A stretch of DNA of 64,000 bases from a virus. The notes beneath the pieces were generated by a model. The model searched no databases, had not been told where the DNA came from, and saw only the letters and a program-made list of their open reading frames with translations. The stretch lies in the IMG/VR virus record IMGVR_UViG_3300044632_000794, positions 1 through 64,000 of that record; one strand, given 5' to 3'. A program made the translations under genes and the position numbers. This document shows positions 1 to 64,000 of the stretch, piece by piece. How positions within the stretch are numbered: position 1 is the stretch's first letter; every line of letters begins with the position of its first letter.

Positions 1-944
1 GAGGTTTGCTCAATCCTGAGCAATCCGCAAGATTCCTCGATTACATGTTCGATGCAACAGTAATCGGTAAAGTAGCACGTACAGTTCGAATGAGAGCTGA
101 CACTACAGAGATTGATCGTATTGGCGTTGGCACAAAGCTTATGAAGCTTGCAGCTGAAGCAGAGAACACTGGCGAAAATGCAGCCGTACAGTTCTCAAAG
201 ATTTCTCTCACAACAAAGAAGCTTCGCCTAGATTGGGAGCTTTCAACTGAGTCTCTAGAAGACAACATTGAAGGTGCAGATCTAGAAGATCACATTGCAA
301 GACTTATGGCAACACAGGCTGGTAACGACCTTGAGGACGTAGTCCTTAACGGTAACACAGCTCTAACATCAGATGCACTATACAAGTCATTTGACGGTGT
401 TGTTAAGATTGCAAAGGCAAACGGCCATGTAGTAGCTGGAGCAGGCGCAAACGTGTCTCGTGAAATCTTCAACAAGGCTCTTAAGGCTATGCCACGTAAG
501 TACAAGCAACGTCGTCCAGACCTACGCTTCCTTGCAGGCTCAAACCTAATTCAAGACTACTTGTACTCAACTTCACAGTTGGGTCAATACGGTTCTGCTA
601 ACCCACAAGATATTGCTTCAAGCATTATCCGTGGAAATGAAGGCGGACTTGGTGGACCTGCAGGATATGTGGCACCATTCGCATTCGGTATTCCGATTGT
701 TGAAGTTCCACTTCTTTCAGAGACACAAACTGGTACATATGCAACACCAACAGGCTCACATGGAGATGTCCACTTGACATTCCCAAATAACGTAGTTATT
801 GGTATCAAGCGTGATGTAACTGTTTACCGATTCTTCTGGCCAAAGAAGGACTCAATCGAATATACAATGTATACTCGCGTTGGTACCCAAATTGAGCAGG
901 CAGACGCATGGGTAGTCGTAAAAGACGTTAAGGTTGCTTCTTAA
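1..944 (+). CDS. Major capsid protein (HK97 fold), 5' truncated by window edge
   Basis: Forms the icosahedral head shell. The open frame runs off the left edge (codon frame begins at base 3, Gly before LLNPEQSARF), so the TTG at 6 is probably an internal Leu and the true N terminus lies outside. The visible 313 residues show actinophage major capsid features: LNPEQSARFLDYMFDAT near the start, KISLTTKKLRLDWELSTESL around residues 65-85, and a C-terminal RDVTVYRFFWPKKDSIEYT segment. Followed directly by an intrinsic terminator, as expected for a very highly expressed structural gene. Portal and protease genes, normally just upstream, must be outside the window. Confidence 0.93.
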   Translation, partial: GLLNPEQSARFLDYMFDATVIGKVARTVRMRADTTEIDRIGVGTKLMKLAAEAENTGENAAVQFSKISLTTKKLRLDWELSTESLEDNIEGADLEDHIARLMATQAGNDLEDVVLNGNTALTSDALYKSFDGVVKIAKANGHVVAGAGANVSREIFNKALKAMPRKYKQRRPDLRFLAGSNLIQDYLYSTSQLGQYGSANPQDIASSIIRGNEGGLGGPAGYVAPFAFGIPIVEVPLLSETQTGTYATPTGSHGDVHLTFPNNVVIGIKRDVTVYRFFWPKKDSIEYTMYTRVGTQIEQADAWVVVKDVKVAS

Positions 945-968
945 TTTAAGAAATAACTTGCTGGAAAG

Positions 969-1000
969 GCCCCCAATTAATTTTGGGGGCTTTTCATTTT
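969..1000 (+). terminator. Intrinsic terminator after capsid gene
   Basis: Arms GCCCCCAA (969-976) and TTGGGGGC (983-990) pair perfectly over 8 bp around a 6-nt loop and are followed by TTTTCATTTT. It lies 25 bases after the capsid stop codon. The same C5AA/TTG5 arm design recurs after the major tail gene at 5027-5054. Confidence 0.9.
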
Positions 1001-1019
1001 AATTTTCTAGTGCTATAAT
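991..1019 (+). promoter_or_regulatory. Extended -10 promoter for the head-tail genes
   Basis: TGCTATAAT at 1011-1019 is a perfect extended -10. A weak -35 (TTTTCA, 991-996) sits 17 bases upstream, inside the T-tract of the preceding terminator. A strong ribosome site AAAGGAG (1033-1039) precedes the ATG at 1045. The terminator-promoter arrangement separates capsid transcription from the connector operon. Confidence 0.7.
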
Positions 1020-1044
1020 TTATATACATACCAAAGGAGTATAT

Positions 1045-1443
1045 ATGTCATTTGACACACTTAAGGTCAAGGATCTAAAGACATTAGCAGCAAACTTTGC
1101 AGTTGATGTCGATGGACTAAAAAATAAAGCAGATGTAATTGCGGCACTTGCAGAAGAGGGAGTTACTTGGTCAGTTTACCAAGGAACACTCAAGAATATT
1201 GAAAGCGCAAAAGAAGATGCAGACGAGATTCTTCCTAGACTGGATCCAAATCAAAAAATTGATGAAGATATGATTCTAGTAAAGATGGACAGACCAAATG
1301 CTAGATATGATGCCCTAGGCTTTACATTTACAAGAGATCATCCATTTGTAGCAATGAAGCCCGATGTGGCTCAAGAAATTTTTGATAAGGAGGAAGGGTT
1401 TAGATTAGCTACCCCTAGAGAAGTACAGGAGTACTACAACTAA
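1045..1443 (+). CDS. Small protein with Rho-N/SAP-like N-terminal motif
   Basis: First gene after the capsid. Residues 1-40 (LKVKDLKTLAANFAVDVDGL, then a KADVIAAL helix) resemble the LeHa helix-extended-helix of SAP or Rho N-terminal domains, which in phage structural clusters is often seen in small proteins next to the capsid gene. The rest (about 90 residues) is acidic and not recognised; it contains KPDVAQEIFDKEEGFRLATP, which looks like a short structural motif. Strong ribosome site AAAGGAG 6 bases before ATG. A head-associated or head-tail role is inferred only from position. Confidence 0.6.
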   Translation: MSFDTLKVKDLKTLAANFAVDVDGLKNKADVIAALAEEGVTWSVYQGTLKNIESAKEDADEILPRLDPNQKIDEDMILVKMDRPNARYDALGFTFTRDHPFVAMKPDVAQEIFDKEEGFRLATPREVQEYYN

Positions 1444-1452
1444 GCCTAACAA

Positions 1453-2430
1453 ATGGCAGAGATATATGTAAACACAAGCACACCTGCAACAACAAAGATT
1501 TATGTAAAGGGTGAGGCTGTAACACCTAGCTCTCCAGTAACTGTCAAAGTTTATGACATAACTGGAGACCCAGTCATATCTCCACCAATTAATCCAACAT
1601 CAATACTTGCAACCATTACAGCTGAGCAAAGCGAGGTTGATATAGGATCCTATAGCGTTTATCTACCACTATCGTACACAGCAAGAACAAGAAAGTTTAA
1701 GCTGGTATGGGAATGGCAGTATGAAGGCTCTTCCTATTCTAATACAACGATGCTTGATATTGTAACCCCGTATGTAGATATACAGGAGGCTGCACAAGAA
1801 ATGGGATTGGGTTCAGATTCTAATGATCCAAATCACAAGACATATCAAGAACTTAAGCTTGCTGAAAGATATGCAAGAAATATAATTGATGGATATACTG
1901 GTCAAAAGTTTTTCCTACACGATGATTATTTTTCTTCAGTAGGAAATGATTCTGACACTATGCCTCTTACCAAAAAAGTAAATAGACTGCACACCCTTCA
2001 CGCAAATGATCAGCTTCTTATTGATAATTTAAATGAAGTTAATAACCTTGGCTTGACCGTAGATATTACTACAAGCGGTTTTGGGCTAAAGGTAAATATA
2101 GCATCTATTTTAGATAATGATGTTTATATAGCTAACGGAATGATCCCTCCATCAATTCACGACTCTTCTCCAGATATATTTAGAAGGTCTAAGAATTATA
2201 AAGTCTACGCTAGATTTGGTTGGGAATATGTTCCAAACGAGGTTCGTGACGCAGCTGTAGAAATAATGAAGATGTACTTTGCAAAAGATCGTGTCTGGAA
2301 AGACAGATATGTTAAAAAGGTCTCCACGACAGACTGGGACTTTGAATATTCTTCAGAAGCATTTAGTGGAACTGGCTCTTCATACGCAGACAAACTACTT
2401 GCAGACTATGTAATAACACAAATGGTGTAA
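1453..2430 (+). CDS. Putative head-to-tail connector/adaptor protein
   Basis: 325 residues. The N-terminal ~105 residues are beta-rich with an Ig-like look (KIYVKGEAVTPSSPVTVKVY ... GSYSVYLPL); the C-terminal ~220 residues (YVDIQEAAQEMGLG ... ELKLAERYARNIIDGYTGQKF ... NEVRDAAVEIMKMYFAKDRVW) look like the all-helical gp6/gp15-type connector that forms the ring below the portal. Position directly between the capsid and the head-closure genes fits. No clear ribosome site before this ATG, which follows the previous stop by 9 bases, so translation may be coupled. The function is inferred from fold impression and gene order. Confidence 0.6.
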   Translation: MAEIYVNTSTPATTKIYVKGEAVTPSSPVTVKVYDITGDPVISPPINPTSILATITAEQSEVDIGSYSVYLPLSYTARTRKFKLVWEWQYEGSSYSNTTMLDIVTPYVDIQEAAQEMGLGSDSNDPNHKTYQELKLAERYARNIIDGYTGQKFFLHDDYFSSVGNDSDTMPLTKKVNRLHTLHANDQLLIDNLNEVNNLGLTVDITTSGFGLKVNIASILDNDVYIANGMIPPSIHDSSPDIFRRSKNYKVYARFGWEYVPNEVRDAAVEIMKMYFAKDRVWKDRYVKKVSTTDWDFEYSSEAFSGTGSSYADKLLADYVITQMV

Positions 2431-2855
2431 TGTTTGACTTAGTAGACGGCCTCATGACCATGAAGATGGACGTATATCGACAAACTGAGCAGCAGGATAA
2501 AGATACTGGCGCAATGATAAGGGAGTTTTCTTTTATAAAAACAATTGATTGCTATGCTAGAGGAGTAATTACTGAAAGCAGAAACAGGTCTAATGATAGC
2601 CAGAAGTTTTCAAATAAATATTCAAATAACCAATACATCGAGGCTAGAACATCCGACAGGCTAACTGCAAGAGATAAGGTTAAGAATATCCGAGATGTAA
2701 ATGGAAAGCCTATCTGGTACGAGCTAAACTATCCAAGCGATACAGATACAGTTTTTGATGTTGTAGGAACTACACCAATATCAGACCCATTTGGAAATGT
2801 TGTAGGATATAACTCTTCATTACAAAGAGCGGAGAATCAGCAAATTGGCATCTGA
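2430..2855 (+). CDS. Putative head-closure (head-tail stopper) protein
   Basis: 141 residues, TAATG overlap with the previous gene. Sequence is beta-rich with polar strands (KMDVYRQTEQQDKDTGAMIR, ARTSDRLTARDKVKNIRDVN, then a VFDVVGTTPISDPFGNVVGY segment) typical of the small SPP1 gp16/HK97 gp7-type proteins that sit between connector and tail. Length and gene position match that class. Ends 11 bases into the next gene. Confidence 0.5.
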   Translation: MFDLVDGLMTMKMDVYRQTEQQDKDTGAMIREFSFIKTIDCYARGVITESRNRSNDSQKFSNKYSNNQYIEARTSDRLTARDKVKNIRDVNGKPIWYELNYPSDTDTVFDVVGTTPISDPFGNVVGYNSSLQRAENQQIGI

Positions 2856-3636
2856 AGTTTTAGCAATTAAAGCAGCAAGCGGATTAGTTAACCTTATGGC
2901 TAATAAGCCAGTAAGTGGTGCAATAAAAGATAGCACAGTTGCACAGATATCTGCTGCATTGTTTTATAAAACAAATGTCATGGCCAAGCTTGCAGAGAAT
3001 CCTCAATTTCAATCTGCATTTAGAAATGTAATCTTTGATCAACTTCAGGTTGATTTTGGAGACTATGTGGACGCTAAGGCAAGAACAGCCCCTAAATCTT
3101 TTCACCATGTTTATGAATGGGGTAGAATAGGCGATGATCAGGCCAGACTATTCAAGTTGAAGCAGCTACCAGCCGATGGCCTTTCGCTAAAAGTTAATTA
3201 TGAATTAACAGACTCTAAATCATTTGTGCCTTCTGAAAACTCTAACAATAAGCATGTGTTTGTTAAGAAAGCTTCAGTTATGGAAGAGGGAAAAACCGTA
3301 GTTATTTCTCCAAGATTTTCTGAAAGGCTTGTATTTGATGTTGATGGATACACAATATTTATGCCAAAGGGAGAATCTGTTACTGTGAAAAAACCAGGAG
3401 GAGCGGCAACTAAAAATGCATTCTTTGCACAATATAGATACTTCTTTACTGGACAGCTTGTTAACATGTCTATAAAAAAATCGGGATTCCAAAGACTATT
3501 TAATTCATCATTGTCTAGAGCATTAGGTGTACCAGCACAAGTTAAATCAGTTAAGTATAGCTTCTCTCCAAATCAATTGGCAAATGAAGCAGAAATTGCA
3601 ACATCAGCAGCATTTGCGAGGTTAGTAAATGGCTAA
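2845..3636 (+). CDS. Neck/tail-completion structural protein, unrecognised family
   Basis: 263 residues, TTG start overlapping the previous gene by 11 bases. The N-terminal ~50 residues are helical (ALKIK-type then STVAQISAALFYKTNVMAKL); the rest is beta-rich with VNYELTDSKS, VFDVDGYTIFMPKGE and a C-terminal SLSRALGVPAQ helix. Located where HK97-gp10-like tail-completion proteins occur, but longer than those (usually 130-200). I do not recognise the family; a neck or tail-completion role rests on synteny. Confidence 0.5.
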   Translation: MASEVLAIKAASGLVNLMANKPVSGAIKDSTVAQISAALFYKTNVMAKLAENPQFQSAFRNVIFDQLQVDFGDYVDAKARTAPKSFHHVYEWGRIGDDQARLFKLKQLPADGLSLKVNYELTDSKSFVPSENSNNKHVFVKKASVMEEGKTVVISPRFSERLVFDVDGYTIFMPKGESVTVKKPGGAATKNAFFAQYRYFFTGQLVNMSIKKSGFQRLFNSSLSRALGVPAQVKSVKYSFSPNQLANEAEIATSAAFARLVNG

Positions 3637-4138
3637 TTATAAACTAGATGCGATGTTTGAAATAAGAAAGTTTTTGTGGAATAGACTCACATGGCTTGGC
3701 ATATTTGATGAAGAAAACTATTATTCAGATAATCTAAATGAGACTCTTGTGCCAATTGTCCCAGTCCAGCAACAGCCAGAGATGAATCAGTTCCTTAGCG
3801 GAAAGAAGCATATAGTCTATGACAAGGTTGGAATGTCATATGAGAACAACTGGATGATATGCTGCGAACAAATACTTCTTACCCTATATTCACCAGACCT
3901 TCTTGATATTGTTGAGATAAGAAACTTCCTTACTGATGAATTTAGAAGAATGGATGAGTCTGCCAAGGATGTAAATAAATGGGCGGGGCTATCAGATAAA
4001 TTCAAGTTCCATAGCATCCATATAGCAGACATATCATCTACAGCCCCATCAGAAGAGATACAAGGCTTCTATGCAGCAGATGTAATATTAGAGGTAAAAT
4101 ACTCAAGAATAACTAATGGCCAAGGAAGATTTGCTTAA
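3629..4138 (+). CDS. Putative tail terminator protein
   Basis: 169 residues, ATG overlapping the previous stop by 8 bases. Begins with a helix containing FEIRKFLWNRLTWLGIF, then alternating strands and a helix (DLLDIVEIRNFLTDEFRRMD), ending in strand-rich ADVILEVKYSRITN. That order (helix, sheet, helix, strand) and its place just before the major tail protein match tail-terminator proteins that cap the tail tube at the neck. Sequence identity to a named family is not visible by eye. Confidence 0.55.
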   Translation: MANYKLDAMFEIRKFLWNRLTWLGIFDEENYYSDNLNETLVPIVPVQQQPEMNQFLSGKKHIVYDKVGMSYENNWMICCEQILLTLYSPDLLDIVEIRNFLTDEFRRMDESAKDVNKWAGLSDKFKFHSIHIADISSTAPSEEIQGFYAADVILEVKYSRITNGQGRFA

Positions 4139-4239
4139 TTTGCCTTTTATACCTTAGTAGAGTAAAATTAGAACAGAGGAAAGGGCCTAGCCAGCCACAT
4201 ATATATATATTAATTTCATGAAATGAAGGAGAAATAACA

Positions 4240-5007
4240 ATGGCACAAAACATTGGAAATGCAAAAAACATTCTTGTTGGTGCATCACCGCTATTCTTGT
4301 CTGTAGACGATTCTACAGTTTCAGGATACGATGACAGCATGGAGGCAGGACAAGCAAACGCAGGAACAGCAGCAGTTGGTGCAGTAAAGCCATCCACTCT
4401 AGTACCAGCATTTGCATCAGGAGTTTCTTACACAGATACTCTAAACGGAGCAACACCAAATAAAGCAGGTGGCGTTACAGCAGCAGCCTACCGCAACGTA
4501 GGTTTTACAAACAACGGTCTTCAGATCAGCTACCAGCCAACATTCGATTCAGTAACTGTTGATCAGTTGCTCGATACAGCTAAGCTATTTAAGTCTGCGA
4601 TGATGGTTCAAATTTCAACAGAAATGGCAGAAGGCACACTAGAAAATATCCTAGCGGTATTTGGCCAGAAGCAAAACACATTGACAGAGAAAAAGGGTGG
4701 AACACCAGAAGCAGTTCTAACAGGACTAGCAGCAGAAGACCACCTTGGACTAGAAGCAGGTGCACTTGGTGCAGCTCCAACAGAGCGTCAGCTAATTGCA
4801 GTTGGTCAGGCTCCAACATCAGAAGCAACAGCAACAGAGCGTGTATACTATGCACGTCGTGTTCTATCTGTTGAGCAGTCACAGTTCTCTTTGGCTCGCA
4901 CAGCAGCAACAACATTCCCAGTAACATTCCGTTTGCTACCATCAGGTAACTCAGACCACATTGGTTCAGAGTACGGTAAGATTATTGACCGAGTTCTAGC
5001 AGTTTAA
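4240..5007 (+). CDS. Major tail protein (tail tube)
   Basis: 255 residues; forms the stacked rings of the tail tube. It lies between the tail-terminator candidate and the frameshifted chaperone pair, the usual place for this gene. It is Ala/Thr/Gly-rich (AGTAAVGAVKPSTLVPAF), has the strand ISYQPTFDSVTVDQLLDTAK, and a C-terminal ERVYYARRVLSVEQSQFSL followed by FPVTFRLLPSGNSDHIGSEY, typical of actinophage tube proteins. Codon choice is more uniform (gcagca, acaaca) than in the neighbours, suggesting high expression. Strong AAGGAG (4226-4231) site 8 bases before ATG, and an intrinsic terminator follows. Confidence 0.85.
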   Translation: MAQNIGNAKNILVGASPLFLSVDDSTVSGYDDSMEAGQANAGTAAVGAVKPSTLVPAFASGVSYTDTLNGATPNKAGGVTAAAYRNVGFTNNGLQISYQPTFDSVTVDQLLDTAKLFKSAMMVQISTEMAEGTLENILAVFGQKQNTLTEKKGGTPEAVLTGLAAEDHLGLEAGALGAAPTERQLIAVGQAPTSEATATERVYYARRVLSVEQSQFSLARTAATTFPVTFRLLPSGNSDHIGSEYGKIIDRVLAV

Positions 5008-5026
5008 TTATATTAATAATTAATAT

Positions 5027-5054
5027 CAAAGCCCCCAAGAAATTGGGGGCTTTG
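5027..5054 (+). terminator. Intrinsic terminator after major tail gene
   Basis: A 12-bp perfect stem, CAAAGCCCCCAA (5027-5038) with TTGGGGGCTTTG (5043-5054), closed by a GAAA tetraloop (5039-5042). The sequence after the stem (CTGTTG) is only mildly T-rich, but the T-run sits inside the right arm. It shares the C5AA/TTG5 arms with the terminator at 969-1000. Confidence 0.88.
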
Positions 5055-5057
5055 CTG

Positions 5058-5086
5058 TTGTACCCGTATAATGGTTATGCTATAAT
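5058..5086 (+). promoter_or_regulatory. Extended -10 promoter for tail assembly genes
   Basis: TGCTATAAT at 5078-5086, identical to the element at 1011-1019, with TTGTAC (5058-5063) 17 bases upstream as a partial -35. An additional GTATAAT at 5067-5073 could be a second -10. Ribosome site AAGGAGG at 5103-5109 leads to the TTG start at 5115. Placed immediately after the terminator, it restarts transcription toward the tape measure gene. Confidence 0.7.
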
Positions 5087-5114
5087 AATTTAGACGATCC
5101 TTAAGGAGGATAAA

Positions 5115-5447
5115 TTGGCAAGTACAGTATATGATGTAGAAGAGATTGAACTACAAAGCGGAGCTAAAGTAAAGCTCAAGCCATTATCAATCAAGCAGCT
5201 ACGAAAGTTTATGGAAGTAATTAAGAAAGTACAAGACGCAGAAGACGAGACTGCAACACTTGGCATTTTGGTTGAAGCATGTGGAGTAGCATTAGAAACT
5301 CAACTGCCAGATCTAGTTGCCGATCTTGACAAGCTCGAAGATGCATTGGATGTTCCAACAATTAACAGAATCCTTGAAGTTTGCGGAGGAATTAAGATGG
5401 ACGACCCAAACCTAATAGCGGCAGCGGTACTGGCTGGTCAGAACTAG
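5115..5447 (+). CDS. Tail assembly chaperone, short (gpG-like) product
   Basis: 110 residues from a TTG start with AAGGAGG 5 bases upstream. It binds the tape measure protein and recruits major tail protein during assembly. Helical, with IKQLRKFMEVIKKVQDAEDE and LEVCGGIKMDDPNLIAAAVL; size and location directly before the tape measure are typical for gpG-type chaperones. The slippery heptamer at 5405-5411 allows a fraction of ribosomes to continue into the -1 frame, giving the longer fusion (5115-5785). Confidence 0.85.
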   Translation: MASTVYDVEEIELQSGAKVKLKPLSIKQLRKFMEVIKKVQDAEDETATLGILVEACGVALETQLPDLVADLDKLEDALDVPTINRILEVCGGIKMDDPNLIAAAVLAGQN

Positions 5448-5785
5448 ATTTAGCCGCTTTAGAGGGCCAAGTTTTTCTTTTAGGACATTGGAAGAATTAC
5501 GAGGAGTTAGAAGAGAATTTATCAATGCCAGAATTGATTCAGACAATAACTGCAATCAATCAAAAAGAACATAACCAGAGAAAGTTTGCAGCATCACTAA
5601 AAGGAATCCAATTAGATGATGATGCAGAAGAAGAAAAAGAAAAAGGTTCTACCTTTGAGGATATCCAAAGAAGAGCCCTTGGAATTAAAGCATCAGCAGA
5701 TGATGTTGTTGGTTTACAAGGACCCTTCGCAGCACAAGCTGGATTTGGAATTGGCGCAGGGTTAGGATACTCTAGGAGTAATTAG
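5115..5785 (+). CDS. Tail assembly chaperone, -1 frameshift fusion (gpGT-like)
   Basis: Made by a -1 slip at CCCAAAC (5405-5411): after Pro-Lys the ribosome reads CCT AAT AGC in the -1 frame, which has no stop until TAG at 5783-5785. The shifted part includes SELDLAALEGQVFLLGHWKN, a Trp/Tyr helix, an acidic DDDAEEEKEKGS stretch and a GFGIGAGLGYSRSN tail. The first ATG in that frame (5525) lies far inside this open segment and is unlikely to be a real start. The shift frame ends one base into the tape measure start (TAGTG). Confidence 0.85.
5405..5411 (+). other. Programmed -1 ribosomal frameshift site CCCAAAC
   Basis: The heptamer C CCA AAC fits the X XXY YYZ rule in the zero frame of the chaperone gene (codons CCA 5406-5408, AAC 5409-5411). 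Slipping back one base re-pairs both tRNAs on CCC and AAA. It lies about 35 bases before the zero-frame stop, as in lambda G/GT. GC-rich sequence just downstream (agcggcagcggtactggctgg region) may form a stimulatory structure. Confidence 0.85.
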
Positions 5786-8700
5786 TGGCTGACGAACAAA
5801 TTGTAACCAGTATAGTCGCCAAAGCCGACTTATCTAGCCTTGTGTCTGAAGTACACAGGGCTAGTTCTAGTCTCCAACAATTACAAAGAGAGTTGCTTGC
5901 ATCTAACAAGGCAATCTCTGCTTCAACAAAATTAGCAAACAACTTATTTAGAGATACTTTAACTAGTAGCGGACAGTTCTCTAGTCACTTCGTAAACCTT
6001 AATTCAGATGTAGATAAGTTTGGTAAAAACTTAGATGCTGGTAGATTAAAGCTAAAAAACTATTTCCAGACATTTAGAGAACACGCTACAACGCAAAAGG
6101 GAATGATCAGAGAGCTTGCCAAAGAACAGGTAATGCTTCAGAATTCAGTGCTGCAGCCATTAGGCAGAAATGCTCAAGGCTTAATGCAGTACAACGTTAT
6201 GATCCCAAGAGGATTAGATGCTGTAAAGAATAGTGCACAGCTGGCTCGTATGGAGCTGCAGATAATGAATCGTGCACTATCTGAAGGAGCTGGATCTTTA
6301 ATTAACTGGGGTAAAAATACTCAGTGGGCAGGTCGTCAGCTTACAGTTGGACTTACAGTTCCTCTAACGATGTTTGGTTCTGCCGCAGGAAAAGCATTTA
6401 GAGAAGCAGATCAAGAGCTAGTAAGACTTACAAAGGTTTATGGTGGATTAGCTGCAACATCTGCAGCAGATTTAAAAGCAATTAGAGAAGAAGTAGTACA
6501 AACAGCAAAAACTTTATCTCAAACAATGGGTGCATCTTTTAAAGACACTATTGCTTTAGGTGCTGATATTGCAGCAACTGGAAAAATGGGCAACGATCTA
6601 TTAGGCTCAATAGAAGAGACAACAAGACTGTCCATCCTGGGTGAAGTAGATAGACAAGATGCGATGAAGGCTACACTTTCGATTCAAACCGCATTTAAGC
6701 AGAACACAGAACAACTTACAGAATCAATTAACTTTCTTAACGCAGTTGAAAACCAGACGTCTACAACTCTTAACGATTTAGTAGAAGCTATTCCAAAAGC
6801 TGGTCCAGTTATACAGCAACTAGGCGGAAGCATTGAAGATTTAGCTTTATACATGACAGCAATGAGAGAAGGCGGTATCAATGCATCTGAAGGAGCAAAC
6901 GCATTAAAGTCAGGACTTGCTTCATTAATTAACCCAACAAAGCAAACAGTTGGAATGATGTCAGATTTTGGCATAGATGTAATGGGAATGGTTGCAAAAA
7001 ATACTGGAAACACAACTGGTCTATTAATAGATTTGCAGGGAGCGCTAGATAAGCTAGATCCACTAAGCAAGGCAAGAGCACTAGAGCAAATGTTTGGTAA
7101 GTTCCAGTTTGCAAGAATGAGCGCATTGCTTAACAACCTTGGAAAAGAAGGAAGCCAGACCCTTCAAGTTATGGATCTTATGAAAGCAAGTACTTCAGAT
7201 TTGGCGGGAATAGCAGAGCGAGAATTAGGAATGATTACAGAGTCTGCATCTGGTAAATATAGAAAAGCAATTGAGACTCTCAAAGCCACTCTGGCGGAAG
7301 TTGGAGAAGAGTTTTTAGGTGTTGCTACTAAAATTATAAATGCTGCATCAAAAATATTAGACTTTTTTACTAACCTTCCTAGCCCAATTAAAAAAGCTCT
7401 TACATTTATGGCAGGATTTACAGCATTAGTAGGTCCACTTATTATGTTAACTGGTGTGCTTGCAAACTTCTTCGGATATATAACAAAAGGAATAGTCCAA
7501 CTTAGATCTTTCTTTATGAGAGCAAATGGTTGGAAAATGCTTACGCCAGAAATTATTGCTGCTCAAAAAGCAGCAGAGATGGTTGAAAACGCATTCTATT
7601 CAGATGCAGCAGCAGCTCAAGTTCTACACAATGCCTTACAGAAGCTTGTTTTAGATTATCAAAATCTTCAGGCTGCATCAATGAAGAATGCAGTCCCAGT
7701 AAATCCAGGAGTTACCACGGTTGCTGGAAATACAATTGTTGCAGCGGGAAGAAGAGTTGTAGATCCTAACGATCCATATGTTGGCGATCCTAATACTAGA
7801 GCGATGTCTCACATTAGACCGAGAGATCCCAATGCTCCAGCAACTTTATTTGGCGGAGTCCCAGGAGCTATACCAGTAAATAGAGGAATATCAAGAACTC
7901 CTCAAATTTATATGAACGATAGGCTTCCAAACATTGAAGGATTAACAAGTGTAAAAGGAATATCTACAGGAATTGTTGCCCCAGAAGCAGCTAAATTCCA
8001 TGCGCTTATGGCAACTCTTGGTATGCAAACAGAGCAGGAAGTTGCAATGCTAAAGAAAACAATTGCAATGGGTGGAACTGTAAGTAGAGAGCTACTTGAT
8101 ACATTTGATGACATTCTACCTATAACACAAAGATTTGCAAATAGCGCAGCAGAACAATCGGCCCTAATAGTTCAACAAATGAGAAATGCAGAAATAACTG
8201 TTGATCAAGCAAAGGCAAGGATACTGGCACTCAATGCACAAATAGAAGCAGATATGGGCGCAGCTGTAAGCATGTATGCAGCTGGTAAAGGAAGATCAAT
8301 AGATTTAACAAAAGCTCCTATGATGAATCAGCCAGTTGTTGATGCTAACGGACAATTTACATTAAGAGATTTATACAAAAAAGAATCTAACAGAACAGTA
8401 ATGGAAGAGTTTGGAAGAGTGCGTGGAGTTAGAACATTTGGCGCACCGTATAGCATTCAAACAACAAGACTGCCTAAGTTTAATGAAGGTGGAGGAGTCG
8501 AAGATTTTGGTCCAGGGAAGACCATGGTTTCTGGACCGTCTTCAATTAATTATGACGACAGGCTGGGTAGCGTTCCAATCGGAGGCTATGTACTAAATCA
8601 ATCTGCTTCAATGGACCCAGCAAATGCTCCACTTGTTGAAATGGCTGCAGCTACATATGAAGACGGCGGAAAAATAACAGCAGCACTTACCCCACGGGAA

Positions 8701-11700
8701 GTAGTCTTTGGCCCTAGGATTCAAAGAATGCCTGAGCTGTATGCAGCAGTAGATGCAGCAAATAACGGATATAGTTTTGGCGGGCAGATCATGAGAGGCA
8801 CATATGGATATGGAAGAGAAAGCGTATTATCAATATGGGCAAGATTAGTTAACTCTAAGGATTATCCAAAAGTCATTAAAGCAGCAACAATTGCCTCTGA
8901 TGCTGCAATATTGTCAGCTCTTACTGGAATGGATATTAAAGACGCTACAAAACGCACAACTTCAGATTATGATTCAGCAACAAAGCATGCTAAAAAAGCT
9001 GCTAATGCAAATGGAACAACAAAACTGGAAGAGTTTGTAAAAGCAAGAACAGCTCAGTTGATTAAATTAAGCAAAGAGCATCCAGATGCAAACTTGATTT
9101 TAGATGCCTATTCAAATAAAAATAAATATGATCAGTCTGCAAAAGCATCTGGACACAAAAAAATTGATACAACGAACTACACAAGAACAATGCTGTCCGT
9201 AGTTGATGATCTAGTTGCTCAAGGAATTATAAGCCCAGGACAAGCCAAGAAGGTTCTTGGAATTTTAGGTGATGTTTCAGCTTCACCCGATCCTATTCAT
9301 AAATCTCATTTTATGACTGCAAAAGAATCTGCTTCAATCTTTAAGCCAGGAGAGCTAGAAAAGCTACTTGTAGCAGATGGAATGTCAAAAGCCGAAGCAG
9401 CAAAGTATGCTGGTATTACTGGAGTTAGATCAAACAACTATGTTGGTCAATCTGCAGGATTAATGGGATCTTTTAATACCATGTTTGCTGGAATAGCATC
9501 AGGCAAGGGCGGCAACTTTAAAGATGAGATTTCTCCATTTCAAGATGAGGCGAAGCGGAATTTTATAGAAGGAATTAAGAAGATTAAAGCTAAGCTAGGT
9601 ATAAAAGGCAAAACAACAATGCCTGAAATTATTAAACAGCTTACTACGCTGAAAATGAAATCTGGAGGTGGAATGTATGGCAGAATGATTCCAACACTCG
9701 GTGGAAGGTTAGCTTCCATGAACAGTTCTTGGATGAGACCATTAACTGGTCCAGCTGTTGGATTTTTTAACGCAGGAGGTCCAGTTGGTCCTGCTGATCT
9801 TTCAACAATAGGTAACTACGAAGATTCTTCAGGAATATTTCAGCGCAACGTTGGGATGGACCCTAAGCTGGGATTTTTAATGGGGGGAATGATTCCAGGT
9901 GGATCTATATCTAGAGGCAGATCAAATTATGGAAATATTGCTCCTGCCCTAAGATTGCTTGCACCAGATAAACAATTAAAGATTTTAGCAAAGGCAAGAG
10001 AATTAAGCTCAAGAGGATCGCTAGGTAAATTTGCTGATATGCCAGTAACTGAATATGGGCATCAAATTTCTGCAAGCACAGGAATGAGTTATCCCGTACC
10101 TGGTGTATCTGGACTGTATAAAGTCGGTAACAAAAAAGTTTTTGTTAAAGGTGTTCCTAATGAATTAACTGCAGTTCATGAGCCAATTGGCACTCAAATT
10201 GCAAGAGATCTTTTTGGAGTACATTCTCCAGTACAAACAGCTAGAACAGTTGCAAATCCATTAGATCCAACAAAAAAAACCAAGCTACTTGCTCTAGAAT
10301 CAGATTACGACCCACGCTTTGCAAACACTAATGTGCCATGGGATGAAGATACAGTCCTTAGACAGCTTGCTAATTCTCTTCTTTTAAACAACAAAGATTT
10401 ATCTAGAGCAAACGTGTATGGTAATTTTAATCCAGATGTTGGACAAGCTGGAGTATTACCTAAAGCATCTGGTAATACACGTCTTGCATCAGCTGATGAA
10501 ATGAACTCTATGGAAAAGCAAGCAATGATTAATCTGCTTGCCGTTAAAGGTGGAGCAAGAAAAGATTTTGCACGTGACACTGCCCCAATAATTTCTCAAA
10601 TGAGCCCAAAAAAATACGGCAAAAAAATGAAAAAGATATTAGAAGATGCCCGTCCAAAATTAGTAAAAATAATAAATGGTTTACCTGTAGATCTTAGACC
10701 ACCTTATGAAGCAATGCTCAAAAGATTGGATGATGGTATCGAGGTTGATTGGAGTAAATATCATGCCGTACATGCTAATCCAAAATATCTTAATGCTGGA
10801 GGACCAGTCGGTGGAGGTCCAGTTAAGAGAAATAGATCTGCTTACGGAAGGCCAGGCAACCCAGCAAAAAGAGCAGCTTGGGAAGCAGAACAACGTGCAC
10901 AAAGAGAAAGGGATGCAGCGGCAGCAAGATCTAGAGCAGCATCTCATCAGATAAGTGGACAGCAGGCTTTAACAAGCGGCTTAGGTAGAGAAGCAGTAAG
11001 AACAGGTACAACAAGTTTCTACAACCCTGGTCAGGTAATTGTTAACAACGCCCTTGACCCATTTAGAAACTCTGCAATGATGAAGGCTAGATACCTTGAA
11101 GCTGGATTTAATAACCTTGCAAATTCTGCAACAAAGGGTGCAGTTACATTAAGATATGGATTGATGACATCTGGAACTCATGTAAAGCAAGCTTATCAAG
11201 AGTATACAAAAAAACTTGTTAATTCAGGAAGAGCATCACTTGCTACAATGAAAATGAATGCAGCAATAGCGCAAGCCGCTGGAAGCGTTTTTGCATCTGG
11301 AGTACGTGCAGAAAATGCTGGAAGACTTGGACAAGCTTATCCTGGACAATATAGTATTAATCCCGCAACTGGACTTCCAATAAACACTGCAACTGGAAAG
11401 CAAGTTGGAATGATGAGTGGACCAGCAATTATTGGAAACTGGAAGCAAGCTGGAGATGGTGTCAACAGCAGAAAAGTTGGAACTTTAGGTTTTAGAAAAA
11501 CAGAGTACATGGTTGGCGATAAAGTAATGACCGCAGCGCAGATGAAGGCTGCTGGAATGGCTGTTCCTCAAAAGCCAATGGGTATGGGCGGCGGAGCGAT
11601 GGGCGCATCTATGGCTGGATCAATGGCTGGTATGGCAATGATGAGCCAAGAAAAAGTTTTGGGTATGAGTGGACAAGCTGCTGGTATGGGAGTTATGGGA

Positions 11701-14358
11701 GCCGCATCAATATTGCCTTTCATAGCTGGACCAGCTATAACTAAAGCTAGGGCTGGTCTTTCAGGATTAGGATCTGGCGTCAAGGCAATTACTGCAGGCA
11801 CAATGAGTTTAACTAAAGCTATGCATAATGTTTTAATGGTTGCAAAAGGATTTGGCCCAGTAGGGTTAGCAATAAGCGCAGTTTTTGCAGGCTTTAAGAT
11901 TTACAAGAAAGTTCAGGATGATTGGCAAGACGCAAGAATGGGTCTTTCCATGACAGCTAAAGCTGCAGAGCAAGCTGGAGTAAAGTATTTTAACTTGCAA
12001 GAAACAATGCAGGGGTACATAGATAAACAAAAGTTAGCAACAGCAGCCGCAAAGGGTTCAGCAAATAGTTCAATTGGAATGCCTGGTCTTCCTCAGTCTA
12101 TAGAAGAAATGAAAAAGGCAAAAGAAGAAGGTAAGGGATTAAAGGATCTAATTGAATCTATTAATAGATCAACTAGTACGCAAGAAACACAAAGACTGGT
12201 ATCTAATCAAAAAGCTCAATACATTGCAGCTGGAATGAGTATTGAAGAAGCAAATAAAAAGATATATGGTGCTTTAGCTAATAGCGATAAAGCATCTCAA
12301 GCTTATACCATGCTTGCAAATACAGAATTTGGAGCAATAATAGACAAGTCTTCAGCAGCAGAATTTTCTGTTGGAAACCTTGTAAATACTTTAAGTAAGG
12401 GCCCAGGAACTGCCGATTGGTATAAGGAAGTCGGGAATGGTTTTGAAGGCCTTATAAACGTTTTCTCTAATGCTACTAAATCTCTAATTGGCACTAAAGA
12501 CGAGCTTGGAAACGTTATAGACGAGTATAAAGCATATGAAATGGTTATGTCAAAAGCAGAAGCAAATAATCCTGGAATGAATAAGGAGATTGGTTCAGAC
12601 GTATATAGTAATCTTGAAAAGACCCAACCCCTTCTAGCATCAATAACAAATCAAACAGACAGCATAAAGGGAATTTTAGCAAAATGGAAGTTATTTACTT
12701 CTGGAATTAATATAGATTTAAGTAAGATTGATTCTACCTTAGCAATAAAATTAGCTGGGTTTACATCAGCAATTGGAACAGGTATTGCTGAATTAACTAA
12801 AGCTGCTGATAACGCGACAACATATGGGAAAACTGGAGCAGCCTTAGCTAAGCTACAAAAAACAATCGCTGCAACTTCAGCTGCTTCACAAAGAGCAAAT
12901 GCAGCTTCTCAAAGAAGCGCACAGGAAGAATTAAAAGCAATTGCTAAAAAGATTAAGCTTATAGAAGAAGAAAAGAATAAAAAGCTAGAAGCGTTAAGAG
13001 CAACTCAAGATGCATCAAACTATGCTTTAGAGCTACAAAAGCTACAAATAGAGTATGCCGATGCGGTTTCTCGTGGAGATATGGCAGGAGCTGCATCAGC
13101 AAGAATAAGCATTGATCAGCTTACATCTAATAGACAAAGCGAGCTTGCGGCTAAAGCCATTGAAGATGCTGCAAATAAAGCCAAAGCGCCTTTAGAAAAA
13201 GATGCTGAGCGCATACAGGATAGGTCTGATAAAAAAACAATTGCTTTTCAGAATGCCACGGATAATGCCGCATTAGCTGGCGAAATAATGACAACCATTA
13301 CTGGATTCCAAACAAAGTATAATGATTTAACAACTAGAGCCATTAACGCAAAGCTTCTTCCTGATAAAGAAAGAGCAGCAGAAGAGTTAAAAATTACTGA
13401 AGAGCTAGTAGCTCTTATTAAGGAAATTCAAAAGGCTGGTTCTGGAAGTACTACATCTGCAAAAACAGTAAGAGAGGCATTCGGCACGTATTTTGATAAA
13501 GACGGAAAGCCAATGTCTCCTGGAACCACAACTTCTGGATCTCCAGTTGGATTTGATAAAAATGGTAAGCCTATATTGTCTAGCACAACAACAGTCAATA
13601 AAGGTGTTACAGATGCATTCCAAAGAGATTTAGCTGCTGTAGAAAAGCTAGCAACAGCAATAACTGGAAATGTAACAATTAAGCAACTTCGTGATGACGT
13701 TGTAAAAGCACTAGGAGGCTACAAGGCACCCGCACCAAAGGGTACTGTTGAATTTGGAAAGGATACAGTTCAGCAAGGTAGAGGAAAAAATGCAATAGAG
13801 GCTGCTAAAAACGCAAGATCTTCTGGATCCTCAAAGATGGTTAGCATTAATGATGTTGTATGGTATAGATTTAGCTGGAATGGGAAAGAGTACATAAGTA
13901 ATGATTCTGGAACAGAAGTTTATTCATGGGATGACCAGAAAAAAACTAAGGGTGCTAGAGTTAAGTATGCCAACGGAGGATTAGCTAAAAACTTTGCTCC
14001 AGGTGGAGGAGTTTATGGTCCAGGAACTGGAACATCAGATTCTATACCAGCAATGTTATCAAATGGTGAATATGTTATTAGGGCTCAATCGGTTCAAGCA
14101 ATAGGGGTTCCTATGCTAGACAAGATAAACAAATTAGCAGGCGGAGGAATGGTAAGTTATGATGTTCCTAGGATGTCAAGCGGTGGCCGAATAAGATTTA
14201 ACGAAGGAGGCCTTGCTTCATCTGGAAGCACATTGTATAATATCAATGTAGAGCTTAATGGAACTAATCTTACAGCGGATCAAGTTGCTGCATCAATTCA
14301 TAAAGAAATGAGAATTAGAGAAATGGCTGCTGGAGTAAATAGAAGGGTTGGTGGATAA
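5785..14358 (+). CDS. Tape measure protein with embedded domains
   Basis: 2857 residues, GTG start sharing its G with the chaperone stop. Sets tail length and is ejected into the host; by the usual ~0.15 nm per residue this would predict a very long tail unless inserted domains do not count. Residues ~1-150 are coiled coil; ~185-440 contain the PhageMin_Tail core (NTQWAGRQLTVGLTVPLT, TAMREGGINASEGANALKSG); ~545-580 and ~1975-2045 are hydrophobic (membrane-active in other tape measures); ~2300-2460 coiled coil; ~2740-2760 has the frequent GTSDSIPAMLSNGEYVIRA motif. Gly-rich linkers of the NAGGPVG/NEGGG type punctuate residues 890-2800. Residues ~1426-1669 resemble a HipA/actin-fragmin kinase-like domain (see findings); ~1010-1290 is another unrecognised globular insert. 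Confidence 0.92.
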   Translation: MADEQIVTSIVAKADLSSLVSEVHRASSSLQQLQRELLASNKAISASTKLANNLFRDTLTSSGQFSSHFVNLNSDVDKFGKNLDAGRLKLKNYFQTFREHATTQKGMIRELAKEQVMLQNSVLQPLGRNAQGLMQYNVMIPRGLDAVKNSAQLARMELQIMNRALSEGAGSLINWGKNTQWAGRQLTVGLTVPLTMFGSAAGKAFREADQELVRLTKVYGGLAATSAADLKAIREEVVQTAKTLSQTMGASFKDTIALGADIAATGKMGNDLLGSIEETTRLSILGEVDRQDAMKATLSIQTAFKQNTEQLTESINFLNAVENQTSTTLNDLVEAIPKAGPVIQQLGGSIEDLALYMTAMREGGINASEGANALKSGLASLINPTKQTVGMMSDFGIDVMGMVAKNTGNTTGLLIDLQGALDKLDPLSKARALEQMFGKFQFARMSALLNNLGKEGSQTLQVMDLMKASTSDLAGIAERELGMITESASGKYRKAIETLKATLAEVGEEFLGVATKIINAASKILDFFTNLPSPIKKALTFMAGFTALVGPLIMLTGVLANFFGYITKGIVQLRSFFMRANGWKMLTPEIIAAQKAAEMVENAFYSDAAAAQVLHNALQKLVLDYQNLQAASMKNAVPVNPGVTTVAGNTIVAAGRRVVDPNDPYVGDPNTRAMSHIRPRDPNAPATLFGGVPGAIPVNRGISRTPQIYMNDRLPNIEGLTSVKGISTGIVAPEAAKFHALMATLGMQTEQEVAMLKKTIAMGGTVSRELLDTFDDILPITQRFANSAAEQSALIVQQMRNAEITVDQAKARILALNAQIEADMGAAVSMYAAGKGRSIDLTKAPMMNQPVVDANGQFTLRDLYKKESNRTVMEEFGRVRGVRTFGAPYSIQTTRLPKFNEGGGVEDFGPGKTMVSGPSSINYDDRLGSVPIGGYVLNQSASMDPANAPLVEMAAATYEDGGKITAALTPREVVFGPRIQRMPELYAAVDAANNGYSFGGQIMRGTYGYGRESVLSIWARLVNSKDYPKVIKAATIASDAAILSALTGMDIKDATKRTTSDYDSATKHAKKAANANGTTKLEEFVKARTAQLIKLSKEHPDANLILDAYSNKNKYDQSAKASGHKKIDTTNYTRTMLSVVDDLVAQGIISPGQAKKVLGILGDVSASPDPIHKSHFMTAKESASIFKPGELEKLLVADGMSKAEAAKYAGITGVRSNNYVGQSAGLMGSFNTMFAGIASGKGGNFKDEISPFQDEAKRNFIEGIKKIKAKLGIKGKTTMPEIIKQLTTLKMKSGGGMYGRMIPTLGGRLASMNSSWMRPLTGPAVGFFNAGGPVGPADLSTIGNYEDSSGIFQRNVGMDPKLGFLMGGMIPGGSISRGRSNYGNIAPALRLLAPDKQLKILAKARELSSRGSLGKFADMPVTEYGHQISASTGMSYPVPGVSGLYKVGNKKVFVKGVPNELTAVHEPIGTQIARDLFGVHSPVQTARTVANPLDPTKKTKLLALESDYDPRFANTNVPWDEDTVLRQLANSLLLNNKDLSRANVYGNFNPDVGQAGVLPKASGNTRLASADEMNSMEKQAMINLLAVKGGARKDFARDTAPIISQMSPKKYGKKMKKILEDARPKLVKIINGLPVDLRPPYEAMLKRLDDGIEVDWSKYHAVHANPKYLNAGGPVGGGPVKRNRSAYGRPGNPAKRAAWEAEQRAQRERDAAAARSRAASHQISGQQALTSGLGREAVRTGTTSFYNPGQVIVNNALDPFRNSAMMKARYLEAGFNNLANSATKGAVTLRYGLMTSGTHVKQAYQEYTKKLVNSGRASLATMKMNAAIAQAAGSVFASGVRAENAGRLGQAYPGQYSINPATGLPINTATGKQVGMMSGPAIIGNWKQAGDGVNSRKVGTLGFRKTEYMVGDKVMTAAQMKAAGMAVPQKPMGMGGGAMGASMAGSMAGMAMMSQEKVLGMSGQAAGMGVMGAASILPFIAGPAITKARAGLSGLGSGVKAITAGTMSLTKAMHNVLMVAKGFGPVGLAISAVFAGFKIYKKVQDDWQDARMGLSMTAKAAEQAGVKYFNLQETMQGYIDKQKLATAAAKGSANSSIGMPGLPQSIEEMKKAKEEGKGLKDLIESINRSTSTQETQRLVSNQKAQYIAAGMSIEEANKKIYGALANSDKASQAYTMLANTEFGAIIDKSSAAEFSVGNLVNTLSKGPGTADWYKEVGNGFEGLINVFSNATKSLIGTKDELGNVIDEYKAYEMVMSKAEANNPGMNKEIGSDVYSNLEKTQPLLASITNQTDSIKGILAKWKLFTSGINIDLSKIDSTLAIKLAGFTSAIGTGIAELTKAADNATTYGKTGAALAKLQKTIAATSAASQRANAASQRSAQEELKAIAKKIKLIEEEKNKKLEALRATQDASNYALELQKLQIEYADAVSRGDMAGAASARISIDQLTSNRQSELAAKAIEDAANKAKAPLEKDAERIQDRSDKKTIAFQNATDNAALAGEIMTTITGFQTKYNDLTTRAINAKLLPDKERAAEELKITEELVALIKEIQKAGSGSTTSAKTVREAFGTYFDKDGKPMSPGTTTSGSPVGFDKNGKPILSSTTTVNKGVTDAFQRDLAAVEKLATAITGNVTIKQLRDDVVKALGGYKAPAPKGTVEFGKDTVQQGRGKNAIEAAKNARSSGSSKMVSINDVVWYRFSWNGKEYISNDSGTEVYSWDDQKKTKGARVKYANGGLAKNFAPGGGVYGPGTGTSDSIPAMLSNGEYVIRAQSVQAIGVPMLDKINKLAGGGMVSYDVPRMSSGGRIRFNEGGLASSGSTLYNINVELNGTNLTADQVAASIHKEMRIREMAAGVNRRVGG

Positions 14359-14948
14359 TGAGTTTTCAAAATTTAAGTAAAGCATCAATTCTGTACATTG
14401 AAGCGCTTGACCCATTTGCAATTGATACAGCAAACAATAGTTTTGATTACAAGGGTGCATCCCTGACTGTTCCAGGAAACACTTATCCAGCATCAGTTGC
14501 TACTAGAAATAACTTAGCATACAGCTCTGCAAATCAATTAAGATTTAGAAGAGTTTCAGAGCATAATAGACAGCCACTTTCAATTAATATTGATCGAATA
14601 GAGCAGTCTTCTCGAATGGCTAATGGAACAACTAGAAAGTATTTTGTTGCAGACAAGCTAAACATATCTGTTTCTTGGGAAATGCTACCATCATTTAGAA
14701 ATGAAACCGTAGATGGTGCTTGGGGCGCAGAGGATATAAAAAACTTTTATGAAAGCACAGCTGGTCGTGGAGCGTTTAGAATTAAATTAAATCCAACAGT
14801 CTTTTCACCAGATCTAATAACTGATTCAGCGGGAGCCCTGTCTGACGACTATACATATACCGTAATGTTTACATCATGCGACTTCACTCTTATTAAAAGA
14901 GGATTGCAGCCTTTTTGGAGTGTTAATATAACGCTGGAGCAAGTATGA
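14358..14948 (+). CDS. Distal tail-type minor tail protein
   Basis: 196 residues, TAATG overlap with the tape measure gene. First gene after the tape measure, the usual place for the distal tail (Dit-like) or lambda gpM/L-like protein that joins tube and tip. Beta-rich with SANQLRFRRVSEHNRQPLSI and a C-terminal YTVMFTSCDFTLIKRGLQPF/WSVNITLEQV stretch. The NFYESTAGRGAFRIKLNP segment is typical of tail-tip proteins. The exact Dit assignment is inferred from order; membership of the tail tip is likely. Confidence 0.65.
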   Translation: MSFQNLSKASILYIEALDPFAIDTANNSFDYKGASLTVPGNTYPASVATRNNLAYSSANQLRFRRVSEHNRQPLSINIDRIEQSSRMANGTTRKYFVADKLNISVSWEMLPSFRNETVDGAWGAEDIKNFYESTAGRGAFRIKLNPTVFSPDLITDSAGALSDDYTYTVMFTSCDFTLIKRGLQPFWSVNITLEQV

Positions 14949-17900
14949 TATCAGTATCAAATACCACTAAAGATTTACTTAAAAAGGGATATTCTATTTC
15001 AACTTCTGCGGGGGCGGTGATAGAATATAACCTTAACTCCATGGTTGAGTATATAAAAGCAACAACAAATCCAGAAAATATAGTAAACCCATATTCTAAT
15101 GCTTTTAAAAAGTTGTTTCCAATAGATACAATATATAAGCCTTTTAGACCATTAGCCCCAGGAATTAAATACCTAGTTAATACAACAGGTAATACTGATA
15201 CCCCTTTAAATTCTTTTGAAAGACCAAGAGATATAGACTTGGGAACAAAGCCTAGACTATATTACCCTGGCCCAGATATGACATACAAGTATTGGCTTGC
15301 TCCTAAGAATACAAACATAGACATATCTTTGGAGTATTTTTCAGATGAAGCAAAGACTGTAGCAAAGATAGTACCAGCAAATAAAATAATTGCAAGATTT
15401 GAAACAAACCACGATACCCCAACATCATGGATAATAAGCGGTGTGAAGCAAGATGGAACAACAATATCTGCATCAGGCACATCTCTTAATTCAAGTGGGG
15501 AGGCAGTAATACATTACAATGGAACTACATGGTCTACAACAGAACCTACTACATATACATCAACACAGTATTTAAAGAAAATATCTTTAACTGCAGTTAA
15601 TTCAAATACTGGCAAATTAATAGGTGTTATTGAATTAAGCCCAAGATGGGTTTTGCCAATTGATTCTGATTTAGTATCCTTTTCTGTTAATAAAGAAACA
15701 ACTGCAGATGATGGATCAATTGTTCCAGTTGGAATAATTACAGCAAATTACCTCAGCGTATCTTTAATGAAGCCACATTCAACTTCTAGATCAATAGTAG
15801 AATATAATGTAAAAAACAATATTGATAATACAAAAATATATTTGTTTAAAAATTCTATTGTAAAGCCATATGTAAATATTGGGAATGGATCTAGTACTGA
15901 AAAAGTTCCTCAAGGTTTATTCTATGTTAACTCTTGGTCATTGAGTGAGTTTGGAGAGTCTGTAGTTGAGTGTACAGATGCTGCAAAAATATTACAAGAC
16001 ACTTTATGTCCACAATTATTGGTTCAAGATTCACCAGTAACTGCAATAATAAAAAGAGTGCTTGACTCAGTTGGATTTTCTAATTACAGAATCAATGTTA
16101 AAAAAACAGATGGCAAGGTGGACGATAACTCTATTCCATCCTTATCTTATTGGTGGTCTGATGGAGATAAGACTGTGTGGGATGTTCTGCAGGAGCTGTG
16201 TAGAGATATTCAAATGAACGCATTTGTAGACGAGTATAATGTTTTAAATTTTTATAGTAGAAACTTAATATATGATAAAACAGCTCCAACCACATGGACA
16301 TTTACTAGCGAAGACATAAGCAACAACGGAGTATTATCTTACGCACCAAACATTGCAAGCCTTTCATCTAGAGAGATATTTTCTGCAAACCAGGTTAGAG
16401 TTAGATACTCTACTGCATTTGTGTCCACTAACGATCAATCTTCCTCACCACTTTGGAAATCTAGCGAGTCGTTTTTAGGAGCAGGATCCCTTGCAACAGA
16501 CATATCAGACAGCACTACAGTTTTTCAGCTAAATCCAAACACCATAAACTCAGCAAGGCCAGATAAAGTTCTAGATGCATTTAGCGGATACGTAATGATT
16601 AACGGTGAAATTATTGAGTACGATGGATTGTGGTACCAGTATGTTCCTTCTTCGGGCGGAGGACCTACAAGAGTTTTGATTAAAACCCAGTCAGACATAT
16701 GGAAATATTCAGCGTTGTCAAAACCAGGATATAAAAACTTTTACCCAACTGGAGAATATAATATTAAAACCAGAGGTGCACTCTCAACATCTAAATCTGA
16801 TCATAAAAAATCCCTAGACTCATATATAAATAAAGCTGGAGAAAACGATGCCAATAAGTTTAATAAGTATAATATTACTTTAGCAACTCCAGATATAGCA
16901 AAGCTAAAGCCTGGCGTAGGAAACCTTACAACTCCAGCAAGCACCACGGGAGAAACAGTTGCTAAAAGCTTTTTATCAATTTCAAGTTTAGATAAAGATA
17001 AAAAAACTTTTGATATTGCAGTTAAACAGTTTAATTCAATAGACATTTCAAAACCATATTTGTCATTTGGTACAAGAATGTTTTTTGATAGTCAACTTAA
17101 TACTCCAGAGCAGGTAGGCGGTATTGGATTTTGTCTAGATTCAACTGGTAAAAACGGATACTATGTTCTTGTGCGTACTACAGCATTCTCTGGTCTTCAA
17201 AAAGATATTATGATAGTTAGAGTTAATAACGATAAGCTTACAGTTTTAAAAGACAGCCAGCAGACGTCTACTAAAACATTAGCTGGAATTTATGCTGGAA
17301 GCTCTTACAACATAGACGTGCTTGTTAAAAAAGAATCTTTAAAAAATACAATTACTGTTTTCATTAACGGGTTTAAGATAACAGCAACAGATTCTGGTAG
17401 TGATTCGGTTAATTTAACTATACCTCCTATGTCTCTTACAAAAAATGTAGGATTGCACTGCGGACAAGGAGTTGCGTATTTTGAGTACTTGTATGCTAAA
17501 TCAATAGATGAGGCGGCGTACAAAACATTAAGCCTAAACAAGTCATTTGAGTATAATGGTGTATATTCTGATGACACAATATCAATGCTTTATGGAGATT
17601 TAATTTATAATGATGGAGAAACATCTCCAGACCAGAGTGGATCTCTTTTTGAATTTGGAACAACTGCAAGAGAAATTAGAAAAGTAAAAGTCTCTTATGA
17701 CGACAGGCCAGCAGTCCCTATTCAATTTAGGACATCAATGAATAAGTATGCCACTGTGCTAGACCAAAGACTACAGCCATTTACTGCAGAAACTTATATA
17801 TTGAATAATACATCTACTACGGTAGTTCTAGATGATAGCAATTATACTAGCTTTTATGTGTTAGGAAATTCTATCAGAAGATCAGGTGTAATTGATTACG

Positions 17901-18199
17901 ATACAGATCAGTCTACTGATTCAGAAAATAAAGAGTCTGTTATATTTGATTCATCTTGGATACAGTCAGAAGAAGATGCAAAATCACTTGCAGAATGGAT
18001 AAAGTCTAATTCTTTGAGTAAGGGCAGATTTGTAGAAATGACAATATTTGGAAATCCGATTATATCGGCAGGAGATATAGTGTCAATAAATTATCCGATT
18101 TTAGGCATGACAGAGAGTAGCGAAAAATACATAGTTACAAGGTGCTCTTTAAATTATCAGGAAGGGATAAGTACCTCAATTTCGTGTAGAGCTATCTAA
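14945..18199 (+). CDS. Large minor tail protein (tail hub/tip) with LamG-like domain
   Basis: 1084 residues, ATGA overlap with the previous gene. N-terminal half has hub-like features (EYNLNSMVEY, VNSWSLSEFGESVVECTDAA around residue 330, DAAKILQDTLCPQLLVQDSP, then a WSDGDKTVWDVLQELCRDIQ segment typical of phage tail hub/endopeptidase-associated proteins). Residues ~680-860 form a concanavalin/LamG-like jelly roll (KPYLSFGTRMFFD, GGIGFCLDSTGKNGYYVLVR, ITVFINGFKITATDSG), a likely sugar-binding insert. The C-terminal NYPILGMTESSEKYIVTRCS closes the hub domain. No catalytic residues recognised. Overlap and order place it at the tail tip. Confidence 0.7.
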   Translation: MISVSNTTKDLLKKGYSISTSAGAVIEYNLNSMVEYIKATTNPENIVNPYSNAFKKLFPIDTIYKPFRPLAPGIKYLVNTTGNTDTPLNSFERPRDIDLGTKPRLYYPGPDMTYKYWLAPKNTNIDISLEYFSDEAKTVAKIVPANKIIARFETNHDTPTSWIISGVKQDGTTISASGTSLNSSGEAVIHYNGTTWSTTEPTTYTSTQYLKKISLTAVNSNTGKLIGVIELSPRWVLPIDSDLVSFSVNKETTADDGSIVPVGIITANYLSVSLMKPHSTSRSIVEYNVKNNIDNTKIYLFKNSIVKPYVNIGNGSSTEKVPQGLFYVNSWSLSEFGESVVECTDAAKILQDTLCPQLLVQDSPVTAIIKRVLDSVGFSNYRINVKKTDGKVDDNSIPSLSYWWSDGDKTVWDVLQELCRDIQMNAFVDEYNVLNFYSRNLIYDKTAPTTWTFTSEDISNNGVLSYAPNIASLSSREIFSANQVRVRYSTAFVSTNDQSSSPLWKSSESFLGAGSLATDISDSTTVFQLNPNTINSARPDKVLDAFSGYVMINGEIIEYDGLWYQYVPSSGGGPTRVLIKTQSDIWKYSALSKPGYKNFYPTGEYNIKTRGALSTSKSDHKKSLDSYINKAGENDANKFNKYNITLATPDIAKLKPGVGNLTTPASTTGETVAKSFLSISSLDKDKKTFDIAVKQFNSIDISKPYLSFGTRMFFDSQLNTPEQVGGIGFCLDSTGKNGYYVLVRTTAFSGLQKDIMIVRVNNDKLTVLKDSQQTSTKTLAGIYAGSSYNIDVLVKKESLKNTITVFINGFKITATDSGSDSVNLTIPPMSLTKNVGLHCGQGVAYFEYLYAKSIDEAAYKTLSLNKSFEYNGVYSDDTISMLYGDLIYNDGETSPDQSGSLFEFGTTAREIRKVKVSYDDRPAVPIQFRTSMNKYATVLDQRLQPFTAETYILNNTSTTVVLDDSNYTSFYVLGNSIRRSGVIDYDTDQSTDSENKESVIFDSSWIQSEEDAKSLAEWIKSNSLSKGRFVEMTIFGNPIISAGDIVSINYPILGMTESSEKYIVTRCSLNYQEGISTSISCRAI

Positions 18200-18207
18200 T
18201 AACGTAA

Positions 18208-18216
18208 TGGTATAAT
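18208..18216 (+). promoter_or_regulatory. Extended -10 promoter, probably leaderless
   Basis: TGGTATAAT at 18208-18216, with only 6 bases between the last T and the ATG at 18223. The expected transcription start coincides with the A of the ATG, so the mRNA would have no leader. No Shine-Dalgarno sequence is present before this ATG, in agreement. Confidence 0.65.
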
Positions 18217-18222
18217 AAATAA

Positions 18223-18564
18223 ATGGGAATTGAATCAGGAAAAATTGCGGTCATATTTGATGATGACCCGCGTTTAGCCGCAGTATGGAAAGGTAAGTCT
18301 GGAGAGACTAAATCCGCTACACAATCGTTTCCATTTACAGCAACTACTTCTGGTGGTAATAACGACGACGGAGATGATGATCCAAAGAGCGGGAAAAGGC
18401 CTCAGCTTTCAGATATAGTTTTAAAAGGATTTGAACTGTATGAGGATGCATCTGGAATGCAAAGAGCAAGAGCAAAGTTTAGAATTTATAATTCAAGCGA
18501 AGAGCAGATAGATGGATTCCTGTATGCAATAACAATTTCAGATACCCAAGGAGGAAGATCATGA
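18223..18564 (+). CDS. Small tail-region protein, unknown
   Basis: 113 residues, first gene of the fiber operon. N-terminal GKIAVIFDDDPRLAAVWKGK, a low-complexity middle (SGGNNDDGDDDPKSGKRPQL) and a beta-rich C terminus (GMQRARAKFRIYNSSEEQID). No family recognised. The -10 box 6 bases upstream leaves no room for a ribosome site, so it is probably translated from a leaderless message. Its ATGA overlap with the next gene couples it to fiber expression. Confidence 0.6.
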   Translation: MGIESGKIAVIFDDDPRLAAVWKGKSGETKSATQSFPFTATTSGGNNDDGDDDPKSGKRPQLSDIVLKGFELYEDASGMQRARAKFRIYNSSEEQIDGFLYAITISDTQGGRS

Positions 18565-19421
18565 TAACTAAATTTGGTAAGAGATTCCTTGCAAATTTTG
18601 TAGCAGGAAATTCTTCATTTGCTTCAAAAGAAATGGCTATCGGAATTGCAACAGGAACTGAGTATGCTTTGTCAGATAGCAACTCAAGATTAGGGTTTGA
18701 GTTTTATCGTGTTCCAATTAGGGTGGGCGGAATAGATATAGACTCCTCCGTATCACCAGTAAAGTATACAGTTATATATTCAGCTACACTTCCTACAAAC
18801 ATTGCAGGAAAAATAAATGAAATTGGAATCTACTCTGGTCAATCTTATTCAAGGAATTTATATGAAAGCAAATTCATATCTAATTTTGAATTGCCATATC
18901 AATGGAGTCCAGAACCATCATTAGATCAAACAAATTATAGAGTTGGAGACAGCTCATTAATATTTACATCAAATGCGACGGCTCCAAGAGAGTACACACA
19001 CGTACTTGATAGTATGGATATATCTGGATACAACCCATCAGATACATTATCATTTTCATACAAAGCAAATGATGCAAACCTATCCTCATTAAAGGTAAGG
19101 CTATATAGCTCAGATAACGATTATTTGGAGTTTACATTTACTGGACACTCAGTTGGATATAATATAAAGAATTTAAACATGTCTACTGGGGTATCAACAG
19201 GAACATTTAATCCACAAAGTGTTGTTAAGTTAGGAATTATTGTTACTCCAACAACTGCTCAAACATCTGTATCTATGGATGGTCTTAGAATAAATGACGA
19301 GGACACCTTTGATCCAGAATACGGTTTAATAGCTAGGTCTTTACTAGACTCAACAATGATTAAAGTAATAGGACGAGAAGCAGCAATAGAATTTAAACTA
19401 GACCTATCGTTTGGCGAGTAA
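18561..19421 (+). CDS. Minor tail/fiber protein with lectin-like C terminus
   Basis: 286 residues, ATGA overlap. The N-terminal 120 residues (KFGKRFLANFVAGNSSFASK, KEMAIGIATGTEYAL, PTNIAGKINEIGIYSG) match a common actinophage tail protein type that attaches fibers. Residues ~130-250 (VLDSMDISGYNPSDTLSFSY, LKVRLYSSDNDYLEFTFTG) look like a carbohydrate-binding jelly roll. Virion-surface role is inferred from order between the hub and the large fibers. Confidence 0.6.
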   Translation: MITKFGKRFLANFVAGNSSFASKEMAIGIATGTEYALSDSNSRLGFEFYRVPIRVGGIDIDSSVSPVKYTVIYSATLPTNIAGKINEIGIYSGQSYSRNLYESKFISNFELPYQWSPEPSLDQTNYRVGDSSLIFTSNATAPREYTHVLDSMDISGYNPSDTLSFSYKANDANLSSLKVRLYSSDNDYLEFTFTGHSVGYNIKNLNMSTGVSTGTFNPQSVVKLGIIVTPTTAQTSVSMDGLRINDEDTFDPEYGLIARSLLDSTMIKVIGREAAIEFKLDLSFGE

Positions 19422-19422
19422 C

Positions 19423-21894
19423 ATGTCTGAACAGTATCCAGATCTAGGTATCACACAAAAACAAGATGGTGATTACTGGGATGTTGTAATTCCAGACTTA
19501 GACTGTAATACTGATTACGCACTTCAGGTTGCTTGGGTATACAGCGATAAATCATTGGGCTCTAGCGAATTCTCAGATAGATTTAATTTCAGAACCCCAG
19601 GACCGTCTAGAGTTTGCCCAGCAAATGTATCTGCAACATGGGATGCTAAAGCTGGACTAAATGTTACATGGCAAAAAAATGATAACCGTGTAAAAAATTA
19701 TGTAATTACTCTTGTGGCTGGTGGGTACAGAAGGTCGCACCTTATTTCAGCAACTGGATCCTCTTTAAACTACTCATGGATATTGACAAGAGAAAATAAC
19801 ATATTCCAATTCGGAGGAGTATTTAGAAAATCCTTTACATCTTTTTCTATCCAAAGCGTTTATGGAGATGGAAGCTCAGATGAATGTCCAGTAACCGTTG
19901 CAGAATATGTAGACCCAGTATGTTCTCATACAACACTAGCAGCCTCATGGAATGTTGTTAGCCAAAGCAACGGCATACTTGTTTCTTGGCAAGATAGTGC
20001 AACAGGATACGGAACGTATAGAGAAACTAGGGTATACGTTTCAGAAACACCTAGCCCTTATAATTGGGAGCTTCGATATACTGGAATTGGTCCAGCTTCA
20101 ATAACACTAGATACCCTAGCAACAGTTTATGTTAAACTAAATCATCTTTCTTATTCAGACTGTGAGTCTTTGAACTCAGATATAAAAGAAGGAAAAGCAT
20201 ACGACCCAATAGTATTTGACGATTTACCACCAGAAAATAACTTTGATTTAGGATCTACTACCGTTGAAGAAGATTCAAATGGTCTATTTAATTTTGATAA
20301 AAAAATTCTTTTTACATGGACACAAAACACAGATACTTCAACTTCTGGATACAGAATAAGATACAAGACTGCTTCTGATACTAATTATACATATATGTCT
20401 GTTCCAGGAAGAGGAACTATATCTACATATCTGTATGGATTAAAAGCGGGACAAGCTTATCAGATAGCTGTAACAACATACGATGTTTATGGAAATGATA
20501 ACTCTCAGTATAAGCAGTATCCAGATATAGTTATCCCAGCAAACACATCATTAAAAACAGATGTAGCAATTTCTGCAGGAGATATGAAGCTTGGATATGG
20601 AATTGGTGGAAGCAACTCAAATAAAGGTTTATACATTGCCCCAGAAAATTATTGGTATGTAACTGGAAATACCAGCGTTTCATCTTCTGCAAGATTTAAA
20701 GTTGGAGGAACAAACGACTGGTTGCTTTGGAACGGAACTAATTTAGAAATAACTGGAAAAATAAATGCTAATGCTGGAGCATTTACTGGTTCTGTAGACA
20801 TAGGAACATCATCTGTAGATGGACAACTTAGAGTAACAACATCATCTGGAAAATTTGAAATAGGAAAGCTAACAAATATTTCTGGAGAAAAGATTGGTAT
20901 TGGAATCCAAGGAACAAACTCCTCTGGTAAGCTTTTCCAGCTAGACACTGAATCTGGAATTATTGCTAACAAAGGAACAATTGCTGGTTGGACAATTGAC
21001 GATACATCAATTAACAAGGCTGGCAACGTAGGGTTCTTTGCCACAACAACTCCCTCAGATGTTGCAATTTGGGCTGGAGGATCTAGAACAGTAAGTCCTA
21101 ATTTTTCAGTTACATACGCAGGAAAAATGATAGCTAAAGATGCCGTTCTTAAAGGAATGGTACAGGCTGGAGAAGGCGGATTTGGAATACTTATAGCAGA
21201 TGCAACTACAGCAACTGGTTATAGAGTTTCTAATGGGTGGACAATTGATTCTGCAAAAATAGTATCTACAAATGCAAGTTCTCAAGTAACGCTTGATGGA
21301 TTGCAAGGCTCAATAATAGGCGGAAATATTGTTGGATCAAATCATTATTTTATGAGCCCATCTGCATGGACGACAGCTTATCCTGGAGAGGGAAGCGGTA
21401 ACCCAGGGAATGTTGATTACATATCATCATCTGGTAATTTCAGACTTGCTAATGGAAAGCTAACATATGATGGAGATGAATTTAAAGTTCAAACAGATTT
21501 AGTTGCGTCTAACGTATTTTTAGGAGCAACATCAAGTCTGGGAGATACAGCCAATTATTTACTAGGAAAGTCAACTACAATTGGTGGTGTAACAAAAGCT
21601 GCAGGAAGCTTTAGTTTAGGAAATGGTGCAATTAATTACACCTCTGGATCAAGTGTCTTAAATGTAGATGCAACTAGGATTGATTTTAATATTAGAAGTA
21701 ATAATGATGGAACACTTGGAGATGAAACAGTTGTTCAAGACGTAGATACTGGGGAGCTTACTTTAGGAAGAGCATTTTTTTACGGAGGAAATAACTACCC
21801 AGGAAGCACTACTGATAGAGTAACGCATGCGGATGGAGATCAGGGCAGCGGAGCCTTTAAAAAAGGCGACATATGGTTAAGCAGGAAAGCATAA
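19423..21894 (+). CDS. Tail fiber protein with fibronectin type III domains
   Basis: 823 residues from the ATG at 19423; a TTG at 19411 would add four residues. Fn3-like domains: roughly residues 1-65 (DYWDVVIPDLDCNTDYALQV), 65-165 (ANVSATWDAKAGLNVTWQKN), 170-265, and 270-375 (ILFTWTQNTDTSTSGYRIRY ... GLKAGQAYQIAVTTYDVYGN). The C-terminal half is a repetitive beta-structured shaft (GKINANAGAFTGSVDIGTSS, GTIAGWTIDDTSINKAGNVG, KMIAKDAVLKGMVQAGEGGF) as in trimeric fibers. It probably forms part of the host-recognition apparatus. The next gene starts at the base after its stop. Confidence 0.75.
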   Translation: MSEQYPDLGITQKQDGDYWDVVIPDLDCNTDYALQVAWVYSDKSLGSSEFSDRFNFRTPGPSRVCPANVSATWDAKAGLNVTWQKNDNRVKNYVITLVAGGYRRSHLISATGSSLNYSWILTRENNIFQFGGVFRKSFTSFSIQSVYGDGSSDECPVTVAEYVDPVCSHTTLAASWNVVSQSNGILVSWQDSATGYGTYRETRVYVSETPSPYNWELRYTGIGPASITLDTLATVYVKLNHLSYSDCESLNSDIKEGKAYDPIVFDDLPPENNFDLGSTTVEEDSNGLFNFDKKILFTWTQNTDTSTSGYRIRYKTASDTNYTYMSVPGRGTISTYLYGLKAGQAYQIAVTTYDVYGNDNSQYKQYPDIVIPANTSLKTDVAISAGDMKLGYGIGGSNSNKGLYIAPENYWYVTGNTSVSSSARFKVGGTNDWLLWNGTNLEITGKINANAGAFTGSVDIGTSSVDGQLRVTTSSGKFEIGKLTNISGEKIGIGIQGTNSSGKLFQLDTESGIIANKGTIAGWTIDDTSINKAGNVGFFATTTPSDVAIWAGGSRTVSPNFSVTYAGKMIAKDAVLKGMVQAGEGGFGILIADATTATGYRVSNGWTIDSAKIVSTNASSQVTLDGLQGSIIGGNIVGSNHYFMSPSAWTTAYPGEGSGNPGNVDYISSSGNFRLANGKLTYDGDEFKVQTDLVASNVFLGATSSLGDTANYLLGKSTTIGGVTKAAGSFSLGNGAINYTSGSSVLNVDATRIDFNIRSNNDGTLGDETVVQDVDTGELTLGRAFFYGGNNYPGSTTDRVTHADGDQGSGAFKKGDIWLSRKA

Positions 21895-24800
21895 ATGAGC
21901 TGGTGGAGAAAAGCAAACCTAAACGATGCTGGTAATATTGATGGCTGGATAAAAATAAGAAGCATTTGGAGAAAAACTAATTTAGGTGATGCAGGATCAA
22001 CAGACGGTTGGTTAAGAATAAGAAGCGCTTGGAGATTTCAAGGATTAAATGCGTTAGGCGCTGGAATTTGGTATAAAATTTTTGGAGGGGAGTCTCCTTA
22101 TCCAAAAGAAAACCCAAAGCTAATATTTGTTTCTCCAGATTCAAGCACTTCTGAAATACAATGCACTCAGCAAGATAAGATGTATGTTACAAGAGGGAAA
22201 TGGTACGAAGACCCATTATCATTTTTAATTAAAATACAAAGGTCTATAATCTCAAATTGGGATGCTCCAACAACATTAGTTAGCCAGGAGCTAGAGTACA
22301 CAACATATCTAGATTCAGACTATTTAGATGAAGTTCCTAAGTTGCCTGCAGATAGACCAACAATAACATTAGACGACGTCAAAGCTAAAAGAGGATTTAG
22401 GGCACAGGTTCAAGCTGGGCAGGATGCCAATCCAACAGAATCAGACTACGCACTTGCAACTTCATGGTACCCAAGCCCAACAGGAATATTCCCAAGACTA
22501 ACATTTGGATTTACTACATATAGCACAGGAGATCAAATTGTTGAAGATGAAACAATCAGTATGCCTGAATTTAAAATATTTGGTTTTAAGTGGCAGTATC
22601 TTACTTCTTCTGCAGCATCATATCCAAACGGTCAGTACTTTCCATCATCTCGAACAGATGAGTTTATTGGGAAACAAATAATTGAGTTAACTGATTTTTA
22701 TGGGGTTAGGATAGGTGCATTGCAAGAAGTTGATGTTTTGCCAATTCATCAATATTCTGGAAGTATAACATACACTCAAGCAATGATAGATTCTGGCGAT
22801 GATTATATTATAAATGTTTATTCGGTTGCAAAAGATTATTACTATAATAGCGGACTGTCTTTAGATGGACATATATCTGATCCAAATGAAACATCAAGAA
22901 TTGCATCTTATGTATTTACCCCTCCAAGGGAAATAGAAAACCCAGAAATAACAATATCAAATAGGACAAAAAGCTCTGTAGATATATCCTGGTATTCTCC
23001 AGATGCGGAAAGATATAAGGTTAATATAATTGATTCTATTACAGGTAACTCTTTGCCTGGCTATCCATTAACCTCAACAACAAATACTTCTGCCAGCCCT
23101 TTTGGATTAACGGAAAACAGACTGTATACCGTTTTGGTAACGGCACTTGCTGGAGAAGGAGACAAGTACAAAAGCGACGAGGTTTCTAAAAGCTTTAGAA
23201 CATTGTCGTCTGGAATTGCAGCAGAATTAGGAATGCCTTACGACATAACATCAACAGGGTATAAGGTTGACATAACAAATTGGAGCACTATCAGTTCATT
23301 TGATATAACAGTTTCTGCAACAAGTGGAAGTGCGACAAGGTCCTCCGAAGTTATATCTGTAAGCAATGTTACATCGGGAGCCAATTCATGTCTAACAGCA
23401 ACAACATCTAAAATTGATAATATAAACTTAACTTCAGTTTCCTATGAGTCAAAAGAGTCTGCTGCTAGATGTATTGTTATCGGAGGTACCTGGTACTGCT
23501 TATCTCTTGTTACGGGTGGCCTTTGTTCTAAATCAACCGAGACATACGACAAAACAATAAATGGATCATACTATGCAATTGTATGCTCTCAAACAGATAA
23601 CCTATGCTGCCCTTCAGTTGTTCTTGAGCCAAAAGTCTACGGTGAATGGGTCACAGGACTTTGCACAGTAGCTCCACAAGATCCACAAAGAACAAGAACA
23701 AGGACATGGACCCAAATTCAAAAAACAACTGCTCAAAATTGTGTTATTACAAATGTAGAGCTTTCTGGTGTAGATATAGAACAGATTGATTGCTGTGTAC
23801 CAACATCCACTCTTGGAGCAAAAACTTATGGGACACCAAATGCTTGGGGCACATGTAATTTAAATACTGGACAAATTGGAAGAACTGTTCCGTGGACAGC
23901 AACAAAAACTAATTTTACTAGAGACTGTACCACAACTACAACAGAAGAAAGCGGTCTTGAAGTTCAGTATAAAGATTGTTGTACTGCCAGCTCATCTTTG
24001 GGAACTAAAACTTATAGCGACTGGTCTCCATATGGATCATGTATTCAAGGAGAAAGAGCAAGCTATAGAACCTGGACTGCTATTCAAACAAATAATACAA
24101 TTAACTGTACCACAACATCTAACGAAGTTAATGGTACAGAATATAGATACACATCATGTTGTACAGCTGGTTGTACTTTAGGAACTAAAACTTACGGTGA
24201 TTGGTCAGCTTACGGTTCATGTGTTCAGGGGGAGAGAAGACGACAAAGATCCTGGACTGCTATAAATACCTGTATAGATTCAAGCTGTAATATTATTTCT
24301 CAAAATGAATTAAATAGCGTAGAGTATGAGTACACATCATGCTGCGTACAATCATGTACTACTGGAGCAAAAACTTATGGTGCATGGACAGCCTATGGAT
24401 CCTGTATCCAAGGTGAACGTGCTAGATCGAGGAGTTGGACTGCTACACAATCATGCTTTACAACAAGTTGTACTAATACAACTGAAACAATTAGCGGTAC
24501 AGATTTTGAATACACTGGCTGCTGCACGGCAAGTAGTACAACTGGCACTAAAACTTATGGTGCATGGACAGCCTATGGATCCTGTATCCAAGGTGAACGT
24601 GCTAGATCGAGGAGTTGGACTGCAATACAGACTAATATTGATTCTAGCTGCAATACCACTACAACAGAAGTTAACGGTACAGATTTTGAATATACTTCAT
24701 GCTGCACGGCAGGATGTACAACTGGTGATAGAAGTTATAGCCCATGGGGGTCATGGGGTTCCTGTAGCCAAGGAGAACAAGCTAGAATTAGAACGTGGAC

Positions 24801-25593
24801 TGCTATAGAGACATGTATTAATTCAAGCTGTAATGTTTTGTCTACCAGAGAAGTTAGTGGTTTTGAAATAGAATACAGAAACTGTAGCACTATTAATACT
24901 ATTAATACAATTAATACTATTAATACAATTAATACTATTAATACAATTAACACTATTAATACTATTAACACAATTAACACTATTAATACAATTAATACTA
25001 TTAACACTATTAATACAATTAACACTATTAACACTATTAATACAATTAATACTATTAACACTATTAATACAATTAATACAATTGATTCAGGCGGCGGCGG
25101 CGGATGTCACGTATTTGGTACACAAATACAAATGTTTGACGGAACATTTAAAAACATTGAAGATTTATATATTGGGGATGAAATCATGGCGGCTAATATA
25201 CCAGGCTTAGATGATAATGAATTAGATATTAATAATCTATTATTATGGTCATCTGAAGACATTTCTGAAACAACAAAAACTTCTGCTATGGTTACAAATA
25301 TATTTACTAGATCATATGGACAATACTACCTTATTAATGATACAATTAAAATAACTTATGAGCATATAGTTCCTGCACGTAAATCTGGGGTATGGAAATT
25401 TATTCAAATTGAAGAATTAGAAATTGGAGACAATATTATGAGTGATACGTTAGACGTAGTCGAAGTAGCATCTAAAATATTAATAAATGAAGATGTAGAG
25501 ACTATATCAATAAACATTGAAACAAAAGACGTTTATTTTGTTGATGGCTTAATGGCACACAATATTAATCCAGATAAGATGCAGGAAACATAA
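21895..25593 (+). CDS. Fiber with Cys-rich repeats, (TIN)n stalk and C-terminal Hint domain
   Basis: 1232 residues. Residues 1-60 hold two Trp repeats of the WRKANLNDAGNIDGWIKIRS type. A Fn3 domain lies at ~345-440. Residues ~571-997 are seven ~60-residue units with CC at each start and a W..YGSC..GER.R.R.W core resembling thrombospondin type 1 repeats. A pure Thr-Ile-Asn tract (21 copies) occupies ~999-1063. After a GGGGG linker, C1071 begins a Hint domain: CHVFGTQIQMFDGTFKNIED, block B TYEH, and terminal VDGLMAHN (H1222, N1223). The residue after Asn is Ile, not Cys/Ser/Thr, so cleavage is more likely than protein splicing. The next gene, a P4H-like oxygenase, is translationally coupled and could modify this protein (inference). 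Confidence 0.85.
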   Translation: MSWWRKANLNDAGNIDGWIKIRSIWRKTNLGDAGSTDGWLRIRSAWRFQGLNALGAGIWYKIFGGESPYPKENPKLIFVSPDSSTSEIQCTQQDKMYVTRGKWYEDPLSFLIKIQRSIISNWDAPTTLVSQELEYTTYLDSDYLDEVPKLPADRPTITLDDVKAKRGFRAQVQAGQDANPTESDYALATSWYPSPTGIFPRLTFGFTTYSTGDQIVEDETISMPEFKIFGFKWQYLTSSAASYPNGQYFPSSRTDEFIGKQIIELTDFYGVRIGALQEVDVLPIHQYSGSITYTQAMIDSGDDYIINVYSVAKDYYYNSGLSLDGHISDPNETSRIASYVFTPPREIENPEITISNRTKSSVDISWYSPDAERYKVNIIDSITGNSLPGYPLTSTTNTSASPFGLTENRLYTVLVTALAGEGDKYKSDEVSKSFRTLSSGIAAELGMPYDITSTGYKVDITNWSTISSFDITVSATSGSATRSSEVISVSNVTSGANSCLTATTSKIDNINLTSVSYESKESAARCIVIGGTWYCLSLVTGGLCSKSTETYDKTINGSYYAIVCSQTDNLCCPSVVLEPKVYGEWVTGLCTVAPQDPQRTRTRTWTQIQKTTAQNCVITNVELSGVDIEQIDCCVPTSTLGAKTYGTPNAWGTCNLNTGQIGRTVPWTATKTNFTRDCTTTTTEESGLEVQYKDCCTASSSLGTKTYSDWSPYGSCIQGERASYRTWTAIQTNNTINCTTTSNEVNGTEYRYTSCCTAGCTLGTKTYGDWSAYGSCVQGERRRQRSWTAINTCIDSSCNIISQNELNSVEYEYTSCCVQSCTTGAKTYGAWTAYGSCIQGERARSRSWTATQSCFTTSCTNTTETISGTDFEYTGCCTASSTTGTKTYGAWTAYGSCIQGERARSRSWTAIQTNIDSSCNTTTTEVNGTDFEYTSCCTAGCTTGDRSYSPWGSWGSCSQGEQARIRTWTAIETCINSSCNVLSTREVSGFEIEYRNCSTINTINTINTINTINTINTINTINTINTINTINTINTINTINTINTINTINTINTINTINTINTIDSGGGGGCHVFGTQIQMFDGTFKNIEDLYIGDEIMAANIPGLDDNELDINNLLLWSSEDISETTKTSAMVTNIFTRSYGQYYLINDTIKITYEHIVPARKSGVWKFIQIEELEIGDNIMSDTLDVVEVASKILINEDVETISINIETKDVYFVDGLMAHNINPDKMQET
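23605..24880 (+). repeat. Seven ~180-bp coding repeats (Cys-rich, TSR-like)
   Basis: Tandem units of about 180 bases, each starting with a Cys-Cys pair and carrying a W-x2-YGSC-x2-GER core. Units 3-7 are most alike. A 74-base stretch, 24370-24443, is repeated exactly at 24550-24623 (offset 180), showing recent duplication or gene conversion between units 5 and 6. Confidence 0.9.
24889..25083 (+). repeat. 9-bp minisatellite encoding (Thr-Ile-Asn)21
   Basis: 195 bases made only of ACT/ACA-ATT-AAT/AAC codons, ending in ATTGATTCAGGC. The codon variants alternate irregularly, so the tract is expected to change length by slippage. It is in frame and codes for a stalk between the Cys repeats and the Hint domain; it is not a CRISPR array. 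Confidence 0.95.
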
Positions 25594-26171
25594 TGGTGCA
25601 AGATTTAGGTAATAATATATTCATGTACAAGAATGTTATAGGCTCAGACTTAGATATATTAAAAGAAGTTAATTCTATATTTGTCACTTACAATAGAGGA
25701 TTTGCAGAGTCTACAATGAATGATGGCGATTACGATAAAGCTCTTAGGTCCTGCACCGTCTTTTCATTGTATACAAATAAACAAGAAGACGTTGACTACA
25801 ATAATTTAAAGAAGATATTAAATAAAAAAATAGATATTGCTCTTTCAGGATGCATACTGGATTTTGTTAAAAAATCTGGAATAAAGATTAAAGAAAGAGA
25901 ACCCTGGGAAATATTGAAATATGAAAAAGGCCAGATGGTTACTTGGCATTGTGATGATGGGGAAGTTCACCCATCAAAAATATCATTCGTTTACTACATA
26001 AATGATGATTACGAAGGCGGAGAGATACAGTTTAAGAATAAGGTGTACACTATGCCAATAAAGCCATCTAGAGATAGCCTTATTGTTTTTCCTTCAGGCA
26101 TGGACTATATACATAGAGTTACTCCAGTAACAGAGGGAACAAAATATTCAGTAATATCTTTTGGGAAATAG
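25593..26171 (+). CDS. 2-oxoglutarate/Fe(II) oxygenase, prolyl 4-hydroxylase-like
   Basis: 192 residues, TAATG overlap with the fiber gene. Predicted Fe(II) ligands H119-x-D121 (WHCDDGEV) and H174 (DYIHRVTP), with K184 (TKYSVISF) as 2OG-binding residue. The block NDDYEGGEI at ~138-145 is the P4H signature strand found also in the three paralogs at 37868-40948. P4H-like enzymes hydroxylate proline or other side chains in proteins; the fiber just upstream is the obvious candidate substrate, but this is inference. Length is that of a minimal catalytic domain. Confidence 0.85.
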   Translation: MVQDLGNNIFMYKNVIGSDLDILKEVNSIFVTYNRGFAESTMNDGDYDKALRSCTVFSLYTNKQEDVDYNNLKKILNKKIDIALSGCILDFVKKSGIKIKEREPWEILKYEKGQMVTWHCDDGEVHPSKISFVYYINDDYEGGEIQFKNKVYTMPIKPSRDSLIVFPSGMDYIHRVTPVTEGTKYSVISFGK

Positions 26172-26213
26172 GTAAAATAAGGTAGACAAAATTTTAACTA
26201 AATGCTAGAATAT

Positions 26214-26219
26214 TATAAT
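26214..26219 (+). promoter_or_regulatory. -10 element TATAAT before small-gene cluster
   Basis: TATAAT 14 bases before the GTG at 26234, with ACGGAG (26223-26228) as ribosome site between them. No convincing -35. It sits in the 62-base gap after the P4H-like gene, where a new transcript is plausible. Confidence 0.45.
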
Positions 26220-26233
26220 GTTACGGAGATATT

Positions 26234-26467
26234 GTGAATAAATCAGATATGCAAGGAAGCACATATATGGTGCTTGTTGATGGTGAGTACGCTGGGTGGT
26301 TTAACATTGCTGGCCCTGGAACCGATCTATTAAGAGCTGGTCTTTCAAGCACACCAATTTTAGTAGATATGGAAGACATTGAAATTGATATTCCAGATTT
26401 ACCAAAAGCTGGTGCTAATTATTTTTGGAACGGTAAGTCTTTTGAATTGAGAGAAATAAATGGCTAG
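26234..26467 (+). CDS. Small protein, unknown (fiber-associated?)
   Basis: 77 residues from GTG with ACGGAG 5 bases upstream. STYMVLVDGEYAGWFNIAGP and KAGANYFWNGKSFELREING suggest a small beta-rich domain, perhaps a virion decoration or fiber assembly protein, as the C terminus resembles tail-fiber assembly chaperone tails. No family recognised. It overlaps the next gene by 8 bases. Confidence 0.55.
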   Translation: MNKSDMQGSTYMVLVDGEYAGWFNIAGPGTDLLRAGLSSTPILVDMEDIEIDIPDLPKAGANYFWNGKSFELREING

Positions 26468-26696
26468 CAAGTGGGAGCAGGTTAAAAAGCTTGTGAACTC
26501 TAATGAAGTCAAGCCATGGGACTTTTTGAACCCAAATACTGAATATGCATCTGAAGAAGATTCGTCTTATAGATATTCATTGTGCCAAGCCTGTCCTAAA
26601 TTTAATAATGGTGTAAAGACTTGCCAAGAGTGCGGATGCTTTATGCCAGCAAAAACAAAGCTACAGGGCGCCACCTGCCCTATAGGTAAATGGTAA
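26460..26696 (+). CDS. Small Cys-rich zinc-binding protein (DUF6171-like)
   Basis: 78 residues. Cys pattern CQACP ... CQECGCFMPAKTKLQGATCP, a compact zinc knuckle often met in phage fiber regions of photosynthetic and freshwater bacteria; resembles the family I remember as DUF6171, not verified. C terminus CPIGKW is typical of it. Function unknown. Confidence 0.6.
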   Translation: MASKWEQVKKLVNSNEVKPWDFLNPNTEYASEEDSSYRYSLCQACPKFNNGVKTCQECGCFMPAKTKLQGATCPIGKW

Positions 26697-26705
26697 TGGT
26701 ATAAT
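26697..26705 (+). promoter_or_regulatory. Extended -10 promoter TGGTATAAT
   Basis: TGGTATAAT begins one base after the TAA of the zinc protein gene. TAGGAGGT (26711-26718) is a strong ribosome site 5 bases before the ATG at 26723. The 9-mer is identical to the promoter at 18208-18216. Confidence 0.65.
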
Positions 26706-26722
26706 ATAAATAGGAGGTAATC

Positions 26723-26944
26723 ATGTCAGAATACACACTATCAAATGAAGAAAAAAGCTCCATCCTTGAGTCACACCTAAGAACACTTGGATACTCTAAG
26801 TATAACCTTGAGGTAAATCTAATGGAAGAAGAGTCAGCGACTACTCCAGCTGCAGATGCAATTGCAGCGGTAAACGCACAGATAGCTTCAGTAAACAAAA
26901 AAATAGCAGCACTTGTCGAAGAGCTAGCTTCCTTATCAGAATAA
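26723..26944 (+). CDS. Small acidic helical protein
   Basis: 73 residues. LSNEEKSSILESHLRTLGYS, then EEESATTPAADAIAAVNAQI and a C-terminal coiled coil (VNKKIAALVEELASLSE). No family recognised. It forms a small operon with the next two genes; a virion-associated oligomer is possible. Confidence 0.6.
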   Translation: MSEYTLSNEEKSSILESHLRTLGYSKYNLEVNLMEEESATTPAADAIAAVNAQIASVNKKIAALVEELASLSE

Positions 26945-26955
26945 ATTAGGTAAAA

Positions 26956-27144
26956 ATGTCTTCAAAAGAAGAATTAATTATTACGGCCATGCAGCAAAGA
27001 ATTGCTGAGCTGGTTGCTGATTACGAATTAAAGATTTCAATACTTAGAGCAGACCTAACAATAATGTCAGATGCCCAAAGAGAAAAAGAAAAAGCATTAG
27101 AAGAATACTCTAAGGGTATAGAAAATAAAATCTCGGAGGAATAA
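26956..27144 (+). CDS. Small coiled-coil protein
   Basis: 62 residues, almost entirely heptad-like (EELIITAMQQRIAELVADYE ... REKEKALEEYSKGIENKI). Stop overlaps the next ATG. Unknown function. A weak ribosome site (TTAGGTAA) precedes the ATG. It may bundle with the neighbouring helical proteins. Confidence 0.6.
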   Translation: MSSKEELIITAMQQRIAELVADYELKISILRADLTIMSDAQREKEKALEEYSKGIENKISEE

Positions 27145-27566
27145 TGACTGTAACGTTTCAAGATGGAGAGCCAGTAGACCCAAAAAAATTACAGGACCTA
27201 CAAACTCAAATAGATAACATTAAGCTTAAGTCCGATGAGTCTTATAACCTAAGTACAAGCACTGCAAACAGCGTCACCAGCCTAGCCGTAATGCATTTAA
27301 AAGCTGGTGTTGTTACTTTTGAAAATGGATTAACAGGTGGCAAGGTAAACACCATAGAGATAGAGTTGGGCTGGGGAGCAGATTATGAAGTTGCATACGT
27401 TGTAGCAACTCCAAGACTTCAAGATCCTAAGACTAATAACATAAGATGGTCACTTTCTGGAAACTCAGCAAACACAAAGCTAAATGTTTTTGCTGAAAAA
27501 ACTATATCTGGTGCAATTAATTTTCACTGGATGAGTGCAGGTAAAAAGATTATAACAGCACCGTAA
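27144..27566 (+). CDS. Small virion-type protein with coiled-coil and beta domain
   Basis: 140 residues, GGAGGA ribosome site (27136-27141). Residues ~10-50 form a coiled coil (KKLQDLQTQIDNIKLKSDES); ~55-140 are a beta domain (HLKAGVVTFENGLTGGKVNT ... ISGAINFHWMSAG), the layout of a trimeric short fiber or tip knob. Last gene of the tail-fiber region, followed by a promoter and hairpin. The role is inferred. Confidence 0.55.
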   Translation: MTVTFQDGEPVDPKKLQDLQTQIDNIKLKSDESYNLSTSTANSVTSLAVMHLKAGVVTFENGLTGGKVNTIEIELGWGADYEVAYVVATPRLQDPKTNNIRWSLSGNSANTKLNVFAEKTISGAINFHWMSAGKKIITAP

Positions 27567-27574
27567 AGTGCCTA

Positions 27575-27602
27575 TTGACACATTGATTTAATATGTTACA
27601 AT
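27575..27602 (+). promoter_or_regulatory. Consensus-like promoter for replication genes
   Basis: TTGACA (27575-27580), 16-base spacer, TACAAT (27597-27602) with an extended TGT just before it. This is among the best -35/-10 matches in the window. It lies exactly between the virion genes and the replication module. Confidence 0.8.
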
Positions 27603-27614
27603 TACTATAACGTT

Positions 27615-27636
27615 AAGCCACGATATCGTGGCTTTT
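27615..27636 (+). terminator. Perfect hairpin with T-run just after promoter
   Basis: AAGCCACG (27615-27622) and CGTGGCTT (27627-27634) form an 8-bp perfect stem with an ATAT loop, followed by TTATATATATT. It could end upstream transcripts, but it begins only about 6 bases after the expected start of the promoter at 27575-27602, so it would also lie at the 5' end of the downstream message as an attenuator or stability stem. Confidence 0.65.
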
Positions 27637-27655
27637 ATATATATTAAGGGTTTTA

Positions 27656-28456
27656 ATGAGCAACGATTTAAAGTGGATGATATCATCCGATCAACAATTT
27701 CCGTATCAAGATGATAAAATGATTGCGCTTTGGTTCAAGGTTATGAAGTGGTTTAAGCCAGATGTTGTGGACTACCTTGGAGACACTGATGACCAAGCTT
27801 GTTACAGCAAGTATACAGAGGGTCGTTCCGCAGAATTTTTAAATCTTCATAAGACTGATAGCCGAGACCTTATTGTCCCAATGATGCGTCATGAAGCAAA
27901 AGGGGCTAGAGATTTTTACACAAAGACAAGAGAGATGCTTCCAGAGGCTCAGCTTTTTTCAGCACTAGGAAACCACGACGTTAGAATTTTTAACTATGTT
28001 GATGCAAAGCTTCCTGACTATATTAATGAAGTTACTCCAGAAGCACTATGGGGGCTAGACTCTTTAGGATATGAATATATCCACTATAACGAATTACCAA
28101 AGCGACGCTTTGGGGATATCCACGTTCACCATGGACTTTCAATTGCATCAACTGGATCTGTTCGTAAAGATATGGAAGACCTTCAGATATCATTAATAAG
28201 AGGCCACTCTCATAGAATTGCTTCTCATTTAGTTACATACGAATTAAGAAACAATGGCGAAGGAGAAACTCTTCGTGGCTATGAGCTTGGTCACATGTGT
28301 GATGAAAAGGGACCAGGAATGAAATATATGCAACATCATGATTGGCAAAAGGGGTTTGCTGTTGCACACATTGTAAATGATTACCCACATATTAATATGA
28401 TTCATGTGGCACCAGACTATTCATGTGTTGTTGATGGGAAGCTAATTACGCTATGA
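27656..28456 (+). CDS. Calcineurin-like metallophosphoesterase
   Basis: 266 residues. Motifs in order: SSDQQFPYQD (metal-binding D near residue 12), YLGDTDDQ (~40-47), ALGNHDVR (~103), HVHHGLS (~158) and RGHSHRIA (~185), matching the D/GD/GNHD/H/GHxH pattern of binuclear metallophosphoesterases. In phages these act on nucleic acids or nucleotides; substrate not identifiable. First gene of the replication segment, preceded by a promoter and hairpin. ATG has a modest site (TAAGGG, 27646-27651). Confidence 0.9.
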   Translation: MSNDLKWMISSDQQFPYQDDKMIALWFKVMKWFKPDVVDYLGDTDDQACYSKYTEGRSAEFLNLHKTDSRDLIVPMMRHEAKGARDFYTKTREMLPEAQLFSALGNHDVRIFNYVDAKLPDYINEVTPEALWGLDSLGYEYIHYNELPKRRFGDIHVHHGLSIASTGSVRKDMEDLQISLIRGHSHRIASHLVTYELRNNGEGETLRGYELGHMCDEKGPGMKYMQHHDWQKGFAVAHIVNDYPHINMIHVAPDYSCVVDGKLITL

Positions 28457-28641
28457 TGAAATGCAATAGATGCCAAGGAAGAGTTTTTGTTGACAGAGTA
28501 TTTTCGCAAAAACTACACGTAGAGCTTTTCTGCTTGTTGTGCGGTAAAAGATGGATGATTAATAAGGATACGAGTGCACTAGGTAAATGGTTAGAAAAAA
28601 GAGAAAAAATTCAGCTAAAAGCATTCGGTATTTCTTCTTAA
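28453..28641 (+). CDS. Small zinc-ribbon protein
   Basis: 62 residues, ATGATG start overlapping the previous stop. Two CxxC pairs: MMKCNRCQGRVF and FCLLCGKRW, then a basic helix. Typical zinc ribbon, possibly nucleic-acid binding. Its last ~55 bases overlap the next gene. Confidence 0.6.
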   Translation: MMKCNRCQGRVFVDRVFSQKLHVELFCLLCGKRWMINKDTSALGKWLEKREKIQLKAFGISS

Positions 28642-29069
28642 ATAACAAGATACATAAAGTATTAAGTCATTCAAGATCTAAAGACCAAATGGTTGCTTGG
28701 TGCTATCCAGATAAAAAGAGATTGCTTTATTCCTATTCACAAGTTTTAAAAACTATGGAGAATGCATATTCAACTAGTCAAGTAGCTCAAATGCTTGGTA
28801 AGCATAAGGTAACCATAGAAGATTATATTTTGGACGGGAAGATAAGATATCCTCAGAAAGTATATCCAATAGGTAATCCAGATAGTACTTGGTATAAGTT
28901 TATGTATAGTGAATCGGACATTATGGACATACATGAGTTTATATTAGAATCAGGATACTCTAAGGATATGCCATCAAAGAATGAGATGAGAGCTCTTCTC
29001 AAACACAACACTATATTGTATACTAAGACCAATGAAGGAAATTTTGTACCAGTATGGAAAGCAGAATAA
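28587..29069 (+). CDS. HTH DNA-binding protein
   Basis: 160 residues. A helix-turn-helix of the MerR/excisionase type is visible at ~52-80 (YSTSQVAQMLGKHKVTIEDY, followed by ILDGKIRYPQKV), with a basic N terminus (VRKKRKNSAKSIRYFF). Overlaps the previous gene by 55 bases, so a later start (for example the ATG at 28689 or 28755) is possible. Probable regulator or accessory DNA-binding protein of the replication region. Confidence 0.6.
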   Translation: MVRKKRKNSAKSIRYFFLNNKIHKVLSHSRSKDQMVAWCYPDKKRLLYSYSQVLKTMENAYSTSQVAQMLGKHKVTIEDYILDGKIRYPQKVYPIGNPDSTWYKFMYSESDIMDIHEFILESGYSKDMPSKNEMRALLKHNTILYTKTNEGNFVPVWKAE

Positions 29070-29176
29070 TGTCTAACAGGGTAGTAGTCTGTGACATATG
29101 CAAGAAAGAGATAGAATTACGTTGGGGCATCTTTGCTCATGACAGTTTAAGCAGACATAGAAAGGCTGAGCACTAA
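29069..29176 (+). CDS. 35-residue C2H2-type zinc finger protein
   Basis: Very short gene linked on both sides by one-base TAATG overlaps. Protein reads CDICKKEIELRWG then SLSRHRKAEH: C-x2-C and H-x4-H spaced as a classical C2H2 finger. The tight stop-start coupling supports a real gene. Single-finger proteins of this type are common small actinophage genes; target unknown. Confidence 0.65.
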   Translation: MSNRVVVCDICKKEIELRWGIFAHDSLSRHRKAEH

Positions 29177-29385
29177 TGGAAAAAGGAACTCAAGTTAGAG
29201 TAGACTTATCTTTTACACGCAACCTTGGTAACTTTGAAAGCATCAAGATTGGTATTGGTGTAGATGATTTTGTGCGAGACGGAGAGACAGTAGATGCCGC
29301 AGCAGACAGAGTCTATAAGTTTGTTGAAGATAAGCTAATTCAAAAGACACAAGAAGTAGAAGAGGAATTGCGTGGCAGTAAATAA
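29176..29385 (+). CDS. Conserved small actinophage protein, unknown
   Basis: 69 residues. VRVDLSFTRNLGNFESIKIG and GETVDAAADRVYKFVEDKLI, ending in a charged helix. I recognise the type (a frequent small gene before phage helicase operons) but no function is known to me. TAATG overlap with the zinc finger gene; the next gene overlaps its end by 14 bases. Confidence 0.65.
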   Translation: MEKGTQVRVDLSFTRNLGNFESIKIGIGVDDFVRDGETVDAAADRVYKFVEDKLIQKTQEVEEELRGSK

Positions 29386-29686
29386 AGAACCCTACATTCT
29401 TCTTTCTTTGTACTCTATTCTATATGAGGAGGCTTATAAAACAAAGCCAACTATCAATAGGTATAAGGAAAAATGGGCTATGCAAGATGTTATAGATAGC
29501 ATAGGGTTTGATAGAGCTAGAGATGTTTTAGAATATTATTTTAAGACTGGAAAGAATAGACACCCACTTAATTTCTTTTACAATAATTTTGACAGAATAG
29601 AAGACATGATGATTCAAATTAAAGAAGATAAAGTTAACAGAAGCCGTCTGTTGCAAGAAACTAAAAGAATGGTTGAGGATAATTAG
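29372..29686 (+). CDS. Hypothetical helical protein before helicase (loader candidate)
   Basis: 104 residues, GTG start. All-helical by composition (YILLSLYSILYEEAYKTKPT, DVLEYYFKTGKNRHPLNFFY). It directly precedes and overlaps the DnaB-like helicase (TAGTG), a place where phage helicase loaders or accessory factors lie, but no loader motif is visible. Unknown. Confidence 0.6.
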   Translation: MAVNKEPYILLSLYSILYEEAYKTKPTINRYKEKWAMQDVIDSIGFDRARDVLEYYFKTGKNRHPLNFFYNNFDRIEDMMIQIKEDKVNRSRLLQETKRMVEDN

Positions 29687-30921
29687 TGAATACAGAAGCA
29701 GAGCTAATTTCAGCAGTTTGTAAAAACAAAGACATAAGCACCATTCTTGCAGATAATTCAGACGACCTGTTTGTATCCCATAAGGATATCTGGGAAGGCC
29801 TTAAGTCATACTACTATAAATTTAGGGCAGTGCCAGAAGCTACAATTCTACAGGATAAGTTTAAAGACTTTGAGCCAGTTGAAACAAAAGGAGAAACTGG
29901 TTATTACCTAGATAAATTAAAAAATGAATTTGTAGGGAATAAGTTGAAGACTATTCTTATGCAAGCAGGCTCATCTCTAAAAGAAGACGCACCCTCAAGA
30001 GTTCTTGGCACAATGCAGTCACAACTCGCAACACTAAGTCGATACACAAACAATGTTAAGGATTTAGACATTACAGATTTAGACTCGGCTGAAAGACACT
30101 ACGAGTCAGTAAGAACTAGATCGTTAGCAATGGGAGGAAGCCCAGGAATTTTAACAGGCTTCGATGCAATTGATAAAGCTTATCCAACTGGAATGGCACC
30201 AGGCCACCTTATCGTTGCTATTGGTTGGCCAGGACGCGGTAAGACTTGGTTTACATCTTACCTAGCATGCAAAGCTTGGGAGCAGGGATTTAAGCCAATG
30301 ATTGTTTCTCTTGAGATGGCACCAGAGAATATGCGAGATAGAATTTATACAATGCTTGGCTCTGGTTTATTTAGAGCAAGCGATTTGTCAAAGGGTGACA
30401 TTAACATTGATGATTTTAAAACATGGGGAAAAAAGAAGACAGAAGGTAAGAATAGCTTTATCCTAGTTTCAAATGAGGGAGCTGGAGAAGTAACACCTGC
30501 AACTATTCAGGGAAAGATTGACCAGCATAAGCCAGATCTAGTTATCCTTGACTACCATCAGCTGTTCAATGATAATAAGAGAAGTAATTCTGAAGTTGAA
30601 AGAAATAGAAATATCTCAAGAGACTTCAAACTCCTTGCTGTAACAAATGGAATTCCTATTATTGATATTACTGCTGCAACTGCAGATGATATCTCAGATC
30701 AAAAAGAACCTCCAATGATGAGCCAGGTAGCATGGTCAAAGGCTATTGAGTACGATGCTGATATGGCTATTGCAATTCATAAGCATGCAAATACAGATCT
30801 TATTGAGGTTGTATCTAGAAAGAATAGGCATGGTCACGATTTTAGATTCTTCCTTGACTGGGATATCAATAGAGGAGTCATTACTCCAATCTATGAAGAC
30901 CTTCCAGAGCTGAGCAAGTGA
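29686..30921 (+). CDS. Replicative DNA helicase, DnaB-like
   Basis: 411 residues, GTG start in TAGTG overlap. An N-terminal ~110-residue region precedes the RecA-type core. Walker A GWPGRGKT at residues 180-187, SLEMAPENMRDRIYTML at ~208, Walker B-like LVILDYHQLF at ~285, and a C-terminal arginine-finger region with SRKNRHGHDF. Unwinds DNA at the fork. Shorter than bacterial DnaB (~450-470), typical for phage. Followed by primase. Confidence 0.92.
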   Translation: MNTEAELISAVCKNKDISTILADNSDDLFVSHKDIWEGLKSYYYKFRAVPEATILQDKFKDFEPVETKGETGYYLDKLKNEFVGNKLKTILMQAGSSLKEDAPSRVLGTMQSQLATLSRYTNNVKDLDITDLDSAERHYESVRTRSLAMGGSPGILTGFDAIDKAYPTGMAPGHLIVAIGWPGRGKTWFTSYLACKAWEQGFKPMIVSLEMAPENMRDRIYTMLGSGLFRASDLSKGDINIDDFKTWGKKKTEGKNSFILVSNEGAGEVTPATIQGKIDQHKPDLVILDYHQLFNDNKRSNSEVERNRNISRDFKLLAVTNGIPIIDITAATADDISDQKEPPMMSQVAWSKAIEYDADMAIAIHKHANTDLIEVVSRKNRHGHDFRFFLDWDINRGVITPIYEDLPELSK

Positions 30922-31208
30922 CCCATCAAAATATTAAAAGGTTTCAAATAAGAGTTGAGTTTTTAGATGATTCAGATATGATCAGAATAAAAAAACAATA
31001 TGATGATTTGCTTGTAGGCCAAATGAAAGACGCTGGATACACAAGGGTACTTGACATAGACCCAGCTTTTTCGGTAGAATTTGACGGACAAACATGGAAG
31101 TTCTTAATGACCCTCCATGGAGTTTATGTAGGAAAGAAGAAGGCATGGCAATTAGAGGGTATAACCCAAGGCAAATTGATACATCGGAATACTCCTCTGC
31201 CCACATAA
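30918..31208 (+). CDS. Small protein between helicase and primase, unknown
   Basis: 96 residues, GTG start overlapping the helicase stop. RFQIRVEFLDDSDMIRIKKQ and FSVEFDGQTWKFLMTLHGVY suggest a small alpha/beta fold. The position in the helicase-primase operon suggests a replication accessory, but no family is recognised. The primase start (31145) lies inside its 3' end. Confidence 0.55.
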   Translation: MTHQNIKRFQIRVEFLDDSDMIRIKKQYDDLLVGQMKDAGYTRVLDIDPAFSVEFDGQTWKFLMTLHGVYVGKKKAWQLEGITQGKLIHRNTPLPT

Positions 31209-32134
31209 AATCAATAGTTCAAAGTTTAGGAATAGATATGGTTGGAGAAACTTCCAACGACTTTCTTGCCTATTGTCCATTTCATTCAAATAGACACACC
31301 TCAAGCTTTAGTATAAGTAAAACAAAAGGTGCATATATTTGCTTTAACCCATCATGCGGTGAATCTGGAACAATGAGCGATCTAGTAAAAAAGATTTTAA
31401 ACAAAAATGAATTTCAGTCTCTAAGGTATATCGAATCAAAGCAAAATGAAGCTCTAGAAAATTTTGACGAATCCCTTAATGAGATGTTAGAAGACAAGCC
31501 AGATTTCGTTGAATTCCCAGAAGAGACACTAGTTAATTTACACAAAGGTTTGATGAATAGCGATAAAGGAAAAGACTATTTAAAATCTCGCGGTATTGAC
31601 TTAGATTCAATTAAACATTTTTCATTAGGGTATTCGGATAATATGGATATGATAACTGTACCAGTTCATAGTCCAGATGGAATCCCAGTTGGAGTTGTTG
31701 GACGATCCATTTCTGACAAAAGATTTAAGAATAGCAAAGACCTTCCAAGAAGTAAAACTATGTTTAACATACACCGTGCTAAAAAAATTGGAGATAGGGT
31801 TATTGTCGTCGAGTCTAGCTTTGATGCAATTCGTGTTCACCAAGCTGGCTTTCCAAATGTTGTGGCTACATTGGGTGGTCACATATCTGGACAAAACCTT
31901 AACCTGTTAAATAGATACTTCAATACAGTTATTATTATGACAGATGCGGATAAGGCTGGAAGAGATTTAGGCTCAACAATTGCATACAAATTAAGTAATA
32001 AAAACATCTTGTGGGCATCGCATTCTTATGGTAGAATATATCCAGAGGGTGTAAAAGATGCAGGTGATATGTCTGATGAAGATATTAAAGCCTGTATAGC
32101 AAATGCCATATCTAATTTCGAATATAAAAATTAA
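31145..32134 (+). CDS. DNA primase, DnaG-like
   Basis: 329 residues from ATG 31145; an in-frame ATG at 31094 would add 17 residues but with more overlap. CHC2-type zinc site: C44-P-F-H47, then C66 and C71. TOPRIM features follow: VVVESSFDAIRVHQAG with the catalytic Glu and MTDADKAGRDLG with the DxD. Makes RNA primers for the phage DnaE polymerase. Compact compared with bacterial DnaG (~600); the helicase-binding C-terminal domain is missing or reduced. Confidence 0.9.
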   Translation: MAIRGYNPRQIDTSEYSSAHIKSIVQSLGIDMVGETSNDFLAYCPFHSNRHTSSFSISKTKGAYICFNPSCGESGTMSDLVKKILNKNEFQSLRYIESKQNEALENFDESLNEMLEDKPDFVEFPEETLVNLHKGLMNSDKGKDYLKSRGIDLDSIKHFSLGYSDNMDMITVPVHSPDGIPVGVVGRSISDKRFKNSKDLPRSKTMFNIHRAKKIGDRVIVVESSFDAIRVHQAGFPNVVATLGGHISGQNLNLLNRYFNTVIIMTDADKAGRDLGSTIAYKLSNKNILWASHSYGRIYPEGVKDAGDMSDEDIKACIANAISNFEYKN

Positions 32135-32192
32135 ACAATAATATAAGTGATCACAAACGGATATATACCGTTACATACATAAGGAGAATAAA

Positions 32193-32867
32193 ATGGGAAT
32201 AGTAAAAGGTTTGTCAGGAATGACAAAGGCAATGGACAAGGTTACATACACTAGTTCAGAAGATAGCAAGGCAAAGTGGTTAAAGATTGAAGATGGAGAA
32301 GCAGTAAAGATTCGCTTCTTGCAAGAGCTTGATCCAGATTCACCACACTATAATGAAAAAATGGGTTGCGGATTTTTTGCAATTGAGCACACAAACCCTA
32401 AAGATTATCGCCGTAAGGCACTAGACACAATGGAAGATGAAGGCCGTGACTGGGCTCAAGAACAGCACCGTAAAGATCCAAAGGCTGGCTGGGGTGCAAG
32501 AAAGCGCCTATATATTAATGTCCTAGTTGATGACGGAAAGACTGAGCCATATGTAGCAATTCTTTCTCAAGGAGTAAGCGGTAAAACAATTACACCAACA
32601 CTGATTGAATATGCAAATGAAATGGGAAGCATCACAAATCTAATGTGGCGTGTAAAGCGTAGTGGTCTTAAGACAGACACAAGCTACACAATTATACCGT
32701 TGGCTAAAGATGAAAAGCCATTCGACTTTTCTGCTGTCGAGCTGTTTGATTTAGAAAAAACAGCAGTGCGTAGCGTTCCATACGCAGAGCAGGAAGCATT
32801 CTATACTGGTGAGTCATCTCCAGAAGAACGAGAGTCATCTTCAACAAGTAGCAGCGTAGACTGGTAA
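32193..32867 (+). CDS. ssDNA-binding protein, gp32/gp2.5-like
   Basis: 224 residues. AAGGAG (32181-32186) 6 bases before ATG. KAKWLKIEDGEAVKIRFLQE opens an OB-like domain; a central basic aromatic part (KAGWGARKRLYINVLVDDGK) and a very acidic Ser-rich tail (SSPEERESSSTSSSVDW) are typical of phage ssDNA-binding proteins whose acidic tail recruits replication partners. Sits between primase and polymerase. It would be the second SSB-type protein besides 41013-41405. Confidence 0.75.
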   Translation: MGIVKGLSGMTKAMDKVTYTSSEDSKAKWLKIEDGEAVKIRFLQELDPDSPHYNEKMGCGFFAIEHTNPKDYRRKALDTMEDEGRDWAQEQHRKDPKAGWGARKRLYINVLVDDGKTEPYVAILSQGVSGKTITPTLIEYANEMGSITNLMWRVKRSGLKTDTSYTIIPLAKDEKPFDFSAVELFDLEKTAVRSVPYAEQEAFYTGESSPEERESSSTSSSVDW

Positions 32868-32892
32868 GAGAGAGTATAGGCGGAGAATTAAG

Positions 32893-35800
32893 TTGAACTT
32901 CACACATTTACATGTGCATTCTTTCTATTCATTAATGGATGGGCTTAATTCTCCCGCCGAACTCGTAAAAGCTGCGAAGGAAGCAGGGCAGACTTCTTTG
33001 GCAATTACTGACCACGGAACTTTGTCTTCACACCGTGAAATGCAAATTGCATGTAAAGATCAAGGCATTAAGCCAATTCTCGGAGTTGAAGCTTACATTT
33101 CTCCGACAGATAGATTTGATCGTTCATCTAAGACAGATAAGTCTATTCAGGCTTATAACCACATTATTCTTTTAGCTAAAAATAAAAAAGGTCTTGAGAA
33201 TATTAATATACTACAGGAACTTGCATGGAATGAAGGTTTTTATCACAAGCCACGTATTGATAGGGAGGTTCTTAGGGAATATGCTGAAGGCATTATTGTA
33301 TTGTCTGGATGCCTTAATGGGCTTATCTCTAAGGCTATCGAAAGGGGCGAATTTTCTGAAGCTAAAATGGTTCTCAAAGATTTTCAAAAAACTTTCGGTC
33401 AAGATTTTTATGTTGAGGTTCAATCTCACAATCCGCAAGAAATAAATTTAAAGCTGCTTGAATTAGCAGATGAGCTTAAAATAAAGGCGGTAGCAACAGG
33501 TGATGCTCATTTCGCTAAAGAAGAAGACCGTGTACTAGAAGAAGCAATGCTTATTCTATCAACATCTCCTAAGTCAGATAAAGATGCAGACTTTGAAATG
33601 TCAAGACAAATGCCAGATATGATGGATAGATTTAATTACCTATATCCAGAACGTAGAATATCATTTCAAGACTATAATCTATTTATTCAAAGTAGGTCTG
33701 AAATTGAGGCGGACTTTAATAAAGTAGGAATTACTCGTACAGACATATACGATAATACAATGGAAATTGCTGATAAAATTGGCGAGTATGACTTCCATGA
33801 GGGGCTAGATCTGCTACCTATCCCAAAGACCAATGCTGACAAGAAACTGTCTGATATGGCCTTAGAAGGCCTTAAAAGACTATCCCTAGACAAAGATCAG
33901 GTCTACTTGGATAGAATTGCAGAAGAATTATCTATAATTAAAGATAAGGCATTTGCTTCATATTTCCTAGTTGTAGCAGATATGATTACATGGGCTAAGT
34001 CAAATAATATTATGGTTGGCCCAGGACGTGGCTCTGCAGCTGGCTCATTAGTTTGCTATGCCCTTGGAATTACAGATGTGGATCCAATTAAATATGATCT
34101 TCTATTCTTCCGATTTATTAACCCAGAGCGCAATGACTTCCCAGATATTGATACCGATTTTGAAGACCGCCGTCGCAAAGAGGTAAAGGATTACTTAAAG
34201 AAAAAGTTTAAGCACGTTGCATCTATTTCTACATATACTTATTTTAAAGATAAGGGTGTAATTAGAGATGCTGCAAGAGTATTCATGGTTCCCCTTTCAG
34301 ATGTTAATCGTGCAATGAAATCGATTGATACATTTGAAGACTTTATGGATTCGCCAAATACAAAAGAATTTAGAGCAAAGTATCCAGAAGTAACTTGGCT
34401 TGCAGAAAGACTTCGTGGAAAGATTCGAAGTGTTGGAGTCCATGCTGCAGGTGTTGTAGTTGCAAAAGATGATTTAAGAAAGTACGCACCAATAGAGTCC
34501 AGAGCTGATGCAAATGATGAAGTCTCTGGAAGAATTCCAGTCGTGGCATACGATATGGATACGGTTGCAGATATCGGTCTTATTAAGCTAGATGCCCTAG
34601 GTCTTAAGACTTTATCTGTGATCTCTGATACTTTAAAATCAATTAAGAGTCGATATGACAAAGATATTAATCTTTATGACATTGCTTTAGATGATGAGAA
34701 TGTTTATAAAATTTTTAACGATGGATACACAAAAGGAATATTCCAGGCAGAAGCAACACCATATACAAACTTACTTATAAAAATGCGTGTCGATAAATTT
34801 GAAGACTTAGCTGCATCAAATGCTTTGGTTAGACCAGGAGCTATGAATACAGTTGGAGCCTCTTACATCAAGCGTAAGCACGGTAATGAAGCAGTTAATT
34901 ATATCCATCCAATTATGAAACCTTTTACAGAAAATACATACGGGGTGATTATATATCAAGAGCAGGTTATGCAAGCATGCGTACACCTAGGAGGAATGAC
35001 TTGGTCAGAGGCTGACAAGGTTAGAAAGGTTATTGGTAAAAAGCAAGATGCAAAAGAACTCAGTCCATTCAAAGATAAATTTATTCAGGGCGCTAAAAAG
35101 CATATCAGCGCAGAAGAAGCAGACAATCTCTGGAAAACATTCGAAGCTCACGCTGGATACTCATTCAATCGTAGTCACGCTGTCGCTTATTCTATGCTTT
35201 CTTATTATACCGCTTGGCTTAAGTGCTATTATCCTTTGGAATTTTTATTCTCGATCCTTAAAAATGAAGGGGACAAAGACGCCAGAACAGGCTATTTGAT
35301 TGAGGCTAAGAGGCTTGGGATTAAAGTTAAGCTGCCACATGTAAATGAATCAGATGTAAATTTTTCACTACAAAAAGATTCAATTAGATTTGGTTTAGCT
35401 GAAGTTAAATTTATTTCAGACAGCATTGCAAATAAAATTATTGAAAAGAGACCTTATGAAAACTATAAAGATTTTGTTGACAAGGCATCCAAAAAGGGTA
35501 GCGGCATTAACTCTAGGGCCGTTAATTCTCTTAATGCTATTGGGGGCGCTGCTTTTGATGATAACCCTAGAAGCGGTAAAGAAGCAGAGTCTTATTACGA
35601 GTTTTTAGGAATACCTTCCTTTAACCTATCCAACTTAGAGCCAAGAGTAAAGGCACAAGCTAGACCTATTGATGAGTTTGAAGAGCTAGGATCTTTTGTT
35701 ATGTTTGGAATGGCTAAAAGTATAAAGCGTGGGAATGGCTGGTCACGAATAGAGTTAGTCGATGAAAGTGGATCTGTTGGACTGTTTGATATTGAACAGA

Positions 35801-36162
35801 CAAAAATAGAAACAAACAAAATGTATTTTGTTTTAGTTGGAGACAATAGAATATCTAGATATATAGATGTAGATTCTATTACCAAAGATTCAGATGATCC
35901 ATTTGTAAAGTATTTATATGCAAAGTCTTACCCTATTGACGAAAATCAAAGGTTTGTGATAAGCTATACTCCATATAAAACAAAAGCTGGCAAAACCATG
36001 GCTCACCTTGTAATGTCAGATAAAGATAAGAATTTAAATAGAGCAATTGTGTTTTCAAGCATGTACCCACTTTCGTTGGCAAAGATGCGAGAAGGAATGA
36101 TATGCGAGCCAGTTCTAAAAACTTTAGAAGATGGAACACTTATGGTTAAGGAAGTAAAATGA
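32893..36162 (+). CDS. dnaE: DNA polymerase III alpha subunit (DnaE-like)
   Basis: 1089 residues, TTG start with a GGCGGAG site (32880-32886). N-terminal PHP domain (HLHVHSFYSLMDG at ~4-16, ITDHGTLSSH at ~39). C-family polymerase core with GPGRGSAAGSLVCYALGITD at ~376 and the catalytic acidic block DFPDIDTDF at 415-423, and the EQVMQACVHLGG and SFNRSHAVAYSMLSYYTAW signatures. A C-terminal OB-like part (~940-1085). Slightly shorter than bacterial DnaE (~1160). Replicates the phage genome; no separate beta clamp was recognised in the window. Confidence 0.95.
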   Translation: MNFTHLHVHSFYSLMDGLNSPAELVKAAKEAGQTSLAITDHGTLSSHREMQIACKDQGIKPILGVEAYISPTDRFDRSSKTDKSIQAYNHIILLAKNKKGLENINILQELAWNEGFYHKPRIDREVLREYAEGIIVLSGCLNGLISKAIERGEFSEAKMVLKDFQKTFGQDFYVEVQSHNPQEINLKLLELADELKIKAVATGDAHFAKEEDRVLEEAMLILSTSPKSDKDADFEMSRQMPDMMDRFNYLYPERRISFQDYNLFIQSRSEIEADFNKVGITRTDIYDNTMEIADKIGEYDFHEGLDLLPIPKTNADKKLSDMALEGLKRLSLDKDQVYLDRIAEELSIIKDKAFASYFLVVADMITWAKSNNIMVGPGRGSAAGSLVCYALGITDVDPIKYDLLFFRFINPERNDFPDIDTDFEDRRRKEVKDYLKKKFKHVASISTYTYFKDKGVIRDAARVFMVPLSDVNRAMKSIDTFEDFMDSPNTKEFRAKYPEVTWLAERLRGKIRSVGVHAAGVVVAKDDLRKYAPIESRADANDEVSGRIPVVAYDMDTVADIGLIKLDALGLKTLSVISDTLKSIKSRYDKDINLYDIALDDENVYKIFNDGYTKGIFQAEATPYTNLLIKMRVDKFEDLAASNALVRPGAMNTVGASYIKRKHGNEAVNYIHPIMKPFTENTYGVIIYQEQVMQACVHLGGMTWSEADKVRKVIGKKQDAKELSPFKDKFIQGAKKHISAEEADNLWKTFEAHAGYSFNRSHAVAYSMLSYYTAWLKCYYPLEFLFSILKNEGDKDARTGYLIEAKRLGIKVKLPHVNESDVNFSLQKDSIRFGLAEVKFISDSIANKIIEKRPYENYKDFVDKASKKGSGINSRAVNSLNAIGGAAFDDNPRSGKEAESYYEFLGIPSFNLSNLEPRVKAQARPIDEFEELGSFVMFGMAKSIKRGNGWSRIELVDESGSVGLFDIEQTKIETNKMYFVLVGDNRISRYIDVDSITKDSDDPFVKYLYAKSYPIDENQRFVISYTPYKTKAGKTMAHLVMSDKDKNLNRAIVFSSMYPLSLAKMREGMICEPVLKTLEDGTLMVKEVK

Positions 36163-36383
36163 CAGATAGCACTGAAGACGTATTCAAGACGATGAACTCA
36201 TCTAGGGTTCTAGTTGCGATATTAAATAAGATAGGATCTATTGAGATTCCAACCGAAGACTTTGTAAAAGCAAGTAGCGAGGACGCTCAGCTATCAGTAA
36301 CTTATAATAATGAAACATTGTCATTTGAGTTTAAGATTGAGGATAAGGGCACAGATTCTAACCTTGAAGTGATATCTGATTAA
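36159..36383 (+). CDS. Small acidic protein, unknown
   Basis: 74 residues, ATGA overlap with the polymerase gene. Acidic, with SRVLVAILNKIGSIEIPTED and a beta C terminus (YNNETLSFEFKIEDKG). The coupling to polymerase expression suggests a replication accessory, but no family is recognised. Confidence 0.6.
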   Translation: MTDSTEDVFKTMNSSRVLVAILNKIGSIEIPTEDFVKASSEDAQLSVTYNNETLSFEFKIEDKGTDSNLEVISD

Positions 36384-36387
36384 TCAA

Positions 36388-37392
36388 ATGGATATTAACT
36401 TAGATGACATCTTAGCAAAGCTAGATCCCAAGACCAGGGCTAGAGTACAATCCGCTGTTGATATACAGGTGGATAGGCAGCCTACTTCTAGTATAGGTTT
36501 AAACTTTGCCCTTAATGGTGGATTTGCTTACGGCAGACAGATACTTGTATGGGGAAATAAATCGGCTGGAAAATCTTCTTTCTGTCTGCAGATGATTGCA
36601 TTAGCCCAAAAAGAAGGAAAGACTTGCGCCTGGATTGACGCAGAGCACTCTTATGATCCAGCATGGGCTGAAAAACTAGGAGTAAACTCAAAAGAATTAA
36701 TATACTCTCCAGCAAAAACTGTAAACGATATGGTTGATGTTGCAACAAAACTAATGGAGGCAGGTGTTGACATAATTGTAGTAGACTCTATCTCAGCTTT
36801 ATTGCCAGCAATCTATTTTGAAAAAGATGGAAATGAAATGAAAGATTTGCAAGACACAAAGCAAATCGGAGCAGAAGCAAAGGATATGACTCACGCAGTC
36901 AAGATGTTAAACTATGCAAACAAAAATACGTTACTCGTTCTTATATCGCAGCAAAGAAATCAATTTGGATCTATGCATGCAAGCCACATCCCAACAGGAG
37001 GAATGGCTGTTAAGTTCTTCTCCTCTACCGTCATCAAGCTCTGGTCTTCAGAAGCTGAGGCTAACGCTATTAAAGCAGGTGTTAAGGTTGGCGACAAAAT
37101 TATTGAGCAAAGAGTTGGAAGGCCCGTCAACTGGATTGTTGATTACAACAAACTCGGTCCCCCTAACCTCTCTGGCCAATACGACTTTTACTACCAAGGA
37201 GAATCTCTCGGGATAGATTATGTCGGTGAGACCTTAGACGTTGCAGAAATGTGCGGTATTGTTGAAAAGGGTGGCGCCTGGTATACTATAAATAAAGAAA
37301 GATTCCAGGGAAGAGCAAAAGCTGTTGCCTACCTAAAAGAAAACCCAGAAGTTGTAGACTATTTAATTAAGGAAATAAGTGCCAGATCTTAA
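36388..37392 (+). CDS. recA: RecA-like recombinase
   Basis: 334 residues. Walker A GNKSAGKSS from residue 56, AWIDAEHSYDPAWAEKLGV (RecA signature with the catalytic Glu), Walker B IIVVDSISALLPA (~129), LLVLISQQRNQFG with a catalytic Gln equivalent. L1/L2 loops present. Catalyses strand exchange for repair and recombination-dependent replication. Near-bacterial length. Starts 5 bases after the previous stop. Confidence 0.95.
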   Translation: MDINLDDILAKLDPKTRARVQSAVDIQVDRQPTSSIGLNFALNGGFAYGRQILVWGNKSAGKSSFCLQMIALAQKEGKTCAWIDAEHSYDPAWAEKLGVNSKELIYSPAKTVNDMVDVATKLMEAGVDIIVVDSISALLPAIYFEKDGNEMKDLQDTKQIGAEAKDMTHAVKMLNYANKNTLLVLISQQRNQFGSMHASHIPTGGMAVKFFSSTVIKLWSSEAEANAIKAGVKVGDKIIEQRVGRPVNWIVDYNKLGPPNLSGQYDFYYQGESLGIDYVGETLDVAEMCGIVEKGGAWYTINKERFQGRAKAVAYLKENPEVVDYLIKEISARS

Positions 37393-37570
37393 TGAGTTTT
37401 TAAATAAACAAGAGCGTAAGGATATCAATTCTACATTTGAAATTCTTAGCGGTGTCAGACCATGCTCTAAATGTGATATAGATGTAGATGGTGGGTGGTG
37501 GGATCCCGACAATTTAATAATGAAGTGGACCTGTTCTGATGGGCATGAAACAATCCATAGGGTAGGATAA
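37379..37570 (+). CDS. Small zinc-binding protein
   Basis: 63 residues from a GTG overlapping recA by 14 bases. RPCSKCDIDVDGGWWDPDNL and KWTCSDGHETIHRVG give a C-x2-C ... C-x3-H site. Function unknown; one-base overlap (TAATG) with the next gene. Confidence 0.6.
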   Translation: MPDLNEFLNKQERKDINSTFEILSGVRPCSKCDIDVDGGWWDPDNLIMKWTCSDGHETIHRVG

Positions 37571-37875
37571 TGTCAGAAAGAGCGGAAGTAAAAAGAGACG
37601 GGGCGAAGGCTCAAAAAAATAGTGGTCGAGGTAATTACCAAAAGGGTGACGCTAGGTGGAAAATGTTCCTTGTTGACTATAAAGAATCTAAATCTTCATT
37701 TAATTTAAATAAGCCTGTGTGGGCTAAAATATGTACAGATACTTTTAAAGTTGATAGAGATATGCATCCAGCACTTAAAGTTATAATAGGTTCAGATAAT
37801 AAGGTCAGGCTTGGTATAATAGAGTGGTCAGTTTTGGAAGAACTGATTGATTTCTGGGAGGAAAAACATGTTTAG
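37570..37875 (+). CDS. PD-(D/E)XK nuclease, Hjc-like resolvase candidate
   Basis: 101 residues. RDGAKAQKNSGRGNYQKGDA, then FLVDYKESKSSFNL: an SGRG loop, KGD with D27 and the pair D36-x-K38 look like the G-D...(D/E)xK active site of small archaeal-type Holliday junction resolvases, and W-KICTDTF resembles the following helix. Recombination context (RecA, Cas4-like exonuclease, RuvC-like) supports this. A fold search is needed. Confidence 0.6.
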   Translation: MSERAEVKRDGAKAQKNSGRGNYQKGDARWKMFLVDYKESKSSFNLNKPVWAKICTDTFKVDRDMHPALKVIIGSDNKVRLGIIEWSVLEELIDFWEEKHV

Positions 37876-38860
37876 TTTAGATGAAAAGCACCAGATAATG
37901 CCATTTGTTACCTTATATAAAAACGCAATTAAAAACCCTAAAGACTTTCTAGAAATAATTAAATCTTCTGAAGGCCAAATTAATAGCGACGATTCCCCAC
38001 ACTCTTGGAGCGCATGGGATAATTTTGGAATAAAAGCAAACTTGCATGATATACATATGCAATCAGATAAAGACATCCACCCAGGCAAAAACATACTTGA
38101 TGAATTTAATAATTTAATTAATGCTGGTCTAGATGAGTATATAAAATATTGGATTCTAGATAATAATGCTAGTAAATATAAGACAACAAATCCAGAGCAT
38201 TGGAAAAACATATTCCCAGAGTTTGTTAAAAATTGGAACTACAAAACAGATTTGGTAGAGCTGACAGAAGACTTTGAGTCTTGCGAAACAGTAATGATTG
38301 CTACTGGAAATCCTGGCTGGATAAGATCTGGAATAGATATCCTAAAACACAAAGAGAATACTGTCGATAAGTTTGCAATAGGTTATCACATTGACACAGA
38401 TGGAAGCTTAGACACACCAGGACCAAAGACAGTTATTACTGCTACCATATATATTAACGACGACTATGAAGGTGGAGGAGTCTCTTATCTAAATGAGTTT
38501 GATGGAACTGTGGTAAACTACAAGCCATCAGCAGGGGACCTTGTAATATTCCCATCATCAAAACCTTTTTTTCACGCAGCACTTCCATTAAGCGGAGATA
38601 AGCCAAAATATTTAGCTAGAAAATTTTTAAGATGGAAAAGCACTGGGTCTTTAGATTGGGAAAATGAAATTAAAAAAAATGGAGAAGACTTTACTCTAAG
38701 ACTGTATACTGAAAAAAGAAAAATTGAATCAGCAATGGGATATTACACAAAAAGAGTTTTTCTTAAAGATGAAGATAGGTCTACGCAAGAACAGCACGGA
38801 GACCCGTTCTTTGTAAAAGATATAATTGATTTTAATAAAAAAATAAATGGGGTCCTATAA
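37868..38860 (+). CDS. 2OG/Fe(II) oxygenase, first of three tandem paralogs
   Basis: 330 residues from ATG 37868, chosen because GGGAGG (37856-37861) lies 6 bases upstream; an in-frame TTG at 37847 is less likely. Ligands H174-x-D176 (GYHIDTDG), H236 (FFHAALPL), 2OG-binding R251. The NDDYEGGGVSYL block and KPSAGDLVIFPS are P4H-type signatures. The N-terminal ~150 residues (YKNAIKNPKDFLEIIKSSEG, ... DEYIKYWILDNN) are shared with the two genes that follow and are not part of the minimal catalytic domain, so they may select the substrate. Confidence 0.88.
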   Translation: MFSLDEKHQIMPFVTLYKNAIKNPKDFLEIIKSSEGQINSDDSPHSWSAWDNFGIKANLHDIHMQSDKDIHPGKNILDEFNNLINAGLDEYIKYWILDNNASKYKTTNPEHWKNIFPEFVKNWNYKTDLVELTEDFESCETVMIATGNPGWIRSGIDILKHKENTVDKFAIGYHIDTDGSLDTPGPKTVITATIYINDDYEGGGVSYLNEFDGTVVNYKPSAGDLVIFPSSKPFFHAALPLSGDKPKYLARKFLRWKSTGSLDWENEIKKNGEDFTLRLYTEKRKIESAMGYYTKRVFLKDEDRSTQEQHGDPFFVKDIIDFNKKINGVL

Positions 38861-39951
38861 TGTGGGAAGGACATCCAAACTTTGCCCCTGGGTATAAAAA
38901 GAACTACGATCTTTCAAAAAAACATGACCTGTTCCCATACATATCTGTATACTCTGGAGGAATTCCAAACCCAGAAGAAGTACTAGAGGTAATAAAAAAA
39001 TCAGAGTCTTTAGAAAAAATTGGACCATACTTAAGCAAATGGGAAAGGTGGTACGATTTTGGTTTAAAATCAAGACTATGCCAACACTCAGAAACAAAAA
39101 ATTTAATAACATTAAATTCTGAGCATTTAAATATGTTAACTGAAGACGAAGATAAAACCTTTTACGAGCAAGAAAAACTTTATTTCGAAATAGACGCAGC
39201 AGTTTATTCAGCAATGCAAGATTATTTAGATAACTGGGTGGACAAGCCCTTTGACCCATCAGATTTTACTGATGATTGGGAGTATAAGAAATCAATTTTC
39301 CCAGAGTGGTTGCCAGATTGGAATATTAGGGAGACATCTGGAAAGATAGGAACTGGTTGGCTACAAAGCTCTTATGATGTTTTAAAACATAATTCTGAAA
39401 CTGATACTAGAAATAACCGTGAGTATGCAATTGGATTTCACACGGATAATAAAGCTAGCATGGTTTCAATGCCAGGACCAAAGCCAATTTTAACAGCAAC
39501 AATTTATTTAAACGACGATTATGAAGGCGGAGAGGTTTCCTTTCTCGCAGATAAAAGCTCATCTGTAATAACTTATAAACCAAAAGCTGGTGACATAACA
39601 GTGTTCCCATCATACAATCCCTTTTTTCATGCTGCTCTACCAGTAAGTGGAGGCAATAAGTATTTAATTAGATATTTTTTATGTTATTATTATGCAGGAT
39701 CAGAAGAATATATGGATGGAGTAAAAGAGCATGGTGAAAATGTCTGGAAAAAAATGCAGCAGTACAGAATCATTGCTGAAGATAACTCTGGAATGCACGA
39801 AAGACATGTTCTAATGCCAGGGGATAATCCGCAAGAAACATTTATGAATTGGTCAAAAATTTATAGAAAGCAATCTTCTATAAATCGTCCACCATTTTTT
39901 GCAGAGAACGTAAAGTATATTGATGGGAGAAAAGATTTTGAAGAGCTATGA
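38860..39951 (+). CDS. 2OG/Fe(II) oxygenase, second tandem paralog
   Basis: 363 residues, TAATG overlap with the previous paralog. Ligands H194-x-D196 (GFHTDNKA), H257 (FFHAALPV), R271. Same N-terminal region (YSGGIPNPEEVLEVIKKSES; LSKWERWYDFGLKSRL) and the block NDDYEGGEVSFL. A C-terminal extension of ~80 residues (MDGVKEHGENVWKKMQQYRI, HERHVLMPG) recurs in the third paralog. Substrate unknown. Confidence 0.88.
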   Translation: MWEGHPNFAPGYKKNYDLSKKHDLFPYISVYSGGIPNPEEVLEVIKKSESLEKIGPYLSKWERWYDFGLKSRLCQHSETKNLITLNSEHLNMLTEDEDKTFYEQEKLYFEIDAAVYSAMQDYLDNWVDKPFDPSDFTDDWEYKKSIFPEWLPDWNIRETSGKIGTGWLQSSYDVLKHNSETDTRNNREYAIGFHTDNKASMVSMPGPKPILTATIYLNDDYEGGEVSFLADKSSSVITYKPKAGDITVFPSYNPFFHAALPVSGGNKYLIRYFLCYYYAGSEEYMDGVKEHGENVWKKMQQYRIIAEDNSGMHERHVLMPGDNPQETFMNWSKIYRKQSSINRPPFFAENVKYIDGRKDFEEL

Positions 39952-40948
39952 GATATTTAAGCAGTGCGTTGTTTATCAAGTTGATGATTTCGATCACGAT
40001 TTAGTTCTCGATGTAATAAAGAATTCAGAATCACTTGAAGATGGATTTTTAATAGAAAAATGGAATGATTGGTATACGTTTGGATCAAAATCAAAATTTG
40101 CTGATCCTAGACAAGAAAAAAATCCTATAAAATGGATATCTGATCTAGACGATATACATACAGACGCCCATCTAAAAGTTAAAAATGTTATAGACTTATG
40201 CATAAATGATTACGTTGAAAAGTATTTAGATCACAATGAATCATCTTACCCAGAGTATGTTGATTTTTCTAATATGAATAAGGGGTCAAAGACAGAGGAC
40301 CTCCTTGGCTTACAGATAGTTACTTGCGATAGCACTGGCGATCCCATTTTTAGAGACCCTACTAGTGGATGGACTCAGGGCTCTTACGACTTACTAAAAC
40401 ACAATCCAGATACAAATAGAGAGTATGCAATAGGTTGGCACACAGATAGACCAAGTGGTTTAGATAGCTCCCCAGGCCCAAAATCTATTCTTACTACAAC
40501 AATTTATTTAAATGATGACTACGAAGGCGGAGAAGTTGCATTTCTAAAAGAAGGTGATGATGAGGTAATTGTTTACAAGCCAAAAGCTGGTGACATAGTT
40601 ATTTTCCCTTCATGCGAACCGTTCCACCACGCTGCTATGCCAATAAATTCTAGTTCGTCAAAATATTTTATTAGAAATTTTTTAACTTGGTCATATGAGG
40701 GAAGTAAAGAGTGGATTGAATCTGCAAAAAAATTTGGAATAGATGAATGGATACAGATGGAGCACCAAAGGGTTCAGTCAGAAAATATTTCTGGGAAAGG
40801 AAGAAAGCATGTTGTTCTTCCAGGGGGAATAAATAAAAAAGAAAAATGGTCACTGGCTGATCCATATTATTCAGAGTCTCAGGTAAATGCAGAAGACTAT
40901 TACATAAAAGAAGTTATATATATGGATGGAAAGTCTTTACAAAAATAA
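39938..40948 (+). CDS. 2OG/Fe(II) oxygenase, third tandem paralog
   Basis: 336 residues from TTG 39938, chosen because GGGAG (39925-39929) is 8 bases upstream; ATG 39923 (5 more residues) is the alternative. Ligands H168-x-D170 (GWHTDRPS), H231 (FHHAAMPI), R246. Shares NDDYEGGEVAFL and KPKAGDIVIFPSCEPF with the second paralog and the same C-terminal extension (GRKHVVLPGG). Three functional-looking copies in a row suggest that the copies differ in target rather than being decaying duplicates. Confidence 0.88.
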   Translation: MKSYEIFKQCVVYQVDDFDHDLVLDVIKNSESLEDGFLIEKWNDWYTFGSKSKFADPRQEKNPIKWISDLDDIHTDAHLKVKNVIDLCINDYVEKYLDHNESSYPEYVDFSNMNKGSKTEDLLGLQIVTCDSTGDPIFRDPTSGWTQGSYDLLKHNPDTNREYAIGWHTDRPSGLDSSPGPKSILTTTIYLNDDYEGGEVAFLKEGDDEVIVYKPKAGDIVIFPSCEPFHHAAMPINSSSSKYFIRNFLTWSYEGSKEWIESAKKFGIDEWIQMEHQRVQSENISGKGRKHVVLPGGINKKEKWSLADPYYSESQVNAEDYYIKEVIYMDGKSLQK

Positions 40949-40958
40949 AAAAATTTAC

Positions 40959-40964
40959 TATACT
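40959..40964 (+). promoter_or_regulatory. Weak -10 TATACT before ssb
   Basis: TATACT 48 bases before the SSB start, in the short gap after the oxygenase trio. AAGGAG (41003-41008) is a strong ribosome site. No clear -35, so this is a weak call. Confidence 0.35.
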
Positions 40965-41012
40965 TAGTAATGAGCAATTTAAAATAAATTTCTCACCTTC
41001 ATAAGGAGTATA

Positions 41013-41405
41013 ATGGCTAATCCAACAATTACAATAGTAGGAAGAGTTGGCAGCGACCCAGAATCAGTAGGCTCTAATGGTCTTCGTTTCAGAGTTGCCA
41101 CAAATGATCGAGTTAAGAATGATGTAACTGGTGCGTGGGAAGATAAAAACACATCCTGGTGGACAGTAAAAGCATGGCGTACATTAGCAGATCAATCAAA
41201 ATCAGTAATTCGGAAGGGCATGGAAGTCACAATAGTTGGTAAAATTTATGAAGATACTTGGACAGATAAAGACGGTATCAAAAAGAGTTCTTACGAAATT
41301 AATGCTGATTCTATTTCTGTAACCACCTACACCTTGTCTAAGGATAAAGTACCAAGCAATGAAGAATTCCCATCTTACAAGACATATGCAGAGGTTCCAT
41401 TTTAA
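41013..41405 (+). CDS. ssb: Single-stranded DNA-binding protein, bacterial SSB type
   Basis: 130 residues with an OB fold: TITIVGRVGSDPE at 4-16, LRFRVATNDR, SWWTVKAWRTLADQSK, GMEVTIVGKIYEDTWTDKDG. C terminus ends PSYKTYAEVPF rather than the DDDIPF tip of bacterial SSB, though the final Pro-Phe is kept. Protects ssDNA in replication and recombination. Start has AAGGAG 4 bases upstream. Confidence 0.9.
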   Translation: MANPTITIVGRVGSDPESVGSNGLRFRVATNDRVKNDVTGAWEDKNTSWWTVKAWRTLADQSKSVIRKGMEVTIVGKIYEDTWTDKDGIKKSSYEINADSISVTTYTLSKDKVPSNEEFPSYKTYAEVPF

Positions 41406-41509
41406 TGCTATCTTTTTTGTTTGGTCTAATGGTTGGATTTTTAGTTGGCTATGGAATGGGATTGCTTATGGATAGATGGGACAAAAAGATTAAAAATGAC
41501 AGAAGATAA
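41405..41509 (+). CDS. 34-residue single-pass membrane protein
   Basis: TAATG overlap with ssb. One hydrophobic helix (LSFLFGLMVGFLVGYGMGLL) with Gly zipper spacing, then a basic tail DRWDKKIKNDRR. Stop-start coupling supports a real gene. Unknown function; overlaps the next start by 14 bases. Confidence 0.55.
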   Translation: MLSFLFGLMVGFLVGYGMGLLMDRWDKKIKNDRR

Positions 41510-41834
41510 AAATACATTAGAGCTTATTAACTCTATAACAGAGTTTAATGATCTTCATGAGTATATGAATGATGCTCAGCTAGATAGAGCGTTAGCTGTC
41601 ATTGTAAAACTACTTTTAAACCCAGATGTTCCTGCAGCCAAAGCGCCACAGCTTATTATTGAGCTGCAGGCTATGTCTACAAAATTTGCCATGATGGCTT
41701 CATACTATTCTACAATAGCAAAAGATAAAGCTGGCACAGCAAATAATAATAAGAAAAATATATATTACTCAGCAAAGGAGTCCATAGACAAACTTGTAGA
41801 TGCACTTAAGTATGTCGTTAGGTATAATTTGTAA
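41496..41834 (+). CDS. Helical protein, unknown
   Basis: 112 residues from ATG 41496 (the upstream in-frame start at 41445 would overlap the membrane protein gene). Helical, with MNDAQLDRALAVIVKLLLNP and KAPQLIIELQAMSTKFAMMA. Often next to Cas4-like exonuclease genes in actinophages, to my recollection; probable nucleic-acid metabolism role, not shown. TAATG overlap with the next gene. Confidence 0.6.
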   Translation: MTEDKNTLELINSITEFNDLHEYMNDAQLDRALAVIVKLLLNPDVPAAKAPQLIIELQAMSTKFAMMASYYSTIAKDKAGTANNNKKNIYYSAKESIDKLVDALKYVVRYNL

Positions 41835-42622
41835 TGGGAAGAAACATAGTTAAAAATTTAAAGTTTAAAAAGCATACGGGTAAGTTCTTTGACCCAGAGC
41901 TTTTTGCATCAATGCTTGATGAGTCATATAAAAATACTAAAAGAGCAGATGGGGAAATGACAAAAAAATCTTTTAGCCCAAGCTCTTTGGGTTACGGTCA
42001 TGGAACATGCCCAAGGTACTGGTACATGGCTTTTTCTGGTGCTGTTTTTATTGACAATAATGATGCAGTTGCAGTTGCAAACATGGCTCAGGGTACTCAG
42101 GCTCATGAAAGACTTCAAAACTTAATTAAAACTATGCCGCAGTGGATTGCAGAAGAAGAAGAGATTATAAATGAGTATCCACCAATCCGTGGCTTTATTG
42201 ATCTTATTATGGAGTACGACAATGAAATTGTAATCGGTGAAATAAAGACAGCAAAGCAAGAGGTGTGGGATACAAGGCAGGCAGAGATGAGCCCATCACC
42301 AAACCACCTACTACAGTTGTTGACATACATGAAGCTTAAGAATGCTAAAGAGGGATTTTTTCTTTATGAGAATAAAAACACTCAGGAGATATTAATTATT
42401 CCAGTATCTATGAATGAGAAGAACACAAGGATTATCGAGGACACATTTTTGTGGATGAGAGAAGTCTGGGACAATTTTAAAGACGGTGACCTGCCGATGA
42501 AACCAGAGGGGGCAACAAAGACCAAGATGCCTTGCACTTACTGCCCAATTAAAAAAGAATGTTATTCAAAGGATACACCTACTGGAACCGTACAGATAGA
42601 ACGATTTAAGGTTGCTCTGTAA
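41834..42622 (+). CDS. Cas4/RecB-like exonuclease (Fe-S, PD-(D/E)XK)
   Basis: 262 residues. Active-site order: H110-type AHERLQ, then RGFIDLIMEYDNE with the metal-binding Asp, GEIKTAK with the E-x-K pair, and LLQLLTYMK with the QxxxY motif. Cys at GTCPRYWY and the C-terminal CTYCPIKKEC cluster can bind a 4Fe-4S cluster, as in Cas4/AddB. Processes DNA ends for recombination with the phage RecA. No CRISPR array is present. Confidence 0.88.
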   Translation: MGRNIVKNLKFKKHTGKFFDPELFASMLDESYKNTKRADGEMTKKSFSPSSLGYGHGTCPRYWYMAFSGAVFIDNNDAVAVANMAQGTQAHERLQNLIKTMPQWIAEEEEIINEYPPIRGFIDLIMEYDNEIVIGEIKTAKQEVWDTRQAEMSPSPNHLLQLLTYMKLKNAKEGFFLYENKNTQEILIIPVSMNEKNTRIIEDTFLWMREVWDNFKDGDLPMKPEGATKTKMPCTYCPIKKECYSKDTPTGTVQIERFKVAL

Positions 42623-42906
42623 TGATCTGTGCAAATTCAGACTGTATTAATGAAAAAAATTTTGAGCCAAAAACACACAATCAGAAGTATTGTTGTGATG
42701 AGTGTTGCAGAATTGCAACTAATAAAAAGATTATGGAAAAGTATTATGAGAAAAAAGCAATTAGGTCTGGCCAAAAAAGATACTGCAAGTCATGCAAATC
42801 ACCTTTAAGTAGGTATAACACTTTAAGTATTTGTGCAAAATGTGAAAAGAATAACTCTACTTCAGATAGAGATAAGATAATTGGTATGATAAATGACGCT
42901 TGCTAA
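42622..42906 (+). CDS. Small double zinc-finger protein
   Basis: 94 residues, TAATG overlap. N-terminal ICANSDCINEKNFEPKTHNQ with KYCCDECCR is a zinc knuckle of the type seen in phage HNH-like and regulatory proteins; a second finger RYCKSCKSPLSRYNTL ... CAKCEK follows. Overlaps the RuvC-like gene by 14 bases. Probably DNA or RNA binding. Confidence 0.65.
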   Translation: MICANSDCINEKNFEPKTHNQKYCCDECCRIATNKKIMEKYYEKKAIRSGQKRYCKSCKSPLSRYNTLSICAKCEKNNSTSDRDKIIGMINDAC

Positions 42907-43459
42907 ACTGTCTAGGACAAAAGCCTCTAGAGTTTTAGGAATAGATGCGTCCACATCGTCTGTTGCGTTTTGTTTAATTGAAGATAATAAGCCAGTTAAA
43001 TGGGGTAAGATTAATTTAGTTGGTAATGATATTTATGAAAAAATTCATGATGCTAAGATAAAAACACACTCTATTCTAAATGAAATAAAATCAGACTACA
43101 TTGCAGTTGAAGGAGCAGTACTTGTCAGATCACCCGATGCTGTGATAAAATTATCTTATGTGTATGGAGTTGTTATTGCCGAGCTTATGTCAACTGGCGC
43201 AAAGGTGATTACAATAAGCCCATCTGCTTGGCAGTCACACATTGGAAATAAGAACCCAACTAAAGATGAAAAGTCTGCTATTAGATTATTAAATCCAGGT
43301 TATGCAGATTCTTGGTACAAAAATAAGTTGCGTAATATGAGAAAGCAAAGAACTGCAGATTATTTTAACAAAAAATATAATTTAAATGTTGAAGATTATG
43401 ATGTTGCAGATTCTTTTGGAATTGCTTACTATGCTAATGAAGTGTTAACAAAGAGGTGA
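42893..43459 (+). CDS. RuvC-like Holliday junction resolvase
   Basis: 188 residues, RNase H fold. VLGIDASTSSVAF gives the first Asp (residue ~18), IAVEGAVL the Glu (~73), and DYDVADSFGIAYYANE the last acidic pair. The basic stretch NKLRNMRKQRTADYFNKKYN can contact the junction. Resolves branched DNA before packaging. Confidence 0.85.
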   Translation: MTLAKLSRTKASRVLGIDASTSSVAFCLIEDNKPVKWGKINLVGNDIYEKIHDAKIKTHSILNEIKSDYIAVEGAVLVRSPDAVIKLSYVYGVVIAELMSTGAKVITISPSAWQSHIGNKNPTKDEKSAIRLLNPGYADSWYKNKLRNMRKQRTADYFNKKYNLNVEDYDVADSFGIAYYANEVLTKR

Positions 43460-43461
43460 AA

Positions 43462-43596
43462 TTGTATAAAAATAAAGATTGGCTACATAGAAGATATGTT
43501 ATCCAAAGAAAAACAATGTCGGAGATTGCAGAAGAATGTGGCGTAAGCATTATGACCATACATAGAGCCCTAAAAGAAAAAGGTTTAATTAAATGA
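43462..43596 (+). CDS. 44-residue HTH protein
   Basis: TTG start preceded by AAAGAGGTG (43450-43458). The protein is one helix-turn-helix: KTMSEIAEECGVSIMTIHRA. Its stop overlaps the next ATG (AATGA), which supports a real gene. Likely a tiny DNA-binding regulator or a recombinase-type HTH remnant. Confidence 0.6.
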   Translation: MYKNKDWLHRRYVIQRKTMSEIAEECGVSIMTIHRALKEKGLIK

Positions 43597-43934
43597 AGCT
43601 AGATCCAGTTTTTAAAGATTCAAAAGAATTTAGATACGATGACCTATACTTGCTTACAGTTGGAACTGAAGCTGGGAATGAAATTCTAACAACATGTTTG
43701 GACATTGCTCATATGCTAATTAAAAAGAATATATCGTATGGAAATTCAGCCCTAGACCCAGTTCGTATATTTTCAAAGGCGGGACCAAAAGAGCAGCTAT
43801 ACGTTAGAATTGATGATAAACTAAATAGACTTATTAAAGGTGAAGAATACCCAGGAGATAATGATATTGATGATCTAATTGGATACCTAATATTGTTAAA
43901 GGTAGCTAAGGAATTTGCTATTTCAGTCGACTAG
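43593..43934 (+). CDS. DUF1599-like protein (nucleotide modification associated domain 1)
   Basis: 113 residues. CLDIAHMLIKKNISYGNSAL, RIDDKLNRLIKGEEYPGDND and DLIGYLILLKVAKEF match the K-N-x-x-YG ... R-x-x-DK-x-x-R ... DxxDLxGY pattern of DUF1599, a phage family that has been linked by genome context to modified DNA bases. Also similar in layout to MazG-like all-alpha nucleotide hydrolases. The link to a base modification is by family knowledge only. Confidence 0.7.
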   Translation: MKLDPVFKDSKEFRYDDLYLLTVGTEAGNEILTTCLDIAHMLIKKNISYGNSALDPVRIFSKAGPKEQLYVRIDDKLNRLIKGEEYPGDNDIDDLIGYLILLKVAKEFAISVD

Positions 43935-43937
43935 AAG

Positions 43938-43943
43938 TATAAT
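43938..43943 (+). promoter_or_regulatory. TATAAT promoter, near-leaderless, for terminase operon
   Basis: TATAAT ends 8 bases before the ATG at 43952, so transcription would begin at or within 1-2 bases of the start codon. No ribosome site is present. It begins 3 bases after the preceding stop codon. Confidence 0.6.
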
Positions 43944-43951
43944 ATAACTAT

Positions 43952-44488
43952 ATGGAAATTGAATTATCTGATCATTTTGATCGCATGAACATGGTAGTTG
44001 AAGAACTTCTTAAGGGAAGCACTCCAACTCAAATTGCTACAATCACTGGACTCAAAAGGGCAGAGGTTTTAGAGCATATTGATGAATGGAAAGAAGTTGT
44101 AAGAAACGACTCTGGTGCTCGTGACAAAGCAAAAGAAGCTATATCTGCAGCTGACCAACACTATGCAATGCTTATAAGAGAAGCTCACGACCTGGCAAAA
44201 GAAGCCAAGATGCAGGGCCAGCTTAGTGTACAAGCAACAGCTATTAAATTAGCTTTGGACATTCAAGGCAAAAAGGTTACAATGCTTCAAGATGTGGGCT
44301 TGCTTGAAAATAATGAGTTAGCTTCACAGATATCAGATACAGAAAGAAAGCAGGAGATACTTGTAAAAATATTAAAAGAGGTTTCTGCGACATGTCCAAA
44401 ATGTAAACTTGAAGTATCAAAGAGACTATCACAAATAAATGGAATAGTAGAGCCGATAGAAATCATAGAGGCGGCATCAAATGAGTAA
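43952..44488 (+). CDS. Putative small terminase / HTH protein
   Basis: 178 residues. LLKGSTPTQIATITGLKRAEVLEHI is an HTH of the type found in small terminases, followed by helices (HYAMLIREAHDLAKEAKMQ, KLALDIQGKKVTMLQDVGLL) typical of the oligomerisation region, and a CPKCKLEV zinc pair near the end. It lies two genes upstream of the large terminase. Small terminase recognises the phage DNA for packaging. Assignment rests on HTH plus position. Confidence 0.65.
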   Translation: MEIELSDHFDRMNMVVEELLKGSTPTQIATITGLKRAEVLEHIDEWKEVVRNDSGARDKAKEAISAADQHYAMLIREAHDLAKEAKMQGQLSVQATAIKLALDIQGKKVTMLQDVGLLENNELASQISDTERKQEILVKILKEVSATCPKCKLEVSKRLSQINGIVEPIEIIEAASNE

Positions 44489-45068
44489 TAGCCCAATTGA
44501 TCTGACTAACCTAGAGATACTTGGTGAAAGAATCTATGTATATAAAAATTTTATATCACAGGATGAGATTGATAAGGTTCTTTTGGAAGTAAAAAATGTA
44601 GAAGATTGGCATGTTGGTGAATACTTTACAAATACAATGGGTACATACAACACAAGAACAGTTGATTACCTTAAGGAAAGAATTCAAAATTTATTAGACG
44701 ACAAACACTATGCTTCAGATTCATCACATGTTGTTAGAATGGTTAAAGGAAATATGTGGGGAGCCCACTCAGACGTACACGACTTTGAAGAAATTGAAAA
44801 GCTAGCTAAAGAGTATAAAGAAGGAGACGACTTTATTGACAAGCAGCTTTCAGTTTTTGGAACGATTGTATACTATCAATTGCCAATCAATGGCGGCGGG
44901 CTTTTTTATAGCAAACAAAACTTAAAATACAAGCCTTCCCCAGGAGACCTTGTTATTCATGGATCAGATGATTACTGTGAGCATGGCGTTGAAGAAGTTT
45001 TAGATGGAGAAAGATACGCTACTTCTGGCTATATATATAAGAATGTAAAGATTAAAAATGGACATTGA
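44481..45068 (+). CDS. 2OG/Fe(II) oxygenase between the terminase genes
   Basis: 195 residues, overlapping the small terminase by 8 bases and the large terminase by 11. Ligands H96-x-D98 (GAHSDVHD), H168 (CEHGVEEV), R178 (GERYATSG). SPGDLVIHGSDD is the strand before the second His. It is more divergent than the tandem trio and has no EGGE block (NGGGLFYSK instead). Co-translation with the packaging genes is unusual. Substrate unknown. Confidence 0.8.
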   Translation: MSNSPIDLTNLEILGERIYVYKNFISQDEIDKVLLEVKNVEDWHVGEYFTNTMGTYNTRTVDYLKERIQNLLDDKHYASDSSHVVRMVKGNMWGAHSDVHDFEEIEKLAKEYKEGDDFIDKQLSVFGTIVYYQLPINGGGLFYSKQNLKYKPSPGDLVIHGSDDYCEHGVEEVLDGERYATSGYIYKNVKIKNGH

Positions 45069-46848
45069 TTTTAATGACATTATTGATATTCTAGATGGCG
45101 AAGAGTTTGATGAAAGACCAGTCGATCTAGAAACATTTGTAACTGATAAAAACTATTTAGGATTGCCAGAACTATCTAAGCACCAGTACACATTGATAGA
45201 AAAATCATCTCAGATATATAAAGAATCAACTCTTATAAAACTTTTTGGTGAAGAAGAAGGATCATTAAGATATAGGCAAACATGCAATGAAGTTGTTGCT
45301 CAGTTAGGAAAAGGAAGCGGTAAAGATTATTGCTCGACAATATCTGTTGCCTACATAGTATATTTGCTTTTATGTTTAAGAGACCCAGCTGCGTACTATG
45401 GTAAGCCACCTGGTGACTCAATTGATATTATTAACATTGCTATTAACGCACAGCAAGCGAACAACGTATTTTTTAAAGGATTTAAAAATAGAGTAACTCA
45501 TTCCCCGTGGTTTGCTGGTAAGTACTTTGAAAAAGCTTCAGAAATAAAGTTTGATAAAAATGTTACAGTGTATTCTGGGCACTCAGAAAGAGAAGCATTT
45601 GAGGGTTACAACGTTCTTGTAGCAGTACTTGATGAAATCTCTGGCTTTGCTCTAGACAGTACAAGCGGGCATGACCAGGCAAAAACTGCTAGTGGAATTT
45701 ATGACATGTACAGGGCATCTGTTGACTCACGTTTTCCAGACTACGGCAAAGTTATATTGCTTTCTTTCCCTAGATTTAAAAACGATTACATCCAGCAAAG
45801 ATACGATGATATTGTATCTGAAAAAGAAGTAATATCAATGTCTCACAAATTTAAGCTTGATCCAGAACTTCCTGATAATACCGTAGGTAATGAATTTGAA
45901 ATATTTTGGGACCAGGATGAAATAATATCTTACAAGTATCCAAAAGTGTATGCAATAAGAAGGCCAACATGGGAAGTTAATCCTACTAGAACAATAGAAG
46001 ACTTTAAAATTGCATTTTATAGAGATGTTACCGATGCCCTAGGAAGATTTGCTTGCATGCCACCAGAAGCAATTGATGCTTTTTTTAAGTCACGTGAAAA
46101 AATTGAAATGGCTTTCAACGACCTATCTTTAGCTGTAGACGGATTCGGAAGATTTGAAGAATGGTTTATTCCAGAAGAAGATAAAGACTACTACATCCAT
46201 GTGGACTTGGCTCAAAAGCATGACCACTGCGCCGTGTCAATGGCTCATATTGAAAAGTTTGTTAGCGTAAAAGTAACTGATACATATTCTCAGCCAGCAC
46301 CAATTGTTAAAGTGGATGCCGTAATGTATTGGACTCCTACATCAGACAAGTCTGTAGACTTCGGAGAGGTAAGAGATTATATATTGTCATTAAGATCTAG
46401 AGGATTTAATATTAGAATATGTACTTTTGACCGATGGAACTCTCACGACATGATGCAGCAGCTAAAACAATATGGAATCAATACCGAAACTTTATCTGTA
46501 GCTAAAAAACATTATGACGATATGGCTATGGTTGTTTTGGAAGAGAGATTAAATGGTCCTCACATACCACTTCTTATTGATGAATTGCTGGAGCTAAGAA
46601 TTATGAGAGACAAAGTGGATCACCCCAGAAAAGGCTCTAAGGACTTAGCTGACGCAGTATGTGGATCTATTTACAATGCAATTAGTTTAACTAGAGCAGC
46701 TTTTGGTGACATAGAGGTACACGATTACTCATCTGTTAAAAAACAATATAGAGAGTCTTTGGTTGTAGATAGTCCTAATTTAATTAGAGCCCCATCTACA
46801 ATGCCAAGAGATCTTTCTGATGCACTGAGTGGAATGGAAATAGTATGA
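45058..46848 (+). CDS. Terminase large subunit
   Basis: 596 residues. ATPase with Walker A QLGKGSGKD at 82-90, Walker B VAVLDE (D192, E193), and a C-terminal RNase-H-like nuclease: YYIHVDLAQKHDHCAV (D383), CTFDRWNSHD (~458) and KDLADAVCGSIYNA (~540). Cuts and pumps DNA into the procapsid. Here it is ~18 kb upstream of the right edge and far from the capsid gene, so the structural block is split relative to the usual terminase-portal-capsid order. Confidence 0.93.
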   Translation: MDIDFNDIIDILDGEEFDERPVDLETFVTDKNYLGLPELSKHQYTLIEKSSQIYKESTLIKLFGEEEGSLRYRQTCNEVVAQLGKGSGKDYCSTISVAYIVYLLLCLRDPAAYYGKPPGDSIDIINIAINAQQANNVFFKGFKNRVTHSPWFAGKYFEKASEIKFDKNVTVYSGHSEREAFEGYNVLVAVLDEISGFALDSTSGHDQAKTASGIYDMYRASVDSRFPDYGKVILLSFPRFKNDYIQQRYDDIVSEKEVISMSHKFKLDPELPDNTVGNEFEIFWDQDEIISYKYPKVYAIRRPTWEVNPTRTIEDFKIAFYRDVTDALGRFACMPPEAIDAFFKSREKIEMAFNDLSLAVDGFGRFEEWFIPEEDKDYYIHVDLAQKHDHCAVSMAHIEKFVSVKVTDTYSQPAPIVKVDAVMYWTPTSDKSVDFGEVRDYILSLRSRGFNIRICTFDRWNSHDMMQQLKQYGINTETLSVAKKHYDDMAMVVLEERLNGPHIPLLIDELLELRIMRDKVDHPRKGSKDLADAVCGSIYNAISLTRAAFGDIEVHDYSSVKKQYRESLVVDSPNLIRAPSTMPRDLSDALSGMEIV

Positions 46849-47093
46849 GTATATATCAAGAAAAAGCAAAAGCATGTGTCTGCTGCAGCAAGCATGTACC
46901 TTTGCCAACTAGATTAAAAGAATACAATGGAGTATTGCTTTGCCCAACAACTTTTGACAACATACATGAGTATAAAAGAGTTTGGACGGAAATGGGCAAA
47001 AGGCCTCCAGGAAGTATAAGAAAACATTTTTCTGAGTATGTTCAAAAGGTTGTAGAGCAATCCCTTGACAAAAATGATGATAAAATAATATAA
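46845..47093 (+). CDS. Small zinc-finger protein after terminase
   Basis: 82 residues, ATGA overlap with terminase. KACVCCSKHVPLPTRLKEYN then LLCPTTFDN: a C-x2-C ... C site. HNH or terminase-associated zinc proteins occur here in some phages, but no HNH residues are seen. A perfect consensus promoter for the following tRNA lies inside its 3' end and shares the stop codon. Confidence 0.6.
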   Translation: MSIYQEKAKACVCCSKHVPLPTRLKEYNGVLLCPTTFDNIHEYKRVWTEMGKRPPGSIRKHFSEYVQKVVEQSLDKNDDKII

Positions 47094-47094
47094 T
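47065..47094 (+). promoter_or_regulatory. Full-consensus promoter for tRNA-Met
   Basis: TTGACA (47065-47070), 18-base spacer, TATAAT (47089-47094). Both boxes are exact consensus. The TAA stop of the upstream gene (47091-47093) is part of the -10. The tRNA begins 9 bases after the -10. Confidence 0.85.
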
Positions 47095-47102
47095 TAGGCT
47101 AA

Positions 47103-47176
47103 GCAACAATAGCTTAGTCGGTTAAAGCCCCGAACTCATAATTCGGTAATCGTAGGTTCAAGTCCTACTTGTTGCA
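47103..47176 (+). tRNA. tRNA with CAT anticodon (Met, or Ile2)
   Basis: Cloverleaf by eye: acceptor GCAACAA (47103-47109) with TTGTTGC (47169-47175), discriminator A 47176; D stem GCTT/AAGC; anticodon stem CCGAA/TTCGG with loop CTCATAA, anticodon CAT at 47137-47139; T stem GTAGG/CCTAC. First pair G-C, so not an initiator of the C-A mismatch type. 3' CCA not encoded. Could be elongator Met or lysidine-modified Ile. Confidence 0.93.
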
Positions 47177-47187
47177 CAGGAGGCATA

Positions 47188-47529
47188 ATGTTTGATGAGC
47201 ATGATGACGAAGAGGAAATGATGTTGAAGATTCAACACTATTTAGATATTGGAGCAATAAAGATCGCTGGCTTTACTGATGACGGAGAAGCAATATTTGA
47301 ACTAAATGAAGAAACTACCTCACTTCTGGCACCAGACTTATGGAAAGCCCATGAAGAGTATGTTGACTCAGAGCTTATTGATCTTATGAATAATGGTCTT
47401 ATGGAGGTAGAATATGATGAAGAGCTTAATGCTACTTTTAATTTTACTAAAGAAGGATTTGAAATTGCAGAATCTAAAGGGATTATACCCATGCAAGACC
47501 TAGAAAGGTTTTATACAGATGAAGATTAA
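47188..47529 (+). CDS. Acidic protein, unknown (conserved phage type)
   Basis: 113 residues with CAGGAGG (47177-47183) 4 bases before ATG. Acidic; KIQHYLDIGAIKIAGFTDDG, AIFELNEETTSLLAPDLWKA, FNFTKEGFEIAESKGIIP suggest a winged-helix-like alpha/beta fold. Probably co-transcribed with the tRNA. Function unknown. Confidence 0.6.
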   Translation: MFDEHDDEEEMMLKIQHYLDIGAIKIAGFTDDGEAIFELNEETTSLLAPDLWKAHEEYVDSELIDLMNNGLMEVEYDEELNATFNFTKEGFEIAESKGIIPMQDLERFYTDED

Positions 47530-47617
47530 GATACAATATTATGTATATAAAATTTATTTAAAGTTAAAGAAAAAAATATTAAAGCCTAAAACAGACAGAG
47601 AAAAGTTTATCTACTAA
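47519..47617 (+). CDS. Possible 32-residue basic peptide
   Basis: ATG overlaps the previous gene; the stop TAATG is shared with the carbamoyltransferase ATG. Very basic: KIYLKLKKKILKPKTDREK. No ribosome site of its own, but the stop-start coupling and the otherwise empty 88-base gap favour translation. It may serve mainly to couple translation into the next gene. Confidence 0.4.
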   Translation: MKIKIQYYVYKIYLKLKKKILKPKTDREKFIY

Positions 47618-49053
47618 TGATTATACTTGGAATAAATGAAACATCTCACGATGCATCAGTATCTTTAATTAAAGACGGAGAGATATTGTTTGCTGGCCAT
47701 TCAGAAAGATATAGTAAAAAGAAAAACGATTGGTATAACAACAAAGATATTATCCTGGATGCACTAAATTATGGTACGCCAAATGCAATTGCATACTACG
47801 AAAAGCCCCTGCTTAAAAAATCTAGAATGATTTTGCATGGTGGATCCAGCGACTGGAAGCCAAATTTTCCAATAGACGTTCCAGTGCATTACTTTAAACA
47901 CCACTACTCACATGCATCTGCTGGATATTACACAAGCCTATTTAATGATGCCGCAATTGTTGTTTTAGATGCAATTGGAGAGTATAACACTTCAACAATA
48001 TGGGTTGGAGAAGGAAATAAAATTAAATTGAAATATAAGCAAAACTACCCAGTTAGCTTTGGATTATTTTATTCCGCATTTACAAAACTAATTGGCCTTA
48101 TGCCAAATCAAGAAGAATACATAATGATGGGAATGGCTGCCTATGGCGATTGGAAAAGATATTACAAAGAGGTAGATGAGTATTTTCCTTCATACGATAA
48201 ACAAAAGTATAACTTTCATAAAGGAATTAATGACTGGGGAATTATAATTACAGAGCAAGATAGATTTGATATTGCAGCAGCAGTTCAAATGGTATACGAG
48301 CAAAGACTAAATCAGTTTATGCGTATGGCAAAGTCTATAACTGGTAAAAACAATCTAGTTTTTATGGGTGGTTGCGCTCTCAACTCTTCTGCAAATACGA
48401 TTCTGTGGAAGATATTTGACATGATTTGGATTATGCCAAACCCAGGAGATGCTGGCAGCTCTTTGGGTGCTGCGGCAGCTTTATATGGAAAGCATATTGA
48501 TTGGAAGACTCCCTACCTTGGCTACGATCTTGGGGGAGAGTATCCTGTTCAGCAAATTCTGGACGGTATATTAAAAGATGGCATAGTAGCAGTAGCAGCA
48601 GGCAGAGCAGAATACGGACCAAGAGCCCTAGGGAATAGAAGTATTCTTGCAGATCCAAGAGATCCAAACATTAAAGACAAGGTAAATATAATTAAACAGA
48701 GAGAGATGTTCAGGCCCTTTGCACCTGTGGTAATGTCAGAGCATGCATCTAAATGGTTTGATATGGACTTTGAAAGCCCTTATATGCAATACACAGTTAA
48801 ATGTTTACAGCCAGAAAAAATACCGTCCGTTGTTCATGCTGATGGAACATCTAGAGTTCAAACTGTTACAAAAGAACAGAATCCTGGACTGTATAGAGCT
48901 TTAAATAAATTTTATTTACAAACTGGAGTTCCAATACTTTTAAACACAAGTTTAAATATAAAGGGTCAGCCTTTATTAAATGACGAAAATGACATAGTTA
49001 ATTGGGAAAATGAATATAATTTTAAAATTCTTAGGGGAGTAACTGGTGAATAA
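47617..49053 (+). CDS. O-carbamoyltransferase (NodU/TobZ/CmcH family)
   Basis: 478 residues. YrdC-unrelated two-part family architecture: N-terminal Kae1-like part with NETSHDASVSLIKDG (H11-D12), HHYSHASAGYY (H95, H96, H99), VVLDAIGEYNTSTIW; MGGCALNSSAN and NPGDAGSSLGAA; C-terminal part GRAEYGPRALGNRSILADPR and FRPFAPVVMSE. The family transfers carbamoyl from carbamoyl phosphate via a carbamoyl-AMP to hydroxyl groups. Known relatives act on sugars or antibiotics, and phage-type members have been shown to carbamoylate 5-hydroxymethylcytosine in DNA. Slightly shorter than bacterial forms (~550-600). Acceptor unknown here. Confidence 0.9.
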   Translation: MIILGINETSHDASVSLIKDGEILFAGHSERYSKKKNDWYNNKDIILDALNYGTPNAIAYYEKPLLKKSRMILHGGSSDWKPNFPIDVPVHYFKHHYSHASAGYYTSLFNDAAIVVLDAIGEYNTSTIWVGEGNKIKLKYKQNYPVSFGLFYSAFTKLIGLMPNQEEYIMMGMAAYGDWKRYYKEVDEYFPSYDKQKYNFHKGINDWGIIITEQDRFDIAAAVQMVYEQRLNQFMRMAKSITGKNNLVFMGGCALNSSANTILWKIFDMIWIMPNPGDAGSSLGAAAALYGKHIDWKTPYLGYDLGGEYPVQQILDGILKDGIVAVAAGRAEYGPRALGNRSILADPRDPNIKDKVNIIKQREMFRPFAPVVMSEHASKWFDMDFESPYMQYTVKCLQPEKIPSVVHADGTSRVQTVTKEQNPGLYRALNKFYLQTGVPILLNTSLNIKGQPLLNDENDIVNWENEYNFKILRGVTGE

Positions 49054-50098
49054 AAATGTTATCCAAGTTAGTTATGATTCAGATCCTATAATTTTTACAA
49101 TAATATCAGCTTTTAGAAGTTTGTTGCGTAGAAGCGTACTCTTTGATATAAATGCAAAAGAGAATCAGCGGTATATGTACTGTCCAGATTACAATTTATC
49201 TATCGATGATGATAATGAAATGATCAACCAGATGAATCTAGTTAAAAAAAATTTTGATGTACACAAAGATTATAGAAAAAGGCATAAGTATATTCTTGAA
49301 GGAAAAGAAAAAGAAATAGAATACAGATACAATCAAATTGGTTATCGAGGAAAAAAAGTTTTGGGGACAGAAAAATTTATAGCAATTGGATGCTCTCAAA
49401 CATTTGGAAGTTCCTTAGAAGAAGAGTTTACTTGGCCTACTCAACTCGAAAAACTCTTAGGATCAAGTGTTGTAAATTTAGGAACTCCTGGCGACAGCGC
49501 AAGAGGATCAATATTAAAAGCAATGGCTTATATAAAGCAATTTGGAAAACCAGATGCCATATTTGCTTGTTTTCCAATATCTAGATCTGAAAAATTTTCA
49601 GTCCCAGGGAAAACAGTAAATAAAAGAAGCAACCTGTCAGGTCCATTCAATTCCATGCATTTAAAAGATAGCTTTAAGTTAATTGCTAAAGCTCCATATG
49701 ATTACGAAGACGTAACTCCATTAGAGGATTATATCCTAGATACATTTTCTTTTATTAATATTTTTGATGCATACTGCAAAGAGGCTGGAATTAAATTAAT
49801 ATGGACTGGTTGGGAGGCACAGTTTGCATCAAATAGAGTAGAGGATGTGCTAAATGAACACACATCTGGATTCTTTTTTGATACCAGCATGAATGATTTT
49901 AATTTTGTTAAAGAGAACCCCGAATGCCATACAGAGTATTTAGAACACCCACTCTTCGATTATGCGGCAGATGTGGTTGTTAATCCTGATGGTCGTAAAA
50001 GTGGGCATAAGGGAATACACTGGAATATTCATATGGCTGAAAGATGCTATCTAGAGTATTTAAAATATAAACCTATTGATTATTCCGCAGATAAATAG
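49046..50098 (+). CDS. SGNH/GDSL-type hydrolase
   Basis: 350 residues, overlapping the carbamoyltransferase by 8 bases. Ser block IAIGCSQTFGSSL (S117), block VVNLGTPGDSARG (G and N/D oxyanion residues), and a late HWNIHMAERCY with the catalytic His candidate. An N-terminal ~90-residue extension precedes it. SGNH enzymes hydrolyse or transfer acyl groups on sugars and lipids. Coupled to carbamoyltransferase, so both may act on one hydroxylated substrate (inference). A distant paralog lies at 54042-54944. Confidence 0.75.
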   Translation: MNKNVIQVSYDSDPIIFTIISAFRSLLRRSVLFDINAKENQRYMYCPDYNLSIDDDNEMINQMNLVKKNFDVHKDYRKRHKYILEGKEKEIEYRYNQIGYRGKKVLGTEKFIAIGCSQTFGSSLEEEFTWPTQLEKLLGSSVVNLGTPGDSARGSILKAMAYIKQFGKPDAIFACFPISRSEKFSVPGKTVNKRSNLSGPFNSMHLKDSFKLIAKAPYDYEDVTPLEDYILDTFSFINIFDAYCKEAGIKLIWTGWEAQFASNRVEDVLNEHTSGFFFDTSMNDFNFVKENPECHTEYLEHPLFDYAADVVVNPDGRKSGHKGIHWNIHMAERCYLEYLKYKPIDYSADK

Positions 50099-50104
50099 TA
50101 TACT
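50076..50104 (+). promoter_or_regulatory. Promoter for tRNA-Arg
   Basis: TTGATT (50076-50081), 17-base spacer, TATACT (50099-50104). The tRNA starts 9 bases downstream. As with the Met tRNA, the promoter lies in the 3' end of the upstream gene and overlaps its stop codon. Confidence 0.65.
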
Positions 50105-50112
50105 GATGTTAT

Positions 50113-50184
50113 ACCTCTGTAGCTCAGAGGAAGAGCAACAGACTTCTAATCTGTTGGCCGCTGGTTCGAATCCAGCCAGGGGTG
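50113..50184 (+). tRNA. tRNA-Arg (TCT)
   Basis: Acceptor ACCTCTG (50113-50119) with CAGGGGT (50177-50183), one T-G pair; D stem GCTC/GAGC; anticodon stem ACAGA/TCTGT, anticodon TCT at 50145-50147; T arm GCTGG-TTCGAAT-CCAGC. Discriminator G. No encoded CCA. Reads AGA, a frequent Arg codon in this AT-rich phage (Arg is mostly AGA in the genes here). Confidence 0.93.
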
Positions 50185-50221
50185 CGATACGTAGTATCAC
50201 CACTTATATATAAGGAGAAAA

Positions 50222-50758
50222 ATGAAAACCGTAGGAGATAAGCTTGGTAACTTTGCTGTTACTGGAGTTAAGCCAGGGGCTTTGTCGTATGATGAATCCT
50301 CTTTCGAAATAATTACGCAGGAATCTTTTCCAGGAAAATGGAAAGTTATTGCTTTCTATCCCAAGGACTTTACGTTTGTATGCCCAACCGAAATTGTTGC
50401 ATACGATGCTTTAGTAAATGATTTTAATGATAGAGATACAGTTCTAATGACTGGTTCTGTTGATAATGAATTTTGCAAAATTGCATGGAGAAATGCACAT
50501 GATGATCTCAAGAAGACAAACTCATGGTCATTTGCAGATACAGCGCACCAACTAGCTAGCGACCTTGGAGTACATCACTCTTCTGGAGTTACATACCGTG
50601 CTACATTTATTGTTGACCCAGAAAATATTATTCAGCATGTAACTGTAAACAATCTAGATGTAGGAAGAAACCCAGACGAAACACTTCGCATACTAGATGC
50701 ACTGCAAACAGGAGAGCTTTGTGCATGCAATAGGTCATTAGGCGGAGAAACTCTTTAA
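50222..50758 (+). CDS. ahpC: AhpC-type peroxiredoxin (alkyl hydroperoxide reductase)
   Basis: 178 residues. Peroxidatic C54 in FTFVCPTEI; C167 and C169 in GELCACNRSLGG. This three-Cys C-terminal pattern is that of mycobacterial AhpC (two resolving Cys near the end), which is reduced by AhpD rather than AhpF; ahpD follows directly (TAATG). Reduces peroxides and peroxynitrite. AAGGAG (50213-50218) site before ATG. A host-derived stress gene carried by the phage. Confidence 0.93.
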   Translation: MKTVGDKLGNFAVTGVKPGALSYDESSFEIITQESFPGKWKVIAFYPKDFTFVCPTEIVAYDALVNDFNDRDTVLMTGSVDNEFCKIAWRNAHDDLKKTNSWSFADTAHQLASDLGVHHSSGVTYRATFIVDPENIIQHVTVNNLDVGRNPDETLRILDALQTGELCACNRSLGGETL

Positions 50759-51270
50759 TGACATGGGTAGACCAACTTAAAGAATCTCTTCCAGAGTATG
50801 CTAAAGATATAAAATTAAACCTGGATGCTGTTATTAATAGGTCTACTATTGATCCAGAGCATGCTACATACCTTTCAATTTCAGCAGCATTTGCAACTGG
50901 AAACGCCAAGCTGCTTGCATTTATAGTTGCAAGCGCAACGGATGAAGTCGAAAAGAATGCAGCCCTTACAGCAGGCGCTATAATGGCACAAAATAATACC
51001 TGGTATCCTTTTATTGAAATGGCTGACGATGCTAATCTTAAAGGATTACCAGCACAACTTAGAATGAATGCTATATCATCTCACGGCGGTACAACAAAGG
51101 GCAAGTTTGAAGCATACTCATTAGCATCATCAATAGTTGGCAAGTGTCATTTTTGTGTTAAAGCACACTATGATACATTGAAAGAAGAAGGATATAGTGT
51201 TGAGCAATTACGTGATATCGGAAGAATTGCAGCAACAATTAATGCGCTGTCTAAGATCTTGTCAGCTTAA
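50758..51270 (+). CDS. ahpD: AhpD alkylhydroperoxidase
   Basis: 170 residues, all-alpha AhpD fold. Catalytic residues line up with M. tuberculosis AhpD numbering: E118, C130, C133 and H137 (motif GKCHFCVKAHYDTL). The M. tuberculosis enzyme also uses His132; here residue 132 is Phe and a His is at 131, a possible change in proton relay. It passes electrons from lipoamide to AhpC. Coupled to ahpC by TAATG. Confidence 0.92.
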   Translation: MTWVDQLKESLPEYAKDIKLNLDAVINRSTIDPEHATYLSISAAFATGNAKLLAFIVASATDEVEKNAALTAGAIMAQNNTWYPFIEMADDANLKGLPAQLRMNAISSHGGTTKGKFEAYSLASSIVGKCHFCVKAHYDTLKEEGYSVEQLRDIGRIAATINALSKILSA

Positions 51271-51307
51271 ATTGATTTCCTTGGTATGAATTAAAACTGC
51301 CAGCATT

Positions 51308-51380
51308 GTTCCTATAGCTCAGCTGGTAGAGCAGCAGACTTTTAATCTGCGGGTCGATGGTTCGATACCATCTGGGGACA
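51308..51380 (+). tRNA. tRNA-Lys (TTT)
   Basis: Acceptor GTTCCTA (51308-51314) with TGGGGAC (51373-51379); D stem GCTC/GAGC; anticodon stem GCAGA/TCTGC, loop CTTTTAA, anticodon TTT at 51341-51343; T arm GATGG-TTCGATA-CCATC. Discriminator A. CCA not encoded. Reads AAA, a preferred Lys codon here. Confidence 0.94.
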
Positions 51381-51384
51381 CGCT

Positions 51385-51457
51385 TGGGGATTAGCTCAGC
51401 TGGCAGAGCGGGAAACTGTTAATTTCTAGGTCATAGGTTCGATCCCTATATCCCCAG
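51385..51457 (+). tRNA. tRNA-Asn (GTT)
   Basis: Acceptor TGGGGAT (51385-51391) with ATCCCCA (51450-51456); D stem GCTC/GAGC; anticodon stem GGAAA/TTTCT (one G-T), anticodon GTT at 51418-51420; T arm ATAGG-TTCGATC-CCTAT. Discriminator G 51457, as usual for Asn. Lies 4 bases after tRNA-Lys, so both are processed from one transcript. Confidence 0.94.
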
Positions 51458-51462
51458 CAATA

Positions 51463-51471
51463 TGATATAAT
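51463..51471 (+). promoter_or_regulatory. Extended -10 promoter TGATATAAT before hsp20
   Basis: TGATATAAT directly after tRNA-Asn. Expected start ~51478 gives a ~50-base leader holding GAAAGGGG (51516-51523) before the ATG at 51529. The leader also contains CGCCAAACGGGGCC, which might fold weakly. Confidence 0.6.
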
Positions 51472-51528
51472 TAAAACAGGTCGCCAAACGGGGCCTAAAT
51501 TAAACTATTCGCTTGAAAGGGGAATAAA

Positions 51529-51945
51529 ATGGTAACACAATTTGCTATGGATCTATTTAAGGATCCATTTTTTATTGGCTTCAACAGAGAGTTGGAGCGT
51601 TTCAATAGTCTTAGTAAGGTAAACAATACGGCATTCCCGCCATATGATTTGCTAAAGCTAGACGAAGATAACTATCAGTTAACTCTGGCAGTTGCTGGAT
51701 TCACAAGAGAAGATCTGACTGTGTCAATTGAAGACGGAAGTCTTTGGATCACAGGTGAAATTACAGAGGTAACAGATGCAGAAATTGTCCACAAGGGAAT
51801 CGCTGCACGTAAGTTCACAAGAATCTTTGAACTAAGTGAATACATGGAAGTTTCTAGTGTAGAGCTAAAGGATGGCATGTTGCATATCCGTGTAGTTAGA
51901 AATCTACCAAAAGAAAAACAACCAAAAATTCTAAAAATTAAATAA
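51529..51945 (+). CDS. Small heat-shock protein Hsp20 (IbpA-like)
   Basis: 138 residues. Alpha-crystallin domain from ~38: PPYDLLKLDEDNYQLTLAVA, GFTREDLTVSIEDGSLWITG, then RKFTRIFELSEYMEVSSVEL and DGMLHIRVVRNLPK; C-terminal basic tail KQPKILKIK with the IxI-like motif. The N-terminal FFIGFNRELERFNSL matches the IbpA start. ATP-independent chaperone, known from cyanophages where it is thought to assist virion assembly. Starts after a GAAAGGGG site. Confidence 0.9.
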   Translation: MVTQFAMDLFKDPFFIGFNRELERFNSLSKVNNTAFPPYDLLKLDEDNYQLTLAVAGFTREDLTVSIEDGSLWITGEITEVTDAEIVHKGIAARKFTRIFELSEYMEVSSVELKDGMLHIRVVRNLPKEKQPKILKIK

Positions 51946-51996
51946 CCGTGAGACCTGGGTATGTCCAAAAACTGCCCTTCTAACAGAAAGATTAAA

Positions 51997-52758
51997 ATGA
52001 TTATACAAATTATTGGATTACCAGGCTCTGGGAAAACAGAACTTGCAAAAGCCTTGAAAGAGCGCATTAATGCTATTCACCTTAATGCTGACGAAGTTCG
52101 TGCAACAGTAAATTCTGATTTAGGGTTTAGTCTAGACGACAGGCTTGAGCAGGCTCGACGCATGGGAGAGATGGCAAGGTTAATATCTAAACAAGGTGTT
52201 GCTCCAGTAGTTGTTGACTTCGTATGCCCAACGGAACTAACACGATCAGCTTTTGGTAAGCCAGACGTACTTGTATTTATGGATACTCTTGCAGAAGGCC
52301 GTTTTGAAGACACCAATAAAATGTTTGAACGACCAACAGAGTTTGATGTATCATTTATTAGCCATAACCTAGATGCAGAAGCAAAGGCGTCTCACATAAT
52401 TAATAAGTTTAATCTACATGATTGGTCTGCACCTACAACACTTATGCTGGGTAGGTACCAGCCTTGGCACGAAGGCCACCACGCCCTTTACAAGGAGGCG
52501 GGTAAGAGAACAGATCAAGTACTACTTGGAGTACGTAATACATATAATACAAGTGAAAAAGATCCACTTAAGTTTGATCAGGTAAAGGAATATATTGCCA
52601 AAGATGAATTTATGGATGGGGCATTAGTATTAAGACTACCTAACATTACCAATATTGTATATGGTCGTGATGTAGGATATAAAATTGAGCAAGTAGATTT
52701 GGGGGCAACTATACATGCTATTTCAGCTACTGAAAAACGTCGTGAATTGGGCATCTAG
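51997..52758 (+). CDS. Kinase-nucleotidyltransferase fusion (APS-kinase-like P-loop + HxGH)
   Basis: 253 residues from ATG 51997; an in-frame ATG at 51961 would add 12 residues. N-terminal half: P-loop GLPGSGKT (residues 7-14), LNADEVRATVN, APVVVDFVCPTELTRSAFG resembling CysC-type adenylylsulfate kinase. C-terminal half: GRYQPWHEGHHALYKEAGKR with the HxGH motif H158/H161 and ISATEKRRELG near the end, the nucleotidyltransferase signature. NadR carries the reverse order. Possible roles: NAD salvage-like step or making a nucleotide-activated group. DUF2061, often next to APS kinases, follows. Confidence 0.8.
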   Translation: MIIQIIGLPGSGKTELAKALKERINAIHLNADEVRATVNSDLGFSLDDRLEQARRMGEMARLISKQGVAPVVVDFVCPTELTRSAFGKPDVLVFMDTLAEGRFEDTNKMFERPTEFDVSFISHNLDAEAKASHIINKFNLHDWSAPTTLMLGRYQPWHEGHHALYKEAGKRTDQVLLGVRNTYNTSEKDPLKFDQVKEYIAKDEFMDGALVLRLPNITNIVYGRDVGYKIEQVDLGATIHAISATEKRRELGI

Positions 52759-52837
52759 TATCGGTAAAGGTATTGCAGATGCAGAAGAAAGAATGATAGA
52801 AGAGATGTATAGGAAAAAAGAAGATGAAAGTAACTAA
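52742..52837 (+). CDS. Possible 31-residue acidic peptide
   Basis: GTG start inside the end of the fusion gene, stop inside the DUF2061 start. Reads NWASSIGKGIADAEERMIEE then MYRKKEDESN, an amphipathic helix; it fills the 65-base gap between the flanking genes. No good ribosome site. Confidence 0.4.
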   Translation: MNWASSIGKGIADAEERMIEEMYRKKEDESN

Positions 52838-53027
52838 AGCCAGATCATTTGTTAAAGCATTAAGCTATCGCATATGGGGAACACTTTCTTCTGTAGCAGT
52901 TGCTTATGCTATTACAAAAAATGCTTCTCTATCTGTTACAATTGCATTTTGGGAAACGGTAGTTAAGGTATTTATTTACTACGCACATGAGCGTGGATGG
53001 AACTATATACAATGGGGGAGAAAATAA
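52824..53027 (+). CDS. DUF2061 membrane protein
   Basis: 67 residues. SFVKALSYRIWGTLSSVAVA, YAITKNASLSVTIAFWETVV and KVFIYYAHERGWNYI match DUF2061, a small two-helix membrane family commonly found beside sulfate-assimilation kinases. Here it follows a P-loop kinase fusion. AAAGAAG (52815-52821) site. Function unknown. Confidence 0.8.
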   Translation: MKVTKARSFVKALSYRIWGTLSSVAVAYAITKNASLSVTIAFWETVVKVFIYYAHERGWNYIQWGRK

Positions 53028-53434
53028 TGTTTGAATATTATGTAAAGAAAGTAAGCAAGGTTGTAGACGGAGATACTATTGATGTAGATATTGATCTTGG
53101 GTTTGATATATCATTTACTTCAAGAGTCAGGTTAGCTGGGATAGATACTCCAGAAAGTCGTACAACAGATAAAATGGAAAAAGCATTAGGTCTTGAAGCC
53201 AAAGCTTACCTTAAGAGTGCAATTGACTCAGCTAAATCTGTTGTTATCAAAACAGAAAAGATGGACTCATCTGAAAAGTATGGTCGCATTTTAGGATGGG
53301 TTTTCTTGGACGGATCAGATAAATCTATTAATCAAAAGATGATTGAGGACGGACATGCTTGGGGCTATATGGGAGAAACAAAGATTAAAGACTTTGACGC
53401 ATTAGCAAAAGCTAGGAAGAAAAGCGGTAAGTAA
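53027..53434 (+). CDS. Thermonuclease-like (SNase) nuclease
   Basis: 135 residues from ATG 53027, chosen over an upstream in-frame start at 52997 because GGGGGAG (53014-53020) lies 6 bases before it. KVVDGDTIDVDIDLGF, RVRLAGIDTPESR, GLEAKAYLKSAI and KYGRILGWVFLDG are SNase family motifs (catalytic Arg/Glu/Arg positions present). No signal peptide, so it acts inside the cell, perhaps on host DNA. Confidence 0.85.
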   Translation: MFEYYVKKVSKVVDGDTIDVDIDLGFDISFTSRVRLAGIDTPESRTTDKMEKALGLEAKAYLKSAIDSAKSVVIKTEKMDSSEKYGRILGWVFLDGSDKSINQKMIEDGHAWGYMGETKIKDFDALAKARKKSGK

Positions 53435-54036
53435 TGACTTCTGTATTAGATCAAATTAAGTCTGCTAAAAAAAATAATACATTTCTGCATATAAAAAATT
53501 TTAATAGCGATGTGCCGTCATGGGATAATTTTATTAATAACCTAAACTATAAGTATAATAACAACTACGAAAATAAAAAAAATGAGGATAGAAGATTTTT
53601 TACAAATAATGATGTCAAGACTGAAATTTTTTCTCAGTATGACAAACTAGATGCATTTGCACACTACTCTTATGTATTTAAAAACAATGAGAGTTTTTTT
53701 AAAGAAAACTACCTACCTGGCTGTGAAGACATAGCAAAAATGCTATATGAATCATTAGAAGAAGATAAGCAATTTATACATGCAACTGCAATAACAAATT
53801 TTATTAAGCATGATAAGGAGTATGAAATTCATTTTGATGGAACTGAGGTAATTAATTGGCATTGTATTGGGAAAATAGAATGGAAAGTCTATGACGAAAA
53901 TGATAATTGTTCTGTTTTGCAAATAGATCCAGGCGATTTAGTTTTTATTCCTGCTAAAATGAAGCATCAGGTTATAATATATGAGCCTAGAGCTTCAATA
54001 ATATTTGATTTCTTTTTAAAAGAAGATGCAGCATAA
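53434..54036 (+). CDS. Cupin/JmjC-like Fe(II)/2OG oxygenase candidate
   Basis: 200 residues, TAATG overlap with the nuclease gene. FIKHDKEYEIHFDGTEV supplies H133-x-D135, and DPGDLVFIPAKMKHQVIIYE supplies H178; this H-x-D...H layout in a cupin barrel is that of JmjC-type 2OG hydroxylases. N-terminal SAKKNNTFLHIKNFNSDVPS and DKLDAFAHYSYVF are typical of the flanking helices. It forms a pair with 55134-55784. Substrate unknown. Confidence 0.75.
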   Translation: MTSVLDQIKSAKKNNTFLHIKNFNSDVPSWDNFINNLNYKYNNNYENKKNEDRRFFTNNDVKTEIFSQYDKLDAFAHYSYVFKNNESFFKENYLPGCEDIAKMLYESLEEDKQFIHATAITNFIKHDKEYEIHFDGTEVINWHCIGKIEWKVYDENDNCSVLQIDPGDLVFIPAKMKHQVIIYEPRASIIFDFFLKEDAA

Positions 54037-54041
54037 TCTTT

Positions 54042-54944
54042 ATGAAAAATAAATACAGTCATATAGAAAAAGATTTGTCTCCTGATAATTTTATTTCAAA
54101 AAATGTTAGAAAAGGAATTAAATTTTATAAAAAAGATGGATATTTTTACAGCGATATTTTATTTTTTTATGAAACTTCATTAACCAGCGGTGAGGCATTT
54201 GAATATCAAATAAACTCTCAGGGGTTTAGGGGAAAAGACTTTAGCGAATTTAATGACAATAACATCAATATATTATTTGGTGGATGCTCACAAACACTTG
54301 GAGTTGGACTGCCAGAAAAAAATACATGGTATTCAAAGCTATCTAATAAAATAAAATTATTGCATGAAGGCAGAGACGTTGATTTTTATAATGTTGGTGT
54401 AAATGGAGGAGGCATTGATCTTACTATAAAAAATGTTATTGCTTTTATAAGAAGTGGCAAAATCCCAGATTATTTATTTTTATTCCTACCAGAATCTTCT
54501 AGAACTATTTGTTTTGAAGAAAAAACAAAAAAATTTCAACCCTACTTGTTAACTAATCCTCGTGATGAAGATAAAGATTACTATTCTAATAAATATATAC
54601 ACGAGAATAAACTACTTACAAATTTTATGTTATTGTCAATGCTAGAAGAAATATGTAAATTCTCAGGTATAAAGTTATTGTGGACAACATGGTGGCTTGA
54701 TGACAATAGCCTATATTCTAACTCATCATTTAATAATTTCTTTGCTATGAGCAAAGAATTGCCTTATCATGTTGTTCTTGAAAAAGAAGGTAATGAGTTT
54801 AATGTTGCATACTTTAATGAAGAGTTTGAAAATAATGACAATGAATCATATTGGCATGTTGCAAGGGATGGAAGTCACTATGGTTCGGCTGCAAGCAACT
54901 TTATTGCTGAAAGTTTTATGAAAGAATTAAATAGGGTTAAGTAA
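54042..54944 (+). CDS. SGNH/GDSL-type hydrolase, second copy
   Basis: 300 residues. Block I ILFGGCSQTLGVGL with S83, block NVGVNGGGIDLT, and a C-terminal RDGSHYGSAA giving the D276-x-x-H279 pair. Shares the GCSQT-G start block and the W-x-TWW/WTGWE strand (KLLWTTWW versus KLIWTGWE) with the protein at 49046, so the two are paralogs. Likely sugar O-acyl esterase/transferase. Located between two JmjC-like genes. Confidence 0.75.
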   Translation: MKNKYSHIEKDLSPDNFISKNVRKGIKFYKKDGYFYSDILFFYETSLTSGEAFEYQINSQGFRGKDFSEFNDNNINILFGGCSQTLGVGLPEKNTWYSKLSNKIKLLHEGRDVDFYNVGVNGGGIDLTIKNVIAFIRSGKIPDYLFLFLPESSRTICFEEKTKKFQPYLLTNPRDEDKDYYSNKYIHENKLLTNFMLLSMLEEICKFSGIKLLWTTWWLDDNSLYSNSSFNNFFAMSKELPYHVVLEKEGNEFNVAYFNEEFENNDNESYWHVARDGSHYGSAASNFIAESFMKELNRVK

Positions 54945-55132
54945 TGCCAGTATACGAATATAAATGCTCATACGACGAAGCCCATCCATTAATGTCAGTA
55001 CATAGATCAATTGTAGATAGTGATCCTGGATACACCTGTGTTGAATGCGAATCTAATATGATTAGACATTTTACACCATTTGGAATACAATTTAAGGGTA
55101 GTGGATTTTACAAGACAGATAACGGGGGATAG
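54944..55132 (+). CDS. FmdB-type zinc ribbon protein
   Basis: 62 residues, TAATG overlap. Starts MPVYEYKCSYDEAHPL, second pair CVECESNMIRHFTP, and ends FKGSGFYKTDNGG, the characteristic FmdB/CxxC-zinc-ribbon layout. Putative regulator; function in phages unknown. Confidence 0.85.
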   Translation: MPVYEYKCSYDEAHPLMSVHRSIVDSDPGYTCVECESNMIRHFTPFGIQFKGSGFYKTDNGG

Positions 55133-55133
55133 A

Positions 55134-55784
55134 ATGCAAAGAGATACTATAGAAGAGTTTATGAAATTAATAAAAAAATCTATAGAGTTAAATAAACCAC
55201 TTTTTATAAAATCTTACATGGATTATAGTTTTACATGGGAACACATAATAGATGCAATTGATATTTCTTACAACACCAAGATCCCTTTGCCAAAAGACGT
55301 CGTAGTGGATGACCCAGATCATCTGATTGATCTTCAAATGGCACAGCCAAATAAACTTAAAACATCTTTTGATAAGCCTGTTACATTTCACGCTTTAGAC
55401 CTTTTGTCAGCAAACAATAAATTTGATTCAAAAGAGTATGATGAGGTTAAAGAAATGAAAGAAATTCTTCAAAAAACAGATATCGGGCGATACGTTTATG
55501 ACAAGTTTGCAATAAATATGGCAAAAAATGGATATTACGTGCTGCCACACAGAGACTCGCATCACGTTTTGTTGACTCAGGTAATTGGCAAATCAAAATA
55601 TGTAATACATGAATCATTAGAGTCTGATCCGTATAGCGAGCTTATTGATGTGTCTGAAAGAAAATTTACAGAGTATGATATGGAAAAAAATGATATTCTT
55701 TTTATGCCCAAAGGAACAATCCATTCAATAGAAAATTCAAGCCCACGTGTTAGCTGTATATTTGATATAAAAGATACTGTTTAA
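55134..55784 (+). CDS. Cupin/JmjC-like Fe(II)/2OG oxygenase candidate, second
   Basis: 216 residues from ATG 55134 (GGGGGAT, 55124-55130, just upstream; an in-frame ATG at 55080 lies within the previous gene). Metal ligands YVLPHRDSHH H139-x-D141 and MPKGTIHSIENS H197. The strand KNDILFMPKG is cupin-like. N-terminal NKPLFIKSYMDYSFTWEHII resembles the start of the gene at 53434. Pairing of two such enzymes with an SGNH hydrolase between is notable. Confidence 0.72.
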   Translation: MQRDTIEEFMKLIKKSIELNKPLFIKSYMDYSFTWEHIIDAIDISYNTKIPLPKDVVVDDPDHLIDLQMAQPNKLKTSFDKPVTFHALDLLSANNKFDSKEYDEVKEMKEILQKTDIGRYVYDKFAINMAKNGYYVLPHRDSHHVLLTQVIGKSKYVIHESLESDPYSELIDVSERKFTEYDMEKNDILFMPKGTIHSIENSSPRVSCIFDIKDTV

Positions 55785-55797
55785 CATAGTACTGCTA

Positions 55798-55820
55798 TAT
55801 AATCCTAAGTAGGGTATAAT
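55798..55820 (+). promoter_or_regulatory. Tandem TATAAT boxes before 55857
   Basis: TATAAT at 55798-55803 and again at 55815-55820 (AGGGTATAAT). The second gives a start near 55827 and a ~30-base leader with CAGGGAG (55845-55851) as ribosome site. No convincing -35. Confidence 0.5.
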
Positions 55821-55856
55821 TAACTAAGTAAAAAATAGTTTGTCAGGGAGCATTTT

Positions 55857-56594
55857 ATGGTAACACCACTTTTCTCCACCTACCCAGAAAAAAGTACATC
55901 AGGAACTTGGGATGCTAAGTTTGCATTTCACAGTGGAATAGATGTTTCAGTTCAAAATTCTGGATATGAAGCAAACAAGATAGGTTATTATCACTGTGTT
56001 GGGGATTTAGTTCATTGGGAGTTTAGAATGTTAATGGGCAATCCAGTATCTTGGGGATCTGCAGGAACTTGGGCTTTTGAATTGCCATTTCCACCATATT
56101 TTGCAAATGATTCCGTCACAGGAAGTCCAATTAAAAATGCTTATAATAGAACCATTGCTCATGGATGGTTTAGAGTTCTAGCAGATGTAGATCCAACTCC
56201 AGAGTACGGCCTTCTGACGGCAGAAAATACTTGGCAAGATGATGAATCGCATTTTCTAAATGCAAATGCAATATTAAGAACTTACGCAAGAACAGAAACT
56301 GGAAACTATATTAATAGTGTTCCTGGATATCCATATCCAGCAACATGGCCTACCAGCGCTGATTTGGTTGGAATGGCATTCCTTACTGCACTAAATCAAC
56401 AGCCAGAAACACCAGAAAACACAAAAACAATAGGATATAAAAGTATAAATTCAACTTGGCCAGCAAATCTTGTTCAGGCTTTGGCTGACAACACTGACGA
56501 AATTCCTGCAAATAACGCAAGTGAATTGACACCACAAGGAAGAAACGAAAACGTAATACAGTTTAACTTTTCTGGCGTATATAGAAAAGCATAA
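55857..56594 (+). CDS. Beta-rich protein of unknown function (virion or secreted)
   Basis: 245 residues. Beta-rich with many aromatics: GTWDAKFAFHSGIDVSVQNS, KIGYYHCVGDLVHWEFRMLM, SAGTWAFELPFPPYF and the C-terminal RNENVIQFNFSGVYRKA strand. The last part resembles fiber knob or receptor-binding folds in actinophages. It lies in its own transcription unit before the lysis genes. No catalytic motif seen. Confidence 0.55.
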   Translation: MVTPLFSTYPEKSTSGTWDAKFAFHSGIDVSVQNSGYEANKIGYYHCVGDLVHWEFRMLMGNPVSWGSAGTWAFELPFPPYFANDSVTGSPIKNAYNRTIAHGWFRVLADVDPTPEYGLLTAENTWQDDESHFLNANAILRTYARTETGNYINSVPGYPYPATWPTSADLVGMAFLTALNQQPETPENTKTIGYKSINSTWPANLVQALADNTDEIPANNASELTPQGRNENVIQFNFSGVYRKA

Positions 56595-56615
56595 TATAGT
56601 GAGATAATAATGCGG

Positions 56616-56621
56616 TATAAT
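56616..56621 (+). promoter_or_regulatory. TATAAT promoter for the lysis module
   Basis: TATAAT (preceded by TGCGG) between the 55857 and 56658 genes; expected start about 56628. AGGAG (56647-56651) precedes the TTG start at 56658 by 6 bases. Confidence 0.5.
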
Positions 56622-56657
56622 TGCTAAGTAACAATATATGTTATGTAGGAGTTATCA

Positions 56658-58763
56658 TTGAAGAGAGAAAAGTTATTTAGAATAACAGCGTCCATAATGC
56701 TTGCATTTGGATGGCTTTTTATGTCCCCCGCTTATTCTGATGACCCACTAAGCTTGGCAGCTCAAGAAATTCAAGAGCTAAATAACAGCATAGATGACCT
56801 TGGATACAAGGATGAATTCATATCCTTAATTGAACAGGCAGAAGATAAGTACGCCCTTGCGGTATCTGCACAATCAACTCAGTCTCAAACCTCTGACCTA
56901 TATGATGATTCTCTTGACGCAGAATCCACGGCACTTGAAGAAAAAGACTTAGCCCAATCAGCAGTAGACGGACAAACAGTAACAGTAGCCACTGCTTTAG
57001 ACAATAAGAATGATGCCTACGATGCCCTTGAAGTAGCAAACATCAATCTGTCAAACGCTCAGCAAGCATTAGACAGTGCTGGTTCTGCTGGTCTGGCATA
57101 TGATGTTTATAGTTTAATTAGGGTTGATGGCCTTGCAGCCACAGATGAATTCTTATGTAGTGGAACACTAAATGGAAACTATATGACTCGCCCAGTTTGT
57201 GGTAATAGATATGAAAACTTTATAGTTAAATTTACTGGAAAAATAACAGTACCATCATGGTTTACACAAACATATTTTGCAGGTTATACAGATGATGGTT
57301 TTAGAATGTATGTCGATGGTCAACTTGCTGTTGATAACTGGGTGGAGCAAGGAACAATTTGGAGTGATTACTCTCCCGTATATGATGTTAGTGAAGACAA
57401 AACTTTAGATGTAGAAATATGGTGGTACAACGGAGGAGGCCCTGGATCCTACCTTCTTGGCTGGGGAATCCCTGGAGGGTGGACTAGTGCAGGTTGTGAC
57501 TATGCTGGCAACCCAAGAGTATGGGGACAAGACTTTAGTTGCAATCTTAATACATTTTCTCATGGATCTGGAGCAACCCAAGAACAAACAAACGCCTACA
57601 ACAACGCACTTGCTGAAAAGAACTCAGCACAAGATGTATATAATGACAAACTAAATGTTTATAATCAAGCAGTTTCAACATTAAATGGTTACAATCAAAC
57701 ACTAACTAATAAAACAAATGAATATAACAACTCAGTTTTAAATGTTGCAACGGCACTCCAAAATAAAAATAATGCAATCAGCGCATACAATCAAGCAATT
57801 AGTAATGTTAACAGTGCAATTGATGACGCATGGCGTTACTATGATGAGCAGTCACAAAGAGAAATTCAATCTGCCATTGCTCAAGCAGCAGCAAACGCTG
57901 CAGCCAATCAGCCTACCCCAGAGCCAAGTCCTGAACCAACTGCTGAAGAGCCACCTACTCCTGAGCCAAGTCCAGAGCCAACACCAGAAGAGCCTCCTAC
58001 ACCAGAACCAAGCCCTGAACCTACACCAGAAGAGCCTCCTACACCAGAGCCTTCTCCAGAGCCAACAGTGGACCCTACAGACCAGCCTACACCTGAGCCT
58101 ACCCCAGAGGAGCCACCAACACCTGAACCTACCCCAGAACCAACTGAGGAGCCTGCCCCAGAACCATCTCCAGAACCTGGACCAGAACCAACGCCAGAAG
58201 AAAACCCCTGGAATGAACCAGATGTAGAAATTACTGATGAAGTATTAGCAGCACTTGTTCCTGAAAAAGGAACGGGAACGGAAGAGGATCTATCTAATGT
58301 TATTGCTAACCTTACAAGCATAGATAATAAGTTAGTTACTCTTTCCCCTGAACAAGTAACAGCAGTTAGCCAAACACTTAGATCCTTGACTCAAGAAGCA
58401 AAGGCTGAGGTTGCAGAAGACCTTGGCATTAAGCCTTCAGAGGTTGCACAAATTGCTGAGCAGATGAAGTCTAACCCAGCACTGGCAGAAGCATTCGTTG
58501 AGTTTACAGATAGAGAGGCGGAGGCAGGAGAAACTCCAATGCCATTTACATTAGCAGATGCGGTAACAGAAGTACAAACAGAAGCATTCTTAGCAGACCC
58601 ACTTGGAGCGGTATTTGAAGTGGATGTTACAGAACTCCTATCTAATTTCTCTGAATTAGGTATGGATATGACAGATGATCAGAGAGAAAAAGCACAGGAA
58701 GTAATTGTCCCAGTGGTCATTGCATCACAAATTGCAGGGGCAATGATAAGGAGGAATAAATGA
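56658..58763 (+). CDS. Secreted PA14-domain protein with Pro-Glu repeat stalk
   Basis: 701 residues from TTG with AGGAG 6 bases upstream. Signal peptide ~1-27 (FRITASIMLAFGWLFMSPAY then SDD). Coiled coil with Ala-rich repeats ~35-145, PA14-like lectin domain ~150-270 (YFAGYTDDGFRMYVDGQLAV, WWYNGGGPGSYLLGW), more coiled coil ~300-400, a PEPSPEPTPEEPPT repeat stalk ~416-520 that can span a Gram-positive wall, and a helical C terminus ending in the weakly hydrophobic VIVPVVIASQIAGAMIRRNK. Coupled by ATGA to a membrane protein. Could be an exported wall-spanning lysis or superinfection factor; no enzyme motif seen. Confidence 0.75.
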   Translation: MKREKLFRITASIMLAFGWLFMSPAYSDDPLSLAAQEIQELNNSIDDLGYKDEFISLIEQAEDKYALAVSAQSTQSQTSDLYDDSLDAESTALEEKDLAQSAVDGQTVTVATALDNKNDAYDALEVANINLSNAQQALDSAGSAGLAYDVYSLIRVDGLAATDEFLCSGTLNGNYMTRPVCGNRYENFIVKFTGKITVPSWFTQTYFAGYTDDGFRMYVDGQLAVDNWVEQGTIWSDYSPVYDVSEDKTLDVEIWWYNGGGPGSYLLGWGIPGGWTSAGCDYAGNPRVWGQDFSCNLNTFSHGSGATQEQTNAYNNALAEKNSAQDVYNDKLNVYNQAVSTLNGYNQTLTNKTNEYNNSVLNVATALQNKNNAISAYNQAISNVNSAIDDAWRYYDEQSQREIQSAIAQAAANAAANQPTPEPSPEPTAEEPPTPEPSPEPTPEEPPTPEPSPEPTPEEPPTPEPSPEPTVDPTDQPTPEPTPEEPPTPEPTPEPTEEPAPEPSPEPGPEPTPEENPWNEPDVEITDEVLAALVPEKGTGTEEDLSNVIANLTSIDNKLVTLSPEQVTAVSQTLRSLTQEAKAEVAEDLGIKPSEVAQIAEQMKSNPALAEAFVEFTDREAEAGETPMPFTLADAVTEVQTEAFLADPLGAVFEVDVTELLSNFSELGMDMTDDQREKAQEVIVPVVIASQIAGAMIRRNK
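57905..58205 (+). repeat. Pro-Glu-Pro coding repeats
   Basis: Imperfect repeats of ~42 bases coding PEPSPEPTPEEPPT-type units (about five), a proline-rich extended stalk. High C content makes this patch stand out from the AT-rich surroundings. Confidence 0.85.
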
Positions 58764-58990
58764 AAATAATCAAAAAGGCATTTAATCTAATAGGCAAGGC
58801 TATTAGGGGCTTGGCTAAGTGGTTTAAAGATGCAGGAATGGAGCTAATTGCCCAGGCATTCACCCTCCTTGGATTCTTTATTGCATGGTTAACTTTGACT
58901 GGCTCAGCTAGAGATATCGTTGGTATAGCAGTATTAATAACTACTGTAATTTGGCTAGTAACTATACCACTTAGAAAAGACGATAAATAG
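58760..58990 (+). CDS. Small membrane protein with two helices, holin-like
   Basis: 76 residues, ATGA overlap with the PA14 gene. A basic amphipathic start (KKAFNLIGKAIRGLAKWFKD) and two hydrophobic segments (AQAFTLLGFFIAWLTLTGSA, IVGIAVLITTVIWLVTIPL), ending RKDDK. Layout fits class II holins, but the name rests on position next to endolysin. Confidence 0.6.
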   Translation: MKIIKKAFNLIGKAIRGLAKWFKDAGMELIAQAFTLLGFFIAWLTLTGSARDIVGIAVLITTVIWLVTIPLRKDDK

Positions 58991-58992
58991 TG

Positions 58993-58998
58993 TATAAT
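58993..58998 (+). promoter_or_regulatory. TATAAT promoter, leaderless, for lipoprotein gene
   Basis: TGTATAAT with 6 bases between the -10 and the ATG at 59005. The start point would fall on the ATG. This makes the in-frame GTG at 58990, upstream of the -10, an unlikely start. Confidence 0.6.
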
Positions 58999-59004
58999 TG
59001 TACT

Positions 59005-59226
59005 ATGAGGAAAATATTTTCTATTGCTTTAGCAGGCTTACTAATGATATCATTAAGTGCATGTTCACCAGAATCTTTAAATAGATACCGATATCCATGC
59101 CAAGATCCTAAAAATTGGGAAATTGCAGAATGTAATCCTCCAGAATGCGAAGCTACGCAGACTTGCACAAAAGATGTAATAAAAATTACACCTAACACAC
59201 CAGAACAGGAAATAACAAATGGCTAA
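59005..59226 (+). CDS. Small lipoprotein
   Basis: 73 residues from ATG 59005. Type II signal peptide KIFSIALAGLLMISLSAC with lipobox LSAC; mature part has several Cys (YPCQDPKNWEIAECNPPECE, TQTCTKDV). Exported and lipid-anchored. In the lysis module between two membrane proteins; spanin-like use is not expected in a Gram-positive host, so its role is open. Confidence 0.75.
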   Translation: MRKIFSIALAGLLMISLSACSPESLNRYRYPCQDPKNWEIAECNPPECEATQTCTKDVIKITPNTPEQEITNG

Positions 59227-59629
59227 ACAAAAACTAACGCCCGCAGACTTAGATGCTCGATTAAAGTTTATTCTAGGAATAACTCTTGGAAGTATTCTTT
59301 TTATGACAGCTCTTGGAATTATCTATGGGCTGTTGTTTGTAACACAACCTATTGGAGCTCAGTCAGAAAATGACAAAATGTTTTTCAATGTTCTAGGTAG
59401 CATTGCAACATTTATTACAGGAACACTTGCAGGAATTCTAATTGGTAACTCAGGCGCTAAAGATATTATGGCAGCACAGATACAAAATAAAGAAGTAGAT
59501 GCAAAAAATACACAGGCAGATAAAAAATTAGAAGCAGAAATTGATGCAACTGCAGCTCGTTTGGCAGCAAAGCCAGATGGAGCAATGCCAGAAGAGCAAC
59601 CAGTTGATCTAGATTGGGATAAAGACTAA
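59219..59629 (+). CDS. Two-helix membrane protein, putative holin
   Basis: 136 residues. Hydrophobic ILGITLGSILFMTALGIIYG and NVLGSIATFITGTLAGILIG, then a long charged C-terminal helix (IQNKEVDAKNTQADKKLEAE) and acidic end. It directly precedes and overlaps the endolysin gene, the usual place of a holin. Holin assignment moderate. Confidence 0.65.
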   Translation: MAKQKLTPADLDARLKFILGITLGSILFMTALGIIYGLLFVTQPIGAQSENDKMFFNVLGSIATFITGTLAGILIGNSGAKDIMAAQIQNKEVDAKNTQADKKLEAEIDATAARLAAKPDGAMPEEQPVDLDWDKD

Positions 59630-60258
59630 TGGCAGAACAAGGTACAGCAGCTCGTCTAATAGAAGTTGCTACAGCAGAGCTAGGAACTATTGAAGGTCCT
59701 AAAGACAACGAAACTAAATACGGTGCTTTTATGAAAGCAAACTTCCAACCATGGTGCGGAAGTTTCGTAAACTGGTGCGGGTCAGAATCTGGCGTAAAGA
59801 TTCCTAATACTGTTTACACACCAGGAGGTGCAGCAGCATTTAAAAAAGCTGGTGCTTGGATTGATGTAGATGTTGCAGATCCAGAGCCAGGAGATATAGC
59901 GTATTTTGATTTCCCTTCAGATGGCGTCGATAGAATTTCTCATGTAGGTATTGTTGTTAAAGACAATGAGGATGGAACTGTTTGGTGTATAGAAGGAAAC
60001 ACATCTTCAAAAAAGTCTGGAAGCCAAAGAAATGGCGGAGAAGTTTGCAAACAACTTCGTGCTTACAAGAAAAATAAAGCTGGTGTTCTTATTTCAATCG
60101 TAGGATTTGGAAGACCAAAGTTTGGTGGATCAGCAAAGATTGAAACAAAGCCTTCATCAAAGCCATCTACATCACAAAAGATACCAGCAAAGGTAGATCC
60201 TAAAGTTAAAGCGGCAATTGATTTATTAACTAAAAACGGATACACTGTATCAAAGTAA
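59629..60258 (+). CDS. Endolysin with CHAP domain
   Basis: 209 residues. CHAP catalytic triad C43 (QPWCGSFVNW), H105 (RISHVGIVV), E122 (CIEGNTS, with N124). GDIAYFDFPSDGVDRISH is a CHAP strand pair. A ~25-residue basic linker (KIETKPSSKPSTSQKIPAKV) and a short helical C terminus (KVKAAIDLLTKNGYTVSK) may bind the wall or the membrane. Cleaves peptidoglycan cross-bridges at lysis. No signal peptide, so a holin is needed. Confidence 0.92.
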   Translation: MAEQGTAARLIEVATAELGTIEGPKDNETKYGAFMKANFQPWCGSFVNWCGSESGVKIPNTVYTPGGAAAFKKAGAWIDVDVADPEPGDIAYFDFPSDGVDRISHVGIVVKDNEDGTVWCIEGNTSSKKSGSQRNGGEVCKQLRAYKKNKAGVLISIVGFGRPKFGGSAKIETKPSSKPSTSQKIPAKVDPKVKAAIDLLTKNGYTVSK

Positions 60259-60405
60259 ATGAATAAATATTTGATTAAGCTAGAAATCTCAGTAGAGGTT
60301 GAAGCTTTTGATGAAGAGGACGCAAAGGAATATGTATCAGACATATTTGGTGTTGATGATGAAGTCAAATCTGTTAAGATATTGACTGTAAAACAAAAGA
60401 GTTAG
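60259..60405 (+). CDS. 48-residue small protein
   Basis: ATG right after the endolysin stop. KYLIKLEISVEVEAFDEEDA and EYVSDIFGVDDEVKSVKILT form a beta-alpha-beta shape. Common type of small actinophage protein. Function unknown; the next gene follows in a different frame without a normal start. Confidence 0.55.
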   Translation: MNKYLIKLEISVEVEAFDEEDAKEYVSDIFGVDDEVKSVKILTVKQKS

Positions 60406-60413
60406 GCTAAAAA

Positions 60414-61103
60414 ATTAAAGTTGTTGTTGTAACTGGAGCAAGTTTTGGTATTGGTAGGGCCGCAGCCCTAGGATTTGCAAAACTTGGGTACAAGGTTTTT
60501 GCTTGCGCTAGAAGGAAAACGCTTTTAGAACAATTAGTAAATGAAGGCGGGGATAATATTATCCCAGTTGTTATCGATATAACCTCATCAAACTGCTCAG
60601 AAATATTAAATAGCGTAATTGGAGAATTAGGCGTAGATGTATTAATAAATTCTGCTGGCGGTGATTTTACTGGACCCAAGAAAGAAGGATTTGTTGGCTT
60701 TGATGTAAAAGAGTTTAAAGAATCTTTTAATTTAAATGTATTTGGAACTTTTGAAGTCATTAAAACAATTATTCCCAAAATGAAGAAATCTGAAAGCCCA
60801 ATAATATTTACATTAACTTCTGTGGCTGGTTATACTGGACTTGATAATGTTGGCCTACCTTATCATTTAGCTAAAAATTCAGAGGGCAAAATGCTTGACT
60901 TTTTATCAAAGAAGATCTATTCTATACGTAGTACAGATTTAATAATTTCTACAGTAAATAGCTTTAAAAAAGAAAATATGGAAGATTCATCAATGACACC
61001 TGAAGATATCTTTAGTGTTATTAAATTTATTTGTGAGTCACCAAAATATTTAACAGTTGATAAAATTCATCTGAGACACATTAATTCTGGAGGAGCAATT
61101 TAG
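60414..61103 (+). CDS. Short-chain dehydrogenase/reductase without canonical start
   Basis: 229 residues if read from ATT 60414. Complete Rossmann NAD(P)-binding start VVVTGASFGIGRAA (G8-x3-G12-x-G14), LINSAGGDF (NNAG-like), and the catalytic S136, Y150, K154 in SVAGYTGLDNVG/LPYHLAKN. Only ATT 60414 can start the intact protein: TAA precedes at 60408-60410 and no ATG, GTG or TTG occurs in frame before 60780, which would remove the cofactor domain. No ribosome site is clear. AUU initiation, re-initiation after the upstream stop, or a sequence error are the options. Substrate unknown. Confidence 0.75.
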   Translation: MKVVVVTGASFGIGRAAALGFAKLGYKVFACARRKTLLEQLVNEGGDNIIPVVIDITSSNCSEILNSVIGELGVDVLINSAGGDFTGPKKEGFVGFDVKEFKESFNLNVFGTFEVIKTIIPKMKKSESPIIFTLTSVAGYTGLDNVGLPYHLAKNSEGKMLDFLSKKIYSIRSTDLIISTVNSFKKENMEDSSMTPEDIFSVIKFICESPKYLTVDKIHLRHINSGGAI

Positions 61104-61336
61104 TGATATGCCTTAATGAATCTGGAATAAATGTTTTAAAAAAGAGGGCTGAATCAAATAGCATAGAGATTAGATGGAATAATTATGATGTTATTCTCTG
61201 GCAAAAAAATTCTTCTGGGTTTTTTAATGTAAATGGAGAATATAGAAAAAACAATTGGGGCATTAGTAGCAAATTTGCTGTTAATAAAGATGGAGTTTGG
61301 GTATTGCCAACAAAGTATGTCAAATATTTTAAATGA
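61103..61336 (+). CDS. Small protein, unknown
   Basis: 77 residues, GTG start in a TAGTG overlap with the SDR gene and a GGAGGAG site (61089-61095). Beta-rich: NSIEIRWNNYDVILWQKNSS, GEYRKNNWGISSKFAVNKDG and VWVLPTKYVKYFK. No family known to me. Overlaps the WhiB start by 20 bases. Confidence 0.6.
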   Translation: MICLNESGINVLKKRAESNSIEIRWNNYDVILWQKNSSGFFNVNGEYRKNNWGISSKFAVNKDGVWVLPTKYVKYFK

Positions 61337-61628
61337 ATTAGATTCAGACGAACAGTCAATTAGATGGTGGCACCTGGCTGCATGTAGCGGCATGGACACT
61401 AATCTATTTTTTGATAAATACGAATCTGATATAAATATGGCAAAGGCTATAGATCAATGCTGCCTGTCTTGCCCAGTTATGAAAATATGCCACAAGTCTG
61501 GGATTGAAAATAATGAGTACGGTGTTTGGGGCGGAGTATATTTATCTTCAGGATTAATTGATAAAATGAAAAATGTTCATAAGACAAAAGATATATGGAA
61601 ACAGATTAGAGCAAAACAAAATGTCTAA
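61317..61628 (+). CDS. WhiB-family Fe-S transcription regulator
   Basis: 103 residues from ATG 61317; an earlier in-frame ATG at 61233 would overlap the previous gene heavily. WhiB signature: C23 (LAACSGMDTNLFFD), C49, C52 and C58 (CCLSCPVMKIC), then GVWGG (69-73). Binds a 4Fe-4S cluster and RNA polymerase sigma subunit. WhiB proteins are known from Actinobacteria and their phages (for example WhiB of mycobacteriophage TM4), fixing the host group. May redirect host transcription. Confidence 0.93.
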   Translation: MSNILNELDSDEQSIRWWHLAACSGMDTNLFFDKYESDINMAKAIDQCCLSCPVMKICHKSGIENNEYGVWGGVYLSSGLIDKMKNVHKTKDIWKQIRAKQNV

Positions 61629-61926
61629 TGTGTATGACAATAAGCATTTTAAATATGGAATGAACCAATGGACTGGTGAGCCAAACAAACCAGTTTTTTA
61701 CAATCTAGAAATGAAAAATAGATTAAGAGAGCTTAAGAAGCCAATGTTTTTATTAATGGATGTTGTTCAGTATCCAGAGTTTTTAGCATTAAGATTGTAT
61801 GAAGATAACTTTATTCAATTTGATGGAATTGAAAAAGAAAAGGTTATTGATTATGTTTCAAGGGCAAAGAAGCTCCTTGAATCTTACGGCGTTAGAGTCG
61901 AGTTAGAAGGAAAACCACATGGGTAA
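61621..61926 (+). CDS. Small protein, unknown
   Basis: 101 residues from ATG 61621, 8 bases into the WhiB end. KHFKYGMNQWTGEPNKPVFY, LMDVVQYPEFLALRLYEDNF, KEKVIDYVSRAKKLLESYGV look like a small alpha/beta fold. Not recognised. Confidence 0.6.
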   Translation: MSNVYDNKHFKYGMNQWTGEPNKPVFYNLEMKNRLRELKKPMFLLMDVVQYPEFLALRLYEDNFIQFDGIEKEKVIDYVSRAKKLLESYGVRVELEGKPHG

Positions 61927-62431
61927 CCAAAAACAATATCTAGAGGATTATCGGACGGCCAGCGAGCAGCAGCTTAATAAGACACACTTTCAAGTTGTAG
62001 ATGAATTTGTAGAGGCTAGTAAAAACCAGTTTGATAAGTACATGTTGACAATTGCAAGAGACGGGGAACAGCCAGTTAGATCGATCCGTGAGTTTAACAA
62101 TGCGGTTGACGCTGTAAACGTTTATAACTCATACACTGACTGGGGATTTGCAAAGGACTACCTTACTGTTCGCTTATATCAACCAGGTGGATTTATGTCA
62201 GAAAAGGTATTAAGAAGAGTTCATATTGGAGGATCCAGCGGCGACTGTACTTTTATTAAAGAAGACTATATTCAAGCTGCAAAGATTATGCTAAAATATA
62301 AGGATACGATGGAGTATGATAACTACCAGCAGATTGTTAAAGATTTTGCTGGACTATTTTCAAGAGACAACATCAGGTTTGATGTAAGTCGTTTTTTTAA
62401 AGCAACAGAATGCGAAGAGGTTTTTGAATGA
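61919..62431 (+). CDS. Hypothetical protein, 170 residues
   Basis: Overlaps previous gene by 8 bases. YRTASEQQLNKTHFQVVDEF, REFNNAVDAVNVYNSYTDWG, FMSEKVLRRVHIGGSSGDCT; alpha/beta mix. No motif recognised. Overlaps next gene by ATGA. Confidence 0.6.
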   Translation: MGNQKQYLEDYRTASEQQLNKTHFQVVDEFVEASKNQFDKYMLTIARDGEQPVRSIREFNNAVDAVNVYNSYTDWGFAKDYLTVRLYQPGGFMSEKVLRRVHIGGSSGDCTFIKEDYIQAAKIMLKYKDTMEYDNYQQIVKDFAGLFSRDNIRFDVSRFFKATECEEVFE

Positions 62432-62667
62432 GTGAAAAGATATTTTGTTATTCATGTAACAAAACAAAGAACAGTCTGAACTTAAAAAAATCATCATTAT
62501 TGACAATCAATTTGTTCTTATGTCAGACATGTATAGACAACAAGTTTGAGCCTAGATGGGTAGTATTAATTGCTGGCAGACAAAATGGTCACGAGCATGT
62601 TAAAGATTTTATACAGAAAAAAAGATATGTTGGTGCAGAAATTTCAGCTTCAGAGCTATTAGTTTAA
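62428..62667 (+). CDS. Small zinc-finger protein
   Basis: 79 residues. FCYSCNKTKNSLNLKKSSLL and LFLCQTCIDNKFEPRWVVLI give two CxxC pairs, followed by AGRQNGHEHVKDFIQKKRYV. Type common among small phage regulators. ATGA coupled to the previous gene. Confidence 0.65.
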   Translation: MSEKIFCYSCNKTKNSLNLKKSSLLTINLFLCQTCIDNKFEPRWVVLIAGRQNGHEHVKDFIQKKRYVGAEISASELLV

Positions 62668-62680
62668 ACTAATTATAAGG

Positions 62681-62686
62681 TATAAT
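62681..62686 (+). promoter_or_regulatory. TATAAT promoter, very short leader
   Basis: GGTATAAT ending 10 bases before the ATG at 62697, giving a leader of about 3 bases at most. No ribosome site in that space. Confidence 0.5.
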
Positions 62687-62696
62687 ATGATATATA

Positions 62697-63011
62697 ATGG
62701 AAATATCATATATAACAATATTAATATCAATATTAGCAGCCACCCTCAGCGGTTTTGGAACTGCAATAGTTGCTGGAGTTAGAGACGCCAAAAAGGAAAG
62801 AAATAGGCGGGAAGAAAAAGAAAAAGACCAGCTTAGATTAGATATGAAAGACCTTAAAATTGAGTTATATCAATTAGAAAAAGAATTAACTGAGTGGAAA
62901 GACAAATATTATAAAGCTATCCAGGATTTAATTGAAATGAAATCTGAATTAGATAGTGTAATCAGCCAATTAAATCACTTAGAATATCATGAGATCCTGG
63001 ACACAGAATAA
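62697..63011 (+). CDS. Membrane-anchored coiled-coil protein
   Basis: 104 residues. N-terminal hydrophobic helix (ISYITILISILAATLSGFGT), then a long charged coiled coil (KKERNRREEKEKDQLRLDMK ... IELYQLEKELTEWKDKYYKA). Reminiscent of Rz-like or holin-region membrane coiled-coil proteins, but it sits outside the lysis module. Function unknown. Confidence 0.65.
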   Translation: MEISYITILISILAATLSGFGTAIVAGVRDAKKERNRREEKEKDQLRLDMKDLKIELYQLEKELTEWKDKYYKAIQDLIEMKSELDSVISQLNHLEYHEILDTE

Positions 63012-63026
63012 TTAAAATAGTACAAT
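62998..63026 (+). promoter_or_regulatory. Promoter TGGACA-N17-TACAAT, leaderless
   Basis: -35 TGGACA (62998-63003), 17-base spacer, -10 TACAAT (63021-63026), then 6 bases to the ATG at 63033. Both boxes differ from consensus at one base. The predicted start is the ATG itself. Confidence 0.7.
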
Positions 63027-63032
63027 AGTATT

Positions 63033-63590
63033 ATGACTTGTATTGTTGCAATTGCCCAAGGTGGTGTCGTTTATATGGCATCAGATCATGCTGCATCAGA
63101 TGATAAAACTGGATGGATACTATCAAGAAAAGAACCAAAGTGTTTTAAAGTTGGTCAGTATGCTATTGCATTTACAGATTCATTTCGCATGGGGCAAATT
63201 CTTCAGTACATGTGGACGCCTCCAAAATATACACCAACAAAAACTAATTCTGGTTTAGATAAGTTTATGAGAACTAAGTTTGTTGATTCAGTTAAGCTTG
63301 CGTTTAAAGAGCATGGGTATGGAAGCATTGGGTCATCTTCAGAAGAAGATACTGGTGGTATTTTTATAGTTGGTCTTGAAGGTAGAATCTTTACTATAGA
63401 TGAAGACTTTCATGTTGGAGAAAATATTGTAAACTACATGGCAGAAGGAAGCGGCGGACAGATAGCACTTGGAGCACTGCATGCAACAAAAAATCAAAAG
63501 AACCCTAGACTTAGATTAAAAGCAGCATTAGAAGCAGCAACTGAGTTTAATATGAGCGTGGCAGCCCCCTATACATACATTCAAGTTTAG
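63033..63590 (+). CDS. Proteasome/HslV-like Ntn-hydrolase
   Basis: 185 residues. TCIVAIAQGGVVYMASDHAA: Thr2 would become the N-terminal nucleophile after Met removal, with the Asp/Lys neighbourhood in ASDHAASDDKTG; GQYAIAFTDSFRMGQIL and AEGSGGQIALGALHA are the S-x-G strand-helix signatures of the 20S/HslV fold. No propeptide is present. Known role of the fold is threonine peptidase. Phage-encoded copies of this type may degrade or sense host proteins; function unproven. Own leaderless promoter. Confidence 0.82.
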   Translation: MTCIVAIAQGGVVYMASDHAASDDKTGWILSRKEPKCFKVGQYAIAFTDSFRMGQILQYMWTPPKYTPTKTNSGLDKFMRTKFVDSVKLAFKEHGYGSIGSSSEEDTGGIFIVGLEGRIFTIDEDFHVGENIVNYMAEGSGGQIALGALHATKNQKNPRLRLKAALEAATEFNMSVAAPYTYIQV

Positions 63591-63598
63591 TGTATACT
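63570..63598 (+). promoter_or_regulatory. Promoter TATACA-N17-TATACT, leaderless
   Basis: TATACT (63593-63598) with TG before it, 17 bases after a partial -35 TATACA (63570-63575), then 6 bases to the ATG at 63605. Overlaps the end of the proteasome-like gene. Confidence 0.55.
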
Positions 63599-63604
63599 TA
63601 GACA

Positions 63605-63817
63605 ATGGACATCAATGACCTAAGACCAGATTACTCTCAGTCAATGGACGTAAGAGGTGTACCAACACATGTATGCCCATGTGGTTGTGAAATATGGAAC
63701 CTTAAAGTTATTTTTGATAATTGCGAAATTGCAACTTATTTTTTAGATATGGAGTGTGCTAATTGTGGCACACTGGCAACTGCACCAACGCCACTTGATA
63801 GAGAAGAAGAAGAATGA
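63605..63817 (+). CDS. Small zinc-ribbon protein
   Basis: 70 residues. VPTHVCPCGCEIWNLKVIFD and DMECANCGTLATAP carry CxCxC and CxxC zinc ligands, with an acidic tail. A frequent small actinophage protein type. ATG is 6 bases from the -10, so probably leaderless. ATGA overlap with next gene. Confidence 0.65.
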   Translation: MDINDLRPDYSQSMDVRGVPTHVCPCGCEIWNLKVIFDNCEIATYFLDMECANCGTLATAPTPLDREEEE

Positions 63818-63990
63818 GATCACAAAGAAGAATAGATTTGTTAGAACTTGAACTATATAAGCTTAGAATTGAATTAGATATAATGCACGAAATCATGAGT
63901 AATATTATTAACACACAAACTCAGGCAGCTGAGCTTAAAAATATGGATTCTGGTAAATGGTATCCACGCAAGAACCCAACACAAAACTAA
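63814..63990 (+). CDS. 58-residue helical protein
   Basis: ATGA coupled to the zinc-ribbon gene. Heptad helix RRIDLLELELYKLRIELDIM then a tail with DSGKWYPRKNPTQN. Common small phage protein shape. Unknown function. The remaining 10 bases to the window end hold nothing callable. Confidence 0.6.
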   Translation: MRSQRRIDLLELELYKLRIELDIMHEIMSNIINTQTQAAELKNMDSGKWYPRKNPTQN

Positions 63991-64000
63991 AAACTATTGA

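What the first reader, a model, noticed from the sequence alone, without database searches (positions are those of the whole stretch)
47617..55784. Candidate undescribed modification system: carbamoyltransferase, SGNH, JmjC-like and kinase-nucleotidyltransferase genes
One 8-kb segment encodes an O-carbamoyltransferase, two paralogous SGNH hydrolase/transferases, two cupin oxygenases and a P-loop kinase fused to a nucleotidyltransferase; a DUF1599 protein lies at 43593. Carbamoyltransferases have been shown to modify 5-hydroxymethylcytosine in phage DNA; others decorate sugars. Oxygenases could make the hydroxyl, carbamoyl and acyl groups could cap it. The window shows no cytosine hydroxymethylase or DNA methylase, so a DNA target is not proven; a fiber or wall glycan is equally possible.
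Basis: partly seen in the sequence, partly recalled or inferred. Interest (0 to 1): 0.85.

Follow-up and report, generated by a model that had tools for sequence, protein, structure and literature searches.

The report
Mobile carbamoyltransferase–SGNH gene pair in actinophages
A large phage, probably of actinobacteria, carries a two-gene cassette (a carbamoyl-adding enzyme plus a partner hydrolase-like enzyme) that most likely decorates a sugar or protein rather than DNA, in a genome unusually rich in other decorating enzymes.

Summary
The genes are real, but they are not one system. The core is a pair with overlapping ends, an O-carbamoyltransferase (CARB, 47617-49053) and an SGNH protein (SGNH1, 49046-50098), lying between tRNA-Met and tRNA-Arg. 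In IMG/VR an SGNH of this family is next to CARB in 63 of 80 contigs (11.3 expected), or 33 of 43 after collapsing near-identical CARBs (4.7 expected). In one close relative the pair looks swapped as a unit between much more similar flanks. Bacterial relatives also sit beside SGNH/GDSL and SxtJ genes. The kinase-nucleotidyltransferase and the oxygenases are not enriched beside CARB; JmjC1-SGNH2-JmjC2 is a variable island.

A DNA target is not supported. The practically complete ~117-kb genome has no thymidylate-synthase/hydroxymethylase or C5-methylase match. CARB keeps an Arg (TobZ R423) that is Thr in all four hydroxymethylase-linked phage enzymes examined, and lies outside their clade.

Best reading: carbamoylation, plus acyl transfer or hydrolysis, of a surface glycan, or second of a hydroxylated protein; the acceptor is unproven. 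The genome also encodes about 14 2OG-Fe(II) oxygenase domains; five lie within seven genes downstream of a Pro-repeat putative tail protein, a layout seen in four of six genomes examined.

The parts
47103..47177 (+). tRNA-Met (CAT), left border of the cassette
   Evidence: in relatives L022, L036, L038 the Met, Arg and Lys tRNAs are contiguous
47188..47529 (+). 113-aa protein of unknown family, next to CARB in 17 of the 20 contigs that have it
47617..49053 (+). CARB: NodU/TobZ-type O-carbamoyltransferase, 478 aa
   Evidence: dN/dS about 0.03-0.08 in the seven pairs computed
49046..50098 (+). SGNH1: SGNH-fold protein, GTG start overlapping the CARB end by 8 bases
50113..50185 (+). tRNA-Arg (TCT), right border of the cassette
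50222..50758 (+). AhpC-type peroxiredoxin; separate conserved block, not part of the cassette
50758..51270 (+). AhpD-like (CMD) protein; separate block
51308..51458 (+). tRNA-Lys and tRNA-Asn
51529..51945 (+). Hsp20; separate block
51961..52758 (+). KinNT: APS-kinase-like P-loop kinase + NMNAT-like nucleotidyltransferase (second half weak)
   Evidence: not next to CARB in related contigs, but relatives of its two halves lie directly upstream of a 45% identical CARB in L108
52997..53434 (+). SNase-type nuclease; not part of the cassette
53434..54036 (+). JmjC1: JmjC_2-like cupin (below Pfam cut-off), HxD...H kept; variable island
54042..54944 (+). SGNH2: paralogue of SGNH1; variable island
55080..55784 (+). 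JmjC2: JmjC_2 cupin; nearest solved sequences are ribosomal protein L16 arginine hydroxylases (weak, E 0.015); variable island
44481..45068 (+). one of about 14 2OG-Fe(II) oxygenase domains of the genome (below Pfam cut-off; others in the window at 25593, 37847, 38860, 39920 are above it)

Best explanation
CARB-SGNH1 is a mobile two-gene decoration cassette. CARB activates carbamoyl phosphate with ATP to carbamoyl-AMP and transfers the carbamoyl group to a hydroxyl of a non-DNA acceptor, most likely a surface glycan of the virion or of the infected, probably actinobacterial, cell. SGNH1 removes or transfers an acyl group on the same acceptor. CARB varies little and SGNH1 much, so I infer that CARB makes a common decoration and that the SGNH partner tracks a varying acceptor. 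Shown: gene content, adjacency, one case of exchange as a unit, purifying selection on CARB, non-DNA residue class. Follows from family knowledge: the reaction chemistry. Inferred: a glycan acceptor, a surface role, and the benefit (receptor or adhesin change, shielding, superinfection exclusion).
For: Adjacent in 63 of 80 contigs versus 11.3 expected; 33 of 43 versus 4.7, and 30 of 38 versus 4.2, after collapsing CARBs at 98% and 95%. CARB sits in different genome contexts. Exchange as a unit in L047: identity 0.73-0.85 at 47.4-50.1 kb between 0.87-1.00 (42.6-47.4 kb) and 0.95-0.97 (50.1-51.6 kb); dS 0.99 and 1.40 against 0.32 (TerL) and 0.19 (AhpC). Bacterial relatives: of 121 immediate neighbours scanned, 24 are SxtJ, 17 Lipase_GDSL_2, 4 ALGX; of 110 second-ring neighbours, 4 match Glycos_transf_1 and 4 Glycos_transf_2. 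Other phages: CARB beside heptose-pathway genes in S-CAM1 and S-SSM7, beside a sugar-nucleotide dehydrogenase in HTVC008M, after a glycosyltransferase in XacN1. Representatives of neighbour clusters in related contigs match three glycosyltransferase, two sulfotransferase and an FkbM methyltransferase Pfams. The named solved relatives of CARB are antibiotic carbamoyltransferases. The SGNH1 fold list includes carbohydrate esterases and peptidoglycan O-acetyltransferases.
Against: No acceptor is identified. Only one glycosyltransferase over cut-off (L091:13001) was seen among the 40 proteins of this genome that I scanned against Pfam, of 165 ORFs called in G001. The second-ring glycosyltransferase signal in bacteria is modest. 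P-SSM2's CARB lies among replication and purine genes. SGNH1's top fold match, tied with others, is a peptide-releasing enzyme. Exchange of the pair shows clearly in one of the two contigs profiled; in L055 CARB is no more diverged than its left flank. 17 of 80 contigs have no adjacent SGNH, 13 of them none on the stretch held, some because the contig ends. SGNH1 and SGNH2 have no tblastn match in 50,697 phage records.
Confidence: 0.5

Rival explanations
1. Peptide or protein target: the oxygenases hydroxylate residues of a phage protein or peptide, CARB carbamoylates the new hydroxyl, and the SGNH protein acts as a hydrolase on the product, as in crocagin biosynthesis (2OG dioxygenase CgnC, leader-removing hydrolase CgnD, carbamoyltransferase CgnI).
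For: SGNH1's top-ranked and longest fold match is CgnD (Z 14.1, 219 residues aligned, model 21..339). Crocagin uses this enzyme trio (PMC10070186, passages read). A NodU-like carbamoyltransferase acts on a peptide lysine in the std cluster (PMC13174530, preprint, passages read). The genome has about 14 2OG-Fe(II) domains and a Pro-repeat protein beside five of them.
Against: The CgnD match is tied by Z with an ordinary GDSL fold (13.2), and a profile of the family does not find CgnD by sequence up to E 1. Oxygenases are not enriched next to CARB (4 seen, 8.6 expected). No obvious precursor gene adjoins the cassette: three small ORFs outside the genes at 47093-50222, two of them over the tRNA; the rest of the genome was not searched for one.
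Confidence: 0.22
2. Small-molecule or secondary-metabolite tailoring (an auxiliary metabolic gene): the cassette modifies a diffusible host or phage metabolite.
For: The named solved members act in antibiotic pathways (PDB titles; pathways recalled); related contigs carry a tryptophan halogenase, a peroxidase and SDRs near CARB; cyanophages carry carbamoyltransferase with prnA (PMC3037559, passages).
Against: No scaffold-making enzyme (PKS, NRPS, terpene) was seen among the annotated genes; phage cargo is sparse for a pathway. No dedicated search was made.
Confidence: 0.13
3. DNA hypermodification: CARB carbamoylates 5-hydroxymethylcytosine or another hydroxylated base in phage DNA.
For: A metagenomic phage carbamoyltransferase does this (PMC8670742, abstract and passages); many oxygenases are present.
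Against: No PF00303 in 9 of 9 records, no PF00145 in 9 of 9, no PF12851 over cut-off in 9 of 9 (sub-threshold in 2, none in G000/G001; no control genome rang). TobZ-R423-equivalent is Thr in 4 of 4 hydroxymethylase-linked enzymes and Arg in 23 of 23 others including CARB. Separate clade, 100/100, on a long branch.
Confidence: 0.06
4. tRNA or translation role: the YrdC-like/Kae1-like two-domain enzyme modifies the phage's own ANN-decoding tRNAs that border it, in the manner of t6A synthesis.
For: All four tRNAs at the locus read ANN codons (Met, Arg-TCT, Lys, Asn); so do 32 of 33 found in 15 related loci (one Leu). CARB has a weak Sua5_yciO_yrdC match (E 0.034, below cut-off). The relation of TobZ-type domains to YrdC and Kae1 is recalled.
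Against: These tRNAs are common phage cargo expected from AT-rich codons (G+C 0.37; the expectation is recalled); CARB is far closer to O-carbamoyltransferases; L025, L084 and L085 have CARB but no tRNA on the stretch held.
Confidence: 0.03

Closest known systems
NodU/TobZ-type O-carbamoyltransferases (TobZ, GdmN, novobiocin carbamoyltransferase)
   Same: both Pfam domains, GPRALGNRS and RPFAP signatures, best PDB relatives
   Different: phage-borne, 478 aa, paired with an SGNH gene, acceptor unknown
5-hydroxymethylcytosine carbamoyltransferase of phages (PMC8670742)
   Same: same superfamily and chemistry
   Different: no thymidylate-synthase homologue in the genome; R423-type residue not changed to Thr; separate clade
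Bacterial carbamoyltransferase neighbourhoods with SxtJ and SGNH/GDSL genes
   Same: carbamoyltransferase next to an SGNH protein
   Different: no SxtJ match in the phage records (no control rang); phage SGNH1/2 match no Pfam family over cut-off, while the bacterial neighbours match Lipase_GDSL families
Cyanophage 'Nol' carbamoyltransferases with 2OG oxygenases and prnA (PMC3037559; S-SZBM1 with nine oxygenases, PMC9146016)
   Same: similar cargo repertoire
   Different: 26-34% identical in the cyanophage rows; neighbours are heptose-pathway genes in S-CAM1 and S-SSM7; here a terminase of actinophage type and an SGNH partner
Crocagin biosynthesis (CgnC/CgnD/CgnI, PMC10070186)
   Same: 2OG oxygenase + SGNH-like hydrolase + carbamoyltransferase; CgnD tops the fold list
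   Different: no precursor peptide found beside the pair; no sequence match to CgnD; oxygenases dispersed

Membership tests
O-carbamoyltransferase (NodU/TobZ) | Carbam_trans_N and Carbam_trans_C domains over cut-off | tested here: met
   117.5 and 186.6 bits against 24 and 27
O-carbamoyltransferase (NodU/TobZ) | conserved motifs (GPRALGNRS, RPFAP, HHxxH) | tested here: met
   invariant H95 H96 H99 D118 R336 R341 R366 in the 11 rows of A2
O-carbamoyltransferase (NodU/TobZ) | transfer of carbamoyl from carbamoyl phosphate | not testable with these tools
   needs an enzyme assay
5hmC-DNA carbamoyltransferase | thymidylate-synthase/dCMP-hydroxymethylase homologue in the genome | tested here: not met
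   0 of 9 records incl. G000 and G001; control rings in 9 of 14
5hmC-DNA carbamoyltransferase | changed residue at TobZ R423 (Thr in hydroxymethylase-linked enzymes) | tested here: not met
   CARB has Arg; Thr in 4 of 4 linked enzymes, Arg in 23 of 23 others
5hmC-DNA carbamoyltransferase | membership of the hydroxymethylase-linked clade | tested here: not met
   clade of 4 separated at 100/100, on a branch of 3.09 changes per column; the tool warns of long branches
SGNH hydrolase superfamily (SGNH1, SGNH2) | block I Ser, block II Gly, block V Asp/His | tested here: met
   Ser 61/61, Gly 60/61, Asp 57/61, His 59/61; block names recalled
SGNH hydrolase superfamily (SGNH1, SGNH2) | block III Asn (GxND) | tested here: inconclusive
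   no Asn stands out after block II; a P...R motif is conserved there
SGNH hydrolase superfamily (SGNH1) | SGNH fold | tested here: met
   model pLDDT 78.5; Z 10.4-14.1 in the 50 rows shown, nearly all SGNH/GDSL enzymes
Crocagin-type peptide pathway | CgnD-family SGNH-like protein | tested here: inconclusive
   top fold match but tied by Z; no sequence match
Crocagin-type peptide pathway | precursor peptide gene beside the enzymes | tested here: inconclusive
   only three small ORFs outside genes at 47093-50222; rest of genome not searched for one
Bacterial carbamoyltransferase-SxtJ-SGNH neighbourhood | SxtJ present | tested here: inconclusive
   0 of 9 records, but no control genome rang
DUF1599 / nucleotide-modification associated (gene at 43593) | match to the Pfam family | tested here: not met
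   no Pfam family at E<=0.01
JmjC_2 (PF08007) cupins | score over cut-off and HxD...H | tested here: met
   JmjC2 27.1 vs 22 bits, HRD...H; JmjC1 keeps HFD...H but scores 18.9, below cut-off

The most novel reading that the evidence does not exclude
The phage runs a modular hydroxylate-then-decorate programme on its own tail proteins. Prolyl-hydroxylase-like 2OG oxygenases hydroxylate the (FFSPPFFPPG)n putative tail protein encoded beside them, and exchangeable cassettes (carbamoyltransferase-SGNH, sulfotransferase, glycosyltransferase, halogenase) then cap those residues, producing a swappable virion surface that is not written in the protein sequence.
Probability: 0.1. Interest if true: 0.88.

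Novelty: new variant of a known kind. Interest (0 to 1): 0.5.

Why it matters
At least 574 IMG/VR stretches encode a relative of CARB, and carbamoyltransferases of cyanophages have been listed as auxiliary genes without a shown target; one paper explains one as pyrimidine synthesis (PMC9146016, passages read). Defining the unit as a CARB-SGNH pair that sits at a tRNA row and differs from the DNA-modifying branch turns a vague annotation into a testable two-enzyme reaction. The residue and clade test may also help annotators separate DNA-type from other phage carbamoyltransferases; it rests on four DNA-linked enzymes.

Tried and rejected
Rejected: the 8-kb segment as one operon or system; DNA as the target; DUF1599 at 43593; KinNT as an obligate CARB partner in this phage group (0 seen, 2.6 expected). 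The L108 contig, labelled a gammaproteobacterial MAG, keeps the last idea alive outside the group.

Led nowhere: structure of KinNT (mean pLDDT 53.4; not searched); SGNH2 against PDB sequences (no match to E 10); first genome-contig scan with the single protein (no relative; the second scan that the tool then allows was used with an alignment); a viral-contig scan with the SGNH alignment; papers on Nanopelagicales phages with carbamoyltransferase. VIA-align reports 944 chains with Z>=2 for SGNH1, so no fold is excluded.

Rows dropped or chosen: 5 duplicate loci of contigs already counted. Bacterial loci: 74 of 80 gave an ORF for CARB; 121 of 129 neighbours scanned (two from L108, presumed viral, and six long or contig-edge ones left out). 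Second ring: 110 of 255 eligible neighbours, random sample. Family tallies show the first 25 families only: of 69, 185, 42. Relative contigs: best 80 of 574 kept by the tool. dN/dS: 7 contigs chosen by me. Identity profile: 2 contigs. Tree: 45 rows chosen by me. Pfam scan of this phage's own genes: 40 proteins.


Full report
WHAT THE WINDOW IS. The window is bases 1-64000 of an 84,475-base virus record, G000. A second record, G001 (117,027 bases), matches it at 99.97% and more; G000 bridges the two ends of G001 at a repeat-rich gene, so the whole genome is about 117.2 kb (inferred from the overlap). The terminase is 63.5% identical to that of Streptomyces phages of about 128 kb, so the host is probably an actinobacterium (inference). 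Habitat is not told by any search.

CHECK OF THE OBSERVATION. The listed genes are there, with two corrections. The protein at 43593 has no DUF1599 match, and the first cupin scores below the Pfam cut-off. Inside the same segment lie AhpC, AhpD, Hsp20 and SNase genes and three tRNAs, with a fourth tRNA just upstream; these do not fit a modification operon.

THE UNIT IS THE PAIR. I fetched the best 80 CARB loci of 574 candidate stretches in IMG/VR and SGNH1 loci, and compared gene order. After removing duplicate contigs, a member of one SGNH family is next to CARB in 63 of 80 contigs, where random gene order gives 11.3. The contigs are related; keeping one contig for each group of CARBs at 98% or 95% identity gives 33 of 43 (4.7 expected) and 30 of 38 (4.2 expected). 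Other genes: 2OG oxygenases 4 against 8.6, kinase-NT 0 against 2.6, Hsp20 3 against 2.8. Smaller excesses exist: gene 47188 17 against 3.0, a family of unknown function 6 against 1.4, another 5 against 0.8, a second GDS-motif family (L036:10659) 4 against 0.8, and a sulfotransferase-like family (by eye; L037:3849) 3 against 0.5. AhpC is in excess within two genes (13 against 4.1). CARB identity does not follow the terminase: contigs with terminase at 51-57% identity have CARB at 85-89%, while those with terminase at 98% have CARB at 87%.

EXCHANGE AS A CASSETTE. Between the window and L047 the terminase has dS 0.32 and AhpC 0.19, but CARB 0.99 and SGNH1 1.40. Base identity is 0.73-0.85 at 47.4-50.1 kb, against 0.87-1.00 at 42.6-47.4 kb and 0.95-0.97 at 50.1-51.6 kb; the SNase gene also dips (dS 0.90). 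In the second contig profiled, L055, all is more diverged: SGNH1 dips (0.69-0.72) but CARB (0.74-0.86) does not stand out from its left flank. So exchange of the whole pair is shown in one of two. In the window the pair lies between tRNA-Met and tRNA-Arg, and AhpC-AhpD between tRNA-Arg and tRNA-Lys. In L022, L036 and L038 these three tRNAs are contiguous and CARB lies just before the row; in L025, L084 and L085 no tRNA was found on the stretch. The tRNA row looks like a landing site for modules. A tRNA hot spot is also described in cyanophages (PMC3037559, passage). JmjC1-SGNH2-JmjC2 is absent from L055; L047 keeps only JmjC1, at 68%.

SELECTION. CARB is under strong purifying selection (dN/dS 0.03-0.08 in the seven pairs computed), while the best SGNH1 match in the same contigs is 28-72% identical. 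dS is saturated in most pairs, and the SGNH matches need not be orthologous.

WHAT CARB IS. Its nearest solved relatives are the novobiocin carbamoyltransferase, GdmN and TobZ. The study that discovered 5-hydroxymethylcytosine carbamoyltransferase found its co-occurrence with thymidylate synthase only on modified contigs, and ranked TobZ residues W408, G421 and R423 highest for differential conservation (PMC8670742, passages read). Through the alignment these fall on V326, G339 and R341 of CARB; the numbering rests on a six-residue offset between the PDB chain and TobZ, whose length I recall. I took four phage enzymes with a thymidylate synthase or dCMP hydroxymethylase nearby: Xp15, MD-2021a, BF503P2, and Effie, the last only by gene order shared with MD-2021a. 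All four have Thr at R341; all 23 other rows have Arg. The RPFA/RPYA motif of the others is MPMA or MPCA in the four. V326 does not discriminate, and G339 is changed in two of the four. The four form a separate clade at 100/100, on a long branch that the tool warns about. No thymidylate synthase or C5-methylase occurs in 9 of 9 related records; TET/JBP gives only sub-threshold hits, in 2 of 9, which the shared oxygenase fold may explain.

WHERE RELATIVES SIT. In bacteria the immediate neighbours are SxtJ (24 of 121), Lipase_GDSL_2 (17) and ALGX (4); in the second ring two glycosyltransferase families appear in 4 of 110 each. In phages, CARB relatives lie with heptose-pathway genes (S-CAM1, S-SSM7), a sugar-nucleotide dehydrogenase (HTVC008M) or a glycosyltransferase (XacN1), but among DNA-replication and purine genes in P-SSM2. 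The 51 cluster representatives near CARB in related contigs match, among others, a tryptophan halogenase, three glycosyltransferase Pfams, two sulfotransferase Pfams, an FkbM methyltransferase, several oxygenases and a pyrimidine-dimer glycosylase; which proteins carry which is not told. A 108-kb contig (L108) has separate kinase and nucleotidyltransferase genes, 49% and 38% identical to the halves of KinNT, directly before a 45% identical CARB, with two SGNH-like genes (by motif) upstream. A kinase-nucleotidyltransferase-CARB link therefore exists somewhere, though not in this phage group.

WHAT SGNH1 IS. The AlphaFold model (pLDDT 78.5) is an SGNH fold. The top VIA match is CgnD of crocagin biosynthesis (Z 14.1 over 219 residues), followed by a GDSL protein (13.2 over 162); the tool treats Z differences under 1 as ties. 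A family profile does not find CgnD by sequence. Crocagin combines a 2OG dioxygenase, the Ser-His-Asp hydrolase CgnD and a carbamoyltransferase (PMC10070186, passages); this is a lead for the peptide-target rival, not a membership.

THE OXYGENASE ARSENAL. An HMM seeded with six proteins of G001 finds 14 2OG-Fe(II) domains in G001, 14 in G004, 14 in G005, 10 in G003, 8 in G006 and 4 in G007. In G001, eleven pass the Pfam cut-off, one is just below (44481), and two rest on my HMM alone. Three JmjC_2-like cupins come on top, two of them over cut-off. S-SZBM1 was reported with nine copies (PMC9146016, passage), so the abundance is high rather than new in kind. Phage 2OG oxygenases are reported to resemble human prolyl hydroxylase EGLN3 in predicted structure (PMC12774648, passages). 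In four of six genomes a putative tail protein (weak phrog_1696 match) with an (FFSPPFFPPG)-like repeat is followed by 2OG genes: 5 of 14 within eight genes where 1.4 are expected (G001, G004, G005), 4 of 10 where 1.1 are expected (G003). The other two genomes lack the repeat protein. G001, G004 and G005 are close relatives.

VERDICT. A real carbamoyltransferase-SGNH cassette, mobile in at least one documented case; DNA as target unlikely; glycan most likely, hydroxylated protein second. Novel as a defined pair; the enzyme kinds are known. Papers were searched for carbamoyltransferase with SGNH and phage, with cyanophage, with 2OG-Fe and with Nanopelagicales; no title or abstract start listed describes the pair in phages. 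Most listed papers were seen only as listings, and the library holds open-licence papers only.

Noticed in passing
L092:8305-14117 (G001 48305-54117); G003 81864-90746; G004 107983-113821; G005 from 68878 (last oxygenase starts at 73997): A putative tail protein with a Phe/Pro repeat (FFSPPFFPPG or FFPPFFPFF) is followed by a near-continuous row of 2OG-Fe(II) oxygenases, in four of six genomes. A proline-hydroxylated tail protein is a testable idea.
   Followed up: partly
window 25593, 37847, 38860, 39920, 44481; L003:4413, L003:7481; L091:15436, L091:16221; L092:9650-14117: About 14 2OG-Fe(II) oxygenase domains in one 117-kb phage genome, including a fusion with an Asp/Asn beta-hydroxylase domain (L003:7481).
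   Followed up: yes
window 47103-51458: A row of tRNA genes (Met, Arg, Lys, Asn; all ANN-decoding) looks like a landing site: CARB-SGNH1 lies between Met and Arg, AhpC-AhpD between Arg and Lys, while in L022, L036 and L038 the first three are contiguous.
   Followed up: partly
L108:6940-9485: A 108-kb contig binned as a gammaproteobacterium, presumed viral, has relatives of the KinNT halves directly upstream of a CARB relative, and two SGNH-like genes.
   Followed up: partly
L072:14540-16057; L023:6083-7621; L044:6099-7619: Flavin-dependent tryptophan-halogenase-like genes in contigs with CARB; only the L044 copy was in the scanned set (PF04820 best E 2e-104, one member), the other two were seen by eye.
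   Followed up: no
L003:6685-7488 (record 70685-71488): Sulfotransferase-like protein (weak phrog_3347 match). With the APS-kinase-like half of KinNT, a sulfation route is conceivable.
   Followed up: no
L036:10659-11402: A second, separate protein family with a GDS motif lies directly next to CARB in 4 of the 7 contigs that have it: perhaps another kind of SGNH partner.
   Followed up: no
window 57616-57797: The record bridges a gap between the ends of the near-identical record G001 at a Pro/Glu-rich repeat gene, suggesting that assembly of G001 broke at the repeat.
   Followed up: yes
L003:1767-2927 (record 65767-66927): Ala-rich protein with an apparent signal peptide, resembling actinobacterial surface proteins (by eye only); possibly host-derived.
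   Followed up: no
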